Below are positions 1 to 52,893 of a stretch of DNA of 52,893 nt, in pieces. The translations under genes and the position numbers were made by a program. Source of the DNA: Kutzneria sp. (lineage in GTDB: Bacteria; Actinomycetota; Actinomycetes; Mycobacteriales; Pseudonocardiaceae). The notes beneath the pieces are model-generated. The model had not been told where the DNA came from, did not search any database, and saw only the letters and a program-made list of their open reading frames with translations. Location of the stretch: contig JAFAZC010000003.1 of assembly GCA_019239965.1 (NCBI GenBank), forward strand, positions 1 to 52,893, given 5' to 3'. The first letter of the stretch is position 1. Each line of letters begins with the position of its first letter.

Positions 1-42
1 TTGACCGGTAATCCGCAACGGGCCCAGCACGGCGAAGTTCAC
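1..42 (-). CDS. SARP/AfsR-type transcriptional regulator, N-terminal fragment cut by the window edge
   Basis: Only the first 14 codons are present, read on the minus strand from a GTG at 42. The peptide MNFAVLGPLRITGQ matches the usual opening of SARP (AfsR/DnrI/RedD) activators, in which a short beta-strand of the form xFxVLGPLxV precedes the winged-helix DNA-binding domain. A purine-rich stretch (AAAGAGAAG on the minus strand) just upstream could be the ribosome binding site. SARP proteins commonly activate secondary-metabolite genes, but nothing here shows the target. The call rests on a very short peptide; the sequence beyond the left edge would settle it. Confidence 0.5.
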   Translation of the reverse strand, partial: MNFAVLGPLRITGQ

Positions 43-161
43 GGGCTTCTCTTTCTGACCAACCACCAACGGTGTATCAGGACACTAACGCACGTACCCG
101 ACAGTAACGGCCAGACAGGGACAACCAGACACTTCCCACCCGAGGGCAACGCCCCCGCCAA
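43..161. promoter_or_regulatory. Upstream region of the partial SARP gene; no gene recognised
   Basis: About 120 bases separate the SARP start from the stop of the next minus-strand gene. Open frames exist here but none has family features. The stretch presumably contains the SARP promoter. No clear -10/-35 pair or repeat was found. Confidence 0.25.
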
Positions 162-620
162 CTAGTTCCCCGGGGCCTTGAACAGCACCGGCGGCACCGC
201 GGACACCGAACGCGGCCGCTTTGGCTGCGGCACCAGCGGCAGCTCCGGCTCGGCGCGCTCGGGCCGCAATTCGTCAACCGACGAATCGCGTTGCGGTGCC
301 GGCACGGCCGCGCACCCGGGCGTGACCGCGCACGGCGCCGCCGTTTCGGCGGAATCGAGGGCCTGCCGGGCCTGCTCGATCCACACGCTCCACATGACCT
401 CGTCGCGGCTTCCGCGCACGTCCGCCCTGAGTGAGGACAGGGCACCGCGCACCCTGGCCGCCAACACGGAATGGCCTTTCACCGCAGCCCAGATCTCTTT
501 GGCCTCCGAGTCGCGTCGCTTAACAACCTGGCGGACCTTATCCAGCAACATCTCGCGCGGCAGGGCCAGCCAGTGCTCGACAACAGAAGTCGAGAGCATA
601 CGAGGGCCATCCTTCAACAT
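162..620 (-). CDS. Hypothetical protein
   Basis: A 152-residue protein (145 if translation starts at the inner ATG at 599). I do not recognise a family. The first 90 residues are predicted to be helical and charged (segments such as LPREMLLDKVRQVVKRRDSE and KEIWAAVKGH). The last 50 are rich in Pro, Ala and Glu and look disordered. There is no signal peptide or membrane segment. The inner ATG at 599 has GAAGGA about 10 bases upstream, whereas the ATG at 618-620 has no visible ribosome site, so the shorter form is quite possible. The same-strand neighbour downstream is the partial SARP gene, but the 120-base gap argues against a tight operon. Confidence 0.5.
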   Translation of the reverse strand: MLKDGPRMLSTSVVEHWLALPREMLLDKVRQVVKRRDSEAKEIWAAVKGHSVLAARVRGALSSLRADVRGSRDEVMWSVWIEQARQALDSAETAAPCAVTPGCAAVPAPQRDSSVDELRPERAEPELPLVPQPKRPRSVSAVPPVLFKAPGN

Positions 621-638
621 TAGGAGTCATGGTCGTGA

Positions 639-663
639 ACCGGACAAATCATCCCTGTCCGGT
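639..663. repeat. Short inverted repeat (8-bp arms, 9-base loop) in the divergent gap
   Basis: The arms ACCGGACA (639-646) and TGTCCGGT (656-663) are exact reverse complements. They lie about 20 bases upstream of the hypothetical gene's first ATG and 155 bases before the secreted glycosidase. It could be an operator for one of the divergent genes, or a small hairpin. There is no run of T, so a terminator is unlikely. Confidence 0.35.
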
Positions 664-818
664 CATCCCTATTCTAGCCGCCGTTCTGCACACTCGAGAG
701 TGGCCCACACTGCGCCGAACCGGTGAACTGCTTGCCCTCAATCGCACGGCTGGGCACATTGACACATCGTGGCGCCGGGGCCGGGCGCACAGGGGGACCG
801 AATGCCGAGGGGACGCCG

Positions 819-2975
819 ATGCGCCGGATACGCCGACTTCTCGCGCTGTGCTTGGCGATCGCTGTGATCGGACTGGGATGCACGGGCCTCGCCGCGGCCG
901 AGCCGGCGCCGGCGGGCGGCCGTCCACCGGCGCCCGGTCTCGCCATGGCGGGGGACGCTCATCCGATCGGCCCCGGAACGACGCTGTCGACCTTCCGGCA
1001 GGACGGGCAGGGCGGTCCGCTGCGCGGTGAGGTCATCGAGGCGGACCTGACCGATCCCAGGCTGTCGGTGAGCCTGCTCACGCCACCGCGGGTGAGCCAG
1101 GTGCGGACGGTGACCGAGCTGGCCGCGGCCGGGCACGCCTTCGCCGCGGTCAACGGCGACCTGTACGACATCAACAACACCGGGGCGCCGCGGGGTATCG
1201 AGATAGCCGACGGCACGCTGCTCAAGGGCCCGCTGACCGAACCAGTGCCCTGGCATCAGGCGGTCGGAATAGACAGCGGACGGGCGGGCCGGATCGTCGA
1301 GGCCTACCTGGAGGGCACCGTGGTCCTGGCCTCGGGCGGCCATCGACTGGATGGGCTCAACCAGGAACAGGTCCCGCCCGATGGCGGCCTCGACCTCTTC
1401 ACTCCGATGTGGGGCTCCGGCTCACGCGCGATCTCCGGGGCGACCCGGCTGCATGAGGTGACCGTTGTCGGGGGCGTCGTCGTCGGCCACTCCGCCACCC
1501 CTGGTGCCGGTCCCATCCCCACGGGAGGCTTCGTGCTCGTCGGCACCGGCGCCGACGCCGACCTGCTCGCCGCGCTGCCGACAGGCAGCCCGGTGAGCGT
1601 CACGTTCGGCCCGAGGACCGAACCCGAGCACACGTTCACCTCGCTGCTCGGGGTCCGCTACGTGCTCGTCCGCAACGGCGAGGTGCCCGACGGCCTCGAC
1701 GACCGGTCCCTCAACCCGGAGACCGCGCTGGGCTTCTCCCGGGACGGCAAGAGGATGTGGATGGTCGTCATCGACGGGCACTCCGCCGTGAGCCGGGGTG
1801 TCACCGTGCGTGGCCTGGCCACGATCATGCGGCGGCAGGGCGCCTACGACGCGGTGGTCATCGACGGCGGCGGGTCGACCGAAATGGTCGCCAGAGACGC
1901 CGGCGGCGCCCGCATGACGGTACGCAACGTCCCCTCCGACGGGGTGGAGCGCGAGGTGGCCAACGGGATCGGACTGGTGTCGGCGCACGGCAGTGGCCGG
2001 CTGGCCGGCATTCGCATCAGCAACCAGGACGCGGTCTTCACCGGGCTGCACCGGCGGCTGAGCGCCGTCGGCTACGACGAGACCTACGGCCCGGCGGCGC
2101 TGGGCGCCGTGCGGTGGTCCGGCGCGGATTCCGAGGGCCTGTTCACCGCCGGCGCGCCCGGCGATGCCCCGGTCACCGTGACCGCCGGTGGCGTGCGGGG
2201 CCGGGCCCAGCTGCGGGTCCTGCCGACACTGGACCGGATCACCGTCCCGCAGGGCGTTGTCGACGTTGTTGACGGCAAGGCCGGCACGTTCGGCGTGACC
2301 GGCTACGACGCCACCGGCGCCTCGGCTCCGATTGACCCCGTCGACGTGCGGCTGGACTACGACCACAGCCTGGTCTCGGTGCGGCCGGGCCCCGACGGCA
2401 CCTTCTCCGTCCAGCCGAGAGCCGGTGCCGGCACGACCACGGTCACCGTCAGGGTCGGCGACCGGGTCACCTCCGTCGGCGTCGCCATCGGCCTGGTCAC
2501 CGAGCCGGTCTCCGGGTTCGAGACCGCGGCGGATTGGCGGTTCACCGGACAGTTGAGCACCGGATCGTTGACCACCGCGCCGGGCATACACGGCAACGCG
2601 GTGCGGATGGCGTTCGACTTCACGCGGAGCGAGATGATCCGGAAGGGGATCGTCTCGCCGGTCACTCCGCCGGTCCTGCCCGGCCGCGTACACCGGTTCA
2701 CCCTTTCGGTCGACGGCGACGGCAAGGGCGAATGGCTCGCCGTACTCGTCACCGACGCTACCGGCAAGTCGTACTCGCTGTACGGCGACTACGTGACGTG
2801 GCGGGGCTGGCGGCGGACCGGCTTCGCGGTGCCCGGCTCGGTGGTGTACCCCATCACGCTGACCGGCGTCGAGGCGATCGAAACCAAGCGGATCGACAGG
2901 TACGCGGGACAACTGGACTTCGACGACCTCGCCGCGCTAGCCTCCCCGGAGGTCGCCGCCGCGGGTCCCGGATAG
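819..2975 (+). CDS. Secreted phosphodiester glycosidase family protein (NAGPA domain) with C-terminal extension
   Basis: The chosen ATG at 819 has GAGGGG 7 bases upstream and begins a signal peptide (MRRIRR, hydrophobic core, cleavage near AAAEP), giving 718 residues. An upstream in-frame start at 723 would bury that signal. The body matches the phosphodiester glycosidase (NAGPA/DUF2233) family: AVNGDLYDINNTGAPRGI around residue 110 and VVIDGGGSTEMV around residue 345, the family's metal/active-site loop. Family members cleave sugar-phosphodiesters such as GlcNAc-1-phosphodiesters; in bacteria they are thought to act on cell-wall or exopolysaccharide linkages. Residues 430-600 look like Ig-type beta repeats, and the last 130 (FETAADWRFTG onward) like a carbohydrate-binding beta-sandwich. 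It stands alone, with a 100-base gap downstream. The exact substrate is unknown. Confidence 0.8.
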   Translation: MRRIRRLLALCLAIAVIGLGCTGLAAAEPAPAGGRPPAPGLAMAGDAHPIGPGTTLSTFRQDGQGGPLRGEVIEADLTDPRLSVSLLTPPRVSQVRTVTELAAAGHAFAAVNGDLYDINNTGAPRGIEIADGTLLKGPLTEPVPWHQAVGIDSGRAGRIVEAYLEGTVVLASGGHRLDGLNQEQVPPDGGLDLFTPMWGSGSRAISGATRLHEVTVVGGVVVGHSATPGAGPIPTGGFVLVGTGADADLLAALPTGSPVSVTFGPRTEPEHTFTSLLGVRYVLVRNGEVPDGLDDRSLNPETALGFSRDGKRMWMVVIDGHSAVSRGVTVRGLATIMRRQGAYDAVVIDGGGSTEMVARDAGGARMTVRNVPSDGVEREVANGIGLVSAHGSGRLAGIRISNQDAVFTGLHRRLSAVGYDETYGPAALGAVRWSGADSEGLFTAGAPGDAPVTVTAGGVRGRAQLRVLPTLDRITVPQGVVDVVDGKAGTFGVTGYDATGASAPIDPVDVRLDYDHSLVSVRPGPDGTFSVQPRAGAGTTTVTVRVGDRVTSVGVAIGLVTEPVSGFETAADWRFTGQLSTGSLTTAPGIHGNAVRMAFDFTRSEMIRKGIVSPVTPPVLPGRVHRFTLSVDGDGKGEWLAVLVTDATGKSYSLYGDYVTWRGWRRTGFAVPGSVVYPITLTGVEAIETKRIDRYAGQLDFDDLAALASPEVAAAGPG

Positions 2976-3079
2976 GCGCCGCGGGTTCCTGGTCGGCCGC
3001 GGTACCACCTACCGAGTCGCGGGTCTTGGCGCGTCTGGCACACTAGACGGGTGGGAACCCACTCGGGGGTACGCCTGAA

Positions 3080-4021
3080 ATGATCAAAGTGCAGAGCACC
3101 GTTTCTCCCGCCACCGACGCGTTGGCGGGAGCGGTTGACGTTCGTCCTGGTCAGCGCCTGTTGCAGGTCGCGGTCGGGGACCGGCTCTACGACTCCGACG
3201 AGACCGTCACGGTCTCCGGCGACGACGCGTACTTCGGCGATCCCTCGGGAGCCCCCTACGACCGGATCGTGGTCACCGGCGGCGTGGCCGGCATCTCCCC
3301 ACACTGGTTGGACCAGCTGGCCACGGGTGGAGTGATCTACGCACCCGTGGCGCACGGCGGGATGCACCCGGTGTTGGCGGTCAGCAAACGGGCCGCCGGA
3401 CCGCACGCCCGCCCGGTGTTGTGGGCGGACTTCCCGCCGGCGACCGGGCCGCTGCGGCCGGACGCCCTGTTCCGGCACAGTCCGGAACGGGTGCTGCCGG
3501 GTCCGGTCAGCTACCGGGTCCAGGGCGGACACCTCACCCTGACCGAGCAGACCTATCAGGACCTGTGGTTCTTCCTCGCCGCACGGGACGCACGGATCAC
3601 CCGAGCCGAACTGGACGACCCTGAGTTCGACCCGGCACGCGGATGCTGCGCCAAGCGTGAGCCGGCGCACGGCACCGCATGGATCCAGACCGACGGGTCG
3701 ATCCTCGCCGCCGGCGACCCCAACCGGGTCGTCGCCGTGGTCAACCTGCTGCTGGCACAGGCTACCCAGTGGGACACCGCGCTCGGTCGTCCCTCGCTCA
3801 CCCGGTGGCAGTGCGGGTTCCGGCTGGACGACCTGGTCAGCCAGCCGCTGTGGTTGCCGCACCGGTGGCAGCTGAGCCCCTCCCTGAGCCGGGTCGCGGC
3901 GGCCACTGACCCCCGGCCCCGGCGCGCCTGGGGCCCACCCCGGCCCGGGACCGCCTCGCCGTCACGGCACCGCCCCGGCCCCGTGTTCAGCGTTCCCGTC
4001 GGCGCCACCAAGCGCCCCTGA
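3080..4021 (+). CDS. Protein-L-isoaspartate O-methyltransferase-like protein, degenerate
   Basis: This 313-residue protein contains the stretch YDRIVVTGGVAGISPHWLDQL followed by ATGGVIYAPV (residues 60-90). It corresponds to the late SAM-fold segment of PCMT enzymes (YDRIxVTAAAPxIPxxLLxQLxxGGxLVxPV). The N-terminal segment VRPGQRLLQVAVGD sits where PCMTs carry the glycine-rich SAM loop (VLEIGTGSGY), but the glycines are missing. The preceding helical region of a normal PCMT is also short. About 200 further residues resemble the C-terminal extension of actinobacterial methyltransferase-like proteins, and the tail is Pro/Arg-rich. It may bind SAM poorly or have become non-catalytic. It lies 24 bases before the MscS gene, probably in the same transcript. 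Confidence 0.55.
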   Translation: MIKVQSTVSPATDALAGAVDVRPGQRLLQVAVGDRLYDSDETVTVSGDDAYFGDPSGAPYDRIVVTGGVAGISPHWLDQLATGGVIYAPVAHGGMHPVLAVSKRAAGPHARPVLWADFPPATGPLRPDALFRHSPERVLPGPVSYRVQGGHLTLTEQTYQDLWFFLAARDARITRAELDDPEFDPARGCCAKREPAHGTAWIQTDGSILAAGDPNRVVAVVNLLLAQATQWDTALGRPSLTRWQCGFRLDDLVSQPLWLPHRWQLSPSLSRVAAATDPRPRRAWGPPRPGTASPSRHRPGPVFSVPVGATKRP

Positions 4022-4044
4022 ACGGCACCGTCCCCCACCGCGCC

Positions 4045-4695
4045 ATGCCCCGTCGTCGCTGGTCGGCCGACACCAAGCGCGCCGTCGGTGCCGTGACCCT
4101 CTCCGTGCTGATCGTGGTCGCGGCCGAGCTGTTCGGCAAGCTCGGCGATGACGCGACGCCGCTGGAGAAGGCCATCGCCGTGGCGGGGGCCCTGCTGTTC
4201 CTTGCCACCACCGTTGTCGCGGTGCGCACCCTTGGCAGCGTCGTGGTCCGCCACCTGCGGGGACACGTCGGGGCCAGCCACATCGGACTGGTGCGGTTGG
4301 GCATCTCGCTGGTGGGTTACCAGGTCGCGGTGGTCACCGCGCTGGGCATGCTCAACGTCGGTATCGGACAGCTGCTGGTCGGCGGCGCCCTGACCGGCGT
4401 CGTCGTCGGTATCGCCTGCCAGCAGGCGATGGGCAACCTGTTCGCCGGGCTGGTGCTGCTCATGTCCCGCCCGTTCACCATCGGCCAGACGATCGTGGTG
4501 CACTCCGGGGCTCTCGGTGGTCCGCACACCGGCGTGGTTGTGGAGATGGGCCTGGTCTACGTGGCGCTGGAAACCCCCGACGGTGTGCTCCGGCTGCCCA
4601 ACAGCGCCGTGCTCGGCGCCGGGGTCGGACCACCGCCCGTCACCACCGAGCCCGCTGCCGAGGAACCGGTCGGCGGGGCCCACGTGGAGGCGTGA
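4045..4695 (+). CDS. Small-conductance mechanosensitive channel (MscS) family protein, short form
   Basis: A 216-residue membrane protein with three hydrophobic segments near residues 13-30, 42-64 and 85-105. These are followed by a glycine/alanine-rich pore-lining helix (LLVGGALTGVVVGIACQQAMGN) and the short beta domain typical of MscS (LVLLMSRPFTIGQTIVV, then VVEMGLVYVALETPDGVLRLPNSAVL). Canonical MscS carries a further C-terminal alpha/beta domain that is absent here; short channels of this type are common in actinomycetes. MscS channels release solutes on hypo-osmotic shock. The ATG at 4045 has no obvious ribosome site. The stop lies 3 bases before the GTG of the next gene. Confidence 0.8.
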   Translation: MPRRRWSADTKRAVGAVTLSVLIVVAAELFGKLGDDATPLEKAIAVAGALLFLATTVVAVRTLGSVVVRHLRGHVGASHIGLVRLGISLVGYQVAVVTALGMLNVGIGQLLVGGALTGVVVGIACQQAMGNLFAGLVLLMSRPFTIGQTIVVHSGALGGPHTGVVVEMGLVYVALETPDGVLRLPNSAVLGAGVGPPPVTTEPAAEEPVGGAHVEA

Positions 4696-4698
4696 GGC

Positions 4699-5325
4699 GT
4701 GCGGGTCCGGCCCATCTCCCCCGCCTCGCTCGTCGACGAACTGGCTGACCGGCTCGCGTCCACCAACCGCGGCGGTTGGCTGCGGGTGCTGGTGGACGGT
4801 GCGCCGGCGGCCCAGCCGGAGCTGATCGCCGACGCGCTGGTCGCGCCGGTGCGGCTGCGGGGTCGGGCCGTGCTCCGGGTGTCCGCCCGGGACTTTCTGC
4901 GCCCCGCGTCGCTGCGGTTCGAGCGCGGGCGGACCGATCCGGACTCGTTCTACGACGACTGGACGGACGTGGATGGGCTGGCCCGCGAGGTGCTCGACCC
5001 GATGCGGCCCGGTGGCACCGGAGCGGTACGGACGACCAGGTGGAACACTGAAACCGACCGGGCGAGCCGGGCCGGCTCCGTGCCGGTTCCGGCCGGTGGG
5101 ACGGTCCTCGTGGACGGCCCCCTGTTGCTCGGCAGGGGGTTGCCGTTCGACCTGACCGTGCACGTCGAGCTCTCGCCGGCCGCGTTGCGCAGGCGGACCG
5201 CCGTGAGCGAGGCCTGGACACTGCCCGCCTTCGACCGCTACCTGGACAGCGTGCGGCCGGCGTCCGTCGCCGACATCGTGATCAGGGCCGATGACCCTCG
5301 GCACCCGGCGCTGGTGGACCGCTGA
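4699..5325 (+). CDS. Uridine kinase-like protein lacking a recognisable P-loop
   Basis: A 208-residue protein beginning at a GTG 3 bases after the MscS stop, so the two are likely co-translated. It resembles actinobacterial proteins annotated as uridine kinase: opening MRVRPISPASLVDELADRL, the block FLRPASLRFERGRTDPDSFYDDW around residue 70, and a late VDGPLLLGRGLPFDLTVHV. True uridine kinases have a GxxGxGKT Walker A loop after the first strand. Here that position reads LVDGAPAAQPELI, with no lysine or glycine pattern. The protein keeps the DGP-type Walker B-like strand. It may be a non-nucleotide-binding relative, and the substrate is unknown. Confidence 0.6.
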   Translation: MRVRPISPASLVDELADRLASTNRGGWLRVLVDGAPAAQPELIADALVAPVRLRGRAVLRVSARDFLRPASLRFERGRTDPDSFYDDWTDVDGLAREVLDPMRPGGTGAVRTTRWNTETDRASRAGSVPVPAGGTVLVDGPLLLGRGLPFDLTVHVELSPAALRRRTAVSEAWTLPAFDRYLDSVRPASVADIVIRADDPRHPALVDR

Positions 5326-5415
5326 GCCCGGCTCGGCGAGCGAGGTCACAGCCGGGTGCCCGGCCCGCCCCCTATCATCGGCGGGAGGACGGTGTCGTCG
5401 GGAGTGCGGAAGAGC

Positions 5416-7302
5416 ATGACAGAAGCGGGCGGGACGTGCGGGGCACCCGTATCCGATCCTGCGGGTGAGGTGTCCGAACGGCTCGTGCTCGCCGGCGAGT
5501 TCCCGACACCGCACCGGGAGCAGTGGTTGCGATCGGTTGAGGCGGTCCTCGGGGCTGAGTCCGGCACTGACGTCGAGGAGCGACTGTCGACCCGGACCTA
5601 TGACGGCATCACCGTCAAACCTCTCTACGTGGCCGGGGACGCCGCTGTGGCGGGTTTCCCCGGCCTCGCGCCGTTCGTGCGGGGCGGACGGCCCGAAGGT
5701 TCCGTGTCCCACGGCTGGGAGGTGCGTCAGCACCACGGTCACTCCGATCCGGCTGCCGTCAACGACGAGATCCTCGCCGACCTGGAGAACGGCGTGGCCT
5801 CGGTGTGGCTGACGGTCGGCGACGGCGGTCTTGCCGCGGCCGAGTTGGGCACCGCCCTCAACCGAGTGCGTCTCGACCTCGCCGGCGTCGTGCTGGACGC
5901 CGGCGCGGGATTCCGCGCCGCCGCCGAGTCCTACCTCGAGCTGGTGCGGGCTCAGGGGATCGAGCCAGACGCCGCCGTCGGCAATCTCGGCATCGATCCG
6001 CTCGGGGTACTCGCCCGCACCGGCCGCGCCGCCGACATGGACGACGCCATGGCGTTGGCAGCCCGCTGCGCCCGCACCCACCGCGCACTGCGGACGATCA
6101 CCGTGGACGCGTTGCCGTACCACGACGCGGGCGGCAGCGACGCCGAGGAGCTGGGGTGTTCGATCGCCGCCGGCACCGCCTACCTGAGGGCACTGACCGC
6201 GGCCGGGATCGACGTGGACATGGCCTGCCGGTTGCTGGAGTTCCGCTATGCGGTCACCGCCGACCAGTTCCTGGGCATCGCCAAGCTCCGGGCGGCCCGC
6301 CGGCTCTGGGACCGGGTCACCGAGGCAGCCGGTGCGGCTCCGGCACACCGGGCACAGCGCCAGCACGCCGTGACGTCCGCCGCGATGCTGACCCGACGCG
6401 ACCCGTGGGTGAACATGCTGCGCGGCACGGTGGCGTGTTTCGCCGCCGGTGTCGGTGGTGCCGACGCCGTGACGGTCCGGTCGTTCGACGCGGCGATCGG
6501 GCGACCCGATGCGTTCGGCCGCCGCATCGCCCGCAACACGCAGGCGCTGCTCGTCGAGGAGTCGCACGTGGCCAAAGTGATCGATCCGGCGGGCGGATCC
6601 TGGTGCGTAGAGAGCCTGACCACCGAGCTGGCCAAGGCCGGATGGGCCTGGTTCCAACAGATCGAGCGAGCCGGCGGGCTCGCCGAGGCGCTGAACGGCG
6701 ACCTCGTCGCCGAGCGGCTCGCCGACACCTGGCGGCGGCGATCAGCTGCCATCGCGCACCGTCGCGACGCGATCACCGGCGTCAGCGAGTTCCCGGACAT
6801 CGACGAGAGGCCTGTTGAGCGGCAACCCCTCCCGGTCCGCCGAGGAGGCGGTCTTCCTGTGGTGCGCTATGCCGAGGCCTACGAGCGGCTGCGGGACGAC
6901 TCCGATGCCATGCACACCGCGACCGGACAGCGCCCCACGCTGTTCCTCGCCACACTCGGACCGACATCCGTCCACACCGGACGGTCGACCTTCGCTGCCA
7001 ATCTGTTCAACGCCGGCGGCGTGCGTACCCTGAGCGCGGGGGCCAGCTCGTCCACCGACGAGGTTGTCGCCGGATTCACCAGCAGTGGTACCGATATGGT
7101 CTGCGTCTGCTCGTCGGACGACGTCTACGCGGAGCGGGCGGCCGACACCGTTGCCGCGCTCAGGGCAGCCGGCGCGCGCAGGGTCCTGCTCGCCGGGAGC
7201 CCGCGGCGGTGGGCCGCGAGCGGGGCGGACGACTTCGTGTTCGCCGGCTGCGACGCGGTGCGTGTGCTCACCGACATCCATCGCGGATGGGGAGCCACCT
7301 GA
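5416..7302 (+). CDS. mutA: Methylmalonyl-CoA mutase small subunit
   Basis: The ATG at 5416 gives 628 residues, the usual MutA length; an upstream in-frame ATG at 5356 lacks support. MutA is the non-catalytic subunit of the B12-dependent heterodimer that interconverts succinyl-CoA and (R)-methylmalonyl-CoA. It keeps the mutase TIM-barrel features ([11 protein letters not shown] near residue 60, a PLWRARR-like [10 protein letters not shown], and [27 protein letters not shown] around residue 370). In the C-terminal cobalamin-fold domain the DxHxxG loop of the catalytic subunit is replaced by [13 protein letters not shown], as expected for MutA. The TGA overlaps the mutB ATG by one base (TGATG), indicating translational coupling. 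In actinomycetes this operon feeds methylmalonyl-CoA to propionate metabolism and polyketide synthesis. Confidence 0.93.
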
Positions 7303-9530
7303 TGGCCGCGACAGGGCCAATCCCGAACTTCGCCGACATCCCGCTCGGCGAACCGGGACCAGCCGGTGGTCTCGAGGACTGGCGCGCGGCGCTGCTGGCG
7401 GCCACCGGCAAGGGCAGCGACGAGCTGGTGTGGGAGGCACCGGAGGGCATCAGCGTGCGCCCGCTGTACACCGCCGAAGACCTCGACGGCCTCGACTTCC
7501 TGGACACCTACCCCGGCATAGCGCCTTACCTGCGCGGCCCCTATCCGACGATGTATGTCACCCAGCCGTGGACCGTGCGCCAGTACGCCGGATTCTCCAC
7601 CGCCGAGGAGTCCAACGCCTTCTACCGCAGAAACCTCGCGGCCGGGCAGATGGGCCTATCGGTGGCCTTCGACCTCGCCACCCACCGGGGCTATGATTCC
7701 GACCACCCGCGCGTGCGAGGCGACGTCGGCATGGCCGGGGTCGCCATCGATTCGATCTACGACATGCGCCAGCTGTTCGACGGCATCCCGCTGGACAAGA
7801 TGAGCGTGTCGATGACCATGAACGGCGCGGTGCTCCCGGTGCTCGCGCTCTACATCGTCGCCGCGGAGGAGCAGGGGGTCGCGCCGGAGCGGCTGGCCGG
7901 GACCATCCAGAACGACATCCTCAAGGAGTTCATGGTCCGCAACACCTACATCTATCCGCCGCGGCCGTCCATGCGGATCATCTCCGACATCTTCGCCTAC
8001 ACCTCGGCCAGAATGCCGAAGTACAACTCGATCTCGGTGTCCGGCTACCACATCCAGAAGGCCGGTGCCACCGCGGATCTCGAGCTGGCCTATACCCTCG
8101 CCGACGGCGTGGAGTACCTGCGCGCGGGTGTCGCCGCCGGGCTGGGCATTGACGACTTCGCGCCCCGACTGTCGTTCTTCTGGGCCGTCGGCATGAACTT
8201 CTTCACCGAAGTCGCCAAGCTGCGCGCGGCACGGCTGCTCTGGGCCAAGCTCGTCAAAGGCTTCGCCCCGACCAATCCCCGCTCGCTGGCACTGCGCGCG
8301 CACGCGCAGACCTCGGGTTGGTCGCTGACGGCACAGGATGTGTTCAACAACGTGGCCCGCACCTGTGTCGAAGCGATGGCGGCGACACAGGGCCACACCC
8401 AGTCCCTGCACACCAACGCCTTCGACGAAGCGCTGGCGCTGCCGACCGACTTCTCCGCCCGCATCGCGCGCAACACGCAACTGTTGCTGCAGCAGGAATC
8501 CGGCACCACCCGGGTGGTGGATCCGTGGGGCGGCAGCGCTTTCGTCGAGCGCCTGACCCACGACCTCGCCCAGCGCGCCTGGACGCACATCGCCGAGGTG
8601 GAGCGGGCCGGCGGCATGGCGAAGGCCATCGAGGACGGCATCCCGAAGCTGCGCATCGAGGAGGCGGCGGCCCGTATCCAGGCCAGGATCGACTCCGGCC
8701 AGCAGCCGGTGATCGGGGTGAACAAGTATCCGGTGCGCACCGACGAGCACGTCGACGTGCTCCGCATCGACAATGCCCAGGTGCGGGCAAGACAGGTGGA
8801 CAAACTGCGTCGGTTGCGGGCCGAACGCGACCCCGAGGCCTGCGACGCCGCGCTGCGGGCGCTGACCGCGGCCGCGGCAAGGGACCGGACCGCCCAACCC
8901 GAGCGGGTTCAGGACCTGACCGGCAATCTGCTCGCCCTCGCGGTGGACGCGGCACGGGCCAAGGCCACGGTCGGCGAGATCTCCCTCGCGCTCGAGCGCG
9001 TGTACGGGCGCCACGTCGGCCAGGTCCGTACCATCTCCGGTGTGTACCGCGCCGAGTCAGGCCCATCGGCCACCTTCGACAAGGTTCTCGGCAGGGTCGC
9101 CGACTTCGAGCGCGCCGAGGGCCGCCGACCCCGCATCCTTGTCGCCAAGATCGGCCAGGACGGGCACGACCGCGGCCAGAAGGTGATCGCCACCGCGTTC
9201 GCCGACCTCGGCTTCGACGTGGATGTCGGCCCGCTGTTCCAGACCCCGGCCGAAGTGGCCCGCCAAGCGGTCGAGGCCGACGTGCACATCGTCGGGGTGT
9301 CCTCGCTCGCGGCGGGGCACCTCGCGCTGGTGCCGGCGCTGCGGGCCGAGCTGGACCGGTTGGAGCGGTCCGACATCATGATCGTGGTCGGCGGTGTCGT
9401 GCCGCCGGCGGATTTCCCGGCGCTGCGCGAGGCCGGCGCGTCGGCGATCTTTCCACCAGGCACCGTGATCGCCGACGCCGCACTCGACCTGCTCGACCAG
9501 CTCGGTGCCCGGCTGGACCATCCGAGCTGA
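7302..9530 (+). CDS. mutB: Methylmalonyl-CoA mutase large (catalytic) subunit
   Basis: This is 742 residues from the ATG at 7302, which overlaps the mutA stop; the longer open frame starting at 7209 lies inside mutA and is not used. The substrate-binding barrel carries the conserved block [20 protein letters not shown] (residues 71-90) and [16 protein letters not shown]. The C-terminal domain has the cobalamin-ligand motif GQDGHDRG, with Asp620 and His622, where the histidine binds cobalt from below. This is the active mutase subunit, needing adenosylcobalamin. It ends in TGATG overlapping meaB, so mutA, mutB and meaB are coupled. All key residues are present and the length is normal. Confidence 0.96.
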
Positions 9531-10528
9531 TGGCGCGCAGACCCATCGACGTCGCCGAGTATGCCGACGGGGTTCTCGGCGGCTCGCGAACCATGTTGGC
9601 CAGGGCGATCACGCTGGTGGAGTCCAGTCGACCCGACCATCGCCAGCTCACGGGCCGGTTGCTGGTCGAGTTGTCGCCGCACGCGGGCAAGGCGCATCGG
9701 GTCGGCGTCACCGGGGTGCCCGGCGCCGGCAAGTCCACCTTCATCGAGGCGCTCGGCACCAACCTGACCGCGGCCGGGCACCGAGTGGCGGTGCTTGCCG
9801 TCGACCCGTCCTCCAGTCGCGGTGGCGGCAGCATCCTCGGCGACAAGACCCGCATGGCGCGGCTCGCCGTGGACGACAGGGCTTTCGTGCGGGCCTCCCC
9901 CACCTCGGGAACGCTCGGTGGCGTGGCGCGGGCCACCCGGGAGAGCATCGTGCTGGTGGAGGCCGCCGGCTACGACGTCGTGCTGATCGAGACGGTCGGT
10001 GTCGGACAGTCCGAGACCGCGGTGGCCAACATGGTCGACTGCTTCCTGCTGCTCGCCCTCACCGGCGCGGGCGACGAGTTGCAGGGCATCAAGAAGGGTG
10101 TGCTCGAGCTGGTCGACGTGGTGGCGGTGAACAAGGCCGACGGCCCGCGCGAACGCGAGGCCCGCGAGGCCGCTCGCGAGCTGACCGCCGCGCTTCGCGT
10201 GCTGCGCACCCAGGACACCTCCGTCTGGAAGCCGAAGGTGTTGACCTGCAGTGGACTGAACAACACCGGGTTGGACACGGTGTGGGACACCATTCTGCGG
10301 CACCAGGCGGCGCTGACGGACAGCGGCGAACTCGACGACCGACGCCGCAGGCAGCAGGTGGAATGGATCTGGTCGATGGTGCACGACCAGGTGCTGTCCC
10401 GGCTGCACGGCCACCCAGCCGTCCGCGCTCTGGCTCCCGGTCTGGAGCGACAGGTCCAGGACGGCGAGCTCACCGCGACAATGGCCGCCGACCAACTGCT
10501 GTCAGCGTTCGGCCAGCAGCCGGACTAG
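9530..10528 (+). CDS. meaB: MeaB/ArgK-type GTPase chaperone of methylmalonyl-CoA mutase
   Basis: A 332-residue G3E-family GTPase. The P-loop GVPGAGKST lies at about residues 62-70, followed by VLAVDPSSSRGGGSILGDKTRM (switch and Walker region), the Walker B strand DVVLIETVGVGQSE and the guanine-specificity motif NKAD. MeaB guards the mutase by gating cofactor loading and removing damaged cob(II)alamin. The one-base overlap with mutB means equal dosage with the enzyme. The C-terminal dimerisation helix (residues 270-330) is complete. The gene ends 30 bases before the convergent HxlR gene. Confidence 0.94.
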   Translation: MARRPIDVAEYADGVLGGSRTMLARAITLVESSRPDHRQLTGRLLVELSPHAGKAHRVGVTGVPGAGKSTFIEALGTNLTAAGHRVAVLAVDPSSSRGGGSILGDKTRMARLAVDDRAFVRASPTSGTLGGVARATRESIVLVEAAGYDVVLIETVGVGQSETAVANMVDCFLLLALTGAGDELQGIKKGVLELVDVVAVNKADGPREREAREAARELTAALRVLRTQDTSVWKPKVLTCSGLNNTGLDTVWDTILRHQAALTDSGELDDRRRRQQVEWIWSMVHDQVLSRLHGHPAVRALAPGLERQVQDGELTATMAADQLLSAFGQQPD

Positions 10529-10557
10529 CACATCGTGCCGGATGGGCCGCTCAAGGG

Positions 10558-11076
10558 TCAGCCACCGTTGGGCTGGCCAGCTCCATCGGCGAGCATCGCG
10601 GCGACAAGCATCGTGCCGGGGGCGGTTTTGCCGCCCGGACCGGGGCGTGCGGTGACCTCGGCGGCGTCGATCTTCTGGCCGCATGACGAGCAACGCACCG
10701 TGGGAACGAACTGCTCGCCGCATCGGTCATGGTGGAAAAACAGCGGCGGCCCATCATCCGAAGCCGCCCACTTGTCGCCCCATGCGGTCATGGCCATCAA
10801 GATCGGCATCAGCTCCCGACCCGCCTCGGTCAGCATGTACCGGCCGCGCCGCGGGTGGTGCTGGTCGGCGACCTTGGCGACGACACCGCCACGGATCAGG
10901 CTCTCGAGCCGGTCGGTCAACACATTGCGGGACAGGCCGAGATCGGTTACCAGGGCATCGAAGCGGTCGATGCCGAGGTACAGGTCACGCAGGATCAGCG
11001 GTGACCACCAGTCGCCGACGATCTCGAGGCCACGTGCGAGAGAGCAGTGCATGGCGGCGTAGCTCGTCTGTCTCAC
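10558..11076 (-). CDS. HxlR-family winged-helix transcriptional regulator
   Basis: A 172-residue protein from a GTG at 11076; an internal ATG at 11052 (MHCSLARGLEIVG) is also possible and neither has a strong ribosome site. HxlR features are clear: CSLARGLEIVGDWWSPLILRDL (helix 1-2), FDALVTDLGLSRNVLTDRLESL (recognition helix region) and HHPRRGRYMLTEAGREL (wing). The C-terminal part holds a Cys cluster (FVPTVRCSSCGQKIDAAEV), which in several HxlR regulators may bind metal or sense redox or electrophiles. It is divergent from the NTF2-like gene across a 17-bp inverted repeat, so it very probably represses itself and that gene. The inducing signal cannot be read from sequence. Confidence 0.9.
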   Translation of the reverse strand: MRQTSYAAMHCSLARGLEIVGDWWSPLILRDLYLGIDRFDALVTDLGLSRNVLTDRLESLIRGGVVAKVADQHHPRRGRYMLTEAGRELMPILMAMTAWGDKWAASDDGPPLFFHHDRCGEQFVPTVRCSSCGQKIDAAEVTARPGPGGKTAPGTMLVAAMLADGAGQPNGG

Positions 11077-11092
11077 GGGAGTCAGCGTAGCG

Positions 11093-11141
11093 AGTTGCTG
11101 TATTGAACTCGTCGCTCTAGGTTAAGTTCAATACAGCAACT
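11093..11141. promoter_or_regulatory. Perfect 17-bp inverted repeat, likely HxlR operator
   Basis: Arms AGTTGCTGTATTGAACT (11093-11109) and AGTTCAATACAGCAACT (11125-11141) are exact reverse complements around a 15-base spacer. The site lies in the 79-base gap between the divergent HxlR and NTF2-like genes, is AT-rich compared with its surroundings, and ends 14 bases before the NTF2 ATG. HxlR dimers bind inverted repeats of this general size, so autoregulation plus control of the divergent gene is the natural reading. Confidence 0.8.
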
Positions 11142-11155
11142 GAAAGGAGTCGCCG

Positions 11156-11623
11156 ATGTATCACCGCATCGTCGCGGCCAAGGTCCGCGGCGCCTTCGCC
11201 GCGATCAGCACCGGTGACTGGGAGCAGATGATCGACGGCATGGCGCCCCGATTCACCTATCGCTTCTACGGCGAGCACGCACTGTCCGGGGAACGCCACA
11301 CCACCGAGGCTCTGCGCCGATGGTGGCAGCGCAGCAGCCGGTTGCTGCCCAACCCGACCTTCGTCGTCGATGATGTGGTCGTCTCCGGGTGGCCGTGGTC
11401 GACGACTGTCGCGACCCGAGTACACGTCAGCGCCGACCTGCCAGGTGGCCACCGCTACCAGAACGTGGTCATGCAGTTCATCCACATGCGGTGGGCGAAG
11501 ATCACTGACGTGTGGACACTCGAGGACACCGCCGTGCTGCAACGGGCCCTCGACACGGTCGCCGCCGCCGGGATCAGCGAAGCGCACGAAGCACCCATCA
11601 CAGATCGAGTCGAGGCGGCATGA
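11156..11623 (+). CDS. NTF2/SnoaL-like fold protein
   Basis: A 155-residue protein with AAGGAG 8 bases before the ATG. The opening MYHRIVAAKVRGAFAAISTGDWEQMIDGM and the later FTYRFYGEHALSGERHTTEALRRWW follow the SnoaL-like/NTF2 cone fold: a helix, then strands carrying small hydrophobic-pocket residues. Such proteins are polyketide cyclases, isomerases, hydrolases or simple binding proteins. No catalytic dyad can be fixed here. It is controlled in all likelihood by the divergent HxlR regulator through the inverted repeat just upstream, which hints at a small inducible detoxification or ligand-binding role. A second regulator/NTF2 divergent pair occurs at 50184-51077. Confidence 0.8.
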   Translation: MYHRIVAAKVRGAFAAISTGDWEQMIDGMAPRFTYRFYGEHALSGERHTTEALRRWWQRSSRLLPNPTFVVDDVVVSGWPWSTTVATRVHVSADLPGGHRYQNVVMQFIHMRWAKITDVWTLEDTAVLQRALDTVAAAGISEAHEAPITDRVEAA

Positions 11624-11726
11624 CCACCCACTAACCTGGTGTACGGCGTCGCCGGTACCCACATCGGGCAGCCGGGCAGATGTGACGGCAGACGCCGAGT
11701 ATCGCGATTTTCTGGGGGGGAGCGCC

Positions 11727-12497
11727 GTGATCAGCGATGTCGTACGGTCCGCGGATGGAACGCGGATCGTGTACCACCGAATGGGCTCAGGTCCGTCCGT
11801 GTTGATCGTCCACGGGATATTGGCGACCACGGCCATGTACGAGCCGATCGCCGAGTTACTCAGCCGGCACTACCAGGTGGTGCTGGTGGAACGGCGGGGC
11901 TACGAAGTCAGTGGAGATGGCGAGCGCCCAGCGACCTTCGCCATGCAGGCCAGGGACATTGCCGCCGTACTGGAGGCCGTTGGCGAGCCGAGCTACGTGT
12001 TCGGACACTCCGCCGGCGGCCTGGTCGCCCTGCACACACTGGCCGCCGGGGCACGTCAGGTGCGCGCCATGGCGCTGTACGAGCCGCCCGCGTCCATGAC
12101 AGGTGCGCGGCTGTTGCCGGTGCTGAAGCAGTGCCGTGAGCTGGTGGGCGATGGCCGTAACGCTGACGCGATCGTCACGTTCCTGTCCTCGGTCAGTGGG
12201 CCACATCCGTCCCTACGTCAGATGGCGGAGTTCCTCGAGCGTCGCGCGTACGGCTTGATCGAGGACCTGGAATGCATGACCGCCTTGCCCGCCGAATCTG
12301 CCCGTTGGTCGCCGGGCGATACTCCGATTCTGCTGCTCGCCGGAAGTGAGTCCGACCAGTACGCCGAGGAGAGCATCGCCGTGCTGCAGCGAGAACTACC
12401 GGTGCGGGACACTGTCGTCCTTGCCGGGCAAGGGCATCATCCCAGCGATCCCGAACCGGTGGCGGCCGCGGTGCACGCCTTCTTTTCGGTCCACTGA
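11727..12497 (+). CDS. Alpha/beta-fold hydrolase
   Basis: A GTG at 11727 with a strong GGGGGGGAG upstream gives 256 residues; the longer open frame reaching back to 11370 overlaps the NTF2 gene out of frame and is not used. The hydrolase fold is clear: VLIVHGILATTAMYEPIAELL (oxyanion-loop HG), FGHSAGGLVALHTLA (nucleophile Ser in GHSAG), a late acid strand ILLLAGSESDQYA and a catalytic His in GQGHHPSDPE. Substrates of this superfamily are diverse (esters, epoxides, haloalkanes) and cannot be predicted. It lies 104 bases after the NTF2-like gene on the same strand, possibly in the same HxlR-controlled unit. Confidence 0.87.
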   Translation: MISDVVRSADGTRIVYHRMGSGPSVLIVHGILATTAMYEPIAELLSRHYQVVLVERRGYEVSGDGERPATFAMQARDIAAVLEAVGEPSYVFGHSAGGLVALHTLAAGARQVRAMALYEPPASMTGARLLPVLKQCRELVGDGRNADAIVTFLSSVSGPHPSLRQMAEFLERRAYGLIEDLECMTALPAESARWSPGDTPILLLAGSESDQYAEESIAVLQRELPVRDTVVLAGQGHHPSDPEPVAAAVHAFFSVH

Positions 12498-12597
12498 CAG
12501 CCCGAGGCCTGGAACGTACGGCTCGCACGGAGCGCACTGATCCTGCGATGGTCCCAGCCGCGAGACGTTTATCCGAGACTCGCCGTCGTGGGATCGC

Positions 12598-13236
12598 TCA
12601 GCGTTTGCGTAGTTCGAAGCGCCAGGCTTTGCCCAACCCTGCCCGCAAGGCGGCTTGCACGAGTGACCCACTGGTGTACTCGGCCATTTCGGTGCCGGGA
12701 ATGGGGCGCGCCCGCACCAGCCGCCACCGTGTCAGCCGGGAGGTGATCTCTGCTTGCGTCAGGGCGCCGATCAACGAGGTGAAACCAGTCATGATCAGCA
12801 GTGCGTCCTTGGTGGCGGCCTCGGTGATACCGCGGGCATATGCGTCCCGCTGCCCCGGCGACAGCATGTGGTAGCAACCGCTGTCGGTGAGCAGACTGAA
12901 ACCGTCACCGATACCTAGTTCCGGCAACTTCGTCACGTCACCGGTAACGAACCGGGCGTCGACAGACAGCTCCTGTGCACGGGCGCGAGCCCGTTTGACG
13001 GCGCTGGTCGCGTATTCGACACCAACAGCCTCCCACCCGTGCCGGGCAAGGTAAAGCGTGTTGCGGCCGGTTCCGCACCCGAGGTCGAGTGCGCGCCGGC
13101 CGGCCGGAAGGGCTCGCCCGTCTTCGCCCGCACCTTCGACGACCTCGACCAGCCTGCTGTCGGGTACCTCGTTGAACGTCGGACCGGCTTTCAGCTTGTA
13201 GCCCGCGTTGGCAAGCCACGAGGGCACTCTGATCAT
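12598..13236 (-). CDS. Class I SAM-dependent methyltransferase
   Basis: A 212-residue protein from the ATG at 13236, supported by GGAGAGG 7 bases upstream; the longer frame to 13359 lacks a ribosome site. The SAM-binding motif I is ALDLGCGTGRNTLYLARHG (residues 48-66). Motif II is VGVEYATSAVKRARARA, and post-motif VTGDVTKLPELGIGDGFSLLTDSG gives the acidic loop. These match small-molecule methyltransferases of the methyltransf_25/tellurite-resistance-like groups. The acceptor is unknown. The gene has a 190-base upstream gap holding an AT-rich palindrome at 13365-13380, which may regulate it. Confidence 0.85.
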   Translation of the reverse strand: MIRVPSWLANAGYKLKAGPTFNEVPDSRLVEVVEGAGEDGRALPAGRRALDLGCGTGRNTLYLARHGWEAVGVEYATSAVKRARARAQELSVDARFVTGDVTKLPELGIGDGFSLLTDSGCYHMLSPGQRDAYARGITEAATKDALLIMTGFTSLIGALTQAEITSRLTRWRLVRARPIPGTEMAEYTSGSLVQAALRAGLGKAWRFELRKR

Positions 13237-13364
13237 GGTGTCGCCTCTCCGTCCATTCGTGTCGTTGAGGTAATCAGGGGGTGCAGCGTCACAGCCCCGA
13301 GTACCAGTGCCATTACGGTGCAACCGGCCGCACTCGGAGTCATTTGATGGCCACGGCACAAGAT

Positions 13365-13380
13365 TTAATCATGTGATTAA
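13365..13380. promoter_or_regulatory. AT-rich palindrome, candidate operator/promoter
   Basis: TTAATCA (13365-13371) and TGATTAA (13374-13380) form a perfect 7-bp dyad with a 2-base centre, in a strikingly AT-rich patch of a GC-rich genome. It lies 129 bases upstream of the methyltransferase start and 46 bases beyond the stop of the TetR gene. Size and symmetry fit a TetR or MarR-type operator. Whether the adjacent TetR protein binds it is unknown. Confidence 0.45.
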
Positions 13381-13425
13381 TTTAGTCGGTCGATGAAGGC
13401 CGGTCAACCATGCGTGTCACCGGTC

Positions 13426-14001
13426 TTACCCGCCGTCGACGTAGTACTGGATCACCGGTGCCACCAGGGCGACGATCTCCTCGTCGTCGATCGAGGCCAG
13501 CGGCTCCAGCGCGACCACCTGCCGCAGCACCATCAACCCGATCATCTGACCGATCGCGGCGGAGAGCCGCACCTTCGGGATGCCGGTCTCCTCAGCAAGC
13601 CTGCTCAGGACCCCCCTGTCCACGAGCTCGCGCACGACCGCAGTCGCCTCGTCACTGGTGGCCGAACGGAGCAGGGCCACCAGCGGCGAGCTCCCCGGTT
13701 CCCGTTCCCGCCAGACTCGCAGGAAGGTCCGCACGATCCGCACGCCCATCGTCGAGAGTGGACCGTCGGCGATACCGTCCACGATTTCGGCCGGATCGGC
13801 CCGCGGTGCCACCGCCGCGGCGAAGAGGCGCGCCTTGCTCCCGAAGAAATGGTGAACGAGCGCGGAGTTCACCCCGGCTTCCGCGGCGATGTCGCGAACT
13901 GTCGTATGGGGATACCCGCCGGCACTGAACAGCTTTCTGGCGGCGGCGAGGATGGTGTCGCGAGTCTGCGACTCGCCCGGGCGGCGGCCGGATCGTGCCA
14001 T
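13426..14001 (-). CDS. TetR-family transcriptional regulator
   Basis: A 191-residue repressor with an excellent ribosome site (GGAGGGG, 5 bases before the ATG at 14001). The N-terminal helix-turn-helix reads ILAAARKLFSAGGYPHTTVRDIAAEAGVNSALVHHFFGSKARLFAAA (abbreviated here to its ends), the classic TetR pattern including VHHFFGSK for helix 4. The C-terminal half (residues 80-191) ends in PVIQYYVDGG, resembling the TetR_C_17 type. It follows the broken MFS gene by 70 bases on the same strand and may once have regulated it; TetR repressors of exporters are typical. The ligand is unknown. Confidence 0.92.
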   Translation of the reverse strand: MARSGRRPGESQTRDTILAAARKLFSAGGYPHTTVRDIAAEAGVNSALVHHFFGSKARLFAAAVAPRADPAEIVDGIADGPLSTMGVRIVRTFLRVWREREPGSSPLVALLRSATSDEATAVVRELVDRGVLSRLAEETGIPKVRLSAAIGQMIGLMVLRQVVALEPLASIDDEEIVALVAPVIQYYVDGG

Positions 14002-14070
14002 CGGTCCCCTCCTCGATGACCTGTGGTGGCCTGTCTGCGACCGGTCGGCTGACCGTGAGAAGCGTAGCTC

Positions 14071-15289
14071 TCACACGGCCGACTCGACGGCCACTGGGCG
14101 GTCGCGCCTCGCCAGGCGCATCAGGACGGCGAGCACGGCCATCAACGCGACCGTCGCGCCGGACACGAGGAACAGGAAGGCGTTCATCTCCCCCGCGGAC
14201 AGGTAACTGGCCAGCGCGGCGACGACGAGGGCGCACACCGCCCGGTCGATCAGGGACTCGACGGACAGCACCGTCGCACGGCAGCTAGGGTCGCCGATCG
14301 CGTCATTGATCAGCTGCCGTTGGATGGGGAACGACAACCCGATCGCGAACGAGAACACGCACAGGCACACGATGGTCGCGGCGAGGGCAACCGGCACGAT
14401 CAACGCGAGGCAGCCCGCCATGGTGACCGTCAGCACGAAGATCGCGGGAATGTCCCGGAGGAAACGGCGCGGCCAGCTCGGTCGCGCCGCGCCGAGCGCC
14501 TCGAACACCGTGGTCACCGCCATCACCATGCCGTAGCCTTCCAGCGGAAGGTGTTTGACGTCGAGGACCGGCTGCAGCAGGTTAGCCTGCATGACCCTGG
14601 CCAGCGTGAAGATCGCCACCCCCTGCACCATCAGCAGGACAAGCATCCGTGAACGCCGCAGCAGCCTCAGCGATCGCGCGAGAGCTGCCCACCTCCGCGC
14701 GGAGGACAGCTCGTGGGGCAACGCCGGGCCCGGCAGCGGGGGCAGCCGCAGCGCCAGCACCGTCGCGGTCGCACCGCTGACCGCGGACAGCAGGTACGGT
14801 GTGGGCAGGTACCACTGCATCAACAGACCGGCGGCCGGAAAACACACGATCCCGGCCAACGAGGCTGTAGGCGCGAGCACCGCCTTCGGCCTGGCGGTAA
14901 GCCTCCCCAGCACCGGAGCGGTGCAGGTACTCGTACAGGTACGCACTGCCGGCACCCGAGGTGAGCGAGTACGCCAGTGCGATCAGCAGGAAGTGCGTGA
15001 GGAAACCGCCATAGGACGGCCAGACCACGGGTGTGAGGTTCGCGACCGCGAGGATCGCGGCACCGGCCACCAGGAACCTGCGGTAGTCGAACCGGTCGGC
15101 AAGGATGCTGGTTGGGATGTCTAGTGCGAGGAACATCGCGTAGTAGATGCTCTGAATACCGAAGATCTCCCCGTCGGAGAGGCCGACGTCGCGCTGGTAG
15201 CGGTAGAAGATCGGCAGCCACCACAGCAGCGCGTTGAACAAGGTGAAGACCTTGTAGAGCCGGATGACCCGGCGCACGGGAAACACCAC
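14071..15289 (-). pseudogene. MFS transporter disrupted by a frameshift
   Basis: Two overlapping frames make one protein. The first, from a GTG at 15289 (MVFPVRRVIRLYKVFTLFNA), gives the first four or five membrane helices (LLWWLPIFYRYQRDVGLSDGE, DIPTSILADRFDYRRFLVAG) and stays sensible to about EAYRQAEGGARAYSLVG near 14870. The second frame takes over at LAGIVCFPAAGLLMQWYLP near 14860 and continues with six or seven helices to the stop at 14071. Joining them needs a +1 shift (one extra base or two missing) around 14850-14885. The whole would be about 405 residues, normal for MFS. The GTG lies 3 bases after the upstream PEP-binding fragment's stop. A sequencing error is possible, but the neighbours are also damaged, which favours true decay. 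Confidence 0.75.
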
Positions 15290-15292
15290 GCC

Positions 15293-16400
15293 TCAACCCG
15301 CATAGGGCCGCAGTTGCAGCAGCGAGACTTTCTCCGCGTCGGCCGCCCATTCGATGTCCACCGGGGTGCTGAAGGTGTAGTCCGGCGCGAAGTGTGCCTG
15401 CAGCAGCCGGCTGATGACAGCAAGTCGGCCGAGCTGCTCCCTGGCCGCGGTGTCGAGGTCCTCGGCTGAGGCACCAAGCGAGATGGTCCGTCCACCGCCT
15501 TCGACGGTGTTGTACAGGTACTGCAGGGGAGCCCGGTCACCGGACACGACTTCGGTCACCGAACGCGGGGACACGTTGACGTACACGTTGCGGAAGTCCG
15601 TGCGGTTCATGGGATTGGTACTGACCAGCACGCCTCCGTAGTCGGCGTGCACCTGTTCCTGAATGATGACGCCCATGTAGCAGTCGTCCAGCGATATCCC
15701 GGCCTGCTCCCGCATCCGCACGCTACGGGTCGACACCAGTGACGCCCACACCTGCCTGATGCTGTCCAGCACCGTGGCGGCGGTGCTGACGTGGTTGACC
15801 GATTCGTAGATCCCGGCCGCGGAGAATCCCGCGAGGTCCTCGGCGTTGGACGAACTGCGGACCACGAACGTGCTGGTGCCGGAGAGGTTCTCGATGATGG
15901 CGTTGTCGATCTCCGTTGCCATGTCCGCCGGCAGCTTTGCCGCGCGGATGAGCCGCTGCAGCTGCACGCACTGTGCGTCGATCTCGCGGGCGTTCAGCTC
16001 GAGAGCCATCTTGAGCTTGCCGATGGCCTGCTGGATCGCCGGTGACGACTCCAGGAAACGCCGTTGGAGTGAGAACGGCAACGCGATGCCGCGCGGCACA
16101 CGTACGTGCTCGGCGATCAGCCGATGGGCGGCATCGGCCAACGCGGTGGTGTCCGACGCGTCGCCGACTCCGAGGTGCCTGGCCAGGTAGCCGAGCAGGT
16201 TTTTCCTGGGAGGGCGCGGAATGCGGTAGAACCCGAGCAGTCGGTTGGACCCCTCGCGGAGCACGGCGCACAGTTCGCCGAGGTTGGCCGCCTTGGTCCC
16301 GAACCGCGGGTGGTCGATGCCCCTCAGTGCCTCCAGCGGCAGGATGGGGCACGCGGTGACCTCCGGGCGTTCGATCTCGGGTTCGTCCGCACCGCGGCCA
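15293..16400 (-). pseudogene. PEP/pyruvate-binding domain protein, 5'-truncated
   Basis: About 365 residues of a PPDK/PEP-synthase N-terminal-type domain are present. Reading begins near ACPILPLEALRGIDHPRFG; FGTKAANLGELCAVL is the nucleotide-fold opening, STFVVRSSSNAEDLAGFSAAG the family's ATP-contact block, GVIIQEQVHADYGGVLVSTNP the second conserved block, and VDIEWAADAEKVSLLQLRPYAG the normal end. Related proteins have several hundred residues before this domain; here the frame upstream of about 16400 reads antisense to a glycosyltransferase relic and has no family signal, ribosome site or plausible start. The gene has therefore lost its N-terminal half at a rearrangement. It lies in tandem with the broken MFS gene, suggesting an old operon. 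A short functional version cannot be fully excluded. Confidence 0.65.
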
Positions 16401-16409
16401 CGCGGCGGC

Positions 16410-16861
16410 TGATGCTCGAGGTGCTGGCCCTGGCGCTGGCGCGGCATCGACGATCGGCCCACCCCGCTGGCCGTCCTCGACCTCGCGCCGCCAAGCATGG
16501 CCCGGCCACAGGAGAGTGGCTGGTCGGTACGACCGACGCACCCGTCCGGGAGGGCGCTGGTGCCGGAGTGGCTGACGCCGCGGTGCACCACGGTGGCAGC
16601 GGCACCGCCCTGTCCGCGGTCGCGGTCGGAGTTCCCCAGCTGCTGCTTCCGGACGGATCGGATCGTTTCCTCACCGCGGAGGCCGTCCGCGAGCGCGGTG
16701 TCGGCCTGAGCGCGACCGTGGACGACATCGACAGTGAGCTGCTCGGCCGCTTGCTGACCGACAGTCGTCTCGCCTCGGCCGCCACGGAGGTGGCTGCCGA
16801 GGTGGCGGCCATGCCCGCGCCCGGGGCCGTGGCATCGCAGATGGCCAGCCTGCTCGGCTGA
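16410..16861 (+). pseudogene. Relic of an EryCIII/DesVII-type glycosyltransferase
   Basis: The 3' end is unmistakable: AAVHHGGSGTALSAVAVGVP followed by QLLLPDGSDRF and a normal terminus at the TGA 16859-16861. This is the nucleotide-sugar-binding half of macrolide-type (GT1) glycosyltransferases. Just upstream, in another frame (16440-16575), PLAVLDLAPPSM and GRALVPEWL resemble the linker region of the same family (PPSL...VPYNGPALVPEWL). The roughly 100 residues normally lying between those blocks are missing, and everything before about 16410 is gone. The gene thus has a 5' truncation, an internal deletion and frame changes. It suggests this place once held, or received, part of a glycosylated secondary-metabolite pathway. 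Confidence 0.65.
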
Positions 16862-16872
16862 CGGCGGACGGG

Positions 16873-19014
16873 TCAGGCCGGTTCCCTGGCGGTGCGCGGA
16901 CCGCGTGGCGTCCGCCTGGGAACCGTCCGCTCGGCCAACGGACACCGCTCCCCCACCCGGCCCGCGCGCTGCAGGTCGAGAAACAGGTCAACCACGACGG
17001 GATCGAACCGTGTCGCTCGCTCCGCGCGCAACCGCTCAGCCGCGGCGAGGGCGCTCAGTGCGGGCTGGTGCGGTCGGTCGAGCAGCAGGTCCGCCCAGTA
17101 CTCGCACACCGACAGGATCCTCGCCTCCACCCGGATCCCGGCGCCGGCGAGCCGTGATGGATGCCCGCCGCCGTCGTAGTGCTCATGCTGCTGGCGGATG
17201 GCGTCGGCGACCGCCGCGAACCCGGGTACCGCCCTGGCCAACCGATAACCGAGTTCCGGGTGCGTGCGGACAAGGCGTCGCTCGTCCTCGCTCCACGGCA
17301 TCGGCTTGGTCAGCACCGACTCCGGAATGACGATCTTGCCGATGGAGTGGAGCCGCCCGGCGAGCTCCGCGGTGCGCACGGTTGCCTCGCTCAGCCCCAT
17401 CGCGGTCGCCAGGATCGCAGACCACCGTCCGACCGCACGGCTGCGGCCCGTCGCGCCAAGCAGCATGTCCACCCGGTCGGCGACAAGGCCGAGGTAGTCG
17501 ACGGTCGCGGTGCCGTCGGGGAACGCCTCGTCGGCGTCCACGGTCATGACCTGGCCGACGATGACCCGGTCTCGTCCCCGCGCCTTGGCCGCGTACAACG
17601 CACGGTCGGCGTTGGACACCAGTTCATTGGGGCTGTCACCGTGCGCGGGAAAGCACGTCGCGCCGACCGAAACGGTCACCGTGATCAGAGTGCCCTCCGA
17701 CACCTCGATCGGCCCGTCGGCCACCCGGTCGCGCAGCCGCTCGGCGATACCCGCCAGCTCGCCGACGCCGGCATCGGGCACCAGCAGCGCGAACTCCTCC
17801 CCGCCGTGGCGGGCGAGCAGGTCGACGTCCCTGCGCGTTGCGGAACCAAGCCGGGCCGCGATCTCACAGAGGGCCTGGTCCCCCGCGGGATGGCCGTAGC
17901 GGTCGTTGACCGACTTGAAGTGGTCGACGTCGATGACGAACACGCCGAGTGAGCCGCCCGTGCGGCGAGCCCGCGCCACCTCGATCGGCAGTTGGATCTC
18001 GAAGAAGCGCCGCGTGTACAGGCCAGTCAGCGAGTCGGTGATGGCCAGCCTCCGCTGGCTCGAGGCGAGGCTCGCCAGTCGGGCGATGGTCAGCCCGAAA
18101 AGCAGGACGCAGGCGATCGCGATGACCGCGGCATCCCGCAGACCGCCGGTGGAGTTCTGCACCACCAGGGTGATCGGCACGATCAGCGCGGTACCGCACA
18201 GCACCGCGATCCGACCAGGGCTGGTGTTGGTGTCCCTCGGTGGGGCGGGTCCGGCCAGCCTGGACATGGTGGGGTGCATCGCGGCCGCGCCGAGCGCCAG
18301 GCTGCTGGCCAGCCAGATGGCGTCGAGGAAGTTGTTGGACTGATAGGTGCCGGCCAGCTGCTGCAGGACGTACACGGTGTCCGCGGTGATCAGCGTGAGC
18401 ACGTGTCCGACGAGGAGGTAGAACGACAGCGGCCGGCGTCCGTCGCCGAGGATCAGTCGCAGTGCCACGACGAGCACGAGCAGGCCCGCGAGGGGATAGG
18501 CAAGCGAGGTGATCTTGGCCAGTACCGGTGTGCCAAGCCGGGCGTTGGGCGCGATCAGGTAAACCCAGGACAGCATTCCCGCCCCTACGCCGATCACACC
18601 CGAGTCGAGCAGGCGGGGTAGGTCGAGGCGGGCGCCGCGGCGGCGGATGAGCGTCATCAATCCGGCCGCGAGCAGCGGATAGTGCGCGAGATAGAACAGG
18701 TCGGCGACACCGGGGTAGTCGGCCACTCCGAACACGTAGTGCGCGAGGCTGAAGCTGATATCGGCAACGGCGTAGCTGACTTGGCTCACCCCGAGTATCG
18801 CCCAGGGCAGCGTGGGATGCGGCCGGTGCCGAAGGATCCCGTAGCCCACCATGATCGCGGCGGACACACTGACCGCGCAGTACAGCACGATCTGTGCCGC
18901 CAGACCAGCTCCCTTGGCCGGGAGGAGGTAGTACACGATCGTCACCAGGGCTCCGGCGGCCAGGTACCCGATCCACATCCGGCTCAGCCCGGCACGCGGA
19001 TCTCTCGCGTTCAT
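16873..19014 (-). CDS. Membrane diguanylate cyclase (GGDEF) with degenerate C-terminal HD-GYP domain
   Basis: A 713-residue protein. Residues 10-310 hold about nine hydrophobic segments, a MASE-like sensory membrane region. The GGDEF domain follows (ITDSLTGLYTRRFFEIQLP, DVDHFKSVNDRYGHPAGDQAL); the active-site motif is HGGEEF near residues 401-406, with an RDVD inhibitory site in the canonical RxxD position before it. It should therefore make c-di-GMP and be product-inhibited. Residues 520-680 resemble an HD-GYP phosphodiesterase, but the metal-binding HD pair is His556-Ser557 (LHSIGKIVIP) and GYP reads GHP (HYDGGGHPSRLAG). That domain is probably inactive or purely sensory. The tail is Arg-rich. 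The gene stands alone, converging on the glycosyltransferase relic. Confidence 0.88.
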   Translation of the reverse strand: MNARDPRAGLSRMWIGYLAAGALVTIVYYLLPAKGAGLAAQIVLYCAVSVSAAIMVGYGILRHRPHPTLPWAILGVSQVSYAVADISFSLAHYVFGVADYPGVADLFYLAHYPLLAAGLMTLIRRRGARLDLPRLLDSGVIGVGAGMLSWVYLIAPNARLGTPVLAKITSLAYPLAGLLVLVVALRLILGDGRRPLSFYLLVGHVLTLITADTVYVLQQLAGTYQSNNFLDAIWLASSLALGAAAMHPTMSRLAGPAPPRDTNTSPGRIAVLCGTALIVPITLVVQNSTGGLRDAAVIAIACVLLFGLTIARLASLASSQRRLAITDSLTGLYTRRFFEIQLPIEVARARRTGGSLGVFVIDVDHFKSVNDRYGHPAGDQALCEIAARLGSATRRDVDLLARHGGEEFALLVPDAGVGELAGIAERLRDRVADGPIEVSEGTLITVTVSVGATCFPAHGDSPNELVSNADRALYAAKARGRDRVIVGQVMTVDADEAFPDGTATVDYLGLVADRVDMLLGATGRSRAVGRWSAILATAMGLSEATVRTAELAGRLHSIGKIVIPESVLTKPMPWSEDERRLVRTHPELGYRLARAVPGFAAVADAIRQQHEHYDGGGHPSRLAGAGIRVEARILSVCEYWADLLLDRPHQPALSALAAAERLRAERATRFDPVVVDLFLDLQRAGRVGERCPLAERTVPRRTPRGPRTAREPA

Positions 19015-19158
19015 GCGCCCCCTTCAGCCGACATCGGGTCGTGTTCCGGTGTCCCGGCGTACCCCTCTCGGCGCGGTCGACCTGGCTTCGGGGGAATCAT
19101 ACTGAGACATCCGGCCCCGTGGCTGTGGCGCCACCCGGCCGTTCGCCGGGTGCGGCTC

Positions 19159-19989
19159 CTACCGCGCGGGCTTGGGCAGCTGGCACCCGGCGAGGGTCAG
19201 GTCGACCCTGCTGCCCGTCATGCACGCGGCCAACAGATAGGTCTGCTGGCCGTAGTTGATGCCCTGCCGGACAGTCACCGTGCCGTTCTGGTCGATCTCG
19301 CAGGGATTGTTCTCCGTGCAGCGCTCGCCGGCCTCGTTGCCGGTGTTGTTGACACCGATCACCTTCCCGGTCGCCGCGTCCACGATCGGTGACCCCGAGG
19401 TGCCGCCGATGGTGTCGCAGGAGGGCGTGTAGCGGATGGAGTCCTTGGAGATCCAGTCCGCCTCCTTGAGCCGATAGACGAACCCGTCGATGTCGCAGCT
19501 GTAGATCTTCTTCCAGTATCCCGAGACCACTTTGATGGCCGTGCCCTGCGCGGGGTGCACCGCGGCGATCTCCAGCGCGCCGATGCCGTACTGCTGCTGG
19601 ATCTGGCCATAGGTCGTCGACAGCTGGTACAGCGAGACGTCGGTGTCGGTCATCGTCGCGTAGGCCAACTTGGTCGCCCGCAGGGTGGCCAGACGCTGCT
19701 GGCCGTCGGCCGAGAGCAGACCGAAGGTACGGGTCGAGGGGCGGTCCACGAGCACCTGCCCCGGCGCCGGGAATCCGCCCTCGTAGCAGTGCCCGTTGGA
19801 CAGCACGAGCGCCGGGTCGCCGGCGGAGGCGGAGGCCACCTTCACCAGGGCGCCGGAGCAGTCGCTCAACGCAACGGTTCCGGAGAAGTCCACCGCGGAG
19901 GGGGTGACTGCCGCCGCGGCCGCCGGCGCCACGACCAGCGTCGCGCCGAGAACCGCGCTGAGCAGCACGCCGAGGGCACGCAGAGACAT
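19159..19989 (-). CDS. Secreted trypsin-like serine protease
   Basis: A 276-residue protein from the ATG at 19989, preceded by AAAGGA at 11 bases. It starts with a signal peptide (MSLRALGVLLSAVLGATLVV, cleavage near AAAAAV). The chymotrypsin-fold triad is visible: His67 in LVLSNGHCYEGG, Asp117 in MTDTDVSLYQL, and Ser198 in IGGTSGSPIVDAATG. Cysteines at about 44/68, 165/191 and near the C-terminus suggest disulphides, as fits an exported enzyme. No pro-region or PDZ domain is evident. The natural substrate is unknown. It is divergent from the isonitrile operon across a 250-base gap holding a long dyad. Confidence 0.85.
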   Translation of the reverse strand: MSLRALGVLLSAVLGATLVVAPAAAAAVTPSAVDFSGTVALSDCSGALVKVASASAGDPALVLSNGHCYEGGFPAPGQVLVDRPSTRTFGLLSADGQQRLATLRATKLAYATMTDTDVSLYQLSTTYGQIQQQYGIGALEIAAVHPAQGTAIKVVSGYWKKIYSCDIDGFVYRLKEADWISKDSIRYTPSCDTIGGTSGSPIVDAATGKVIGVNNTGNEAGERCTENNPCEIDQNGTVTVRQGINYGQQTYLLAACMTGSRVDLTLAGCQLPKPAR

Positions 19990-20027
19990 GGGACGAGGGT
20001 CCTTTCGTCGGGGTGGCGGAGACCACA

Positions 20028-20094
20028 CTCCGTCCGGAAAGCAGCGGCCCCAGTGCACTCGGGTTCCAGTCCGAGCGCCATCCGCCGGACGGAG
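20028..20094. repeat. Nested inverted repeat in the divergent gap upstream of protease and isonitrile operon
   Basis: CTCCGTCCGG (20028-20037) and CCGGACGGAG (20085-20094) are exact 10-bp complements 47 bases apart. Between them sits a smaller CTCGG/CCGAG stem (20058-20073). As RNA in the protease direction it would form a two-tier hairpin in the 5' leader, 40-105 bases before the ATG. It could also be a DNA operator. It matches no riboswitch family I know. Confidence 0.35.
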
Positions 20095-20239
20095 GTCACG
20101 CGTCGAACGCACACGGCGACTATCAGACGAGGTCATCTGAGCAGCGTTATGGCTGCGCAAATAACCCCCTTTTGGGTGTCATGCTATAGGGTCTCTGCTG
20201 CTAACGTCGGTACTATCTGTAATTCCTGGGGGGCTGGTC
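20095..20239 (+). promoter_or_regulatory. Promoter region of the isonitrile operon
   Basis: This 145-base stretch precedes the exporter GTG. It contains an AT-richer section (20150-20225) with the hairpin ACACCC/GGGTGT-like element near 20164-20178 and a possible -10 TATAGG at 20185-20190. GGGGGG at 20228-20233 serves as ribosome site for the exporter. No GGAAC-type ECF -35 element, as seen before the importer, was found here. Confidence 0.35.
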
Positions 20240-21622
20240 GTGTCCGAACAGGTTCAGCAGCCTGAGCGCTGGAGCCTGGTGGCAGTCGCTGGCGTCCTGT
20301 CCTTCGTGGCCATGCTGGACATGAACATCGTCACCGTGGCGGTGCCACACATCAGCCGCGCTCTCGATGTCACACCCGAGGTCGGCCAGTGGGCATTGCT
20401 CGGCTACCAGGTGCCGGTGGTCGCCTTGCTGCTTCCCGTCGGACAGTGGCTGAAGTCCTCCGGCATGCGCCCCGCGCTGCTCGTCTCGGTCGTCGCGTTC
20501 GGCACGTGCAGCGTGGCCGCCGCGCTGTCGCCGACGATGAGTTGGCTGATCATCGCCCGCGTGCTGCAAGGCGGTTTCGGCGCCGTGTTGTTCGTGCTGA
20601 TGCCGACCCTGGCCGCCCGTGCCGTGCGGCCCGAACGTCGTGGCCGGGCCATGAGTGTTCCCGCCACCCTCGGGCCTCTTGGCGCTGTGACCGGTCCCGC
20701 ACTGGGCGGGGTCTTGCTCGACCATCTCGGCTGGCAAGCGATCTTTCTGGTCAAGGTCCCCCTGTGCGCGGCGGCCGCGGTGATCGCGTGGCGCGTCATG
20801 CCGCGGGACGGTAGGCCGGCCCGCCCTGACCGCCATACCGTGATCAACGCGGTACTCGTCGCCACCGCCGTGGCCTCGCTCCTGCTGGCACTCACGCTGG
20901 CGCCGGCGGCCCCCGCCTGGCTGAGCTTGGGTTTGGTGGCCGTACTGGCGGCGACATACTGGCTGCGCCACCCCACCGCCCAACCCGTGCTCGCTGTGCT
21001 GCGGACAGCGCGCACCACCGCTGTCAACCTCGCGGTGCTGCTGGTGGCCTGCGCGTTCATGATCATGCACTACCTGGTTTCGCTGCACCTACAGCGTGAC
21101 GACGGCGTCAGCGCGTCCACCACCGGTCTGACCATGTTGGCTTTTCCCTTGGCCATGGGGCTGGCTGGCCCGGTGGGCGGTCGGCTCGCCGACCTGTGGG
21201 GCAGCCGCCGGATCGCCACGATCGGCGCGGCGTTCACCACAGCCGGCCTGCTCCTGCTCGTACCAATCAGCGGTTCCTGGTCTCCTGTGGACGTGGTTTG
21301 GCGGCTGGCACTGGCTGGGCTCGGCATGGGGCTGTACGGCGGCCCGACCCAGGCCTTGGTGATGACCGCGGCGCCCGCCGACCGGATGGCCCTCGCCGGC
21401 GCCGCCGTCCAGCTCTCCCGCAGTCTCGGTTTCACCCTCGGTCCGGCTCTCGGCACCGCGGTGTGGGGGCTGGCCGGTGGCGGTGATGCGGGGACGAAGG
21501 CGGGAATCGGGCTAGCGGTCATCGCCGGCGCGGGTGCCGTGCTGCTGCTTGCCAAACCATGGCTGGCCCGCTCCGTCGTCCGGCCTGTCTTGCCCTCCGA
21601 CTCAGCAATAAGGAGAACCTGA
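20240..21622 (+). CDS. MFS exporter, DHA2 (EmrB/QacA-like) family
   Basis: A 460-residue polytopic protein from a GTG with a G-rich ribosome site 6 bases upstream. The first helix contains MLDMNIVTVAVPHISRALD, the DHA2 motif around the essential Asp and Asn of helix 1. Motif C-like LGPLGAVTGPALGGVLLDHLGW lies near residue 150, followed by regularly spaced hydrophobic helices (12-14). DHA2 transporters export drugs and secondary metabolites by proton antiport. It is the first gene of a tight operon: the asparagine synthetase ATG follows its stop by 3 bases. Its likely job is export of the isonitrile product and self-protection, inferred from position. Confidence 0.88.
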   Translation: MSEQVQQPERWSLVAVAGVLSFVAMLDMNIVTVAVPHISRALDVTPEVGQWALLGYQVPVVALLLPVGQWLKSSGMRPALLVSVVAFGTCSVAAALSPTMSWLIIARVLQGGFGAVLFVLMPTLAARAVRPERRGRAMSVPATLGPLGAVTGPALGGVLLDHLGWQAIFLVKVPLCAAAAVIAWRVMPRDGRPARPDRHTVINAVLVATAVASLLLALTLAPAAPAWLSLGLVAVLAATYWLRHPTAQPVLAVLRTARTTAVNLAVLLVACAFMIMHYLVSLHLQRDDGVSASTTGLTMLAFPLAMGLAGPVGGRLADLWGSRRIATIGAAFTTAGLLLLVPISGSWSPVDVVWRLALAGLGMGLYGGPTQALVMTAAPADRMALAGAAVQLSRSLGFTLGPALGTAVWGLAGGGDAGTKAGIGLAVIAGAGAVLLLAKPWLARSVVRPVLPSDSAIRRT

Positions 21623-21625
21623 GGC

Positions 21626-23464
21626 ATGTGCGGTATCACCGGTTGGGTGTCCTTTGAACAGGACCTGTCCACCCGCGCTGCCATCGTCGAGTCGATGACG
21701 GCAACCCTGGTCAACCGCGGTCCCGATGCCGCGGGCACCTGGCTGGGCGAACACGCGGCCTTCGGTCACCGGCGCCTGAGTGTCATCGATCTCGAGGGCG
21801 GCGTTCAGCCCATGATCGATCGCGTTGACGGCTACGACACCGTGCTCAGCTACAGCGGCGAGACCTACAACCACCACGAACTGCGGGAACGTCTGCGGCG
21901 ACTCGGCCACAAGTTCCGCACCCGCAGCGACACCGAGGTGGTGTTGCGGGCCTACCAGGAGTGGGGCGCGGATCTTGTCGACCAGTTGGAAGGCATGTAC
22001 GCCTTCGCGATCTGGGACGAACGCCGACAACGACTGCTGCTGGTTCGGGACCGGCTCGGAATCAAGCCGCTGGTCTTCGCCGAGATCAGTGGCGGCATCG
22101 TCTTCGGCTCGGAACCCAAGGCGTTGTTCGCCCATCCGGATCTCACTCCGCGGGTGGACGCGGACGGACTCCGGGAGGCCTACAGCCTCCTGTTCAACAC
22201 GGGCCCGACCGTCTGGTCGGGTGTCCGGGAAGTACAGCCGGGTGCCGCGATCACCTTCGACCGGGGTGGGCTGTCCGAACGGGTGTACTGGCGGCTGGTC
22301 GCCAAGCCGCACACTGACGACCTCGACACCGCCGTCGAGCGGATGCGGCTGCTGGTCGGTCAGGCGGCGTCCTCACAGCTGGAGGCCGACGTTCCACTGT
22401 GCAGCCTGCTGTCCGGCGGCCTGGACTCGACGGTGCTCACCGGTCTGCTCGCCGGTGAGCTGCGGCGGAGGGATGGCGACACGGCCAGGCTGCGCTCCTA
22501 CGCCGTCGACTACAGCGACCAGGCGGAAAAGTTCACCAGCGACGTGCTGCGTACCGGGCACGACACGCCGTACGCCGCCGAAGCCGGCCGATTCATCGGT
22601 ACCGATCACAGCACGGTGGTTCTCGATCCGCACGCACTGCTCGACCTCGACCACCGACGCGCCGTCGTGACCTGCCGCGACTCGCCGATCGGCGTCGGCG
22701 ACATGGACACGTCACTGTACTTGCTGTTCGGGGAGATCCGCAGCCACTCGACGGTGGCGCTGTCCGGTGAGGCCGCCGACGAGGTGTTCGGCGGCTATCC
22801 CTGGTTCCACAACCCGAAGGCACTCGCCGCCACCACGTTTCCCTGGCTGCTGGTCACTGGAGATGAAGCGGCGATGCCACTGAACCCCAATCTCGCCGCC
22901 ACTTTGCGCATCACCGAATTCCGTAACGACACCTACCGCGACGCGCTCGCCGCCGTTCCCCACCTCGACGGAGAGGACGAGACCGAGCACCGTCAGCGGG
23001 AGATGCAGCACCTGTCGCTAACCAGATGGCTGCGACAGCTGTTGCACCGCAAGGACAGACTCAGCATGGCACAAGGTCTGGAGGTTCGCGTCCCCTATTG
23101 CGACCACCGCCTTGTCGAGTATGCCTTCGATACACCGTGGTCGCTGCACAGCCACGACGGACGGGAAAAAAGTCTGCTGCGTTCGGTCGGCCATGGGGTC
23201 GCACCCGACTCGGTGCTGTACCGGGCGAAGAACCACTATCCGGCCACTCACCACCCCGACTACAACAGGGGACTGCAGAAGCTGGCCCACGAGGCTCTCG
23301 GCGCCCACGGCGGCACGGTACGCGAACTCGCTGACGAGACCCAGATTAAGCCCTACCTGGACCTTGAACCCGACCGGTTGGAGTGGGGGCACCGACTTCG
23401 CCTTGAACGGGTGGTCGATCTCGCGTTGTGGTTGGACCACTATCGCCCCGAGCTGGTCCTGTAG
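21626..23464 (+). CDS. asnB: Asparagine synthetase (glutamine-hydrolysing) family protein
   Basis: A 612-residue class-II glutamine amidotransferase with a ribosome site (AAGGAG) inside the end of the exporter gene. Cys2 (MCGITGWV) is the expected N-terminal nucleophile after Met removal; NRGPDAAGTW and SGETYNHHELR complete the glutaminase pocket in the form common to actinobacterial AsnB proteins. The synthetase half has the ATP pyrophosphatase loop SGGLDS (residues 263-268) and ALSGEAADEVFGGY. Canonical activity converts aspartate, ATP and glutamine to asparagine. Homologues in biosynthetic clusters can amidate other carboxylates. Placement between an exporter and a P450 in one operon suggests amidation of the pathway product, though a housekeeping paralogue is possible. 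Confidence 0.88.
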   Translation: MCGITGWVSFEQDLSTRAAIVESMTATLVNRGPDAAGTWLGEHAAFGHRRLSVIDLEGGVQPMIDRVDGYDTVLSYSGETYNHHELRERLRRLGHKFRTRSDTEVVLRAYQEWGADLVDQLEGMYAFAIWDERRQRLLLVRDRLGIKPLVFAEISGGIVFGSEPKALFAHPDLTPRVDADGLREAYSLLFNTGPTVWSGVREVQPGAAITFDRGGLSERVYWRLVAKPHTDDLDTAVERMRLLVGQAASSQLEADVPLCSLLSGGLDSTVLTGLLAGELRRRDGDTARLRSYAVDYSDQAEKFTSDVLRTGHDTPYAAEAGRFIGTDHSTVVLDPHALLDLDHRRAVVTCRDSPIGVGDMDTSLYLLFGEIRSHSTVALSGEAADEVFGGYPWFHNPKALAATTFPWLLVTGDEAAMPLNPNLAATLRITEFRNDTYRDALAAVPHLDGEDETEHRQREMQHLSLTRWLRQLLHRKDRLSMAQGLEVRVPYCDHRLVEYAFDTPWSLHSHDGREKSLLRSVGHGVAPDSVLYRAKNHYPATHHPDYNRGLQKLAHEALGAHGGTVRELADETQIKPYLDLEPDRLEWGHRLRLERVVDLALWLDHYRPELVL

Positions 23465-23510
23465 GCCCAAGCGTCTATCAGGTCATTCGCTCGGCAGGAA
23501 GGAAATTCGC

Positions 23511-24731
23511 ATGACCGAACCGATCCCACTGATCGGTCGCGACTACAAACGCGACCCCTATCCGCTCTACCGGCGGATGCGCGACGCAGGACCGGTGCAC
23601 CGGGTTCGCTTCCCCAGCGGTGTCAACGCATGGCTGGTGACCGGATACCAGGCCGCACACGAGGCGCTCAACGACGACCGGCTCGGGAAGAACCACTCGC
23701 GGGGCAACGCCGCATGGCATTCTCGTGCCGCGATCATGCCCGAACCCCAGCACTCCCAGCTCCAGGTCCACCTGCTGCACCAGGATCCGCCCAAACACAC
23801 CACGATGCGCCGGCTCGTGCTCGACGCCTTCGCGCCTCGCAGAGTGCAGGCGATGCGTCCCCGTTTCCAACAGCTCGCCGACGCACTGGTCGACGCCATG
23901 CCGGCCACCGGCGGCGCCGACGTCGTGGCCTGCTTCGCCGCACGGTTCCCCTTCCAGGTGCTCGCCGAGGTGATCGGCCTCCCACCAGAGCTGGCGGGCC
24001 GGTTTCGGCGGGAGTGGGGCAAGGTCGTGCAGCCGGTCGGTCCCACCGATCCCGGGAGAGCGGCGTACGAGAGACTGCTAAGCGGTCTGCAGACCTACAT
24101 CGCCGAGGTCGTCGACCACAGTCGGACGAGTCAGGACGACAGCCTGCTCACCCGTCTCGTGCGTGCCAAAGACGCTGGTGAACTGAGCAGGGAAGAACTG
24201 GATTCCATGATCTTCCAACTGCTCGTCGCCGGCCAGGAACCGGTCACCAACCAGATCAGCACCGCGCTGATGACCCTGTTACGCCACCCCGACCAGTTGA
24301 CGTTGCTGCGAGACGAACCCGAACGGATCGACAAGGCGGTGGACGAGCTCCTTCGCTACGACAGCGCCTTCGAATTGACCACATGGCGGTTCTTCGCCGA
24401 GGATTCCGACCTGCACGGCACCCGAATTCCCGCGGGCGACTCGGTCATCGTGTCGCTGTGCGCCGCCAACCGGGATCCGCGACACTTCACCGACGCCGAC
24501 ACACTCGACTTCGACCGAACCCCGAACGCGCACCTCGCGTTCGGACACGGCATCCACTTCTGTCCCGGCGCCACCCTGGCCCGGGTGGAGCTGCAGATCG
24601 CCATCGACACCCTGCTCAGGCGATTGCCCGGCATCGCCTTCGCCGTTCCCGACGAGGACATCGAGTGGGTTCCCGCCGTACTGTCCCGCGGGGTCAACAG
24701 TCTTCCGGTGGTGTTCAACCGACGAACCTGA
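23511..24731 (+). CDS. Cytochrome P450 with atypical I-helix
   Basis: The ATG at 23511, 7 bases after a GGAAGGAAA ribosome site, gives 406 residues, the typical soluble bacterial P450 length. The open frame reaching back to 23112 lies within asnB and is not used. The heme loop is FGHGIHFCPGATLAR with Cys351 as ligand; the ExxR pair is in DELLRYDS and the PERF-like region around DFDRTPNAHLAFG. The I-helix reads LLVAGQEPVTNQI (residues 238-250): Pro244 replaces the threonine that usually helps protonate the iron-bound oxygen. Such losses occur in P450s doing coupling or substrate-assisted chemistry. It probably tailors the isonitrile made by the next gene (oxidation, decarboxylation or coupling), which is inference from the operon. 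Confidence 0.92.
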   Translation: MTEPIPLIGRDYKRDPYPLYRRMRDAGPVHRVRFPSGVNAWLVTGYQAAHEALNDDRLGKNHSRGNAAWHSRAAIMPEPQHSQLQVHLLHQDPPKHTTMRRLVLDAFAPRRVQAMRPRFQQLADALVDAMPATGGADVVACFAARFPFQVLAEVIGLPPELAGRFRREWGKVVQPVGPTDPGRAAYERLLSGLQTYIAEVVDHSRTSQDDSLLTRLVRAKDAGELSREELDSMIFQLLVAGQEPVTNQISTALMTLLRHPDQLTLLRDEPERIDKAVDELLRYDSAFELTTWRFFAEDSDLHGTRIPAGDSVIVSLCAANRDPRHFTDADTLDFDRTPNAHLAFGHGIHFCPGATLARVELQIAIDTLLRRLPGIAFAVPDEDIEWVPAVLSRGVNSLPVVFNRRT

Positions 24732-24806
24732 TCTGAGCACCGCCGTCACGTCGCTCATGCCGAGCACCCGCTCGAGCATCCTGTCACCATGCCCACTGGA
24801 GGAAGC

Positions 24807-25778
24807 ATGTCAGTAGTGGAGGTACCGCCGACCGGCGTCGGCTCGTCTGAGCAAGCGCTGAGCCGCCAAGAGGTCCGTGAGCGCTGCGTCTCCATTATGG
24901 AATTACTCCTGCCGCACAGGCGTGCGGCCGACCTGGACACCGACATCCCGGCAACGGCGTTCGACGAGCAGCTGCGTCAGCTCGCGGCGTTCGTGTCGAC
25001 CGGCGAACCCATTCTGTTCACCCTCCCCGGTTTTCCGTGTAAGTCCCCCAACCCCGCCAAGGTGCTCGGCCATCTCCCCGACGAGGGCGAGCGGCTCTCC
25101 CTGCGCTTCCTCGACCAGCTGTGTGTCGCGGTCAAGGACGTGTACGAGCCCGGTGCGCGGATGCTGATCTGCTCGGACGGTCACGTCTTCGCCGACCTCA
25201 TCAGCGTTCCCGACGAGCACGTCGACGCCTACTCCGACGAGCTGGTCGCCATGATCGCGAAGGAGGAGCTCTCCCATCTGGGCACCTTCGATCTCCGCGA
25301 CGTCTACGGCGACATGTCCTATCAGGACAAACGAACCCGCCTCGCGGACGGCTACCACGCGACCGAGGACGACCTGCGTGCTGAGACGCTGACCAATCCG
25401 GACACCATGCGCCTCTATCTGGGGATCACCCGGTTCCTCGTCGACGACACCGCGGAGTTCTCCGGAACCAAGTCGGCGTTGCAGCGGCAGTGCCGCGCCC
25501 GTGCCTACGGTGTGATCCAGCGCAGCAGGGCCTGGGGCGAGCTGATCGCCCGCCGTTTCCCACGACAGGTGCGGCTGTCCATCCATCCGCAGCCGCGGGG
25601 CTCGATCAAATTCGGGATCCGGTTGCTGCAGATCAAGGACGTCTGGACCACGCCGTGGCATTCGGCCGTCCTCAAACACGGCGACGGCGAGTGGGAGCTG
25701 ATGCGCAAGACCGATGCGGAACGGCATGGTCGACTGGTGCTGCACGACGGGAGGCCGAGCCACTTCGAGGCCGCCTGA
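24807..25778 (+). CDS. Isocyanide (isonitrile) synthase, DIT1/PvcA family
   Basis: A 323-residue protein from the ATG at 24807, just after GGAGGA; an ATG 18 bases earlier lacks a ribosome site. Family blocks are well preserved: LPGFPCKSPNPAKVLGHLPD (residues 73-92), MLICSDGHVFADLISVPDEH (around 120-138), VRLSIHPQPRGSIKFGIRLL (around 256-275) and TTPWHSAVLKHGDGEWELMRK (from 280). PvcA/IsnA enzymes convert an L-amino acid, usually tyrosine or tryptophan, to a vinyl isonitrile acid using ribulose-5-phosphate as the carbon donor. Bacterial members normally sit next to an Fe(II)/2-oxoglutarate oxygenase (PvcB/IsnB); none is present here, and a P450 precedes instead. It is the last gene of the operon. 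Substrate choice cannot be read from sequence. Confidence 0.9.
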   Translation: MSVVEVPPTGVGSSEQALSRQEVRERCVSIMELLLPHRRAADLDTDIPATAFDEQLRQLAAFVSTGEPILFTLPGFPCKSPNPAKVLGHLPDEGERLSLRFLDQLCVAVKDVYEPGARMLICSDGHVFADLISVPDEHVDAYSDELVAMIAKEELSHLGTFDLRDVYGDMSYQDKRTRLADGYHATEDDLRAETLTNPDTMRLYLGITRFLVDDTAEFSGTKSALQRQCRARAYGVIQRSRAWGELIARRFPRQVRLSIHPQPRGSIKFGIRLLQIKDVWTTPWHSAVLKHGDGEWELMRKTDAERHGRLVLHDGRPSHFEAA

Positions 25779-25785
25779 GCCACTC

Positions 25786-26598
25786 TCACACATCGACGAC
25801 CGCCATCTCGTCGGCGGCGGACGTGGCGGCCAGATGGTCCACCGCGATCAGCGGACCACCGGTCAACGGATGCTCCACCACGACGGCGCGGACGCCGAAC
25901 ACGGTGGCTATCAACTCGGTGGTGAGCACCTCCCGCGGCGGGCCAGAGGCGACGATCGAGCCGTGAAGCAGAACGTGTAGCCGGTCGCACACCGAGGCGG
26001 CGGCGTTGAGATCGTGCAGCGCCACCACTGTGGTACGTCGCTGCGCCCGCAGCAGAGCGAGCAGTTCCACTTGGTGGCGCACGTCGAGATGGTTGGTCGG
26101 CTCGTCGAGCACCAGGACATCGGGCTGCTGGGCGAACGCTCGGGCCAGCAGCACCCGTTGCCGTTCCCCTCCGGACAGCTCGGTGAAGCGCTGTCCGGCC
26201 TGCTCCGCCATACCCACCTGGTCGAGAGCGGCCGCCACGATGCGGCGGTCGGTGTCGTCGTCGGCGGCGAAGGCCTGTTTGTAGGGGATACGCCCCATAG
26301 CCACGACCTCACCGACGGTGAACTCGACGTCACCTCCTCGTTCCTGGGGCAATGCGGCGATATGCCTGGCCGCGCGCACCGCTGTCAGCCCCAGGATGTC
26401 CTGCCCGTCCAGCAGAACACGGCCGGCCTGCGGGCGCAGGTGGCGATAGACGGTGCGCAGCAGCGTCGACTTGCCGCTGCCGTTGGGGCCGACAACGCCG
26501 GTAATCTCGCCGCCGGCCGCGACAAGGTTCACCCCAGTGACCACAGCCCTTCCGGACAGGGTCACGCGCAGGTCCTCGATGTCGATCCGCACGGTCAC
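25786..26598 (-). CDS. FecE/FepC/BtuD-type ABC transporter ATP-binding protein
   Basis: A 270-residue ATPase starting at a GTG that overlaps the permease stop by 4 bases (GTGA). Walker A is GPNGSGKST (37-45), the signature LSGGERQRV lies near residue 142, Walker B with VLVLDEPTNHLD follows, and the switch His is in VALHDLNAA. It powers import of iron-siderophore, heme, cobalamin or other metallophore complexes with the two genes upstream. Its stop is 7 bases from the convergent stop of the isonitrile synthase, so importer and biosynthesis operons are packed end to end. Confidence 0.93.
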   Translation of the reverse strand: MTVRIDIEDLRVTLSGRAVVTGVNLVAAGGEITGVVGPNGSGKSTLLRTVYRHLRPQAGRVLLDGQDILGLTAVRAARHIAALPQERGGDVEFTVGEVVAMGRIPYKQAFAADDDTDRRIVAAALDQVGMAEQAGQRFTELSGGERQRVLLARAFAQQPDVLVLDEPTNHLDVRHQVELLALLRAQRRTTVVALHDLNAAASVCDRLHVLLHGSIVASGPPREVLTTELIATVFGVRAVVVEHPLTGGPLIAVDHLAATSAADEMAVVDV

Positions 26599-27680
26599 CG
26601 TTCCAGCCGTCTATTGAGCAGGTACAACAGGGTCGGCGCGCCGATGAGCGCGGTGACGACGCCGATCGGCACCTCCTGGTTGGGCAACGCCACTCTCGCC
26701 ACGAGGTCGACGACCACGAGCAGCAGGGCACCGGCGAGCCCGGAGACCGGCAACAGCCTGCGGTGATCACCGCCGACCACCATCCGGCACACGTGCGGTA
26801 CCACAAGGCCGACGAACGCGATGGCACCCGATACCGCCACGAGTACTCCGGTCAGCATGCTCGTCACGACGAACAGTCCGCGCCGCAACCGCGTCACGTC
26901 CACGCCGAGGCTGGCGGCGGTCTCGTCGCCCATCATGACGGCGTTGAGCGCCCGTGACCGTGCCTGCAGCACCGCGAATCCGAGCAGAACCACGAGGGTT
27001 GGTACGGCCAACTGGTTCCACTCGGCACCGCTGAGGCTGCCGAGAAGCCAGAACAGTACGCCCTGGGTGCGCTGCAGGTCGCCGGCCTGGAGCACGAGGT
27101 AGCTGGTGATGCCCGACAGGAAGTGCGCGATGCCGACGCCGGCGAGGACCACCCGCAACGGGGAGAAACCGCCACCGCGTTTGGCGAACAGCCACACGAG
27201 CACAAAGGACGCGAGTGCGCCGAGGAACGCCGCCGCGGACAACCCGAGCCCGAGCAGTCCACCGCCGTCGACCAACACGATCAGCACGACAGCACCGAGG
27301 GAGGCCCCCGAGGACACACCGAGCAGATAGGGATCGGCGAGCGGATTGCGCACCAGTGCCTGCGCCGCGGTACCCACCAGTCCGAGGCCAGCGCCGACCA
27401 CCGCGGCGAGCAGTACCCTCGGCAGGCGGAGCTGCCAGACGATCAGGTCCGCGGTACCGGTGTCGACCCCGCCGAGGAGATGCTGGCCGATCACCGACCA
27501 CACCCGGCCGATCGGGATGCCGATTGTTCCCGAGGACACCGCGAGTGTTGACGCGGCGACCAGGGCCACGACGAGCACGACGGCCACCACCCCGGCCGGC
27601 ACGGCACGGCACGGCCGGCCGCGGCCGTGGCGGTCCGCCGCCGGCGCCAGCTGTCCGGCCGCGGTCGCTGGTCGTGCCAT
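26595..27680 (-). CDS. FecCD-type metallophore ABC transporter permease
   Basis: A 361-residue permease. Conserved FecCD elements include IVWQLRLPRVLLAAVVGAGL, GTAAQALVRNPLADPYLLGV (the hallmark near residue 105-125), GVFLWLLGS-like GVLFWLLGSLSG, and the ATPase-contact loop around AASLGVDVTRLRR. About ten membrane helices are expected. As a single permease gene it should act as a homodimer, like BtuC or FhuB-type halves. The ATG overlaps the stop of the binding-protein gene by one base and its own stop overlaps the ATPase start. It moves the metal complex across the cytoplasmic membrane. Confidence 0.94.
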   Translation of the reverse strand: MARPATAAGQLAPAADRHGRGRPCRAVPAGVVAVVLVVALVAASTLAVSSGTIGIPIGRVWSVIGQHLLGGVDTGTADLIVWQLRLPRVLLAAVVGAGLGLVGTAAQALVRNPLADPYLLGVSSGASLGAVVLIVLVDGGGLLGLGLSAAAFLGALASFVLVWLFAKRGGGFSPLRVVLAGVGIAHFLSGITSYLVLQAGDLQRTQGVLFWLLGSLSGAEWNQLAVPTLVVLLGFAVLQARSRALNAVMMGDETAASLGVDVTRLRRGLFVVTSMLTGVLVAVSGAIAFVGLVVPHVCRMVVGGDHRRLLPVSGLAGALLLVVVDLVARVALPNQEVPIGVVTALIGAPTLLYLLNRRLER

Positions 27681-28747
27681 CAGCCCTCACCCCTGACCAG
27701 GCTGGGATACAGGCTCGCGGCGATCGCCCGCACCGTGTCCGCGTCACGGACGCCGGCAATGGCGGTCAGCTGGGAGGTGATCCGCACGAAGTGATCCTGT
27801 CGGACCGCGGCCAGACCACTGGTGGCGGGATACTGGCGGAGAAACTGCTCCGCCTGGTCGAAAGCGGCCGAGGTCGCCTTGTCGTCGCCGCGGTCGCGGA
27901 CACCAAGCTGGATCCAGTCGGGATTCTTCGCGACGACGTCCTCCCAGCTCACCTGGCGGAAGTCGGCGTCACAGTCGGCGTAGACATTGCGGGCGCCGGC
28001 CAGCGTGAAGATCGCGTTGCCGATCTGCTTTCCGCACAGCGCCATCGGCTGCTTGGTGCTCGCGTCGAAATCGAAGAAGAAGTAGCTCGGCCGCTTGTCC
28101 TCGGCCACCCCGGCCACCGCGTCACGCACCGCGTTCACCTTGTGCCGCATGGCCTCGACCAGTTCGTTGGCCTTCGCCGAGGTGCCGGTGACCGCTCCGA
28201 GCCGGGCAATGTCGGCCTCGACGTCCGCGAGATCCCGGCGCTGACCGCTCGACCGAGCGGCGCAGGCCGTCGACAGCAGCGACAGATGCGTGATACCGGC
28301 GGCGGCGAACTCTCGCTCGGTCGGTACCCCGACGGGAGCGCCGCCACCGGCGTCCGGGGCGGCGAACGTGTCAATGTACAGGTCGGCACCGGAGCCGAGG
28401 AGCTCCTCCTTGGCGATCACGGTGTCGCTGAGCACCGGCACCTTCGCGGCGGCTTCGGCGAACTGGGGCGGCAGGGTGCCCTTTCCGGGAGGGAATCCGG
28501 TGCCGATCACCCGGTCACCGGCGCCGAGCCAGAACAGCAGCTCGAGTGCGGACGCGTTGCTAGTGACGATCCTGCGCGGCGCGGACCGAAGGGTGACCTT
28601 GGCGCCGCGACAGTCCGCGACGACGGTGGCCGGGAACCCTGGCCCGGACGCACCACCCGAGGGCACCTCACCGCCGCTTGGGCCAGAGCAGGCCGCGGCG
28701 ACCATCGTGGTGGCGGCGACGACACAGCCGACCACGCGAGCGCCCAT
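27680..28747 (-). CDS. Substrate-binding lipoprotein of the FecCD importer
   Basis: A 355-residue protein from the ATG at 28747 with AGGAGG 4 bases upstream; an in-frame GTG at 28783 lacks this. The signal peptide ends in a lipobox (TMVAAAC, Cys20), so it is a membrane-anchored receptor. The fold is of the periplasmic-binding-protein 2/BtuF-FhuD class: APRRIVTSNASALELLFWLGAGDRVIG, IAKEELLGSGADLYI, and VSWEDVVAKNPDWIQLGVRD are typical blocks. Ligands of this class are ferric siderophores, heme, cobalamin or other metallophores. Given the convergent isonitrile operon, uptake of an isonitrile-metal complex is a reasonable hypothesis; cobalamin or a conventional siderophore remain alternatives. 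Confidence 0.9.
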   Translation of the reverse strand: MGARVVGCVVAATTMVAAACSGPSGGEVPSGGASGPGFPATVVADCRGAKVTLRSAPRRIVTSNASALELLFWLGAGDRVIGTGFPPGKGTLPPQFAEAAAKVPVLSDTVIAKEELLGSGADLYIDTFAAPDAGGGAPVGVPTEREFAAAGITHLSLLSTACAARSSGQRRDLADVEADIARLGAVTGTSAKANELVEAMRHKVNAVRDAVAGVAEDKRPSYFFFDFDASTKQPMALCGKQIGNAIFTLAGARNVYADCDADFRQVSWEDVVAKNPDWIQLGVRDRGDDKATSAAFDQAEQFLRQYPATSGLAAVRQDHFVRITSQLTAIAGVRDADTVRAIAASLYPSLVRGEG

Positions 28748-28936
28748 ACACCCTCCTGACCGTCGCCGGGCGACCGAGGCCACCCGTTGGTCATCTAGTC
28801 GGATCCGAGCCGCGCCGAGTTCCCGTACACCCGGCGACCGACGCAGGGGCTGGCACGGGACACCACCTCGGTGGGCGCCCGCGAGTGTTGGGCGCGGAGG
28901 CGGACCGGGACGGTGTGACGGCCAGCTTCCCGATCA

Positions 28937-28962
28937 GTCGGTCCGGGTTCCACCGGAGTTCC
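28937..28962 (-). promoter_or_regulatory. Candidate ECF-sigma promoter upstream of the importer operon
   Basis: On the minus strand, GGAAC (28958-28962) is followed after 17 bases by CGAC (28937-28940), resembling an ECF -35/-10 pair. Thirteen bases from the -35 onward (GGAACTCCGGTGG) are identical to the element before the anti-sigma gene at 29650, which has the same 17-base spacing to CGAC. Transcription from it would give the importer an mRNA leader of about 180 bases. A fragmentary resemblance to a cobalamin riboswitch was examined and rejected. Confidence 0.45.
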
Positions 28963-28991
28963 CCGATGTCATGTCGATCACCCAGTCGAGG

Positions 28992-29585
28992 TCAACCCGC
29001 GCCGGCCGCTCGGCCCCCCGCCGTGGCACGCACCAGGTCCTCACGTGCTCGCGCCACCCGGGACCGGACGGTGCCGATCGGACAGCCGCACACCTCAGCG
29101 GCCTCGGCGTAGGACAACCCCAACACCTGCGTCAGGACCAGGGCTTCCCGCCGTTCCTGGTCGAGGCCGTCCAGCAGGACCGTCACCTCGACGACGTCCT
29201 CGAAACCGGCCTGGCCGCGCTGCTGTCCGCACTGGGCATCCGCGGCGGCCACCCAGTCCACACCCGCCGCGGTCCGCGGCCGCGCGGCCGCGGACCGGAT
29301 CTGGTCGACGACCACCCGGCGCGCGATGGACAGCAACCAGGTGCGCGCGGAGGAGCGGCCGGCGAACCGCGGCAGACTGCCCAGCGCACGCAGATAGGTC
29401 TCCTGGGTGAGATCGTCGCCGTTGGCGACGCCAGCCAGGTAGGACACGAAGCTCCACACGTCGCGCTGGGTGGCGCGGACGAACTCCTCGAGCGCCGCCC
29501 GGTCGCCGGATCCGGCCGCCAACGCCAGGCCGGTGACGCGTTCGTTGTCAGTCGCGGAGCCAGGCACGCCAAGCAGGGTATCCAT
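28992..29585 (-). CDS. ECF-family RNA polymerase sigma factor (SigC-like)
   Basis: A 197-residue sigma factor from the ATG at 29585; the frame extends further upstream, but that part is antisense to the anti-sigma gene. Region 2 reads FVSYLAGVANGDDLTQETYLRALGSL and FAGRSSARTWLLSIARRVVVDQI; region 4 reads LDQERREALVLTQVLGLSYAEAAEVCGCPIGTVRSRVARARE (its two ends), the helix-turn-helix for the -35 box. There is no long C-terminal extension. It is divergent from a zinc-finger membrane anti-sigma factor, its likely partner, and lies upstream of the importer on the same strand. It probably activates its own neighbourhood in response to a membrane or metal signal. Confidence 0.92.
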   Translation of the reverse strand: MDTLLGVPGSATDNERVTGLALAAGSGDRAALEEFVRATQRDVWSFVSYLAGVANGDDLTQETYLRALGSLPRFAGRSSARTWLLSIARRVVVDQIRSAAARPRTAAGVDWVAAADAQCGQQRGQAGFEDVVEVTVLLDGLDQERREALVLTQVLGLSYAEAAEVCGCPIGTVRSRVARAREDLVRATAGGRAAGAG

Positions 29586-29649
29586 CACACCGCCGCCCAC
29601 CTCCCCTGCCCCTGGACTGGCCCGGGGCCGGGGAACTCCGCGGGGTCCT

Positions 29650-29675
29650 GGAACTCCGGTGGGCCCTGGGACGAC
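29650..29675 (+). promoter_or_regulatory. Candidate ECF-sigma promoter before the anti-sigma gene
   Basis: GGAAC (29650-29654), a 17-base spacer and CGAC (29672-29675) lie directly before the anti-sigma GTG at 29685, so the transcript would be nearly leaderless. A second GGGGAACTCCG copy lies at 29630-29640 without a matching -10. The 13 bases GGAACTCCGGTGG recur upstream of the importer operon with the same spacing, which suggests one sigma factor reads both. Confidence 0.45.
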
Positions 29676-29684
29676 AATGACGAC

Positions 29685-30413
29685 GTGGACTGTGCGACCT
29701 CTCGGGAAGCCTTGTCGGCACAGCTGGACGGGGAGCTGACGCCGGTACCGGCCGACGCGTTGGACCAACACCTCGTCCACTGTCCGGCGTGCCGGGAGTG
29801 GCAGCAGCGGTCCGCGACGTTGACCAGGACACTGCGGGTGCGGGTCGCGACCACGATTCCCGACTTCACCGATGTGGTGCTCGCACAGGCTCCGGTCGTG
29901 GCGCGGCGCTGGTGGCCCCGTGTCGCCCTTGGCGTCACAGCGGTCGTCCAGCTGACTCTCGGCATCGCCCAGGTGTTCGGCGCCGACCAGGCGATGCCGG
30001 GCATGGCCGGCGGCGGCCACCTGTTCAACGAGAGCACCGCGTGGAACCTCGCTCTCGGCCTCGGCATGCTCTGGACGGCGCTGCGCACGAGGGCCGCCGC
30101 CGGGATGCTCCCGGTGATGGCCGGTTTCCTCGCCGTGCTCACGGTCTTCTCCGTGCACGACCTGCTCATCGGGCAGGTCGTCGTGCCCCGTGTCGCCCTG
30201 CACGGACTGCTCATCGTCGGCCTCGGCCTCGTCTACGCCGTGCACCACACCGGCACCGGCCGGCGCGACCCGGTGCCGGAGTTCCCGGACGTGGTACCCG
30301 TCCCTCGGCGGTCCGCCGCCGCGGCGACCGGCCTTGGCGCCGGGCCGACGCGCGAGGATGTCCGCCCCGGCGACGGGCCGTTGCGACCGACCGGCCGGCA
30401 CCACGCCGCCTGA
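29685..30413 (+). CDS. Zinc-finger (ZAS) anti-sigma factor with C-terminal membrane domain
   Basis: A 242-residue protein from the GTG at 29685. The cytoplasmic N-terminus has the ZAS metal-binding pattern with Cys3, His29, Cys33 and Cys36 (DQHLVHCPACREW), as in RsrA/ChrR-type anti-sigma factors. Four hydrophobic segments follow (about 80-100, 122-140, 147-172 and 178-200). The loop after the first contains MPGMAGGGHLFNE, with two Met and one His facing outward, conceivably a metal-sensing site. The tail is polar and Pro/Arg-rich. It should hold the divergent ECF sigma factor inactive. Its own promoter looks ECF-type, giving feedback control. Metal or redox as the signal is inference. Confidence 0.85.
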   Translation: MDCATSREALSAQLDGELTPVPADALDQHLVHCPACREWQQRSATLTRTLRVRVATTIPDFTDVVLAQAPVVARRWWPRVALGVTAVVQLTLGIAQVFGADQAMPGMAGGGHLFNESTAWNLALGLGMLWTALRTRAAAGMLPVMAGFLAVLTVFSVHDLLIGQVVVPRVALHGLLIVGLGLVYAVHHTGTGRRDPVPEFPDVVPVPRRSAAAATGLGAGPTREDVRPGDGPLRPTGRHHAA

Positions 30414-30586
30414 CGCCTGAGCCGCCCGATCCCCTCGGCGCCCGCCTTCCCACCGGACACGGCCGAACGAATCTCACCCGACGGGCAACGTCACATGCCG
30501 CTGGGCTTGGCGCACGCCCATCCGTTGGCCAAGGTAGACACCCAGGACGACAGATGCCCAGCATCGTTGGGGAAGGGAACTGACAC

Positions 30587-32146
30587 ATGACCGACCGCTT
30601 GGCGTGCGCGTCCGTCGTCGCCGGCAGCGTCGACCGGGAGGCTGACGGTGGCGTTCTCCTGTCGCGCAACCCGGCCGACCTCGACGATGTCGTCGCCGAG
30701 GTCGCACTGGCCGGTCCCGAGGTCCTGGTGGCCGCCGCACGCGCCGCCCGCGAGGCGCAGCCCGGTTGGGCCGGGATACCGGCCCCGATGCGCGGTGAGG
30801 TGATCGGGCGGCTCGGCCAGCTGGTCAGGGCCAACAAGACCGCGCTGGCCGCGCTGATCACCAGGGAGATCGGCAAGCCGTACGCCGAGGCGCTCGGCGA
30901 GGTGCAGGAGATCATCGACACCTGCGACTTCTTCCTCGGTGAGGGCCGGCGGCTCTACGGTCAGACAGTACCCAGCGAGATGCCCGACAAGCAGCTGTTC
31001 ACATTCCGGGCGCCGGTCGGGGTGAGTGTGATCATCACCGCGGGCAACTTCCCGGCCGCGGTGCCCGCCTGGTACCTGGTGCCGGCGCTGCTGTGCGGCA
31101 ACGCCGTGGTGTTCAAGCCCGCCGAGGTGTCCGCGGCGGTCGGACAGGCCCTTGCCGAACTCCTCTGGCATGCCGGGGTTCCCGCCGGGGTGTTCAACCT
31201 GGTGCAGGCCGACGGGGCGGCCACCTTCGCCGGTCTGAGCGACGCGCTGGACCAGCACTGCGTCGACAAGGTCGGCTTCACCGGATCGACCGAGGTCGGG
31301 CGGATGATCAGTGAGCTGTGTGGACGCCATCTGCAGACACCGTGCCTCGAGCTGGGTGGCAAGAATCCCCTCGTGGTGATGGCTGACGCGGATCTCGACC
31401 TCGCCGTGCAGGGCGCGCTGTTCAGCGGGTTCGGTTCGGCGGGTCAGCGGTGCACCTCGTTGGGCACGGTCTTCGTCCAGGCCGATGTGCACGAGGAGTT
31501 CCTGCGCAGGTTCGTCACCGCGGTCGACGGGGCGGTGATCGGTGACCCGACCACGGATGTGCTCTACGGCCCGCTGATCGACAGTCGCTACGCCGAGCGT
31601 TTCGAGCAGCATCTCGGCCTCGTCCAGCCACACCACACGGTGCACGGCGCCACCGGTCGCATCACGAAAGCCAATCCGCGCACGGGATTCGTCGGTGACC
31701 CCGACAGGGGTGTCTACGTGCACCCGACGATCGTGGACGGCATCACCGCCGATGACGAGCTGTACCGTGTGGAGACCTTCGGTCCATTGGTCGGCGTCGG
31801 AACGTTCGACGACTTCGACCAGGCCGTCGAGCTGGCCAACGGGCATGGTTACGGGCTGTCCGCGGCGATCTACACCTGCACCGCCGCGACCGCGTTCCGG
31901 TTCCGCGAACGTTGTCGGGCCGGCATGGTCAGCGTGAACAACTCCACCTCCGGCGCGGAGGCGCACCTCCCCTTCGGCGGCAATGGCCTGTCTGGCAACG
32001 GAAGTCGACAGTCGGGCATCTGGGTGCTCGACCAGTTTACCCGGTGGCAGTCGATGAACTGGGACTATGCGGGCACCCTGCAGAAGGCCCAGATGGATCT
32101 GGTCGAACTGCCGACCGCCGACCTCGACTACCGGTTGGGAGCGTGA
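30587..32146 (+). CDS. Aldehyde dehydrogenase (ALDH7/semialdehyde-type)
   Basis: A 519-residue NAD(P)-dependent aldehyde dehydrogenase with GGGGAAGGG before the ATG at 30587. Catalytic Glu255 lies in CLELGGKNPLV and nucleophile Cys289 in GFGSAGQRCTSLG; the cofactor region VIITAGNFPAAVPAWYLVPAL is conserved. The segment CDFFLGEGRRLYGQTVPSEMP resembles alpha-aminoadipic semialdehyde and related dehydrogenases. The next genes encode a glutaryl-CoA dehydrogenase and a 2-oxoacid dehydrogenase E1. A role oxidising an aminoadipate- or aminovalerate-type semialdehyde in lysine or cadaverine breakdown is therefore plausible. The stop overlaps the next start (GTGA). Exact substrate is not determined. 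Confidence 0.88.
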   Translation: MTDRLACASVVAGSVDREADGGVLLSRNPADLDDVVAEVALAGPEVLVAAARAAREAQPGWAGIPAPMRGEVIGRLGQLVRANKTALAALITREIGKPYAEALGEVQEIIDTCDFFLGEGRRLYGQTVPSEMPDKQLFTFRAPVGVSVIITAGNFPAAVPAWYLVPALLCGNAVVFKPAEVSAAVGQALAELLWHAGVPAGVFNLVQADGAATFAGLSDALDQHCVDKVGFTGSTEVGRMISELCGRHLQTPCLELGGKNPLVVMADADLDLAVQGALFSGFGSAGQRCTSLGTVFVQADVHEEFLRRFVTAVDGAVIGDPTTDVLYGPLIDSRYAERFEQHLGLVQPHHTVHGATGRITKANPRTGFVGDPDRGVYVHPTIVDGITADDELYRVETFGPLVGVGTFDDFDQAVELANGHGYGLSAAIYTCTAATAFRFRERCRAGMVSVNNSTSGAEAHLPFGGNGLSGNGSRQSGIWVLDQFTRWQSMNWDYAGTLQKAQMDLVELPTADLDYRLGA

Positions 32147-33315
32147 GGACCGTGTCCGTCGACCCCATTGATCTCCTCGGCGTCGGAACGCTGTTCTCCG
32201 AGGAGGAAAGGCTGATCGCCGACACCGTTCGACGCTTCGTCGAGGACAGGGTGCGTCCCACTATCGGCCGGTGGTTCGCCGAGGGCACGTTCCCCAGGGA
32301 GTTGGTGTCCGAACTCGGTGCGCTCGGGGTGTTCGGGATGCACCTGACCGGCTACGGCTGCGCCGGGGCGACCGCGACCGCCTACGGCATCGCCTGTATG
32401 GAACTGGAGGCCGCCGACAGCGGCCTGCGCAGTCTGGTGTCCGTGCAGGGATCGCTGGCCATGACCGCGATCCACAGGTTCGGCTCGGAAGAGCAGAAGC
32501 AGCGGTGGTTGCCGGCGATGGCCGCCGGTGACGCGATCGGCTGCTTCGGGCTGACCGAGCCGGACTTCGGCAGCGATCCGGCTGGAATGCGGACAACCGC
32601 CCGCCGTGACGGTGACAACTGGGTGCTCAACGGCGCCAAGATGTGGATCACCAACGGTGGCATTGCCGACGTCGCGGTGGTGTGGGCTCGCGCCGAGGAA
32701 GGCATAAAGGGGTTCCTTGTTCCTCGTGGCACCAAGGGTTTCACCACACGGGACATCGAGAACAAACTGTCGCTGCGCGCCTCGGTGACCTCCGAACTGA
32801 TCCTGACCGACTGCGTGCTGCGCGCCGAAGCCGTTCTCGCCGGCGGCCGTGGGCTACGTGCTCCCCTGTCCTGTCTCAACGAGGCGAGGTACGGCATCCT
32901 GTGGGGCGCGGTCGGGGCAGCACGTGACTGCTACGTCACGGCGGTGGACTACGCCAAGACCCGGATCCAGTTCGGTCGTCCGATCGCCGGTTTCCAGCTG
33001 ACCCAGGCCAAGCTGGTCGACATGGCTCTGGAACTGGAGAAGGCCTACCTGACCGCACAACACATCGGACGACTCAAGGACGCCGGCCGATGCGATCCAG
33101 CGCACGTGAGCTTCGGCAAGCTGAACAACGTGCGGGCGGCGCTGACAATCGCCCGCGAGGCACGCACGATCCTGGCTGCCAGCGGGGTCACCACAGAGTA
33201 CTCGGTGCTGCGGCACGCCAACAACCTGGAGTCCGTGCTGACCTATGAGGGCACCAGCGAGATCCACACGCTGGTGCTCGGCGAGGCGATCACCGGCATC
33301 GGCTCCTACCGGTGA
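32143..33315 (+). CDS. Acyl-CoA dehydrogenase, glutaryl-CoA dehydrogenase type
   Basis: A 390-residue flavoenzyme from a GTG overlapping the ALDH stop; a second GTG at 32152 is an alternative. It carries FGLTEPDFGSDPAGM and WVLNGAKMWITNGGIADVAVVW (FAD/substrate contacts), RYGILWGAVGAARD, and the catalytic base Glu369 in YEGTSEIHTLVLGEAITGI. These blocks follow glutaryl-CoA dehydrogenase rather than short-chain enzymes. GCDH oxidises and decarboxylates glutaryl-CoA to crotonyl-CoA in lysine, hydroxylysine and tryptophan catabolism. It is translationally coupled to both neighbours by 4-base overlaps, so ALDH, GCDH and E1 act as one unit. Confidence 0.9.
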   Translation: MRTVSVDPIDLLGVGTLFSEEERLIADTVRRFVEDRVRPTIGRWFAEGTFPRELVSELGALGVFGMHLTGYGCAGATATAYGIACMELEAADSGLRSLVSVQGSLAMTAIHRFGSEEQKQRWLPAMAAGDAIGCFGLTEPDFGSDPAGMRTTARRDGDNWVLNGAKMWITNGGIADVAVVWARAEEGIKGFLVPRGTKGFTTRDIENKLSLRASVTSELILTDCVLRAEAVLAGGRGLRAPLSCLNEARYGILWGAVGAARDCYVTAVDYAKTRIQFGRPIAGFQLTQAKLVDMALELEKAYLTAQHIGRLKDAGRCDPAHVSFGKLNNVRAALTIAREARTILAASGVTTEYSVLRHANNLESVLTYEGTSEIHTLVLGEAITGIGSYR

Positions 33316-35468
33316 CCGAGGAGATCGACGAGCATTTCATCGCGTCGGTCCGCGGGATGCGCGCCGGCGCGGCCCATCCGCTCGCGGACTCCGATCGGCT
33401 GCTCGAGCTGTTCGACGCGCAGCTGGGCAGCAGGCATCTCGATCTCGCCGCGCGCCAGCTCCGCGGACGAGGCCTCGGCTACTACACGATCGGTTCGTCC
33501 GGGCACGAGGGAAACGTCGCCATCGCGGCGGCACTGCGGCCCACCGATCCCGCACTGCTGCACTATCGTTCCGGCGCCTTCTACCTGGAACGGACCCGCC
33601 AGGTCCCCGGCCAACACGGACTTCGCGACGTGCTGGCCGGCATGATGGCCGCCGCCAGCGAGCCGATCGCCGGCGGTCGGCACAAGGTGTTCGGCAACCA
33701 CGACGCCGCGGTCATTCCGCAGACCTCGACGATCGCTTCGCATCTGCCCCGCGCGGTCGGCGTCGCCTTCGCGATCGACCGGGCACGCAAGCTCGGAGTG
33801 GATTCGCCGTGGCCGGCCGATGCGCTCGCGGTGTGCAGCTTCGGTGACGCCTCCGCCAACCACTCAACCGCGACCGGTGCGATCAACACCGCGATCTATT
33901 GTGGGTACCAACGACTTCCGATGCCTCTGCTGCTGGTGTGCGAGGACAACGGACTCGGGATCAGCGTGCCGACACCGGCCGGCTGGATCGCCTCGGCCTA
34001 CGGTTCCCGTCCCGGCCTGAAGTACTTCTCCGCAAGCGGATTCGATCTGCTCGAGGCGTTGCGTACGGCGCGCCAGGCGGCAGAATGGGTGCGGCGCAAG
34101 CGAATGCCCGCGTTTCTGCATCTGTCCACCGTCCGGCTGATGGGACACGCCGGCTCGGACGCGGAGATCGCCTATCGCGAACGTACTCAGATCGTCGCGG
34201 AGCTCGCCCGCGATCCGCTGCTGGGCACCGCCGAACTGTTGGTGTCCACCAATGTCCTGTCGCCAACCGAAGTGCTCGAGCGCTACGAGGCGAAGCGCGC
34301 CGAAGTGCTGGTGCTCGCCGAGCAGATCGCGGTGCAGCCGCCACTGAGAAGTGCCGAGGCGGTGATGGCGCCGCTCGCTCCGCGCCGGCCGAGGCTGGTC
34401 ACCGAGCGGGCCGCGGCGCTCGCCCCGCCGGCCGCGGCTGGCGCCGGCGGGGCGGCGGCTGAGCGGCTCACCCTGGCGCAGTCGATCAACCGCACACTCG
34501 GTGAACTGCTCGACCGTAACCCCCGAATAGTGATATTCGGCCAGGACATCGCCCGCAAAGGGGGCGTGTACGGCGTCACCAGGGGCCTGCGGCACAATGC
34601 CGGTGCCGCAAGGGTATTCGACACACTGCTTGACGAGCAGTCGATTCTCGGCCTCGGGCTCGGCGCCGGGCTGTCTGGTCTACTTCCGGTTCCCGAAATC
34701 CAGTACCTGGCCTACCTGCACAACGCGGCCGACCAGATCCGGGGTGAGGCGGCGACATTGAGCTTCTTCTCCTCCGGCAGGTACCGCAATCCGCTGGTCC
34801 TGCGGATCGCCTCCTACGGCTACCAGAAGGGCTTCGGCGGCCATTTCCACAACGACAACGCCGTTGGCGCGCTGCGGGACATTCCCGGCGTGGTGATCGC
34901 CTCGCCGGCGCGGCCCGATGACGCCGCCGCGATGCTGCGCACCTGCGTTGCCGCCGCTGAGGTGGATGGCAGCGTCTGCGTGTTCCTAGAACCGATAGCC
35001 CTCTACCACACCCGTGATCTGTACGTCGAGGGCGATGAGGGCTGGCTGGCCGGCCGGCCTAACGAACACGCGGCGATCGGCAGCGGACGAACCCACGGTG
35101 ACGGAACCGACTTGACGCTGGTGTCCTTCGGCAACGGGCTGCGGCTGAGTCTGCGGGCAGCAAGGCGGTTGGCCGCCGACGGCGTGTCGTGTCGAGTGCT
35201 CGACCTGCGCTGGCTCGCCCCGCTGCCGGTCGACGACCTGATGCGTGAGGCAGAAGCCACCGGCAGCGTGCTCGTGGTGGACGAAACCCGGCGCACTGGC
35301 GGGGCCTCCGAGGGAATCCTCGCCGCGCTGGTCGACAACGGGTTCACCGGCCAGGTCGACAGGGTCACCAGCGAGGACAGCTTCATCCCGCTCGGCGACG
35401 CCGCACTGTCGGTGCTGCTGTCCGAGGACGCGGTTTACCGGGCGGCGATCAACTTGCTCACACCGTGA
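33312..35468 (+). CDS. 2-oxoacid dehydrogenase E1 component, fused alpha and beta subunits
   Basis: A 718-residue fusion beginning at a GTG overlapping the GCDH stop by 4 bases. Residues 1-340 are E1-alpha: RGRGLGYYTIGSSGHEGNVA, then the thiamine-diphosphate site around FGDASANHSTATGAINTA and LLLVCEDNGLGISVPTP. A Pro/Ala linker near residue 365-385 leads to E1-beta: LTLAQSINRTLGELLDRNP, IVIFGQDIARKGGVYGVTRG, EIQYLAYLHNAADQIRGE, and the transketolase C-terminal fold ending DSFIPLGDAALSVLL. Such E1s decarboxylate branched-chain or other 2-oxoacids. With GCDH alongside, 2-oxoadipate to glutaryl-CoA is attractive but unproven. No E2/E3 genes are nearby, so these must be supplied from elsewhere. 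Confidence 0.88.
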   Translation: MTEEIDEHFIASVRGMRAGAAHPLADSDRLLELFDAQLGSRHLDLAARQLRGRGLGYYTIGSSGHEGNVAIAAALRPTDPALLHYRSGAFYLERTRQVPGQHGLRDVLAGMMAAASEPIAGGRHKVFGNHDAAVIPQTSTIASHLPRAVGVAFAIDRARKLGVDSPWPADALAVCSFGDASANHSTATGAINTAIYCGYQRLPMPLLLVCEDNGLGISVPTPAGWIASAYGSRPGLKYFSASGFDLLEALRTARQAAEWVRRKRMPAFLHLSTVRLMGHAGSDAEIAYRERTQIVAELARDPLLGTAELLVSTNVLSPTEVLERYEAKRAEVLVLAEQIAVQPPLRSAEAVMAPLAPRRPRLVTERAAALAPPAAAGAGGAAAERLTLAQSINRTLGELLDRNPRIVIFGQDIARKGGVYGVTRGLRHNAGAARVFDTLLDEQSILGLGLGAGLSGLLPVPEIQYLAYLHNAADQIRGEAATLSFFSSGRYRNPLVLRIASYGYQKGFGGHFHNDNAVGALRDIPGVVIASPARPDDAAAMLRTCVAAAEVDGSVCVFLEPIALYHTRDLYVEGDEGWLAGRPNEHAAIGSGRTHGDGTDLTLVSFGNGLRLSLRAARRLAADGVSCRVLDLRWLAPLPVDDLMREAEATGSVLVVDETRRTGGASEGILAALVDNGFTGQVDRVTSEDSFIPLGDAALSVLLSEDAVYRAAINLLTP

Positions 35469-35799
35469 ACAACGACACAGAACCCGCAACGGCGCGAATC
35501 GTCCTCGGTCTTCGGTTGATGGATTCAGCCGTCCGGTTGGCAGTAGTCGCCAACGGCGGCGCGAAGGACTTACGATGGCACGCCGCGGGACACCACATGA
35601 CGGGACCACCCGCGACGGGGGGATGACAGGAGCGGCGAACGGGTCGACGCGACAACGGACCCGGGACTGGAAGGTACGTAGCGGAATGGGACACAGCCTC
35701 GCCTACCGGGCTTCGCACACGCCGCAGCCGACTGTGGTGACCGACCTGGCGACGAGCGTGCGACCGCGTCCTCCGTCCTCGGCGGAGGCGACCGGGGCG

Positions 35800-36954
35800 A
35801 TGATCCGCATCCGCTCCTTCCTCGACGACACGTCTCCCCCAACCCCGTGTCTGGTGCTCGACCTGCGCACGGTGCGGGAGCGCTATCTGCAGCTGGCATG
35901 GGCTTTCGGTCCGACCGAGTCCCGTACCGGGGCCCGCTTGTGCTACGCCGTCAAGGCCAATCCCGCCCCCGAGGTGGTCCGCTTGCTCGTCGGGCTCGGC
36001 GCCCGCTTCGACGCGGCCAGCGTTCCCGAGATAGAGCTGTGCCTGTCCTGTGGTGCCAGTCCCGACGACATCTCCTACGGCAATACGATCAAGAAGCGCG
36101 CCGACATCGCCAGGGCCCACGCGCTCGGCGTGCACCTGTTCACCTCCGACAGCATCGACGACGTCTCCGCCATCGCCGAATGCGCACCGGGATCGTCGGT
36201 GTTCTGCCGGATACTGCTGGCCGACACGGGATCGCTGACTCCGTTCGGCGCGAAGTTCGGCTGTTCGGCGAGCATGGCCGAGGATCTGCTCGCCACCGCG
36301 GCACGACTCGGTCTCCGGCCGGCCGGCGTCGCGTTCCACGTCGGCTCGCAACAGCCGGACCCGGGCGTGTGGGACACCGGCATCGCCACAGCCGCCGACA
36401 TCACAGCGAGGCTGGCCGCCCGAGGCATCATGCTGCCCATGCTCAACGTCGGCGGCGGGCTGCCAGGCCAGTACACCCAGGCCGTACCGCCGTTTGCGAG
36501 CTACGCCGCGGCGATCACGGCGTCAGTGTGCCGGCATTTCGATCGGGTCCGCCTCGCCGCTCCGCGCGTGATGCTCGAACCTGGTCGGTGCCTCGTCGCC
36601 GACGCGGGTCTGCTGCGGGCCGAGGTGGTGCTCGTCTCCCGAAAGTCTACTGTGGACGATCGGAGATGGGTATACCTCGACGTCGGCCGCTATGGCGGGC
36701 TGGCCGAAACCGAGCAGGAGTACATCACCTACCGGCTGGAGACGCCGGGACGTGGCGGCCCGACGGGGCCGGTGTACCTCGCCGGGCCAACCTGTGACGG
36801 TGACGACGTGCTCTACCAACACACCGTGTACGAGCTACCGATGGACCTGCGCCAGGGCGACCCTGTCGACTTCCTGAGCGCGGGTGCCTACACCGCCAGC
36901 TACTCCTCGGTGGCGTTCAACGGGTTCCCGCCGCTGGTGACCCACTGCATCTGA
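35800..36954 (+). CDS. PLP-dependent ornithine/lysine-type decarboxylase (fold III)
   Basis: Family similarity begins at MIRIRSFLDDTSPPTPCLVLD, so the ATG at 35800 is used (384 residues, GGAGG 11 bases upstream). The frame is open further back, and ATGs at 35575 (good AAGGA site), 35623 and 35686 cannot be excluded. The PLP lysine is Lys52 in CYAVKANPAPE; GNTIKKRADI, FHVGSQQ, LNVGGGLPG and MLEPGRCLVADAG bind cofactor phosphate and substrate; Cys332 in GPTCDGDDVL is the catalytic cysteine contributed across the dimer. This is the alanine-racemase-fold ODC/LDC/arginine decarboxylase group. With speD and speE next, it should make putrescine or cadaverine for polyamine synthesis. Confidence 0.87.
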   Translation: MIRIRSFLDDTSPPTPCLVLDLRTVRERYLQLAWAFGPTESRTGARLCYAVKANPAPEVVRLLVGLGARFDAASVPEIELCLSCGASPDDISYGNTIKKRADIARAHALGVHLFTSDSIDDVSAIAECAPGSSVFCRILLADTGSLTPFGAKFGCSASMAEDLLATAARLGLRPAGVAFHVGSQQPDPGVWDTGIATAADITARLAARGIMLPMLNVGGGLPGQYTQAVPPFASYAAAITASVCRHFDRVRLAAPRVMLEPGRCLVADAGLLRAEVVLVSRKSTVDDRRWVYLDVGRYGGLAETEQEYITYRLETPGRGGPTGPVYLAGPTCDGDDVLYQHTVYELPMDLRQGDPVDFLSAGAYTASYSSVAFNGFPPLVTHCI

Positions 36955-37050
36955 CCTTGTCGCAACAACCTTGTACCGCAATACGATCCAACCGCCGCTT
37001 CAGTGGTGTCGGGGTGCCGATGGGGCCGGGAGCACAGACGGGAGTGATAG

Positions 37051-37470
37051 ATGGCCGGAGCACACGGCTCGGTCCAGACCGTGAGAACGTTCACCGGGCA
37101 GCACGTCCTCGCCGACATGGAGGGCGTCGAACCGGCCCTGTTGGACGACGAGCATCGGCTGCGCGAGATCCTGGCCACCGTGCTCGACCAGGCGGGGGCC
37201 ACCGTGCTCGAGGTGACCTCGAAACGGTTCTCGCCGCAGGGAGTCACGGTGCTCGCCCTGCTGTCGGAGTCGCATGCCTCCCTGCACACCTATCCGGAGT
37301 TCGGGTCGGTCTTCGTCGACGTCTTCACCTGTGGCCACCGCGCCGACCCGGAGTTCGCCGTGCACCTGCTCGCCGAGGCGCTGCACACGCCGGTGGCCCA
37401 CACCAAGACCATCCGCCGCGGCAGGGACGACTGGCGTCCGGACGCACCACCATCTACCGGGGGATTGTGA
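37051..37470 (+). CDS. speD: S-adenosylmethionine decarboxylase proenzyme (bacterial SpeH/SpeD type)
   Basis: A 139-residue protein, the size of class 1B bacterial AdoMet decarboxylases. The self-cleavage site is Glu73-Ser74 in ALLSESHASLHTYPE; Ser74 becomes the pyruvoyl group. The conserved FVDVFTCGHRADPE around residue 90 and the C-terminal IRRGR region complete the fold. It makes decarboxylated SAM, the aminopropyl donor for spermidine synthase. The gene sits 96 bases after the decarboxylase and 7 bases before speE. Confidence 0.93.
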   Translation: MAGAHGSVQTVRTFTGQHVLADMEGVEPALLDDEHRLREILATVLDQAGATVLEVTSKRFSPQGVTVLALLSESHASLHTYPEFGSVFVDVFTCGHRADPEFAVHLLAEALHTPVAHTKTIRRGRDDWRPDAPPSTGGL

Positions 37471-37477
37471 GGGCACG

Positions 37478-38368
37478 TTGACCACCACCGAACGCACCCT
37501 GCGGATCCGGGAGCCCGTCGGCACAGGGCTGACCAGGGTCTGGGACATCGAGGAAGTCCTTTGGGAGGGCGACACCCCCTTCCAACACGTCGTGATCGCG
37601 AGGACCGCCCAGGGGATCTCACTGTTCTGCGACAGCGACCGGCAGAGCACCGAATTCAGCCAACTCGTCTACCACGAGGCACTCGTGGTGCCGGCACTGC
37701 TGCTCGCCGACCAGGTGGGGTCCGTCCTCGTGATCGGCTCGAGCGAAGGGGTGGCCTGCCAGCTCGCGGCGTCCGCCGGCGCCAGTAGGGTCGACCATGT
37801 CGACATTGACACCGAGGCGGTCCGGCGCTGCGCGGAACACCTGCCCTATGGCTACACCGTGTCGGAGCTGGCCAGCGCCGAGCGCGGTGACGGTCCGATC
37901 CGGATGCACTACACCGACGGGTGGGCGTTCGTGGCTGACGCGGCAGCCGGTTCACATCGGTACGACATCGTGCTCATCGACCTGCCCGATGAGCACACGG
38001 ACGCCTCGGCTCAGCACAACCGCTTGTACGGCACGGAGTTCCTCCGGATGTGCCGGTCGATTCTCGCCACCGGAGGAGTGGTCGCCAACCAGGCCGGCTG
38101 TCCGACGCTGTGGCGCAACGAGACTCTGCTCTCGTCGTGGCGGCGCTACACCGAGACGTTCGGTACAACCGCCTACTTCGGCTCGGACGAACACGAGTGG
38201 GCCTTCCTGTTCGGCAAAGCCGACGAGACGCCCGATCCGGTCGCGCTGATGATCGATCGGTTGTCCCGCTGCGCCTACCAACCCACCTCCATCGACGCAC
38301 AGGCGCTTGCCGGGTGTTCGGTGCCGCCCTACCAGGTCCGGCACCTGTCACCGACGGCTCACCGATAG
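37478..38368 (+). CDS. speE: Spermidine synthase-like aminopropyltransferase
   Basis: Translation probably starts at a TTG (37478) with GAGGG just upstream, giving 296 residues; this avoids a long overlap with speD. The fold is that of spermidine synthase: IEEVLWEGDTPFQHVVIAR, STEFSQLVYHEALVVPALLL, the SAM-type strand VLVIGSSEGVACQLAA (usually VLxIGGGDGG), the acidic HVDIDTEAV, and RYDIVLIDLPDEHTDASAQH. The glycine-rich loop is altered to GSSEG, so substrate or rate may differ. It is expected to move the aminopropyl group from decarboxylated SAM to putrescine or cadaverine. It ends overlapping the convergent SDR gene by 10 bases. Confidence 0.85.
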   Translation: MTTTERTLRIREPVGTGLTRVWDIEEVLWEGDTPFQHVVIARTAQGISLFCDSDRQSTEFSQLVYHEALVVPALLLADQVGSVLVIGSSEGVACQLAASAGASRVDHVDIDTEAVRRCAEHLPYGYTVSELASAERGDGPIRMHYTDGWAFVADAAAGSHRYDIVLIDLPDEHTDASAQHNRLYGTEFLRMCRSILATGGVVANQAGCPTLWRNETLLSSWRRYTETFGTTAYFGSDEHEWAFLFGKADETPDPVALMIDRLSRCAYQPTSIDAQALAGCSVPPYQVRHLSPTAHR

Positions 38369-39066
38369 GCGTGCTGGCCGACCGGACGGATGATGATCTC
38401 GTTGATGTCGACGGTCGCCGGCTGTCCAACGGCGTAGAGCACGGCCCGCGCCACGTCGTGCGGTTCCAGCTTGGGATCGTCCCTGCGATCAGCCGGGATC
38501 GCGGCGGTGTCGACCAGACCCGGCTGGATCAGCGTCACCCGCACGCCGGTGCCGACACATTCCGCCCTGATCGCCTGGGCAAGTCCGGTGACCGCCCACT
38601 TGGTGGCCGAGTACAGGCTGCCCGGCCGGACGCCGCGTCCGGACGCCGACCCGGTCAGCACCAGGTGTCCCCCCGTGCGAACCAGAGCCGGCAGCACCGC
38701 CCGCGAGGTGAGCGCCGGCCCGCACACGTTGGTGACGACCATGTCCCGCCATCGCTGCGGGCTCTCTCCTCCCGCGCCGAGGAACGAGGTTGTCAGGCTC
38801 ATACCCGCGTTGGCGAACACCGCGTCGATCCGGCCGAACGCCTGCTCGGCACGGCTGACCAGTTCGGTGACCTGTGTCCAGTCGCCGACGTCGCACGGGA
38901 CGTCGACCACCCGGTCCGGCCCGCCGAGTCCGGCGGCGAACGCCGCGAGCCGATCGGCGTCGCGTGCGGCGAGGACGACCCGATAACCGGCGTCGACGGC
39001 CAGCTGTGCGGTGGCCGCGCCGAGTCCTCCCGAGCCGCCCGTGACCAGGAACACTGGATCGGTCAT
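38359..39066 (-). CDS. Short-chain dehydrogenase/reductase
   Basis: A 235-residue classical SDR. The cofactor loop is VTGGSGGLGAATAQLA (residues 8-23); the structural NAG is in VFANAGMSL, the catalytic Ser in VLTGSASGRG and the YxxxK pair in SLYSATKWAVTG. A basic residue after the second strand (VLAARDADR) suggests NADP(H). Substrate is unknown. It converges on speE and follows the pknG operon divergently by about 40 bases, so it is probably transcribed alone. Confidence 0.87.
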   Translation of the reverse strand: MTDPVFLVTGGSGGLGAATAQLAVDAGYRVVLAARDADRLAAFAAGLGGPDRVVDVPCDVGDWTQVTELVSRAEQAFGRIDAVFANAGMSLTTSFLGAGGESPQRWRDMVVTNVCGPALTSRAVLPALVRTGGHLVLTGSASGRGVRPGSLYSATKWAVTGLAQAIRAECVGTGVRVTLIQPGLVDTAAIPADRRDDPKLEPHDVARAVLYAVGQPATVDINEIIIRPVGQHAYR

Positions 39067-39102
39067 AAGATGACCTTAGTGTGGCGTCGACCCCTCGCAC
39101 GG

Positions 39103-41241
39103 TCAGGTGAACGTCCTCGGCCGCACCGCATTGGCCCTGTCGACAAGGGTGGTCCGCTCCCGCCGCGTCTTGGCCAGCCTGGCCAACGTGCGGTAGCACC
39201 GCTCGAGGCCGAACCGCAGGTCCCGCTCGGTCAGCGGACAGCCCAGCACGCTGACATCCGTACCGTCGCCGCCGGCGAGCACCCAGTCGAACGCGGCGCA
39301 CAGCACCTGGGCGGTCAGTTCGGCACCACGCTCGGAGTCCAATCCCAGCCGTTCGAGCCGCTCGCCGGCCTCGATCAGGTCGATCACCGCCAGTTCGGTG
39401 GCGAGTCGGCCGCTTGTGCGCACCTTGATCGCGGCGACCTGCGCGGCGACATAGTGGCTCGAGCTGTCCGGTACCGAGTCCAGCGCCGCCACCGCCCATG
39501 AGCGGTGCCCCTGCGCCAACCGGGTCCTTGCCAGTCCGAACGCGGCGCTGACATAGGTGTGATCGGTGCGCCACACCAGTTCGTAGTAGCGCGCGGCGGC
39601 CTCCTGGTCCCCGCTGAGCTCGAGGCTGGCCGCCAACGCCAGCCGTGCCGCCGGCTCGCCTGGCAGCATGTCGTACACGGCGTCGAAGGCGGCACGAGCC
39701 TCGGTGGCGCGTCCCCGCGCGACCGCCACCAGCCCGCGATACCACCGCATCCGCCATCCGTCGGACGCCTCCGGTGACACCGAGTCGAGCACCTCGCCGG
39801 CGGCGGCGACCTCACGCAGGTCGATCAGCGCCCGGGCCCTGCGCATCAGTACTTCGGCGGTGACCACGGGAGCCGAGTCGAGCCCCTTGACAACCGCCGC
39901 CGGATCGGTTCCGGTCACTGTCGCCAGGTAGCCGGCCGCGGGGTCGTCGGCGTCCACCTGTGGCACCGGCAGCGCGGCGGCCACCTCGACCGGCTCGGGT
40001 ACCACCAACTCGGCCCGGCTGCCAAAGGTGTGCCGCTGTGGACTGAACACTGTGGACAGTCCCGGGGGCGGTTGGTCGCCGCCGATCGCGACAGCTTCAC
40101 GCAGCACTCCGACCAACTGGTCGGCCATCTCCTGCGCCGAGCCGAACCGCAGATCCGCATCCGGGTGCGTCGCACGTCGCAGGAACCGGTGATAGGACTC
40201 GAAAACCGCCAGCAGCGGAGCCTGGTCGGCGCCGGGCAGGCTGTGCTTGTGCCGACCCCGGTACTCCGGGATGTCGATGCTGAGCACGGCGAGCATCCTG
40301 CCGACGGTGTAGAGGTCCGAGGCCACCGACGGCGGGCGCTTGCCGAGCTCGGGTGCACTGTATCCGGCGGTGTAGAACAGCGGGCTCTCGTAGTCGTCCA
40401 TCCTGCGCACCGCACCGAGGTCGAGCAGTTTGAGCTGCTCGTCGGTCTGGATCACGTTGTCCGGCTTGAGGTCGCAGTACAGCAACCCCAGACCGTGCAG
40501 ATACCCCAACGCCGGCAACACCTCAAGGCCGTAGGCGATCACCTGCGGCAGGGGCAGCGGCTCACGCCGCCCATCCGCACCGCGGTGTGCGGAGGCGAGC
40601 TCGCGTAGCGAACTGCCGCCCACGTACTCCATGACGATGTAACCGAGGATCAGGCCGGTTCCCGGCTCCGGGTGCTGCACGAAGTTGTAGATCTTGACGA
40701 TGGTGGGGTGCTCTACCTCGGCGAGGAAGCGCCGCTCAGCAACGGCGGCGGCCATGGCGGTGGTGTCGCCGGTGTCGATCAGACCCTTCAGCACCACCCA
40801 TCGGTCGTTGACGTTGTGGTCACGGGCGAGGTAGATCCAGCCGAGCCCGCCGTAAGCCAGACAGCCGAGCACCTCATACTGCCCGCCGACCAGGTCGCCA
40901 GACCTCAGCTTGGGCAGGAAGGAGTACCGGGTGCCGCACCGCGGGCAGACACCCTCCGACTCCCCTGGGTGGCCGTCCTCACCACGCCCGACGGGGGCGT
41001 CACAGTGGCCGCAGAACCGCTTGGACTCCGCGACCACCGGGTTGTCCAGCACCGCGGCCACGGGATCCCGACAGGGCACCCTCGGCACCTCGACGAGGCC
41101 GGCGCCGAGCCGGCCCCGGCCCGCGGTCCGCGCCGACGCCGGCCGGGACGAAGGACGGCTCGGCGGACCCCACCCGTCGGTGCCCCGCCCGGTCGCGGGG
41201 GCGAGACCGGTGTCGGCTGGTTCCTCCCTGATGCCAGCCAT
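39103..41241 (-). CDS. pknG: Serine/threonine protein kinase G
   Basis: A 712-residue soluble kinase with the PknG domain order. A disordered N-terminus of about 70 residues is followed by a rubredoxin-like metal site formed by FCGHC (77-80) and CPRCG (99-102). The kinase domain follows (YGGLGWIYLARD loop, Lys152 in WVVLKGL, YCDLKPDN catalytic loop, LDLGAVR in place of DFG, APELGKRPPS). From residue 450 come TPR helices (EAAARYYELVWRTDHTYVSAAFG). In mycobacteria and corynebacteria PknG phosphorylates GarA/OdhI to control 2-oxoglutarate dehydrogenase and glutamate metabolism. Here it is the last gene of glnX-glnH-pknG, starting 2 bases after the glnH stop, the arrangement that links it to amino-acid sensing. 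Confidence 0.95.
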   Translation of the reverse strand: MAGIREEPADTGLAPATGRGTDGWGPPSRPSSRPASARTAGRGRLGAGLVEVPRVPCRDPVAAVLDNPVVAESKRFCGHCDAPVGRGEDGHPGESEGVCPRCGTRYSFLPKLRSGDLVGGQYEVLGCLAYGGLGWIYLARDHNVNDRWVVLKGLIDTGDTTAMAAAVAERRFLAEVEHPTIVKIYNFVQHPEPGTGLILGYIVMEYVGGSSLRELASAHRGADGRREPLPLPQVIAYGLEVLPALGYLHGLGLLYCDLKPDNVIQTDEQLKLLDLGAVRRMDDYESPLFYTAGYSAPELGKRPPSVASDLYTVGRMLAVLSIDIPEYRGRHKHSLPGADQAPLLAVFESYHRFLRRATHPDADLRFGSAQEMADQLVGVLREAVAIGGDQPPPGLSTVFSPQRHTFGSRAELVVPEPVEVAAALPVPQVDADDPAAGYLATVTGTDPAAVVKGLDSAPVVTAEVLMRRARALIDLREVAAAGEVLDSVSPEASDGWRMRWYRGLVAVARGRATEARAAFDAVYDMLPGEPAARLALAASLELSGDQEAAARYYELVWRTDHTYVSAAFGLARTRLAQGHRSWAVAALDSVPDSSSHYVAAQVAAIKVRTSGRLATELAVIDLIEAGERLERLGLDSERGAELTAQVLCAAFDWVLAGGDGTDVSVLGCPLTERDLRFGLERCYRTLARLAKTRRERTTLVDRANAVRPRTFT

Positions 41242-41243
41242 GC

Positions 41244-42227
41244 TCAGTCCCGGTACCGAGCCGGTGGTGGGTCCGGGACCGGTCCGAGCCGCGTGCCAAG
41301 CCAGCGCTGGTAGCTCGCGCGCCAGTCGCCGTCGGCGCGCATCCGCTCCAGCACGGCGTTGACGAACCGCACGAAGTCCTCGTCCTGCTTGGGCACCGCG
41401 ATGCCGTACGGCTCGTCGGTGAACCGAGGACCGACGATGACCGTGTAAGGATCCTGCGCGACCAGTCCGACCAGGATTGTGTCGTCAGTGGACACCGCGT
41501 CGACCTGGCCCTGTTGCATCATCACCAGGCAGTCGGTCCAGTTGTCCACGGACACTGGCACCGGATGCGACGCGGCGGCCGCGATGGCGTCCAGCGAGGT
41601 GGATCCCTTGGTGGCGCAGACCTTCCGTCCGGTCAGGTCGCCGATCCCGGTCACCGACGAACCCCTGTTGACAAGGACCCGCTGTCCCGCGACGTAGTAG
41701 ACGGTGGAGAAACCCACCTGCTGCGCCCGGGAGCAGTCGATCGTCATCGTCCTCGCCACGATGTCGACCTGCCCCTGGGTCAGCGCCGAGATCCGCTCCG
41801 CGGAGGTGATCGTCTTGAACTGGATCCGGTTGGGGTCGCCGAACAGTGCGGCCGACACCGCGTGCAGCATGTCGATGTCGAATCCCGTCAACTCGCCACT
41901 GAACGGGTCGCGAAACCCGAACGGGTAGGTGGTCTGGTCGACACCGGCGATCAGCCGGCCCCGCTCGGCGATCCTGGCCATGGTCGACCCGGCGGGCGGG
42001 TTGCCGGGCGGCGGCAGGGGGCCATCCGGTCGCAGACTGGCGGTGGGATCGCAGTCCGGCGCCGGCGGCGGCGTGCTGACTGTGCTCGGACCTCCGCCTA
42101 CCCCGAGCGGTTGCGGGCCACCGGGTACCGCGGCAGGTGGTGGCGGGTACGAGGTGGTGGTCGTTCCGCACGCGACGAGCACGGCCGCCGCCACCAGCAG
42201 CGCACCGGGAACGGCGGCGGGCCTCAC
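41244..42227 (-). CDS. glnH: Aspartate/glutamate-binding lipoprotein GlnH
   Basis: A 327-residue periplasmic-type binding protein. Its GTG start overlaps the glnX stop (GTGA). The signal peptide ends at Cys20 of the lipobox (VLVAC), followed by a Pro/Gly-rich linker of 60 residues. The binding domain shows RGRLIAGVDQTTYPFGFRDP, GFDIDMLHAVSAALFG, VDIVARTMTIDCSRA and VDAVSTDDTIL, typical of polar amino-acid receptors (SBP_bac_3). In mycobacteria GlnH binds aspartate or glutamate and signals through GlnX to PknG. No ABC permease is adjacent, in keeping with a sensor rather than transport role. Confidence 0.93.
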   Translation of the reverse strand: MRPAAVPGALLVAAAVLVACGTTTTSYPPPPAAVPGGPQPLGVGGGPSTVSTPPPAPDCDPTASLRPDGPLPPPGNPPAGSTMARIAERGRLIAGVDQTTYPFGFRDPFSGELTGFDIDMLHAVSAALFGDPNRIQFKTITSAERISALTQGQVDIVARTMTIDCSRAQQVGFSTVYYVAGQRVLVNRGSSVTGIGDLTGRKVCATKGSTSLDAIAAAASHPVPVSVDNWTDCLVMMQQGQVDAVSTDDTILVGLVAQDPYTVIVGPRFTDEPYGIAVPKQDEDFVRFVNAVLERMRADGDWRASYQRWLGTRLGPVPDPPPARYRD

Positions 42228-43552
42228 CAGTACTCCCGCAGCCGCTGCCAGATGCCGAACACCGAGCCCGCCCCGGCCAGCACCGCGAACACGATCAACC
42301 CGGGAGTCAACAGGGTCAGTGCCGCCGCGGCGGCGTCGGTGCCGGCACTGAACGCCTGCCTTGCCGTGTTGATCGCGGCAACCAGGCTCTGGTCCAAGCG
42401 GGCGAAAATCGTGCCGCTGCTGGTGTCGGCCGCCCCGACCGTGGTGGCAACGGCCTGATCGTATTGTCCGGCGTCGTCCGCCTTGCGGATGGCGGCGTGG
42501 GTCTTGGTCCAGCTCTGCTGGTAGTACACGGCGTCGTCGAGATCGGCGCGCACCGCCGGGCTCGTTGCCAGCGCGCGGGCCTTGCCGAGCAGCCCGCCCG
42601 CGCCGTCCGAGCCGCCCAGTTTGGCACTGGCGGCGACGAAGTCCTGCTCGTAGCTCTGGCCCGTGCCCCTGGCCACCAGGGTCAGCGTTTCGTCGGCTCT
42701 GGCCTGCACGGCGGCCAGGCGGGCCTGAACGAGCACGGCGATCTGGTTAGAGCTGTCCTGGCGGGCACTCGCCAGGTGCACCGAGACCAGGATCATGGCT
42801 GTCAGCAGCCACAGCAGTGAAATGGTCACCGCAGCCGTCGCGGTGACCAGTCCAACATTGAACATCCGGTTGGTCAGGCGTAGCAGATAGCGCTGCGCCG
42901 CGACCAGGCAGCCGAGTATCACCGCCGCCAACAACACCTCGGCGACGGGGAAGGAGGCCGCGGCGTTCTGCTCGTTCGCGAGCCGGTCGTTCTCGGCCTG
43001 GTAGAACCGTTCGGCGGCGGGCAGCAGCGTGGTCCGCATCAGTCCGGACGCCTCCCGCAGGTAGGCGGCACCGACCGGGAAGCCTTGCCGGTTGTTGGCG
43101 CGCGCGGTCTCCACGAGGCCGGTGTAGACCGGCAACTGGGCGGACAGTGTCAGCAGCGGGTCGCCCGGGGTCCTGGTTCCGGCGGTCAGCGCAAGGGCCG
43201 AGGCGGCCTGTGTGATGTCGGCGGTGTACTGCGCCCGCGTCGAGGCCGGCTCGACGCCACCGGCGAGGAAGGCACTGGACGCCGTCGCGTCGGCGTCCGA
43301 CAGCGCGCGGTAGATGTCCTGGGCGGTGACCGTGAGCGGTTCACTGCCGGTGACCAGGTCACGGATCTCGCCGGCCTTGCGCTGGACACCGGCGACGGTC
43401 ACGGTCGCCATCAGCAGGCAGAGCAGCAGCAACCCGAGCAGCAGTGCCATCAATCGGCCGGGAGTGGTGCGGAGGAATCGGACAAGGGCACGCAGCAGCC
43501 CGTGGGGCAGTCTCGGCACCGCCCCCACCCGGGTGATCACTGCCAGTGCCAC
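42224..43552 (-). CDS. glnX: Transmembrane sensor GlnX
   Basis: The GTG at 43552 has an AGGGGG ribosome site 6 bases upstream and gives 442 residues; the ATG at 43582 has no such site. The protein has a first membrane helix (LMALLLGLLLLCLLMATVTVAG), a helical extracytoplasmic domain, central membrane helices around VAEVLLAAVILGCLVAAQRY and VTISLLWLLTAMILVSVHLA, a second helical sensory domain and a final helix near the C-terminus. This matches GlnX, the link between GlnH outside and PknG inside. There is no kinase or HAMP output domain. It is first in the three-gene operon. Confidence 0.88.
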   Translation of the reverse strand: MALAVITRVGAVPRLPHGLLRALVRFLRTTPGRLMALLLGLLLLCLLMATVTVAGVQRKAGEIRDLVTGSEPLTVTAQDIYRALSDADATASSAFLAGGVEPASTRAQYTADITQAASALALTAGTRTPGDPLLTLSAQLPVYTGLVETARANNRQGFPVGAAYLREASGLMRTTLLPAAERFYQAENDRLANEQNAAASFPVAEVLLAAVILGCLVAAQRYLLRLTNRMFNVGLVTATAAVTISLLWLLTAMILVSVHLASARQDSSNQIAVLVQARLAAVQARADETLTLVARGTGQSYEQDFVAASAKLGGSDGAGGLLGKARALATSPAVRADLDDAVYYQQSWTKTHAAIRKADDAGQYDQAVATTVGAADTSSGTIFARLDQSLVAAINTARQAFSAGTDAAAAALTLLTPGLIVFAVLAGAGSVFGIWQRLREYW

Positions 43553-44025
43553 GGCGATCCCCCTCTCGCATCCTCCCGGCATCGCGCCGATCAGATGGCT
43601 GCCATCACAGGATGACTATCGATCGTGCGAAGGTCTAGCGCCACCCGGCGGCCACAACGCATCGATTGCGGCTCGAACGGCTGGCCCGAGCGGTCCACGT
43701 CGACGGGCGAGCAGCACCGGACAGCGGGCGGAGTGCTCGTCCGTCCGCCACGTGCCCGGCACCGGCCACACGGCCACCGGCCGCCTCGGCACTGCCGAAC
43801 CGGAACGTTCCAGCAGGCTCCTCCGCGGTGTGGCACGTGTACGTGGCACCCGTCCACTGTAGGAACATCTCTGGTCGATCAGGAGGAACTCGTGTTCGGC
43901 GAGCGTGTCCCCGCTCTCGTCGCCGTGCGACGGTGACCAGGAACAGCCGTACGGGCCGCCGACGGGCGGCAGTCCAATGGGTGGACGCCGTGGATGCGAT
44001 GGCGCCGGCGCAGCAGAGTGGGTGC
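43553..44025. other. Divergent gap between glnX and the PhzF-like gene
   Basis: About 470 bases without a full-size gene. Open frames on both strands have no family features. It must hold the glnX promoter. Two things stand out near the PhzF gene: a 14-codon open frame at 43892-43936 with an ideal ribosome site, and a GCCGCC/GGCGGC hairpin at 43955-43970. Both are described separately. Confidence 0.4.
43892..43936 (+). promoter_or_regulatory. Possible 14-residue leader ORF upstream of the PhzF-like gene
   Basis: GTG at 43892, preceded by AGGAGGAACTC (ideal Shine-Dalgarno and spacing), encodes MFGERVPALVAVRR and stops at TGA 43934-43936. That TGA overlaps a GTG (43933) in frame with the PhzF-like gene, so the two could be translationally coupled, with PhzF carrying a 31-residue extension. 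A 6-bp stem (43955-43960/43965-43970) follows. No ordinary attenuator residue bias is seen. Confidence 0.35.
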
Positions 44026-44874
44026 GTGAGCCCTGACTTGCTGCGCTACACAGCGTTCGCCTCGGCCCCCGGTGGCGGCAACCCCGCCGGGATCGTGTTG
44101 GACGCCACCGAGTTGGACGCGACCGACATGCAGCGGATCGCGTCCGAGGTCGGCTACTCCGAAACCGCTTTCCTCGTCCCTGTTCCCCGCCGGAACCGGC
44201 GGTACCAGGTGCGCTACTTCAGTCCACTGGCCGAAGTGGCGTTCTGCGGACACGCCACCATCGCCACGGCCGTCGCGCTGGCCGAGCGCATCGGGCCGGG
44301 ACCTCTGTTGTTCAGCACGCGGTCCGGCGACGTCGATGTCGACACAGCACTGACTCCTGGCGGGCCGCCGACCGCCAGTCTCACCAGCGTGCCGACGCGA
44401 TCCCGCGAAGCCACCCCCGACGAGGTCGCTGAGGCACTGGCGGCCTTGCGCTGGGCCGCCAGCGACCTGGACGCTGGGCACACTCCTCATGTGGCGTTCG
44501 GCGGAGTCGAGCACCTTGTGCTCGCCGCGGCGAACCGTCGTCGACTGGCCGAACTGGACTACGACTTCGACGGCCTCGCCGGCGTGATGACCCGTTTCGG
44601 TTGGACCACACTGCAACTGGTGTGGCAGGCCGACGCGCGGACATACCACGCGCGCAACCCGTTCCCCGTCGGCGGCGTCGTGGAGGACCCGGCGACCGGC
44701 GCCGCCGCGGCAGCGCTCGGCGGCTACCTGATGGCCACCGGTCGAATCACCGAACCGGCGACCGTGACGATCCGGCAGGGCGAGGACATGGGACGACCGA
44801 GCCGGTTGCTGGTAACACTGTCACCGCCCGACCGGCGTGCCACCGTGACCGGCTCGGCCGTCCCGATTGGCTGA
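44026..44874 (+). CDS. PhzF-family isomerase/epimerase-like protein
   Basis: From the GTG at 44026 the protein has 282 residues, starting MSPDLLRYTAFASAPGGGNPAGIVLD, the usual actinobacterial PhzF opening; ATG 43999 and GTG 43933 are in-frame alternatives. The catalytic Glu lies in EVGYSETAFLVP. The two-domain diaminopimelate-epimerase-like fold is visible through YFSPLAEVAFCGHATIATAVAL in the first half and VEDPATGAAAAALGGYL in the second. PhzF of phenazine synthesis isomerises DHHA, but most genomic relatives have unknown substrates and no phenazine genes occur here. Ribosome sites are weak for every start, so the 5' end is uncertain. Confidence 0.82.
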   Translation: MSPDLLRYTAFASAPGGGNPAGIVLDATELDATDMQRIASEVGYSETAFLVPVPRRNRRYQVRYFSPLAEVAFCGHATIATAVALAERIGPGPLLFSTRSGDVDVDTALTPGGPPTASLTSVPTRSREATPDEVAEALAALRWAASDLDAGHTPHVAFGGVEHLVLAAANRRRLAELDYDFDGLAGVMTRFGWTTLQLVWQADARTYHARNPFPVGGVVEDPATGAAAAALGGYLMATGRITEPATVTIRQGEDMGRPSRLLVTLSPPDRRATVTGSAVPIG

Positions 44875-44883
44875 CCGAATTGG

Positions 44884-47118
44884 TCACCCTCCCTCGCCCG
44901 GCCGGCCGCTGCGGATGCGGTGGGCGAGGGCGGTGTGCCGACGGCCCGCCGAGGCGGTGCGAACGGCCTGCGCGAGGGCGCGACGCGAGCCGACGAGGAC
45001 CACAAGTTTCTTGGCCCGGGTGACCGCGGTGTAGAGCAGGTTGCGCTGCAACATCATCCAGGCACTGGTGGTCAGCGGGATGACCACCGCGGGATACTCG
45101 CTGCCCTGTGAGCGGTGGATCGTGATCGCGTAGGCGTGCACAAGCTCGTCCAGCTCGCCGAACTCGTAGTCGACCTCTTCGTCCTCGTCCGTGCGCACCG
45201 TCAGGGTCTGGTCCTCCTCCGACAGCGCGGTGACCACCCCGACCGTACCGTTGAAGATCCCGGCGACGCCCTTGTCGTAGTTGTTGCGGATCTGGGTGAC
45301 CTTGTCGCCGACCCGGAACACCCGGCCGCCGAAGCGGCGTTCCGGCAGCGTCGGCCGAGACGGGGTGAGGGCGTCCTGCAGCAGGACGTTCAACGCGCCC
45401 GCCCCGGCCGCGCTACGGTGCATCGGCGCGAGGACCTGCACGTCCCGACGCGGATCAAGGCCGAACCTGCGGGGGATCCGGTTGGCCACGATGTCCACGG
45501 TCAGCTCGGCGACCAGATCGTTGTCCTCTTGGGGGAACAGGAAGAAGTCCGGCATTCCGTCGGTGACCGGAGGCCGGCCCGCGTTGATCCGGTGCGCGTT
45601 GGTGACCACACCGGACTGCTGAGCCTGCCGGAAGATCCGGGTCAGCCGCACCCGGGGAATCGGGTCGGCCGCGAGCATGTCCCGCAGCACCTCGCCGGCT
45701 CCGACACTGGGCAGCTGGTCGACGTCGCCAACCAACAGCACGTGTGCGCCTGGTGGCACCGCCTTGAGCAGCTTGTTGGCCAGCAACAGATCCAGCATGG
45801 ACACCTCGTCGACCACGAGAAGGTCGACGTCCAGCGGCCGATCCCGGTCATAGGCGGCGTCGCCGCCCGGCTTGAGTTCGAGCAACCGGTGCACCGTCGC
45901 CGCATCGCAGCCGGTCAGCTCCGAAAGCCGTTTGGCCGCCCTACCGGTCGGCGCCGCCAGTATCACCTTGGCCCGCTTGGCCTGTGCCAGCATGACGATC
46001 GAACGGACCGTGAAACTCTTGCCGCATCCCGGTCCCCCGGTGAGCACCGCGAGCTTCTCGGTCAGCGCGAGGCGAACGGCCTGCTCCTGCTCGGGCGCGA
46101 GGTCGGTGCCAGTGCCGGCGCGCAGCCAGGCCAACGCCTTGTCCCAGTCCACCTCGGCGAACGCGGGCATCCGGTCGACGCCGGTGCCGACGAGCCGCAG
46201 CAACTGGTTAGCCAGCGAGATCTCCGCCCGGTGAAAGGGAACCAGATAGATCGCGGACACCGGTTCACCGTCGGCGTCGGGCACGTCCTCGCGGACGACG
46301 CCTTCCTCCTCGACCAGTTCGGCAAGACACGACGTCACCAGAGGGCCGGGTACCTCCAGAATCTCCACCGCGTCGGCCACAAGAGTGTCCTCGGGAAGGA
46401 AGCAGTTGCCGTCGTCGCTGGCCTCCGACAGCGTGTACTGCAGGCCGGCCTTGACCCGTTGCGGACTGTCGTGCGGGATGCCGACGGCCCTGGCGATCGC
46501 GTCGGCGGTCTTGAACCCGATCCCCCAGACGTCGGCGGCCAGCCGGTAGGGTTCGTTGCGCACCACGGAGATGGCGGCGTCCTTGTAGTTCTTGTATATC
46601 CGCACCGCGAGCGAGGTCGACACTCCGACCCCTTGCAGGAAGACCATCACCTCCTTGATCGCCTTCTGCTCCTCCCAGGCGGCGGCGATCAGCTTGGTCC
46701 GTTTGGGGCCCAGGCCGGGCACCTCGATCAGACGGGCACCATCGTTCTCGATCACCTCGAGCGCGTCGACCCCGAAGTGCTGCACGATGCGTTCGGCGAT
46801 CTTCGGTCCGATGCCTTTGATCAGCCCGGACCCGAGATAGCGCTGGATGCCCTGCACGGTCGCCGGCAGCACCGTGCGGTAGGACTCGACGTGGAACTGC
46901 TTGCCGTACTGGTGATGACTGCCCCACCGGCCCTCCAACCGCAGGCTCTCCCCCGGCTGCGCACCGAGCAGCGCGCCAACCACGGTGAGCAAATCGTTGG
47001 CGCCCCGACCGGTGTCCACCTTCGCGACGGTGTACCCGTTGTCCTCGTTGACGTAGGTGATCCGCTCCAGGGATCCCTCGACAACGGCGTAACCGTACTT
47101 CTCCGCGGACGCGGTCAT
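44884..47118 (-). CDS. ATP-dependent RecD2-like DNA helicase
   Basis: A 744-residue superfamily 1B helicase from the ATG at 47118. The N-terminus (residues 10-90, YAVVEGSLERITYVNEDNGYTV) is the OB-like RecD2 domain, and helix-hairpin-helix elements follow (GSGLIKGIGPKIAERIV, LIEVPGLGPKRTKLI). The motor has Walker A GGPGCGKSFTV, motif Ia AAPTGRAAKRL, Walker B LLVVDEVSMLD, GDVDQLPSVGAG, and the late motifs YAITIHRSQGSEYPAVV and LLYTAVTRAKKLVVLVG. RecD2 is a 5'-3' helicase of bacteria, many of which lack RecBCD, and is tied to replication-fork and damage repair. No recB or recC lies nearby. Length and motifs are complete. Confidence 0.93.
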   Translation of the reverse strand: MTASAEKYGYAVVEGSLERITYVNEDNGYTVAKVDTGRGANDLLTVVGALLGAQPGESLRLEGRWGSHHQYGKQFHVESYRTVLPATVQGIQRYLGSGLIKGIGPKIAERIVQHFGVDALEVIENDGARLIEVPGLGPKRTKLIAAAWEEQKAIKEVMVFLQGVGVSTSLAVRIYKNYKDAAISVVRNEPYRLAADVWGIGFKTADAIARAVGIPHDSPQRVKAGLQYTLSEASDDGNCFLPEDTLVADAVEILEVPGPLVTSCLAELVEEEGVVREDVPDADGEPVSAIYLVPFHRAEISLANQLLRLVGTGVDRMPAFAEVDWDKALAWLRAGTGTDLAPEQEQAVRLALTEKLAVLTGGPGCGKSFTVRSIVMLAQAKRAKVILAAPTGRAAKRLSELTGCDAATVHRLLELKPGGDAAYDRDRPLDVDLLVVDEVSMLDLLLANKLLKAVPPGAHVLLVGDVDQLPSVGAGEVLRDMLAADPIPRVRLTRIFRQAQQSGVVTNAHRINAGRPPVTDGMPDFFLFPQEDNDLVAELTVDIVANRIPRRFGLDPRRDVQVLAPMHRSAAGAGALNVLLQDALTPSRPTLPERRFGGRVFRVGDKVTQIRNNYDKGVAGIFNGTVGVVTALSEEDQTLTVRTDEDEEVDYEFGELDELVHAYAITIHRSQGSEYPAVVIPLTTSAWMMLQRNLLYTAVTRAKKLVVLVGSRRALAQAVRTASAGRRHTALAHRIRSGRPGEGG

Positions 47119-47190
47119 GACACGAACCGTAGCCCAGCCATCCGACGCCGCCGTACCGGCGGACCGCCGGTGCACGAGGCACGATCCTGA

Positions 47191-48060
47191 TCAGCGCACA
47201 AGGGGGCGGACGTCCTCGGCCACGAAACGCACGAATGCCGCCATATCGTCGCCGACAGCCGGCTGGAGAACCACCGTGTCGGCGCCGGCGTCCGCCCACC
47301 GGTGGACGGCGTCGGCAACCGCCTTCGCATCGCCGGCAAGCCCGGTGTCCGGCACCGAGTCGTGGCCAGCGCGCCGCCATTCGGCCTCCAGGCGCTCCAT
47401 CGCCCCCGGACCGTGCGCGGCGAGAACATAGACGACCAGCGGATGGCTCTGCGTGCGACCGCCCGCCTCGCGTCCTTCATCCACCAGCCGACGAGCCCGC
47501 CGCACCTGTTCCGGCGGATTGCCGGCGGTGAGGATGGTTCCGTCGGCGGCTTCACCCGACAGCCGCAGGGATCGCGGCCCGGTCGCCCCGGCGAACACCC
47601 GTGGTGGCGTCGGAGGCGGCCAGTCGAGGGCGACCTGGTCGAGCCGCACGTGGCGGCCGTTCGCCGTGACCCGCTCGCCCCGCAGCAGGGCACGCAGCGC
47701 GGTGAGGTACTCGCGCAACAGGGTCATTGGTGACTCGACTCGCGCGCCAACCTGGGCCATCCACTCCTGAACACCATGGCCGACGCCGACACTCAGCCGG
47801 TTCGGAAACAGCCGGTCGAGCGTGGCGATCTCCATCGCGGTCAGGGCGACGTTTCGCAGCGGCACCGGAAGGACGCCGATCCCGATACACATCCGCCGTG
47901 TCCACGCCAACACCGCGGCCGCGCTGGCGACACCGCTTCCCCAAAAGCAGTCCTCCCACAGCCACAACTCGTCGAGGCCCGCGTCCTCGGCCGCACGGAC
48001 CACATCGCGCAGCCGCTCAGGCGGCAGTTGGGGCAGGACAACGGCGCCGAGCCTGGTCAT
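47191..48060 (-). CDS. LLM-class flavin/F420-dependent oxidoreductase
   Basis: A 289-residue luciferase-like monooxygenase-fold protein. The TIM-barrel blocks RAAEDAGLDELWLWED, GIGVLPVPLRNVALTAMEIATLDRLFPNRLSVGVGHG (ends shown) and FAGATGPRSLRLSGEAADGTIL are typical of the F420-using actinobacterial group. Such enzymes reduce or oxidise small molecules with F420 or FMN. Substrate is unknown. It lies between recD2 and glyA on the same strand, with a 46-base gap to glyA and 72 to recD2, probably without functional linkage. Confidence 0.88.
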   Translation of the reverse strand: MTRLGAVVLPQLPPERLRDVVRAAEDAGLDELWLWEDCFWGSGVASAAAVLAWTRRMCIGIGVLPVPLRNVALTAMEIATLDRLFPNRLSVGVGHGVQEWMAQVGARVESPMTLLREYLTALRALLRGERVTANGRHVRLDQVALDWPPPTPPRVFAGATGPRSLRLSGEAADGTILTAGNPPEQVRRARRLVDEGREAGGRTQSHPLVVYVLAAHGPGAMERLEAEWRRAGHDSVPDTGLAGDAKAVADAVHRWADAGADTVVLQPAVGDDMAAFVRFVAEDVRPLVR

Positions 48061-48106
48061 CCGCGCTCAGTACCCGTCACACCAGGACACAGCCGGCCAG
48101 AGCACG

Positions 48107-49369
48107 TCAGGCCCAGCCGGGCATCGGATAGCCAGCCATCAGTTCGGCGACCTCACCGGCGATCCGGTCGATCACGGCGTCCTGCCCGGTGTTCGCCGCA
48201 TCGACCACCTGGTCGATCCACGCGGCCAGTTGGGGCATCTGCTCGACACCGAGGCCGCGGGTGGTGACGGCCGGGGTGCCCAACCGCAGACCGGACGGGT
48301 CGAACGGCTTGCGCGGGTCGAAGGGAACGGTGTTGTAGTTCAGCTCGATGCCGGCCCGGTCCAGCGCCTTGGCGGCCGGCTTGCCGGCGATGCCCTTGGA
48401 CGCCAGGTCCATCAGGATCAGGTGGTTGTCGGTGCCACCGGAGACCAGGTCGAAGCCGCGGTCGACGAGCGCCTCGGCGAGCGCCTTGGCATTGGCCACG
48501 ACGGCATGCGCGTAGCGGCTGAACTCCGGCGTCGCGGCTTCCCTCAGTGCCACCGCGATACCCGCCGTCGTGTGGTTGTGCGGACCGCCCTGCAGACCTG
48601 GGAACACGGCCTTGTCCAATGCACTGGCGTGCTCGGCGTCGGACATCAGCATCGCACCACGCGGACCGCGCAGCGTCTTGTGCGTCGTGGTGGAGATGAC
48701 CGGTGCGTGCCCGACCGGCGACGGGTGCGCTCCGCCCGCGATCAGGCCGGCGATGTGTGCGATGTCGGCGACAAGCACCGCGTCGACCTCGCGGGCGATC
48801 TCGGCGAAGGCCGGAAAGTCGATCGTACGGGGAATCGCCGTGCCGCCACAGAAAATCAGCTTGGGGCGTTCGGCGCGTGCGAGGTCGCGCACCTCGTCCA
48901 TGTCGACCCGGCCGGTCTCCTTGGTGACCGCGTAACGCACCGAGGTGAACCACTTGCCGGTGGCCGACACCGACCAGCCGTGGGTGAGGTGGCCGCCCAT
49001 CGGCAGCGCCATGCCCATCACCTTGTCGCCAGGCCGGAGGAAGGCGAGGTAGACGGCGAGGTTGGCCGGCGAGCCGGAGTACGGCTGCACGTTGGCGTGG
49101 TCGACGCCGAACAGCTCCTTGGCGCGGATGACGGCGAGCGTCTCGATCGGATCGACGAACTGCTGGCCCTCGTAGTAGCGCCTGCCGGCGTAGCCCTCGG
49201 AGTACTTGTTGGTCAGTACCGTGCCGGTGGCCTCCAGCACCGCGGTGGACACGTAGTTCTCCGACGCGATCAGCCTGATCTTGTCGTGCTGCCGCCGCGC
49301 CTCGCCCTCGACGAGACCGGCGAGCTCGGGATCGACGTCGACGAGTGCGTTGAGGGCGGGCTGATGCAT
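48107..49369 (-). CDS. glyA: Serine hydroxymethyltransferase
   Basis: A 420-residue PLP enzyme of normal length interconverting serine plus tetrahydrofolate with glycine plus methylene-tetrahydrofolate. Conserved blocks: IRLIASENYVSTAVLEATGTVLTNKYSEGY-type N-terminus, QPYSGSPANLAVYLAFL, and the cofactor lysine in ISTTTHKTLRGPRGAML near residue 230. The C-terminal domain (TDNHLILMDLASKGI, GLRLGTPAVTTRGL) is complete. It supplies one-carbon units. It is followed by the LLM oxidoreductase gene, and upstream (249 bases away) lie the small CxxC gene and fkp gene on the same strand. Confidence 0.96.
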   Translation of the reverse strand: MHQPALNALVDVDPELAGLVEGEARRQHDKIRLIASENYVSTAVLEATGTVLTNKYSEGYAGRRYYEGQQFVDPIETLAVIRAKELFGVDHANVQPYSGSPANLAVYLAFLRPGDKVMGMALPMGGHLTHGWSVSATGKWFTSVRYAVTKETGRVDMDEVRDLARAERPKLIFCGGTAIPRTIDFPAFAEIAREVDAVLVADIAHIAGLIAGGAHPSPVGHAPVISTTTHKTLRGPRGAMLMSDAEHASALDKAVFPGLQGGPHNHTTAGIAVALREAATPEFSRYAHAVVANAKALAEALVDRGFDLVSGGTDNHLILMDLASKGIAGKPAAKALDRAGIELNYNTVPFDPRKPFDPSGLRLGTPAVTTRGLGVEQMPQLAAWIDQVVDAANTGQDAVIDRIAGEVAELMAGYPMPGWA

Positions 49370-49412
49370 GGGGCGATGCTATCCGACGCCTCGCACCGTT
49401 GTCGGGGCCGGA

Positions 49413-49631
49413 TCACAGGGGCGGGACGATCCCGGGCAACCTTCCCACGTCGTCGCACAGGCCGCACGCCCTGCTGGCGGTAGCGGTTCGCCCGACGCCG
49501 CCGACCACGGCGAGCACCGGCGCCGGCGCGGCGCCGAAGCCACCGCAGTGATGGCACAGGGTGTGCGCCTTGGCGTCGACAGGTTCGGCGGTGGAGCCGG
49601 TGTCCCCGTCGTTTCGCTCAGCCGGTGGCAC
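49413..49631 (-). CDS. Small protein with paired CxxC motifs (DnaJ-zinc-finger-like)
   Basis: A 72-residue protein starting at a GTG (49631) inside the end of the FKBP gene, with AAGGTGA as ribosome site; the overlap is 14 bases. It contains TLCHHCGGFG and ACGLCDDVGRLPGIVPPL. The first is an exact CxxCxGxG as in DnaJ zinc fingers, the second a CxxCxxxG variant, so together they can form a four-cysteine zinc site. I do not know a function. Coupling to a peptidyl-prolyl isomerase suggests a protein-folding or quality-control accessory role, as inference only. Confidence 0.55.
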   Translation of the reverse strand: MPPAERNDGDTGSTAEPVDAKAHTLCHHCGGFGAAPAPVLAVVGGVGRTATASRACGLCDDVGRLPGIVPPL

Positions 49632-50139
49632 TGGTCACCTTCACCGCGTCGATGACGAACACCAGTGTCTCGTTGGGCTTGATCTGTGTGCTCGGCGGGT
49701 CGGCGCCATACCCCTTGTTCGGTGGGACGATCAACAGCCGCCGACCGCCCTGCTTCTGTCCGATCAGACCCTCGTTCCATCCCTGGATCACCGTGGCCTG
49801 TCCGACCGGGGCGACAAGGTAGGGCTGCGGAGGGCCGCCTTTCCAGACCGAGTCGAGGACGGTCTTGTCCGACCAGGCCACCAGGTGGTAGTCGGTGTCG
49901 ACCGCGTCGCCGTCCTTGATCGCGGGGCCGGTACCGACCGAGAGATCCTTGATCACCAGCTGCGTCGGCGGCGTACAGGTGTCCGGAATGGTGACCGTCG
50001 GCTTGGTGCCGAACGCCCCGTCGACCTTGACGTCATCGGCGGCACAGGGTGCCGAGCCGGTCGGAGTCTTGGCTCCGCAACCGGCGACCGCCGTCAAGGC
50101 CGAGACGAGGACCACTGTGCCCACTGCCGCTGCGCGCAT
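49618..50139 (-). CDS. FKBP-type peptidyl-prolyl isomerase lipoprotein
   Basis: From the ATG at 50139 the protein has 173 residues, with a signal peptide ending in a lipobox Cys21 (TAVAGC); an upstream in-frame start at 50169 would disturb it. The FKBP domain (residues 65-170) shows DLSVGTGPAIKDGDAVDTDYHL, VIQGWNEGLIGQKQGGRRLLIVPP and GYGADPP...LVFVIDAVKV, with the pocket residues of the family. It should assist folding of exported proteins on the outer face of the membrane. The last 14 bases overlap the small CxxC gene. Confidence 0.9.
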   Translation of the reverse strand: MRAAAVGTVVLVSALTAVAGCGAKTPTGSAPCAADDVKVDGAFGTKPTVTIPDTCTPPTQLVIKDLSVGTGPAIKDGDAVDTDYHLVAWSDKTVLDSVWKGGPPQPYLVAPVGQATVIQGWNEGLIGQKQGGRRLLIVPPNKGYGADPPSTQIKPNETLVFVIDAVKVTSATG

Positions 50140-50183
50140 GGCCGGACAGCCTAACGGTGCCCGCCGCACCGCTCCTCACCACA

Positions 50184-50546
50184 CTAGGTGGTCTCCGCGA
50201 GAACGAGGTCGAGCAGTCCGGGGAACGCCTCGTCGAACTCGGGGCGGCGCAGCCGGTTGAGGCGTCGGGCACCCTCGTCGCGCTGTTCGATCAGGCCGGC
50301 CTCGCGCAGCACGGCGAAGTGGTGGCTGCGGGTCGCCTTGCGCACCGGCAGGTCGAAGGTGCCGCAGGCCTTGGTCCAGTCTGGCTGACTGGCCAACTCA
50401 CGCAGGATCATCCGCCGGACGGGATCGGCGAGCGCACCAAGAACGGTCTGCAGTGACACCCGCTGGGGGTCGGTGTGGGTTAGGCCGCGGGCACGGGCCG
50501 TGCCGGCACCCACCGGCAAACTGTTCGACTCCCGTCGTACACTCAT
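50184..50546 (-). CDS. ArsR-like winged-helix transcriptional regulator
   Basis: A 120-residue regulator. The ATG at 50546 has GGAGG 8 bases upstream, better than the ATG at 50561. The helix-turn-helix reads LGALADPVRRMILRELASQ, then KATRSHHFAVLREAGLIEQRDEGARRLNRLRRPEFDEAF (ends given), the ArsR/HTH_20 pattern. Metal-binding cysteine pairs of classical ArsR (CxC) are absent; one Cys in KACGTFDLPV is present. Metal sensing is therefore not indicated. It is divergent from an NTF2-like gene and a 9-bp dyad surrounds its own ribosome site, which suggests autorepression. Confidence 0.86.
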   Translation of the reverse strand: MSVRRESNSLPVGAGTARARGLTHTDPQRVSLQTVLGALADPVRRMILRELASQPDWTKACGTFDLPVRKATRSHHFAVLREAGLIEQRDEGARRLNRLRRPEFDEAFPGLLDLVLAETT

Positions 50547-50569
50547 CTGGTCGACCTCCATCGAACAGT
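50520..50569. promoter_or_regulatory. 9-bp inverted repeat between ArsR and NTF2-like genes
   Basis: ACTGTTCGA (50520-50528) and TCGAACAGT (50561-50569) are exact complements 32 bases apart, covering the ArsR start region and ending 17 bases before the NTF2-like GTG. The placement fits an operator shared by the divergent genes. Confidence 0.5.
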
Positions 50570-50585
50570 CTAGGAAGGGTGTCTA

Positions 50586-51077
50586 GTGATCCAGCAACCG
50601 AACCACCGCTATGGACCCGGCTCCCGGGACCGGCTCGCCCTGGCCGGCACTCCGACCGCCGACGGTGCCCGAGCCGCTCTGGAGTCCTTCTATTACGCAC
50701 TCAACCACCGTGACCCCGACGTCCTGGCCCAGGTGTGGTCGAACCACCCGTTGGTCCAGCTGAATAATCCCCTTGGCGGCATCCTCCGCGGACACGACAC
50801 GGTCTGCGCGGTGTACGACCGGATCTTCCGCGGTCCACTGCGGCTGCGGATCACCTTCAGCGACATCGTCGAGTACCTGCACACCACGCATGCCGTCTTC
50901 GCGGGCAGGGAACTGGGCGCCTACACCACCCGGGACGGACACGACGTGCCCCTGGAGATCCGCACCACCCGGTACTTCCGCTACACCGACGATCACCGCT
51001 GGCGGCAATTCCACCATCACGGCAGCATCGACGACCCACAGGCACTCCGGGCCTACCAGGACGCGGCACGCGGCTGA
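50586..51077 (+). CDS. SnoaL/NTF2-like fold protein
   Basis: A 163-residue protein from a GTG with AGGAAGGG upstream. The NTF2 cone fold is indicated by ARAALESFYYALNHRDPDVLAQVWSNHP, the strand-rich GGILRGHDTVCAVYDRIFRG and the C-terminal HRWRQFHHHGSIDDP. The first part has the look of a SnoaL-like DUF (nuclear-transport-factor-like) domain used by small hydrolases and isomerases. It is divergent from the ArsR regulator and likely under its control. Substrate is unknown. Confidence 0.8.
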   Translation: MIQQPNHRYGPGSRDRLALAGTPTADGARAALESFYYALNHRDPDVLAQVWSNHPLVQLNNPLGGILRGHDTVCAVYDRIFRGPLRLRITFSDIVEYLHTTHAVFAGRELGAYTTRDGHDVPLEIRTTRYFRYTDDHRWRQFHHHGSIDDPQALRAYQDAARG

Positions 51078-51101
51078 ACGTCGCGGGGCCGCGCCACTCA
51101 G

Positions 51102-52076
51102 TCAGAAGGGCACGGCGACGGCGGGAAGGCCGAGGACGGCGTCGACGGCGAGCGCGACGAACACCAGCATCAGATAGGTGTTGGACAGGTGGAACAGCTT
51201 CATCGGACTGCCGGTCTCGCCGCGGCGGACCGCACGGTGCAGCCGATGGGCGAACAGCAGGAACCAGCCGCCGAAACCGACGGCGAACACGCCGTAGATC
51301 CAGCTGGTCGCCGGAAGCAGCAGCAGCGTCCAGCCGACCATCACCCAGGAGTAGATCACGATCTGCCGGGACACCTGGGCTCGGCTGGCCACCACGGGCA
51401 GCATCGGCACACCGGCCGCCGCGTAGTCGGCACGGAACCTCATCGCCAGCGCCCAGAAATGCGGCGGCGTCCAGAAGAAGATCACACCGAACATCACCAG
51501 CGCCGGCCAGCCGACCGTACCGGTCACCGCCGACCAGCCGATCACCACCGGCATGCAGCCCGCCGCGCCGCCCCACACGATGTTCTGCGAGGTACGGCGC
51601 TTGAGCCCCATCGTGTAGACCAGGACATAGAACCCGATGGTGGCCACCGCGAGGACGGCGGAGAGCAGGTTGGCGGTCACCCAGAGCCAACCGAAGGCGC
51701 CGAGGCCGAGCGCGGCACCGAAGACGAGGGCGGCGCGGACAGTGACCTGATGGGTGGCGATCGGGCGAGCCTTCGTGCGCTTCATCACGGAGTCGATGTC
51801 CGCATCGACGACGCAGTTGAGCGCGTTGGCACTTCCGGCGGCCATCGCGCCACCGAGCAAGGTGGCCAACACCAACCCGACCGGCGGTATGCCGCTCGCG
51901 ATCCTCCCCGGCGCCCCGGACGTGCTCCACCGCTGCGCGAGCGCCATCGCCGGGATGGTCGTCACCAGCAGAAGTTCGATCACACGCGGTTTGGTCAGGG
52001 CAATGTAGGCCCTGAGCACGTCACGCGTTCGACGACCGGTGGTGGTGGCGTCGATGGCCGTGCTCGCCGACGGCAT
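51102..52076 (-). CDS. ctaB: Protoheme IX farnesyltransferase (heme O synthase)
   Basis: A 324-residue UbiA-superfamily prenyltransferase with about nine membrane helices. The first Asp-rich motif is [23 protein letters not shown] (around residues 84-106) and the second lies in the loop [25 protein letters not shown]. It converts heme B plus farnesyl diphosphate to heme O for cytochrome oxidase. Divergence from tkt is the standard actinobacterial arrangement. Length and motifs are normal. Confidence 0.95.
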
Positions 52077-52084
52077 CTCGCTCC

Positions 52085-52237
52085 CTACAGGATCAGGCGG
52101 TCCGGATGGTGCCAGGCGGTGGCGAAGTCCGACCGCACGAGCGGCTCCCGGCCCTCTTGCCGGCCCGCGGGAATCGTAACCTCGCCGGTGGGACCGGCGT
52201 GCCAGGGGTGGCCGCCAACAGGCTCAGGCCACGCCAC
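52085..52237 (-). CDS. Possible small protein upstream of ctaB
   Basis: A 50-codon frame from a GTG at 52237 ends 8 bases before the ctaB start, with a strong bias to G/C at third positions in its last 30 codons (ending in [15 protein letters not shown]). No ribosome site or known family was recognised and the frame continues open upstream to 52357. It overlaps the region where the tkt promoter should be. It may be chance. Confidence 0.22.
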
Positions 52238-52251
52238 CGGCGGTACCGGAC

Positions 52252-52275
52252 TAGGCTTGTCACGGACGAGTGACA
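52252..52275 (+). promoter_or_regulatory. Candidate tkt promoter -10 and adjacent dyad
   Basis: TAGGCT (52252-52257) fits an actinomycete -10 hexamer on the plus strand, 124 bases before the tkt GTG, though no clear -35 box lies 17-18 bases upstream. Directly after it, TGTCAC (52258-52263) and GTGACA (52270-52275) form a 6-bp dyad that would overlap the transcription start. Confidence 0.3.
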
Positions 52276-52380
52276 GCCAGCGGGCAGGGCGAGGCCGATC
52301 CGCCGGAGTGACCGGCGACCGTGCCGTCGAGCGACACCGCCCGAACATGTCGTACAACGTGAAGAGTGGAGCTCAGGTCT

Positions 52381-52893
52381 GTGTCCGACACCAACGAACT
52401 CACCAGGCTGACAACGCCCACCCTGCCGCCGGACTGGACAGAACTGGACCGGCGCGCGGTGGACACCATCCGGGTGCTCGCCGCCGACGCGGTGCAGAAA
52501 GTCGGCAACGGTCATCCTGGTACCGCGATGAGCCTCGCGCCGACCGCCTACCTCCTGTTCCAGCGGATCATGCGGCACGACCCGACCGACCCGGACTGGA
52601 TCGGCCGCGACCGCTTCGTGCTGTCCTGCGGGCACTCCAGCCTGACCCTGTACCTGCAGCTGTTCCTGTCGGGTTACGGCTTGGAGATCGACGACATCGC
52701 CGCGCTGCGCACCTGGGGCTCAAGGACACCCGGACACCCTGAGCACCGGCACACCCCGGGGGTGGAGATCACCACTGGTCCGCTCGGCCAGGGTCTTGCC
52801 GCCGCGGTCGGTATGGCCATGGCCGCCCGGCGCGAGCGCGGTCTCTTCGATCCCGGCACTGCGCACGGGGAAAGCCCCAAGATCGGAAGAGCA
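52381..52893 (+). CDS. tkt: Transketolase, N-terminal part truncated by the contig end
   Basis: A GTG start gives 171 codons without a stop. The thiamine-binding N-terminal domain is clear: AADAVQKVGNGHPGTAMSLAPTAYLLFQ, RFVLSCGHSSLTLYLQLFLSGY and GVEITTGPLGQGLAAAVGMAMA. Transketolase moves two-carbon units between pentose and hexose phosphates. The last genuine codons are GESP; from about 52880 the sequence is adapter, so the terminal residues KIGRA are artificial. In other actinomycetes tkt is followed by tal and zwf, which would lie beyond the edge. Confidence 0.93.
   Translation, partial: MSDTNELTRLTTPTLPPDWTELDRRAVDTIRVLAADAVQKVGNGHPGTAMSLAPTAYLLFQRIMRHDPTDPDWIGRDRFVLSCGHSSLTLYLQLFLSGYGLEIDDIAALRTWGSRTPGHPEHRHTPGVEITTGPLGQGLAAAVGMAMAARRERGLFDPGTAHGESPKIGRA
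52880..52893 (+). other. Illumina TruSeq adapter remnant at contig end
   Basis: AGATCGGAAGAGCA is identical to the first 14 bases of the TruSeq read-1 adapter. It directly follows the GESP codons of tkt, where the transketolase sequence stops making sense. This is assembly contamination, not genome. Confidence 0.85.

Follow-up and report, generated by a model that had tools for sequence, protein, structure and literature searches.

The locus considered here, in a 52,893-nt stretch of a Kutzneria sp. contig (hereafter the window), raises the question of what a small isonitrile gene cluster with a P450 and an amidotransferase makes, and to what end. An earlier note on this DNA had proposed a P450-modified or dimerised, carboxamide-bearing isonitrile of an unrecognised product class. 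The reading that we consider likely is that of a hazimycin-type isonitrile cluster, probably for a chalkophore, that lies beside a predicted importer and a SigC gene predicted to switch the system on at copper shortage. This reading is based on the families and order of the genes, on how they are conserved and co-occur with SigC, and on a promoter motif that they share. The features are collected in Table 1.

Table 1. Features of the window; coordinates are from a separate ORF list, as the GC-frame gene caller clips starts
Feature	Position	Strand	Evidence
DHA2-type MFS exporter, opens the biosynthetic operon	20240..21622	+	PF07690, E 4.3e-59
AsnB-like glutamine-dependent amidotransferase, predicted to convert carboxylate to carboxamide on the isonitrile	21626..23464	+	PF00733 and GATase_7
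Cytochrome P450, predicted phenol-coupling (dimerising)	23511..24731	+	PF00067
Isonitrile synthase, DIT1/PvcA family	24789..25778	+	PF05141, E 1.2e-78
ABC importer ATPase	25786..26598	-	PF00005; best-scoring NCBIfam models: ATPases of F420-0, corrinoid and heme importers
FecCD/BtuC-type importer permease	26595..27680	-	PF01032, E 1.6e-92
BtuF-like substrate-binding protein, predicted binder of copper-loaded isonitrile	27680..28783	-	PF01497, E 9.1e-14
SigC-type promoter GGGAAC-N17-CGACT ahead of importer operon	28797..28824	-	score 23.1
Second exact GGGAAC-N17-CGACT ahead of importer operon	28936..28963	-	exact pattern match
SigC-type ECF sigma factor	28992..29585	-	NCBIfam SigC equivalog, 230.1 bits (cut-off 219)
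Weaker SigC-type promoter, 7 nt ahead of zinc-finger gene	29647..29678	+	score 14.7, under the best shuffled score
Zinc-finger membrane protein, four long helices; putative anti-SigC factor that senses copper starvation	29685..30413	+	zf-HC2, PF13490

The four genes from 20240 to 25778 hold in coordinates, strands and families as the earlier note had them, i.e., as an operon-like, same-strand set of DHA2, AsnB-like, P450 and DIT1/PvcA genes. A profile search places the synthase in PF05141 with 264.8 bits against a cut-off of 26.4, and residues 67–313 cover model positions 3–268 of 273. Either 24789 or 24807 is a possible start, the latter being an ATG with GGAGG ahead. The synthase aligns with the PvcA structure 3e59 (262 bits, residues 42–327), and the NCBIfam PvcA model gives 261 bits, which is under its 600-bit equivalog cut-off. 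DIT1/PvcA synthases form an isonitrile from L-tyrosine and ribulose-5-phosphate, and from the similarity to PvcA only we infer tyrosine as the substrate here. The synthase was also said to have no Fe/2-oxoglutarate partner, and a search with the one family PF02668 (TauD/PvcB) bears this out: no match is found on the window's contig, and matches are found on four other contigs of the genome.

The DHA2 gene, whose top NCBIfam match is the EmrB subfamily with a score under that model's cut-off, is separated from the AsnB-like gene by 3 bases. The AsnB-like protein displays the Cys at position 2 and the SGG(L/I)DS (PPi) loop, both kept in all 40 aligned rows. Among solved structures its top match is 7ylz, a “hydroxyamidotransferase” (582 bits); asparagine synthetase B, 1ct9, scores 145 bits. 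In the I-helix of the P450 the sequence AGQEPV is found where PikC has AGHETT, and the usual Thr is absent. VAGQEPVTN is exact in 84 of 87 rows and AGQ(E/D)PV is present in every one, the rows including the window and re-fetched copies of some loci (e.g., L046/L107/L116/L117, L031/L104, L024/L105). It should be noted that loss of the I-helix Thr is no proof of coupling activity.

Related loci were taken as the best 80 of 227 from an alignment-based genome scan, as the synthase protein alone found no relative when used as the query. Their gene content was determined with the window proteins as tblastn queries. With matches of at least 70% coverage, the best 80 of 227 loci carry the P450 in 77 cases, the importer ATPase in 72, FecCD in 71, BtuF in 71, SigC in 60, DHA2 in 46, the PCu(A)C copper chaperone in 32, AsnB in 29 and the copper ATPase in 23 (33 when partial matches are counted). 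Counts by identity only are slightly higher for DHA2 (50 rather than 46), AsnB (30 rather than 29, with a 60% identity floor) and BtuF (72 rather than 71), and for the copper ATPase they stand at the 33 just given. The gene arrangement is not a matter of chance, because a P450 of at least 50% identity adjoins the synthase in 77 of the 80 homologous loci. In a tree, 85 synthases of the P450 type (the P450 was seen for 82) stand apart from 5 others with branch support 99/97. Of these best 80 loci, 51 lack full-length AsnB, an upper bound like the other absences, since several loci stop at contig ends; 48 of the 51 were looked at further (L034, L079 and L081 were left out). Amidation may be dispensable in such loci, or may be supplied from elsewhere.

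These counts bear on whether the product is an antibiotic of a new isonitrile class rather than a metal carrier, with the P450 hydroxylating or epoxidising a monomeric tyrosine-isonitrile amide. The closest solved matches of the P450 are indeed macrolide-type monooxygenases such as PikC, and a DHA2 exporter can serve as a self-resistance pump. We nevertheless regard this explanation as unlikely: Pro-Val replaces the Thr-Thr of the I-helix in all 87 rows, 71 of the best 80 of 227 loci have the full importer trio and 60 have SigC, which is unusual for a pure antibiotic cluster, and the copper chaperone and full-length copper ATPase recur at the frequencies given above. A hazimycin-type chalkophore cluster is the reading that we retain. 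The product class itself is probably not new. The dimerised carboxamide isonitrile envisaged in the earlier note fits hazimycin, and for that same reason the unrecognised class is not supported; the hazimycin cluster is probably an instance of the same gene set with a product already characterised.

The importer operon (25786–28783), outside the coordinates of the earlier note, is convergent to the biosynthetic operon. Its predicted cargo is a copper-isonitrile complex, but the top models for the subunits take their names from the uptake of F420-0, B12 and iron siderophores. Such resemblances would suit a carrier of iron, zinc or cobalt, with SigC responding to that metal. Mycobacterial isonitriles have also been linked to zinc: an M. 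marinum nrp mutant with less zinc and a part of the M. tuberculosis product in zinc supply are cited in PMC7924339 and PMC9600254. The same sources point to copper as well: the nrp isonitrile chalkophore operon of M. tuberculosis is under the control of SigC, which acts in copper starvation (PMC7924339), and diisonitriles bind Cu with high affinity, whereas strong Zn binding was not found (PMC9600254). In addition, genes for a PCu(A)C chaperone, an HMA protein and a copper-type P-ATPase are found near SigC, with the promoter, in some loci. A carrier of another metal is judged very unlikely, and the product would be a copper binder that aids copper uptake, to which the copper genes near SigC in relatives point indirectly.

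The sigma factor and zinc-finger genes, also outside the coordinates of the earlier note, are divergent. The start given for the sigma factor is our choice, the frame being open farther upstream, and its top solved relatives are two SigC domains, 2o7g and 2o8x. The zinc-finger protein, encoded beside an ECF sigma gene as ZAS anti-sigma factors are, has the zinc motif His-x3-Cys-x2-Cys (H29, C33, C36), which is kept in 28 of 28 aligned rows. Residues H112, E116, D159 and H173 of the zinc-finger protein are invariant in 62 rows. Its four long helices are an AlphaFold2 prediction, and the outward placing of the invariant residues rests on these helices and on an assumed cytoplasmic zinc finger. 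A Foldseek comparison of the model with the PDB gave 44 matches, none reaching E 0.001, and therefore no fold is claimed. This membrane protein is predicted to be an anti-SigC factor and a copper-starvation sensor.

The promoter site at 28797..28824 scores above 50 shuffled windows, in which the best score was 21.7 and the mean best 10.1. Exact matches to GGGAAC-N17-CGACT number 6 in the 4.7 Mb genome, both importer sites included, and a reversed control pattern has 4. Of 72 other rows, 71 have a motif of the same kind ahead of the importer, the window being left out of this count; the other motif counts for BtuF and DHA2 rows include the window, and both row sets include re-fetched copies of some loci. 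Across the best 80 of 227 loci (1.56 Mb) there are 124 sites, 118 of them with 17-bp spacing, and none in one shuffled copy of each locus. The motif recurs ahead of importer, biosynthetic, copper and anti-sigma genes; 43 of the 124 sites precede P450, DHA2, PCu(A)C or Cu-ATPase genes, whose upstream regions were left out of matrix building. Sites with no listed gene behind them amount to 11 of 124, and to 9 of 26 in another set. The weaker site ahead of the zinc-finger gene has a spacing that would make the mRNA leaderless, and sites 7–8 nt from the zinc-finger gene are found in 13 of 20 independent SigC loci. These 20 were picked by score from 76 matches, leaving out the window, G012 and G016 (where the cluster is linked to SigC), G018 (which resembles G057) and a second copy in G034.

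No SigC-type motif is found ahead of the window's own DHA2, AsnB, P450 or synthase genes, even at score 2, and thus SigC control in the window is supported for the importer only. By the pattern used, 15 of 56 DHA2 rows have no motif; of the 14 shown, some come close to it (GGGAAC with CCGACC), and the window displays none. SigC may recognise GGGAAC-N17-CGACT at importer, biosynthetic and copper genes.

In the genus of Kitasatospora purpeofusca, 70 genomes searched at E 1e-40 and E 1e-60 contain both SigC and the synthase in 44 cases, the synthase only in 1, SigC only in 5 and neither in 20; the genomes are kin, and a co-occurrence test overstates their independence. The two genes are at most 15 kb apart in 40 of the 45 synthase genomes, one of them (G344) by a partial synthase match. 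The five unlinked genomes comprise G114, with no SigC match, G148 and G363, with the genes on different contigs, and G343 and G379, with the genes far apart on the same contig. For the window and its relatives, 4 of 6 P450-type synthases lie within 15 kb of SigC, as against none of 10 other synthases; these ten were chosen by lower identity, two of their genomes lack SigC at the cut-off, and several are on different contigs than SigC, so that distance cannot be told. None of the ten has a P450 of at least 50% identity alongside, and one has a P450 at 36%. At 9 of 18 loci of the window's family, SigC has genes of the nrp/sco isonitrile type nearby.

The adjacency could be a passenger effect, whereby a single ancestral insertion beside SigC was inherited without regulatory meaning. 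Most loci are from Streptomycetaceae and are kin by descent, the cluster is away from SigC in 2 of the 6 P450-type genomes, and G343 and G379 show the same separation. Distance, strand and side of SigC relative to the importer nevertheless vary among loci, both genes are jointly absent from the 20 genomes noted above, and the nrp/sco-type genes found near SigC specify a different chemistry, with a single promoter motif linking both isonitrile gene types. We judge a passenger effect highly improbable. We lean, if narrowly, towards a broader proposal, in which one SigC/anti-SigC copper-starvation switch, with GGGAAC-N17-CGACT as its promoter and a new four-helix membrane sensor bearing outward invariant His112, Glu116, Asp159 and His173, governs two unrelated isonitrile chalkophore chemistries, the PvcA/P450 hazimycin type and the nrp/sco lipopeptide type, which replace each other alongside it in different actinobacteria. 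Open-access literature on SigC with isonitrile or chalkophore has, by title, mycobacterial subjects only, and nothing was found there that joins an isonitrile synthase, an asparagine synthetase and a P450.

In the hazimycin-type scheme, the PvcA-type synthase would convert L-tyrosine to its isonitrile, with the carboxyl retained as no PvcB-type oxygenase is alongside. The AsnB-like enzyme would then amidate this carboxyl with glutamine nitrogen, and the P450 would couple two phenol rings by a C-C bond to give a hazimycin-like bis-isonitrile diamide, amidation and coupling being possible in either order. The DHA2 protein would export the bis-isonitrile, and the copper complex would be re-imported through BtuF/FecCD/ATPase. 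The zinc-finger membrane protein would keep SigC inactive until copper is scarce; once released, SigC would transcribe the importer and, in relatives, the biosynthetic operon.

Isonitrile chalkophores are emerging as one way in which bacteria acquire copper. The hazimycin type would here be extended to a Kutzneria-like genome with the amidation gene in the operon, and the SigC module supplies a regulator together with its promoter sequence and a candidate copper sensor, which could be tested in harmless actinobacteria. It would also help to separate chalkophore from antibiotic clusters among those that are uncharacterised.

The PF05141 synthase family is common to the window and to the PvcA/PvcB (paerucumarin) and rhabduscin/indole isonitrile pathways; unlike these, the window's contig has no TauD-type oxygenase, and the carboxyl would be amidated rather than lost. 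An isocyanide synthase is also found in fungal xanthocillin clusters (PMC5974471). P450-type dimerisation belongs to the fungal pathway and is predicted for the window, which adds the bacterial features of an amidotransferase, an ABC importer and SigC. The nrp/sco diisonitrile lipopeptides of M. tuberculosis and S. thioluteus are also isonitrile chalkophores, under SigC control in M. tuberculosis (PMC7924339). However, their isonitrile arises on an NRPS line through a TauD-type oxidase and not through a PF05141 enzyme, and the window has none of their biosynthetic genes. The best solved match of the window's AsnB, 7ylz, is predicted to differ from it in substrate and nitrogen donor. This structure is presumably TsnB9 of trichostatin biosynthesis, an AsnB-like enzyme acting on a natural-product carboxyl.

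Closest is hazimycin, a tyrosine-dimer diisonitrile amide that is grouped with the actinobacterial isonitrile chalkophores. Its biosynthesis was published by Matsuda et al. in 2024 (J Antibiot 77:228), reportedly for Kitasatospora purpeofusca and with importer and exporter genes around the biosynthetic genes, an arrangement that the window shares. Strain NRRL B-1817, which we take to be of the same species as the reported producer, has the order sigC-DHA2-P450-synthase with a convergent importer, and has in common with the window a PF05141 synthase and a dedicated P450. The window has a carboxamide route in its AsnB-like enzyme, with Cys2 and the PPi loop, a gene that is full-length in only 29 of the best 80 of 227 loci. 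In NRRL B-1817 AsnB is on a separate contig, where no gene of the cluster lies within about 6–10 kb, whereas in the window it is inside the operon; likewise SigC is behind the importer in the window and before DHA2 in NRRL B-1817. On the best reading, the Kutzneria-like cluster is likely an addition to the hazimycin chalkophore clusters, with AsnB built into its own operon.

The exporter, amidotransferase, P450 and synthase genes that the earlier note had placed together in a compact isonitrile cluster are indeed present there, all on one strand. As for the oxygenase partner that the note did not see, no TauD-type oxygenase was found on the window contig. The importer genes and the synthase gene lie tail to tail. 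The genome (4.70 Mb, 208 contigs) is 93.8% complete. Elsewhere in the window, on the minus strand at 14071-16945, an MFS transporter is broken into a pair of overlapping frames (14582-15289; 14071-14955), and 15293-16945 encodes only an N-terminal PPDK domain; a frameshift or assembly error is possible.

Cluster genes, partner gene and candidate promoter sites in the window
Feature	Position	Strand	Remark
DHA2 exporter	20240-21622	+	in four-gene set
AsnB-like amidotransferase	21626-23464	+	in four-gene set
P450	23511-24731	+	in four-gene set
Isonitrile synthase	24789-25778	+	PF05141
Importer ATPase	25786-26598	-	importer
Importer FecCD	26595-27680	-	importer
Importer BtuF	27680-28783	-	importer
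Motif site	28797-28824	-	before importer
Motif site	28936-28963	-	before importer
Divergent zinc-finger protein gene	29685-30413	+	H-x3-C-x2-C

The cluster in the window probably belongs to the hazimycin type, of which it would be a new member. Its synthase can be aligned to PvcA (3e59) across residues 42-327. The P450 I helix reads AGQEPV where PikC has AGHETT; VAGQEPVTN is exact in 84 of 87 aligned rows, and AGQ(E/D)PV is found in all 87. The oxygen-activating Thr is known to be lost in phenol-coupling P450s such as CYP158A2 and OxyB, which on sequence grounds makes coupling the favoured prediction over hydroxylation. In the amidotransferase, Cys2 and the SGG(L/I)DS loop are kept in 40/40 rows, and the best solved relative by far is the "hydroxyamidotransferase" 7ylz (582 bits; asparagine synthetase B, 145 bits). 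Combined, the predicted enzymes would amidate the carboxyl of a tyrosine isonitrile and join two rings, and the resulting structure is presumably that of hazimycin, whose biosynthesis is reportedly the subject of a 2024 paper.

From an alignment scan across the collection of species genomes, the best 80 of 227 relatives were retained. At a coverage of at least 70%, these 80 loci contain P450 (77), importer ATPase (72), FecCD and BtuF (71 each), SigC (60), DHA2 (46), a PCu(A)C copper chaperone (32), AsnB (29) and a copper-type P-ATPase (23, or 33 with partial matches). In the synthase tree, a 99/97 branch separates 85 hazimycin-type synthases from 5 others, and for 82 of the 85 a P450 is visible in the stretch covered. 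Two Archangium loci (Myxococcota; L095, L098) carry a P450-synthase pair of the same clade nested among Streptomyces, and were likely acquired by horizontal transfer. In locus L044 (4910-7728, minus strand) and similar ones, mostly without DHA2 and AsnB, the chaperone and P-ATPase genes sit between SigC and the P450-synthase pair. The record "Saccharothrix sp. ST-888" (L024) groups in the K. purpeofusca genus set (G111) and so probably carries an outdated name.

The occurrence of AsnB is patchy. Among 48 genomes whose locus is without a full AsnB, 6 have a full-length copy elsewhere at 76-78% identity (one has two), a seventh has a match over residues 72-611 (76%), 3 have relatives at 52-56% only, and in 38 none was found at E 1e-190. 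The single synthase of K. purpeofusca NRRL B-1817 has no AsnB beside it; this strain's orphan AsnB of hazimycin type (L115, 10654-12465, minus strand), 77% to that of the window, is on another contig, and no cluster gene was found around it. Other PF05141 proteins were also seen. Two loci (L171, 5610-11500; L174, 5344-10230) have synthases at 46-49% to that of the window and a nearby AsnB-like gene at 45-47% identity, but lack a related P450; they may represent another type of amidated isonitrile. The window's own genome encodes a 613-aa protein (L002, 814-2655, minus strand) that covers the initial portion of PF05141 and no more (E 3.3e-18), preceded by 270 residues without a Pfam match; frames of ~420-1180 aa resembling it give weak matches in many relatives.

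The ECF sigma factor behind BtuF scores above the NCBIfam SigC cut-off, and among solved structures its top matches are two SigC domains from M. tuberculosis. Across 70 genomes from the genus of K. purpeofusca, 49 have a SigC match and 45 a synthase; 44 have both, 1 has the synthase alone, 5 have SigC alone and 20 have neither. The Fisher p is small, and is not to be trusted at face value because the genomes share descent. The two genes are at most 15 kb apart in 40 of the 45 synthase genomes (one through a partial synthase match); in the other five they are truly far apart (2), on different contigs (2), or without a SigC match (1). Among the window and 99 relatives, SigC is within 15 kb of 4/6 P450-type synthases, the window's included, and of 0/10 others, beside none of which was a P450 of at least 50% identity found. 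A SigC-PF05141 cluster link was not found in print in searches of open-access papers, and the hazimycin paper may mention it.

The SigC-type gene and the divergent zinc-finger gene occupy 28992-30413. The zinc finger is kept in 28/28 rows. The AlphaFold2 model (mean pLDDT 80.3, pTM 0.54) has four long helices (77-100, 111-133, 135-162, 167-191), read as membrane helices, and a Foldseek search with it found no solved fold. Residues H112, E116, D159 and H173 do not vary across 62 aligned rows; with a cytoplasmic zinc finger, all four would lie near the outer face. The protein is a putative anti-sigma factor, predicted to sense copper outside the cell or the copper-isonitrile; with the SigC-type factor it likely forms a sigma/anti-sigma pair for copper starvation.

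Upstream of BtuF, GGAAC and CGACT are exactly 17 bp apart in 71 of 72 non-window rows (16-18 allowed). A search of the 80 retained loci (1.56 Mb; best 80 of 227 relatives) with a matrix built from these sites gave 124 sites at a score of at least 18, of which 118 have 17-bp spacing; a single shuffled copy of every locus gave none. They precede BtuF (70, the training sites), P450 (29), DHA2 (10), PCu(A)C (3) and a copper ATPase (1), with 11 unassigned; the motif is present in 41/56 DHA2 rows. The two window importer sites are among 6 exact matches in the genome (reversed control pattern, 4), and a third, weaker site lies 7 nt before the zinc-finger gene. No motif was found before the window's biosynthetic operon, which, as far as the sequence goes, counts against SigC control of synthesis here. 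Searches of open-access papers did not turn up the published SigC promoter sequence of mycobacteria, to which the motif described here is a candidate counterpart.

Also examined were twenty SigC loci to which no hazimycin-type cluster is linked. Seventeen have a site at a score of at least 15. Of the 26 sites, 13 lie 7-8 nt (11 at 7, 2 at 8) 5′ of the start codon predicted for the zinc-finger gene; the rest precede HMA (2), TauD (1), a copper ATPase (1) or no listed gene (9). A copper-type P-ATPase is within 9 kb of SigC in 9/20 and an HMA protein in 3/20. In one locus, L128, TauD, FcoT and AMP-ligase genes, the nrp/sco isonitrile set, are directly behind SigC. Among 249 genomes from the window's family, 16 contain FcoT (PF10862), at 18 loci in all; a SigC match of at least 56% is within ~13 kb at 9, and none was found in the stretch covered at the other 9. 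Genes of nrp/sco type adjoin a SigC homologue, or lie within ~13 kb, in L128 (6054-8852, minus strand), L151, L152, L146 and L148. In M. tuberculosis, the nrp isonitrile operon and ctpB go up when SigC is induced, and a strain mutated in sigC lags in copper-deficient medium (PMC7924339).
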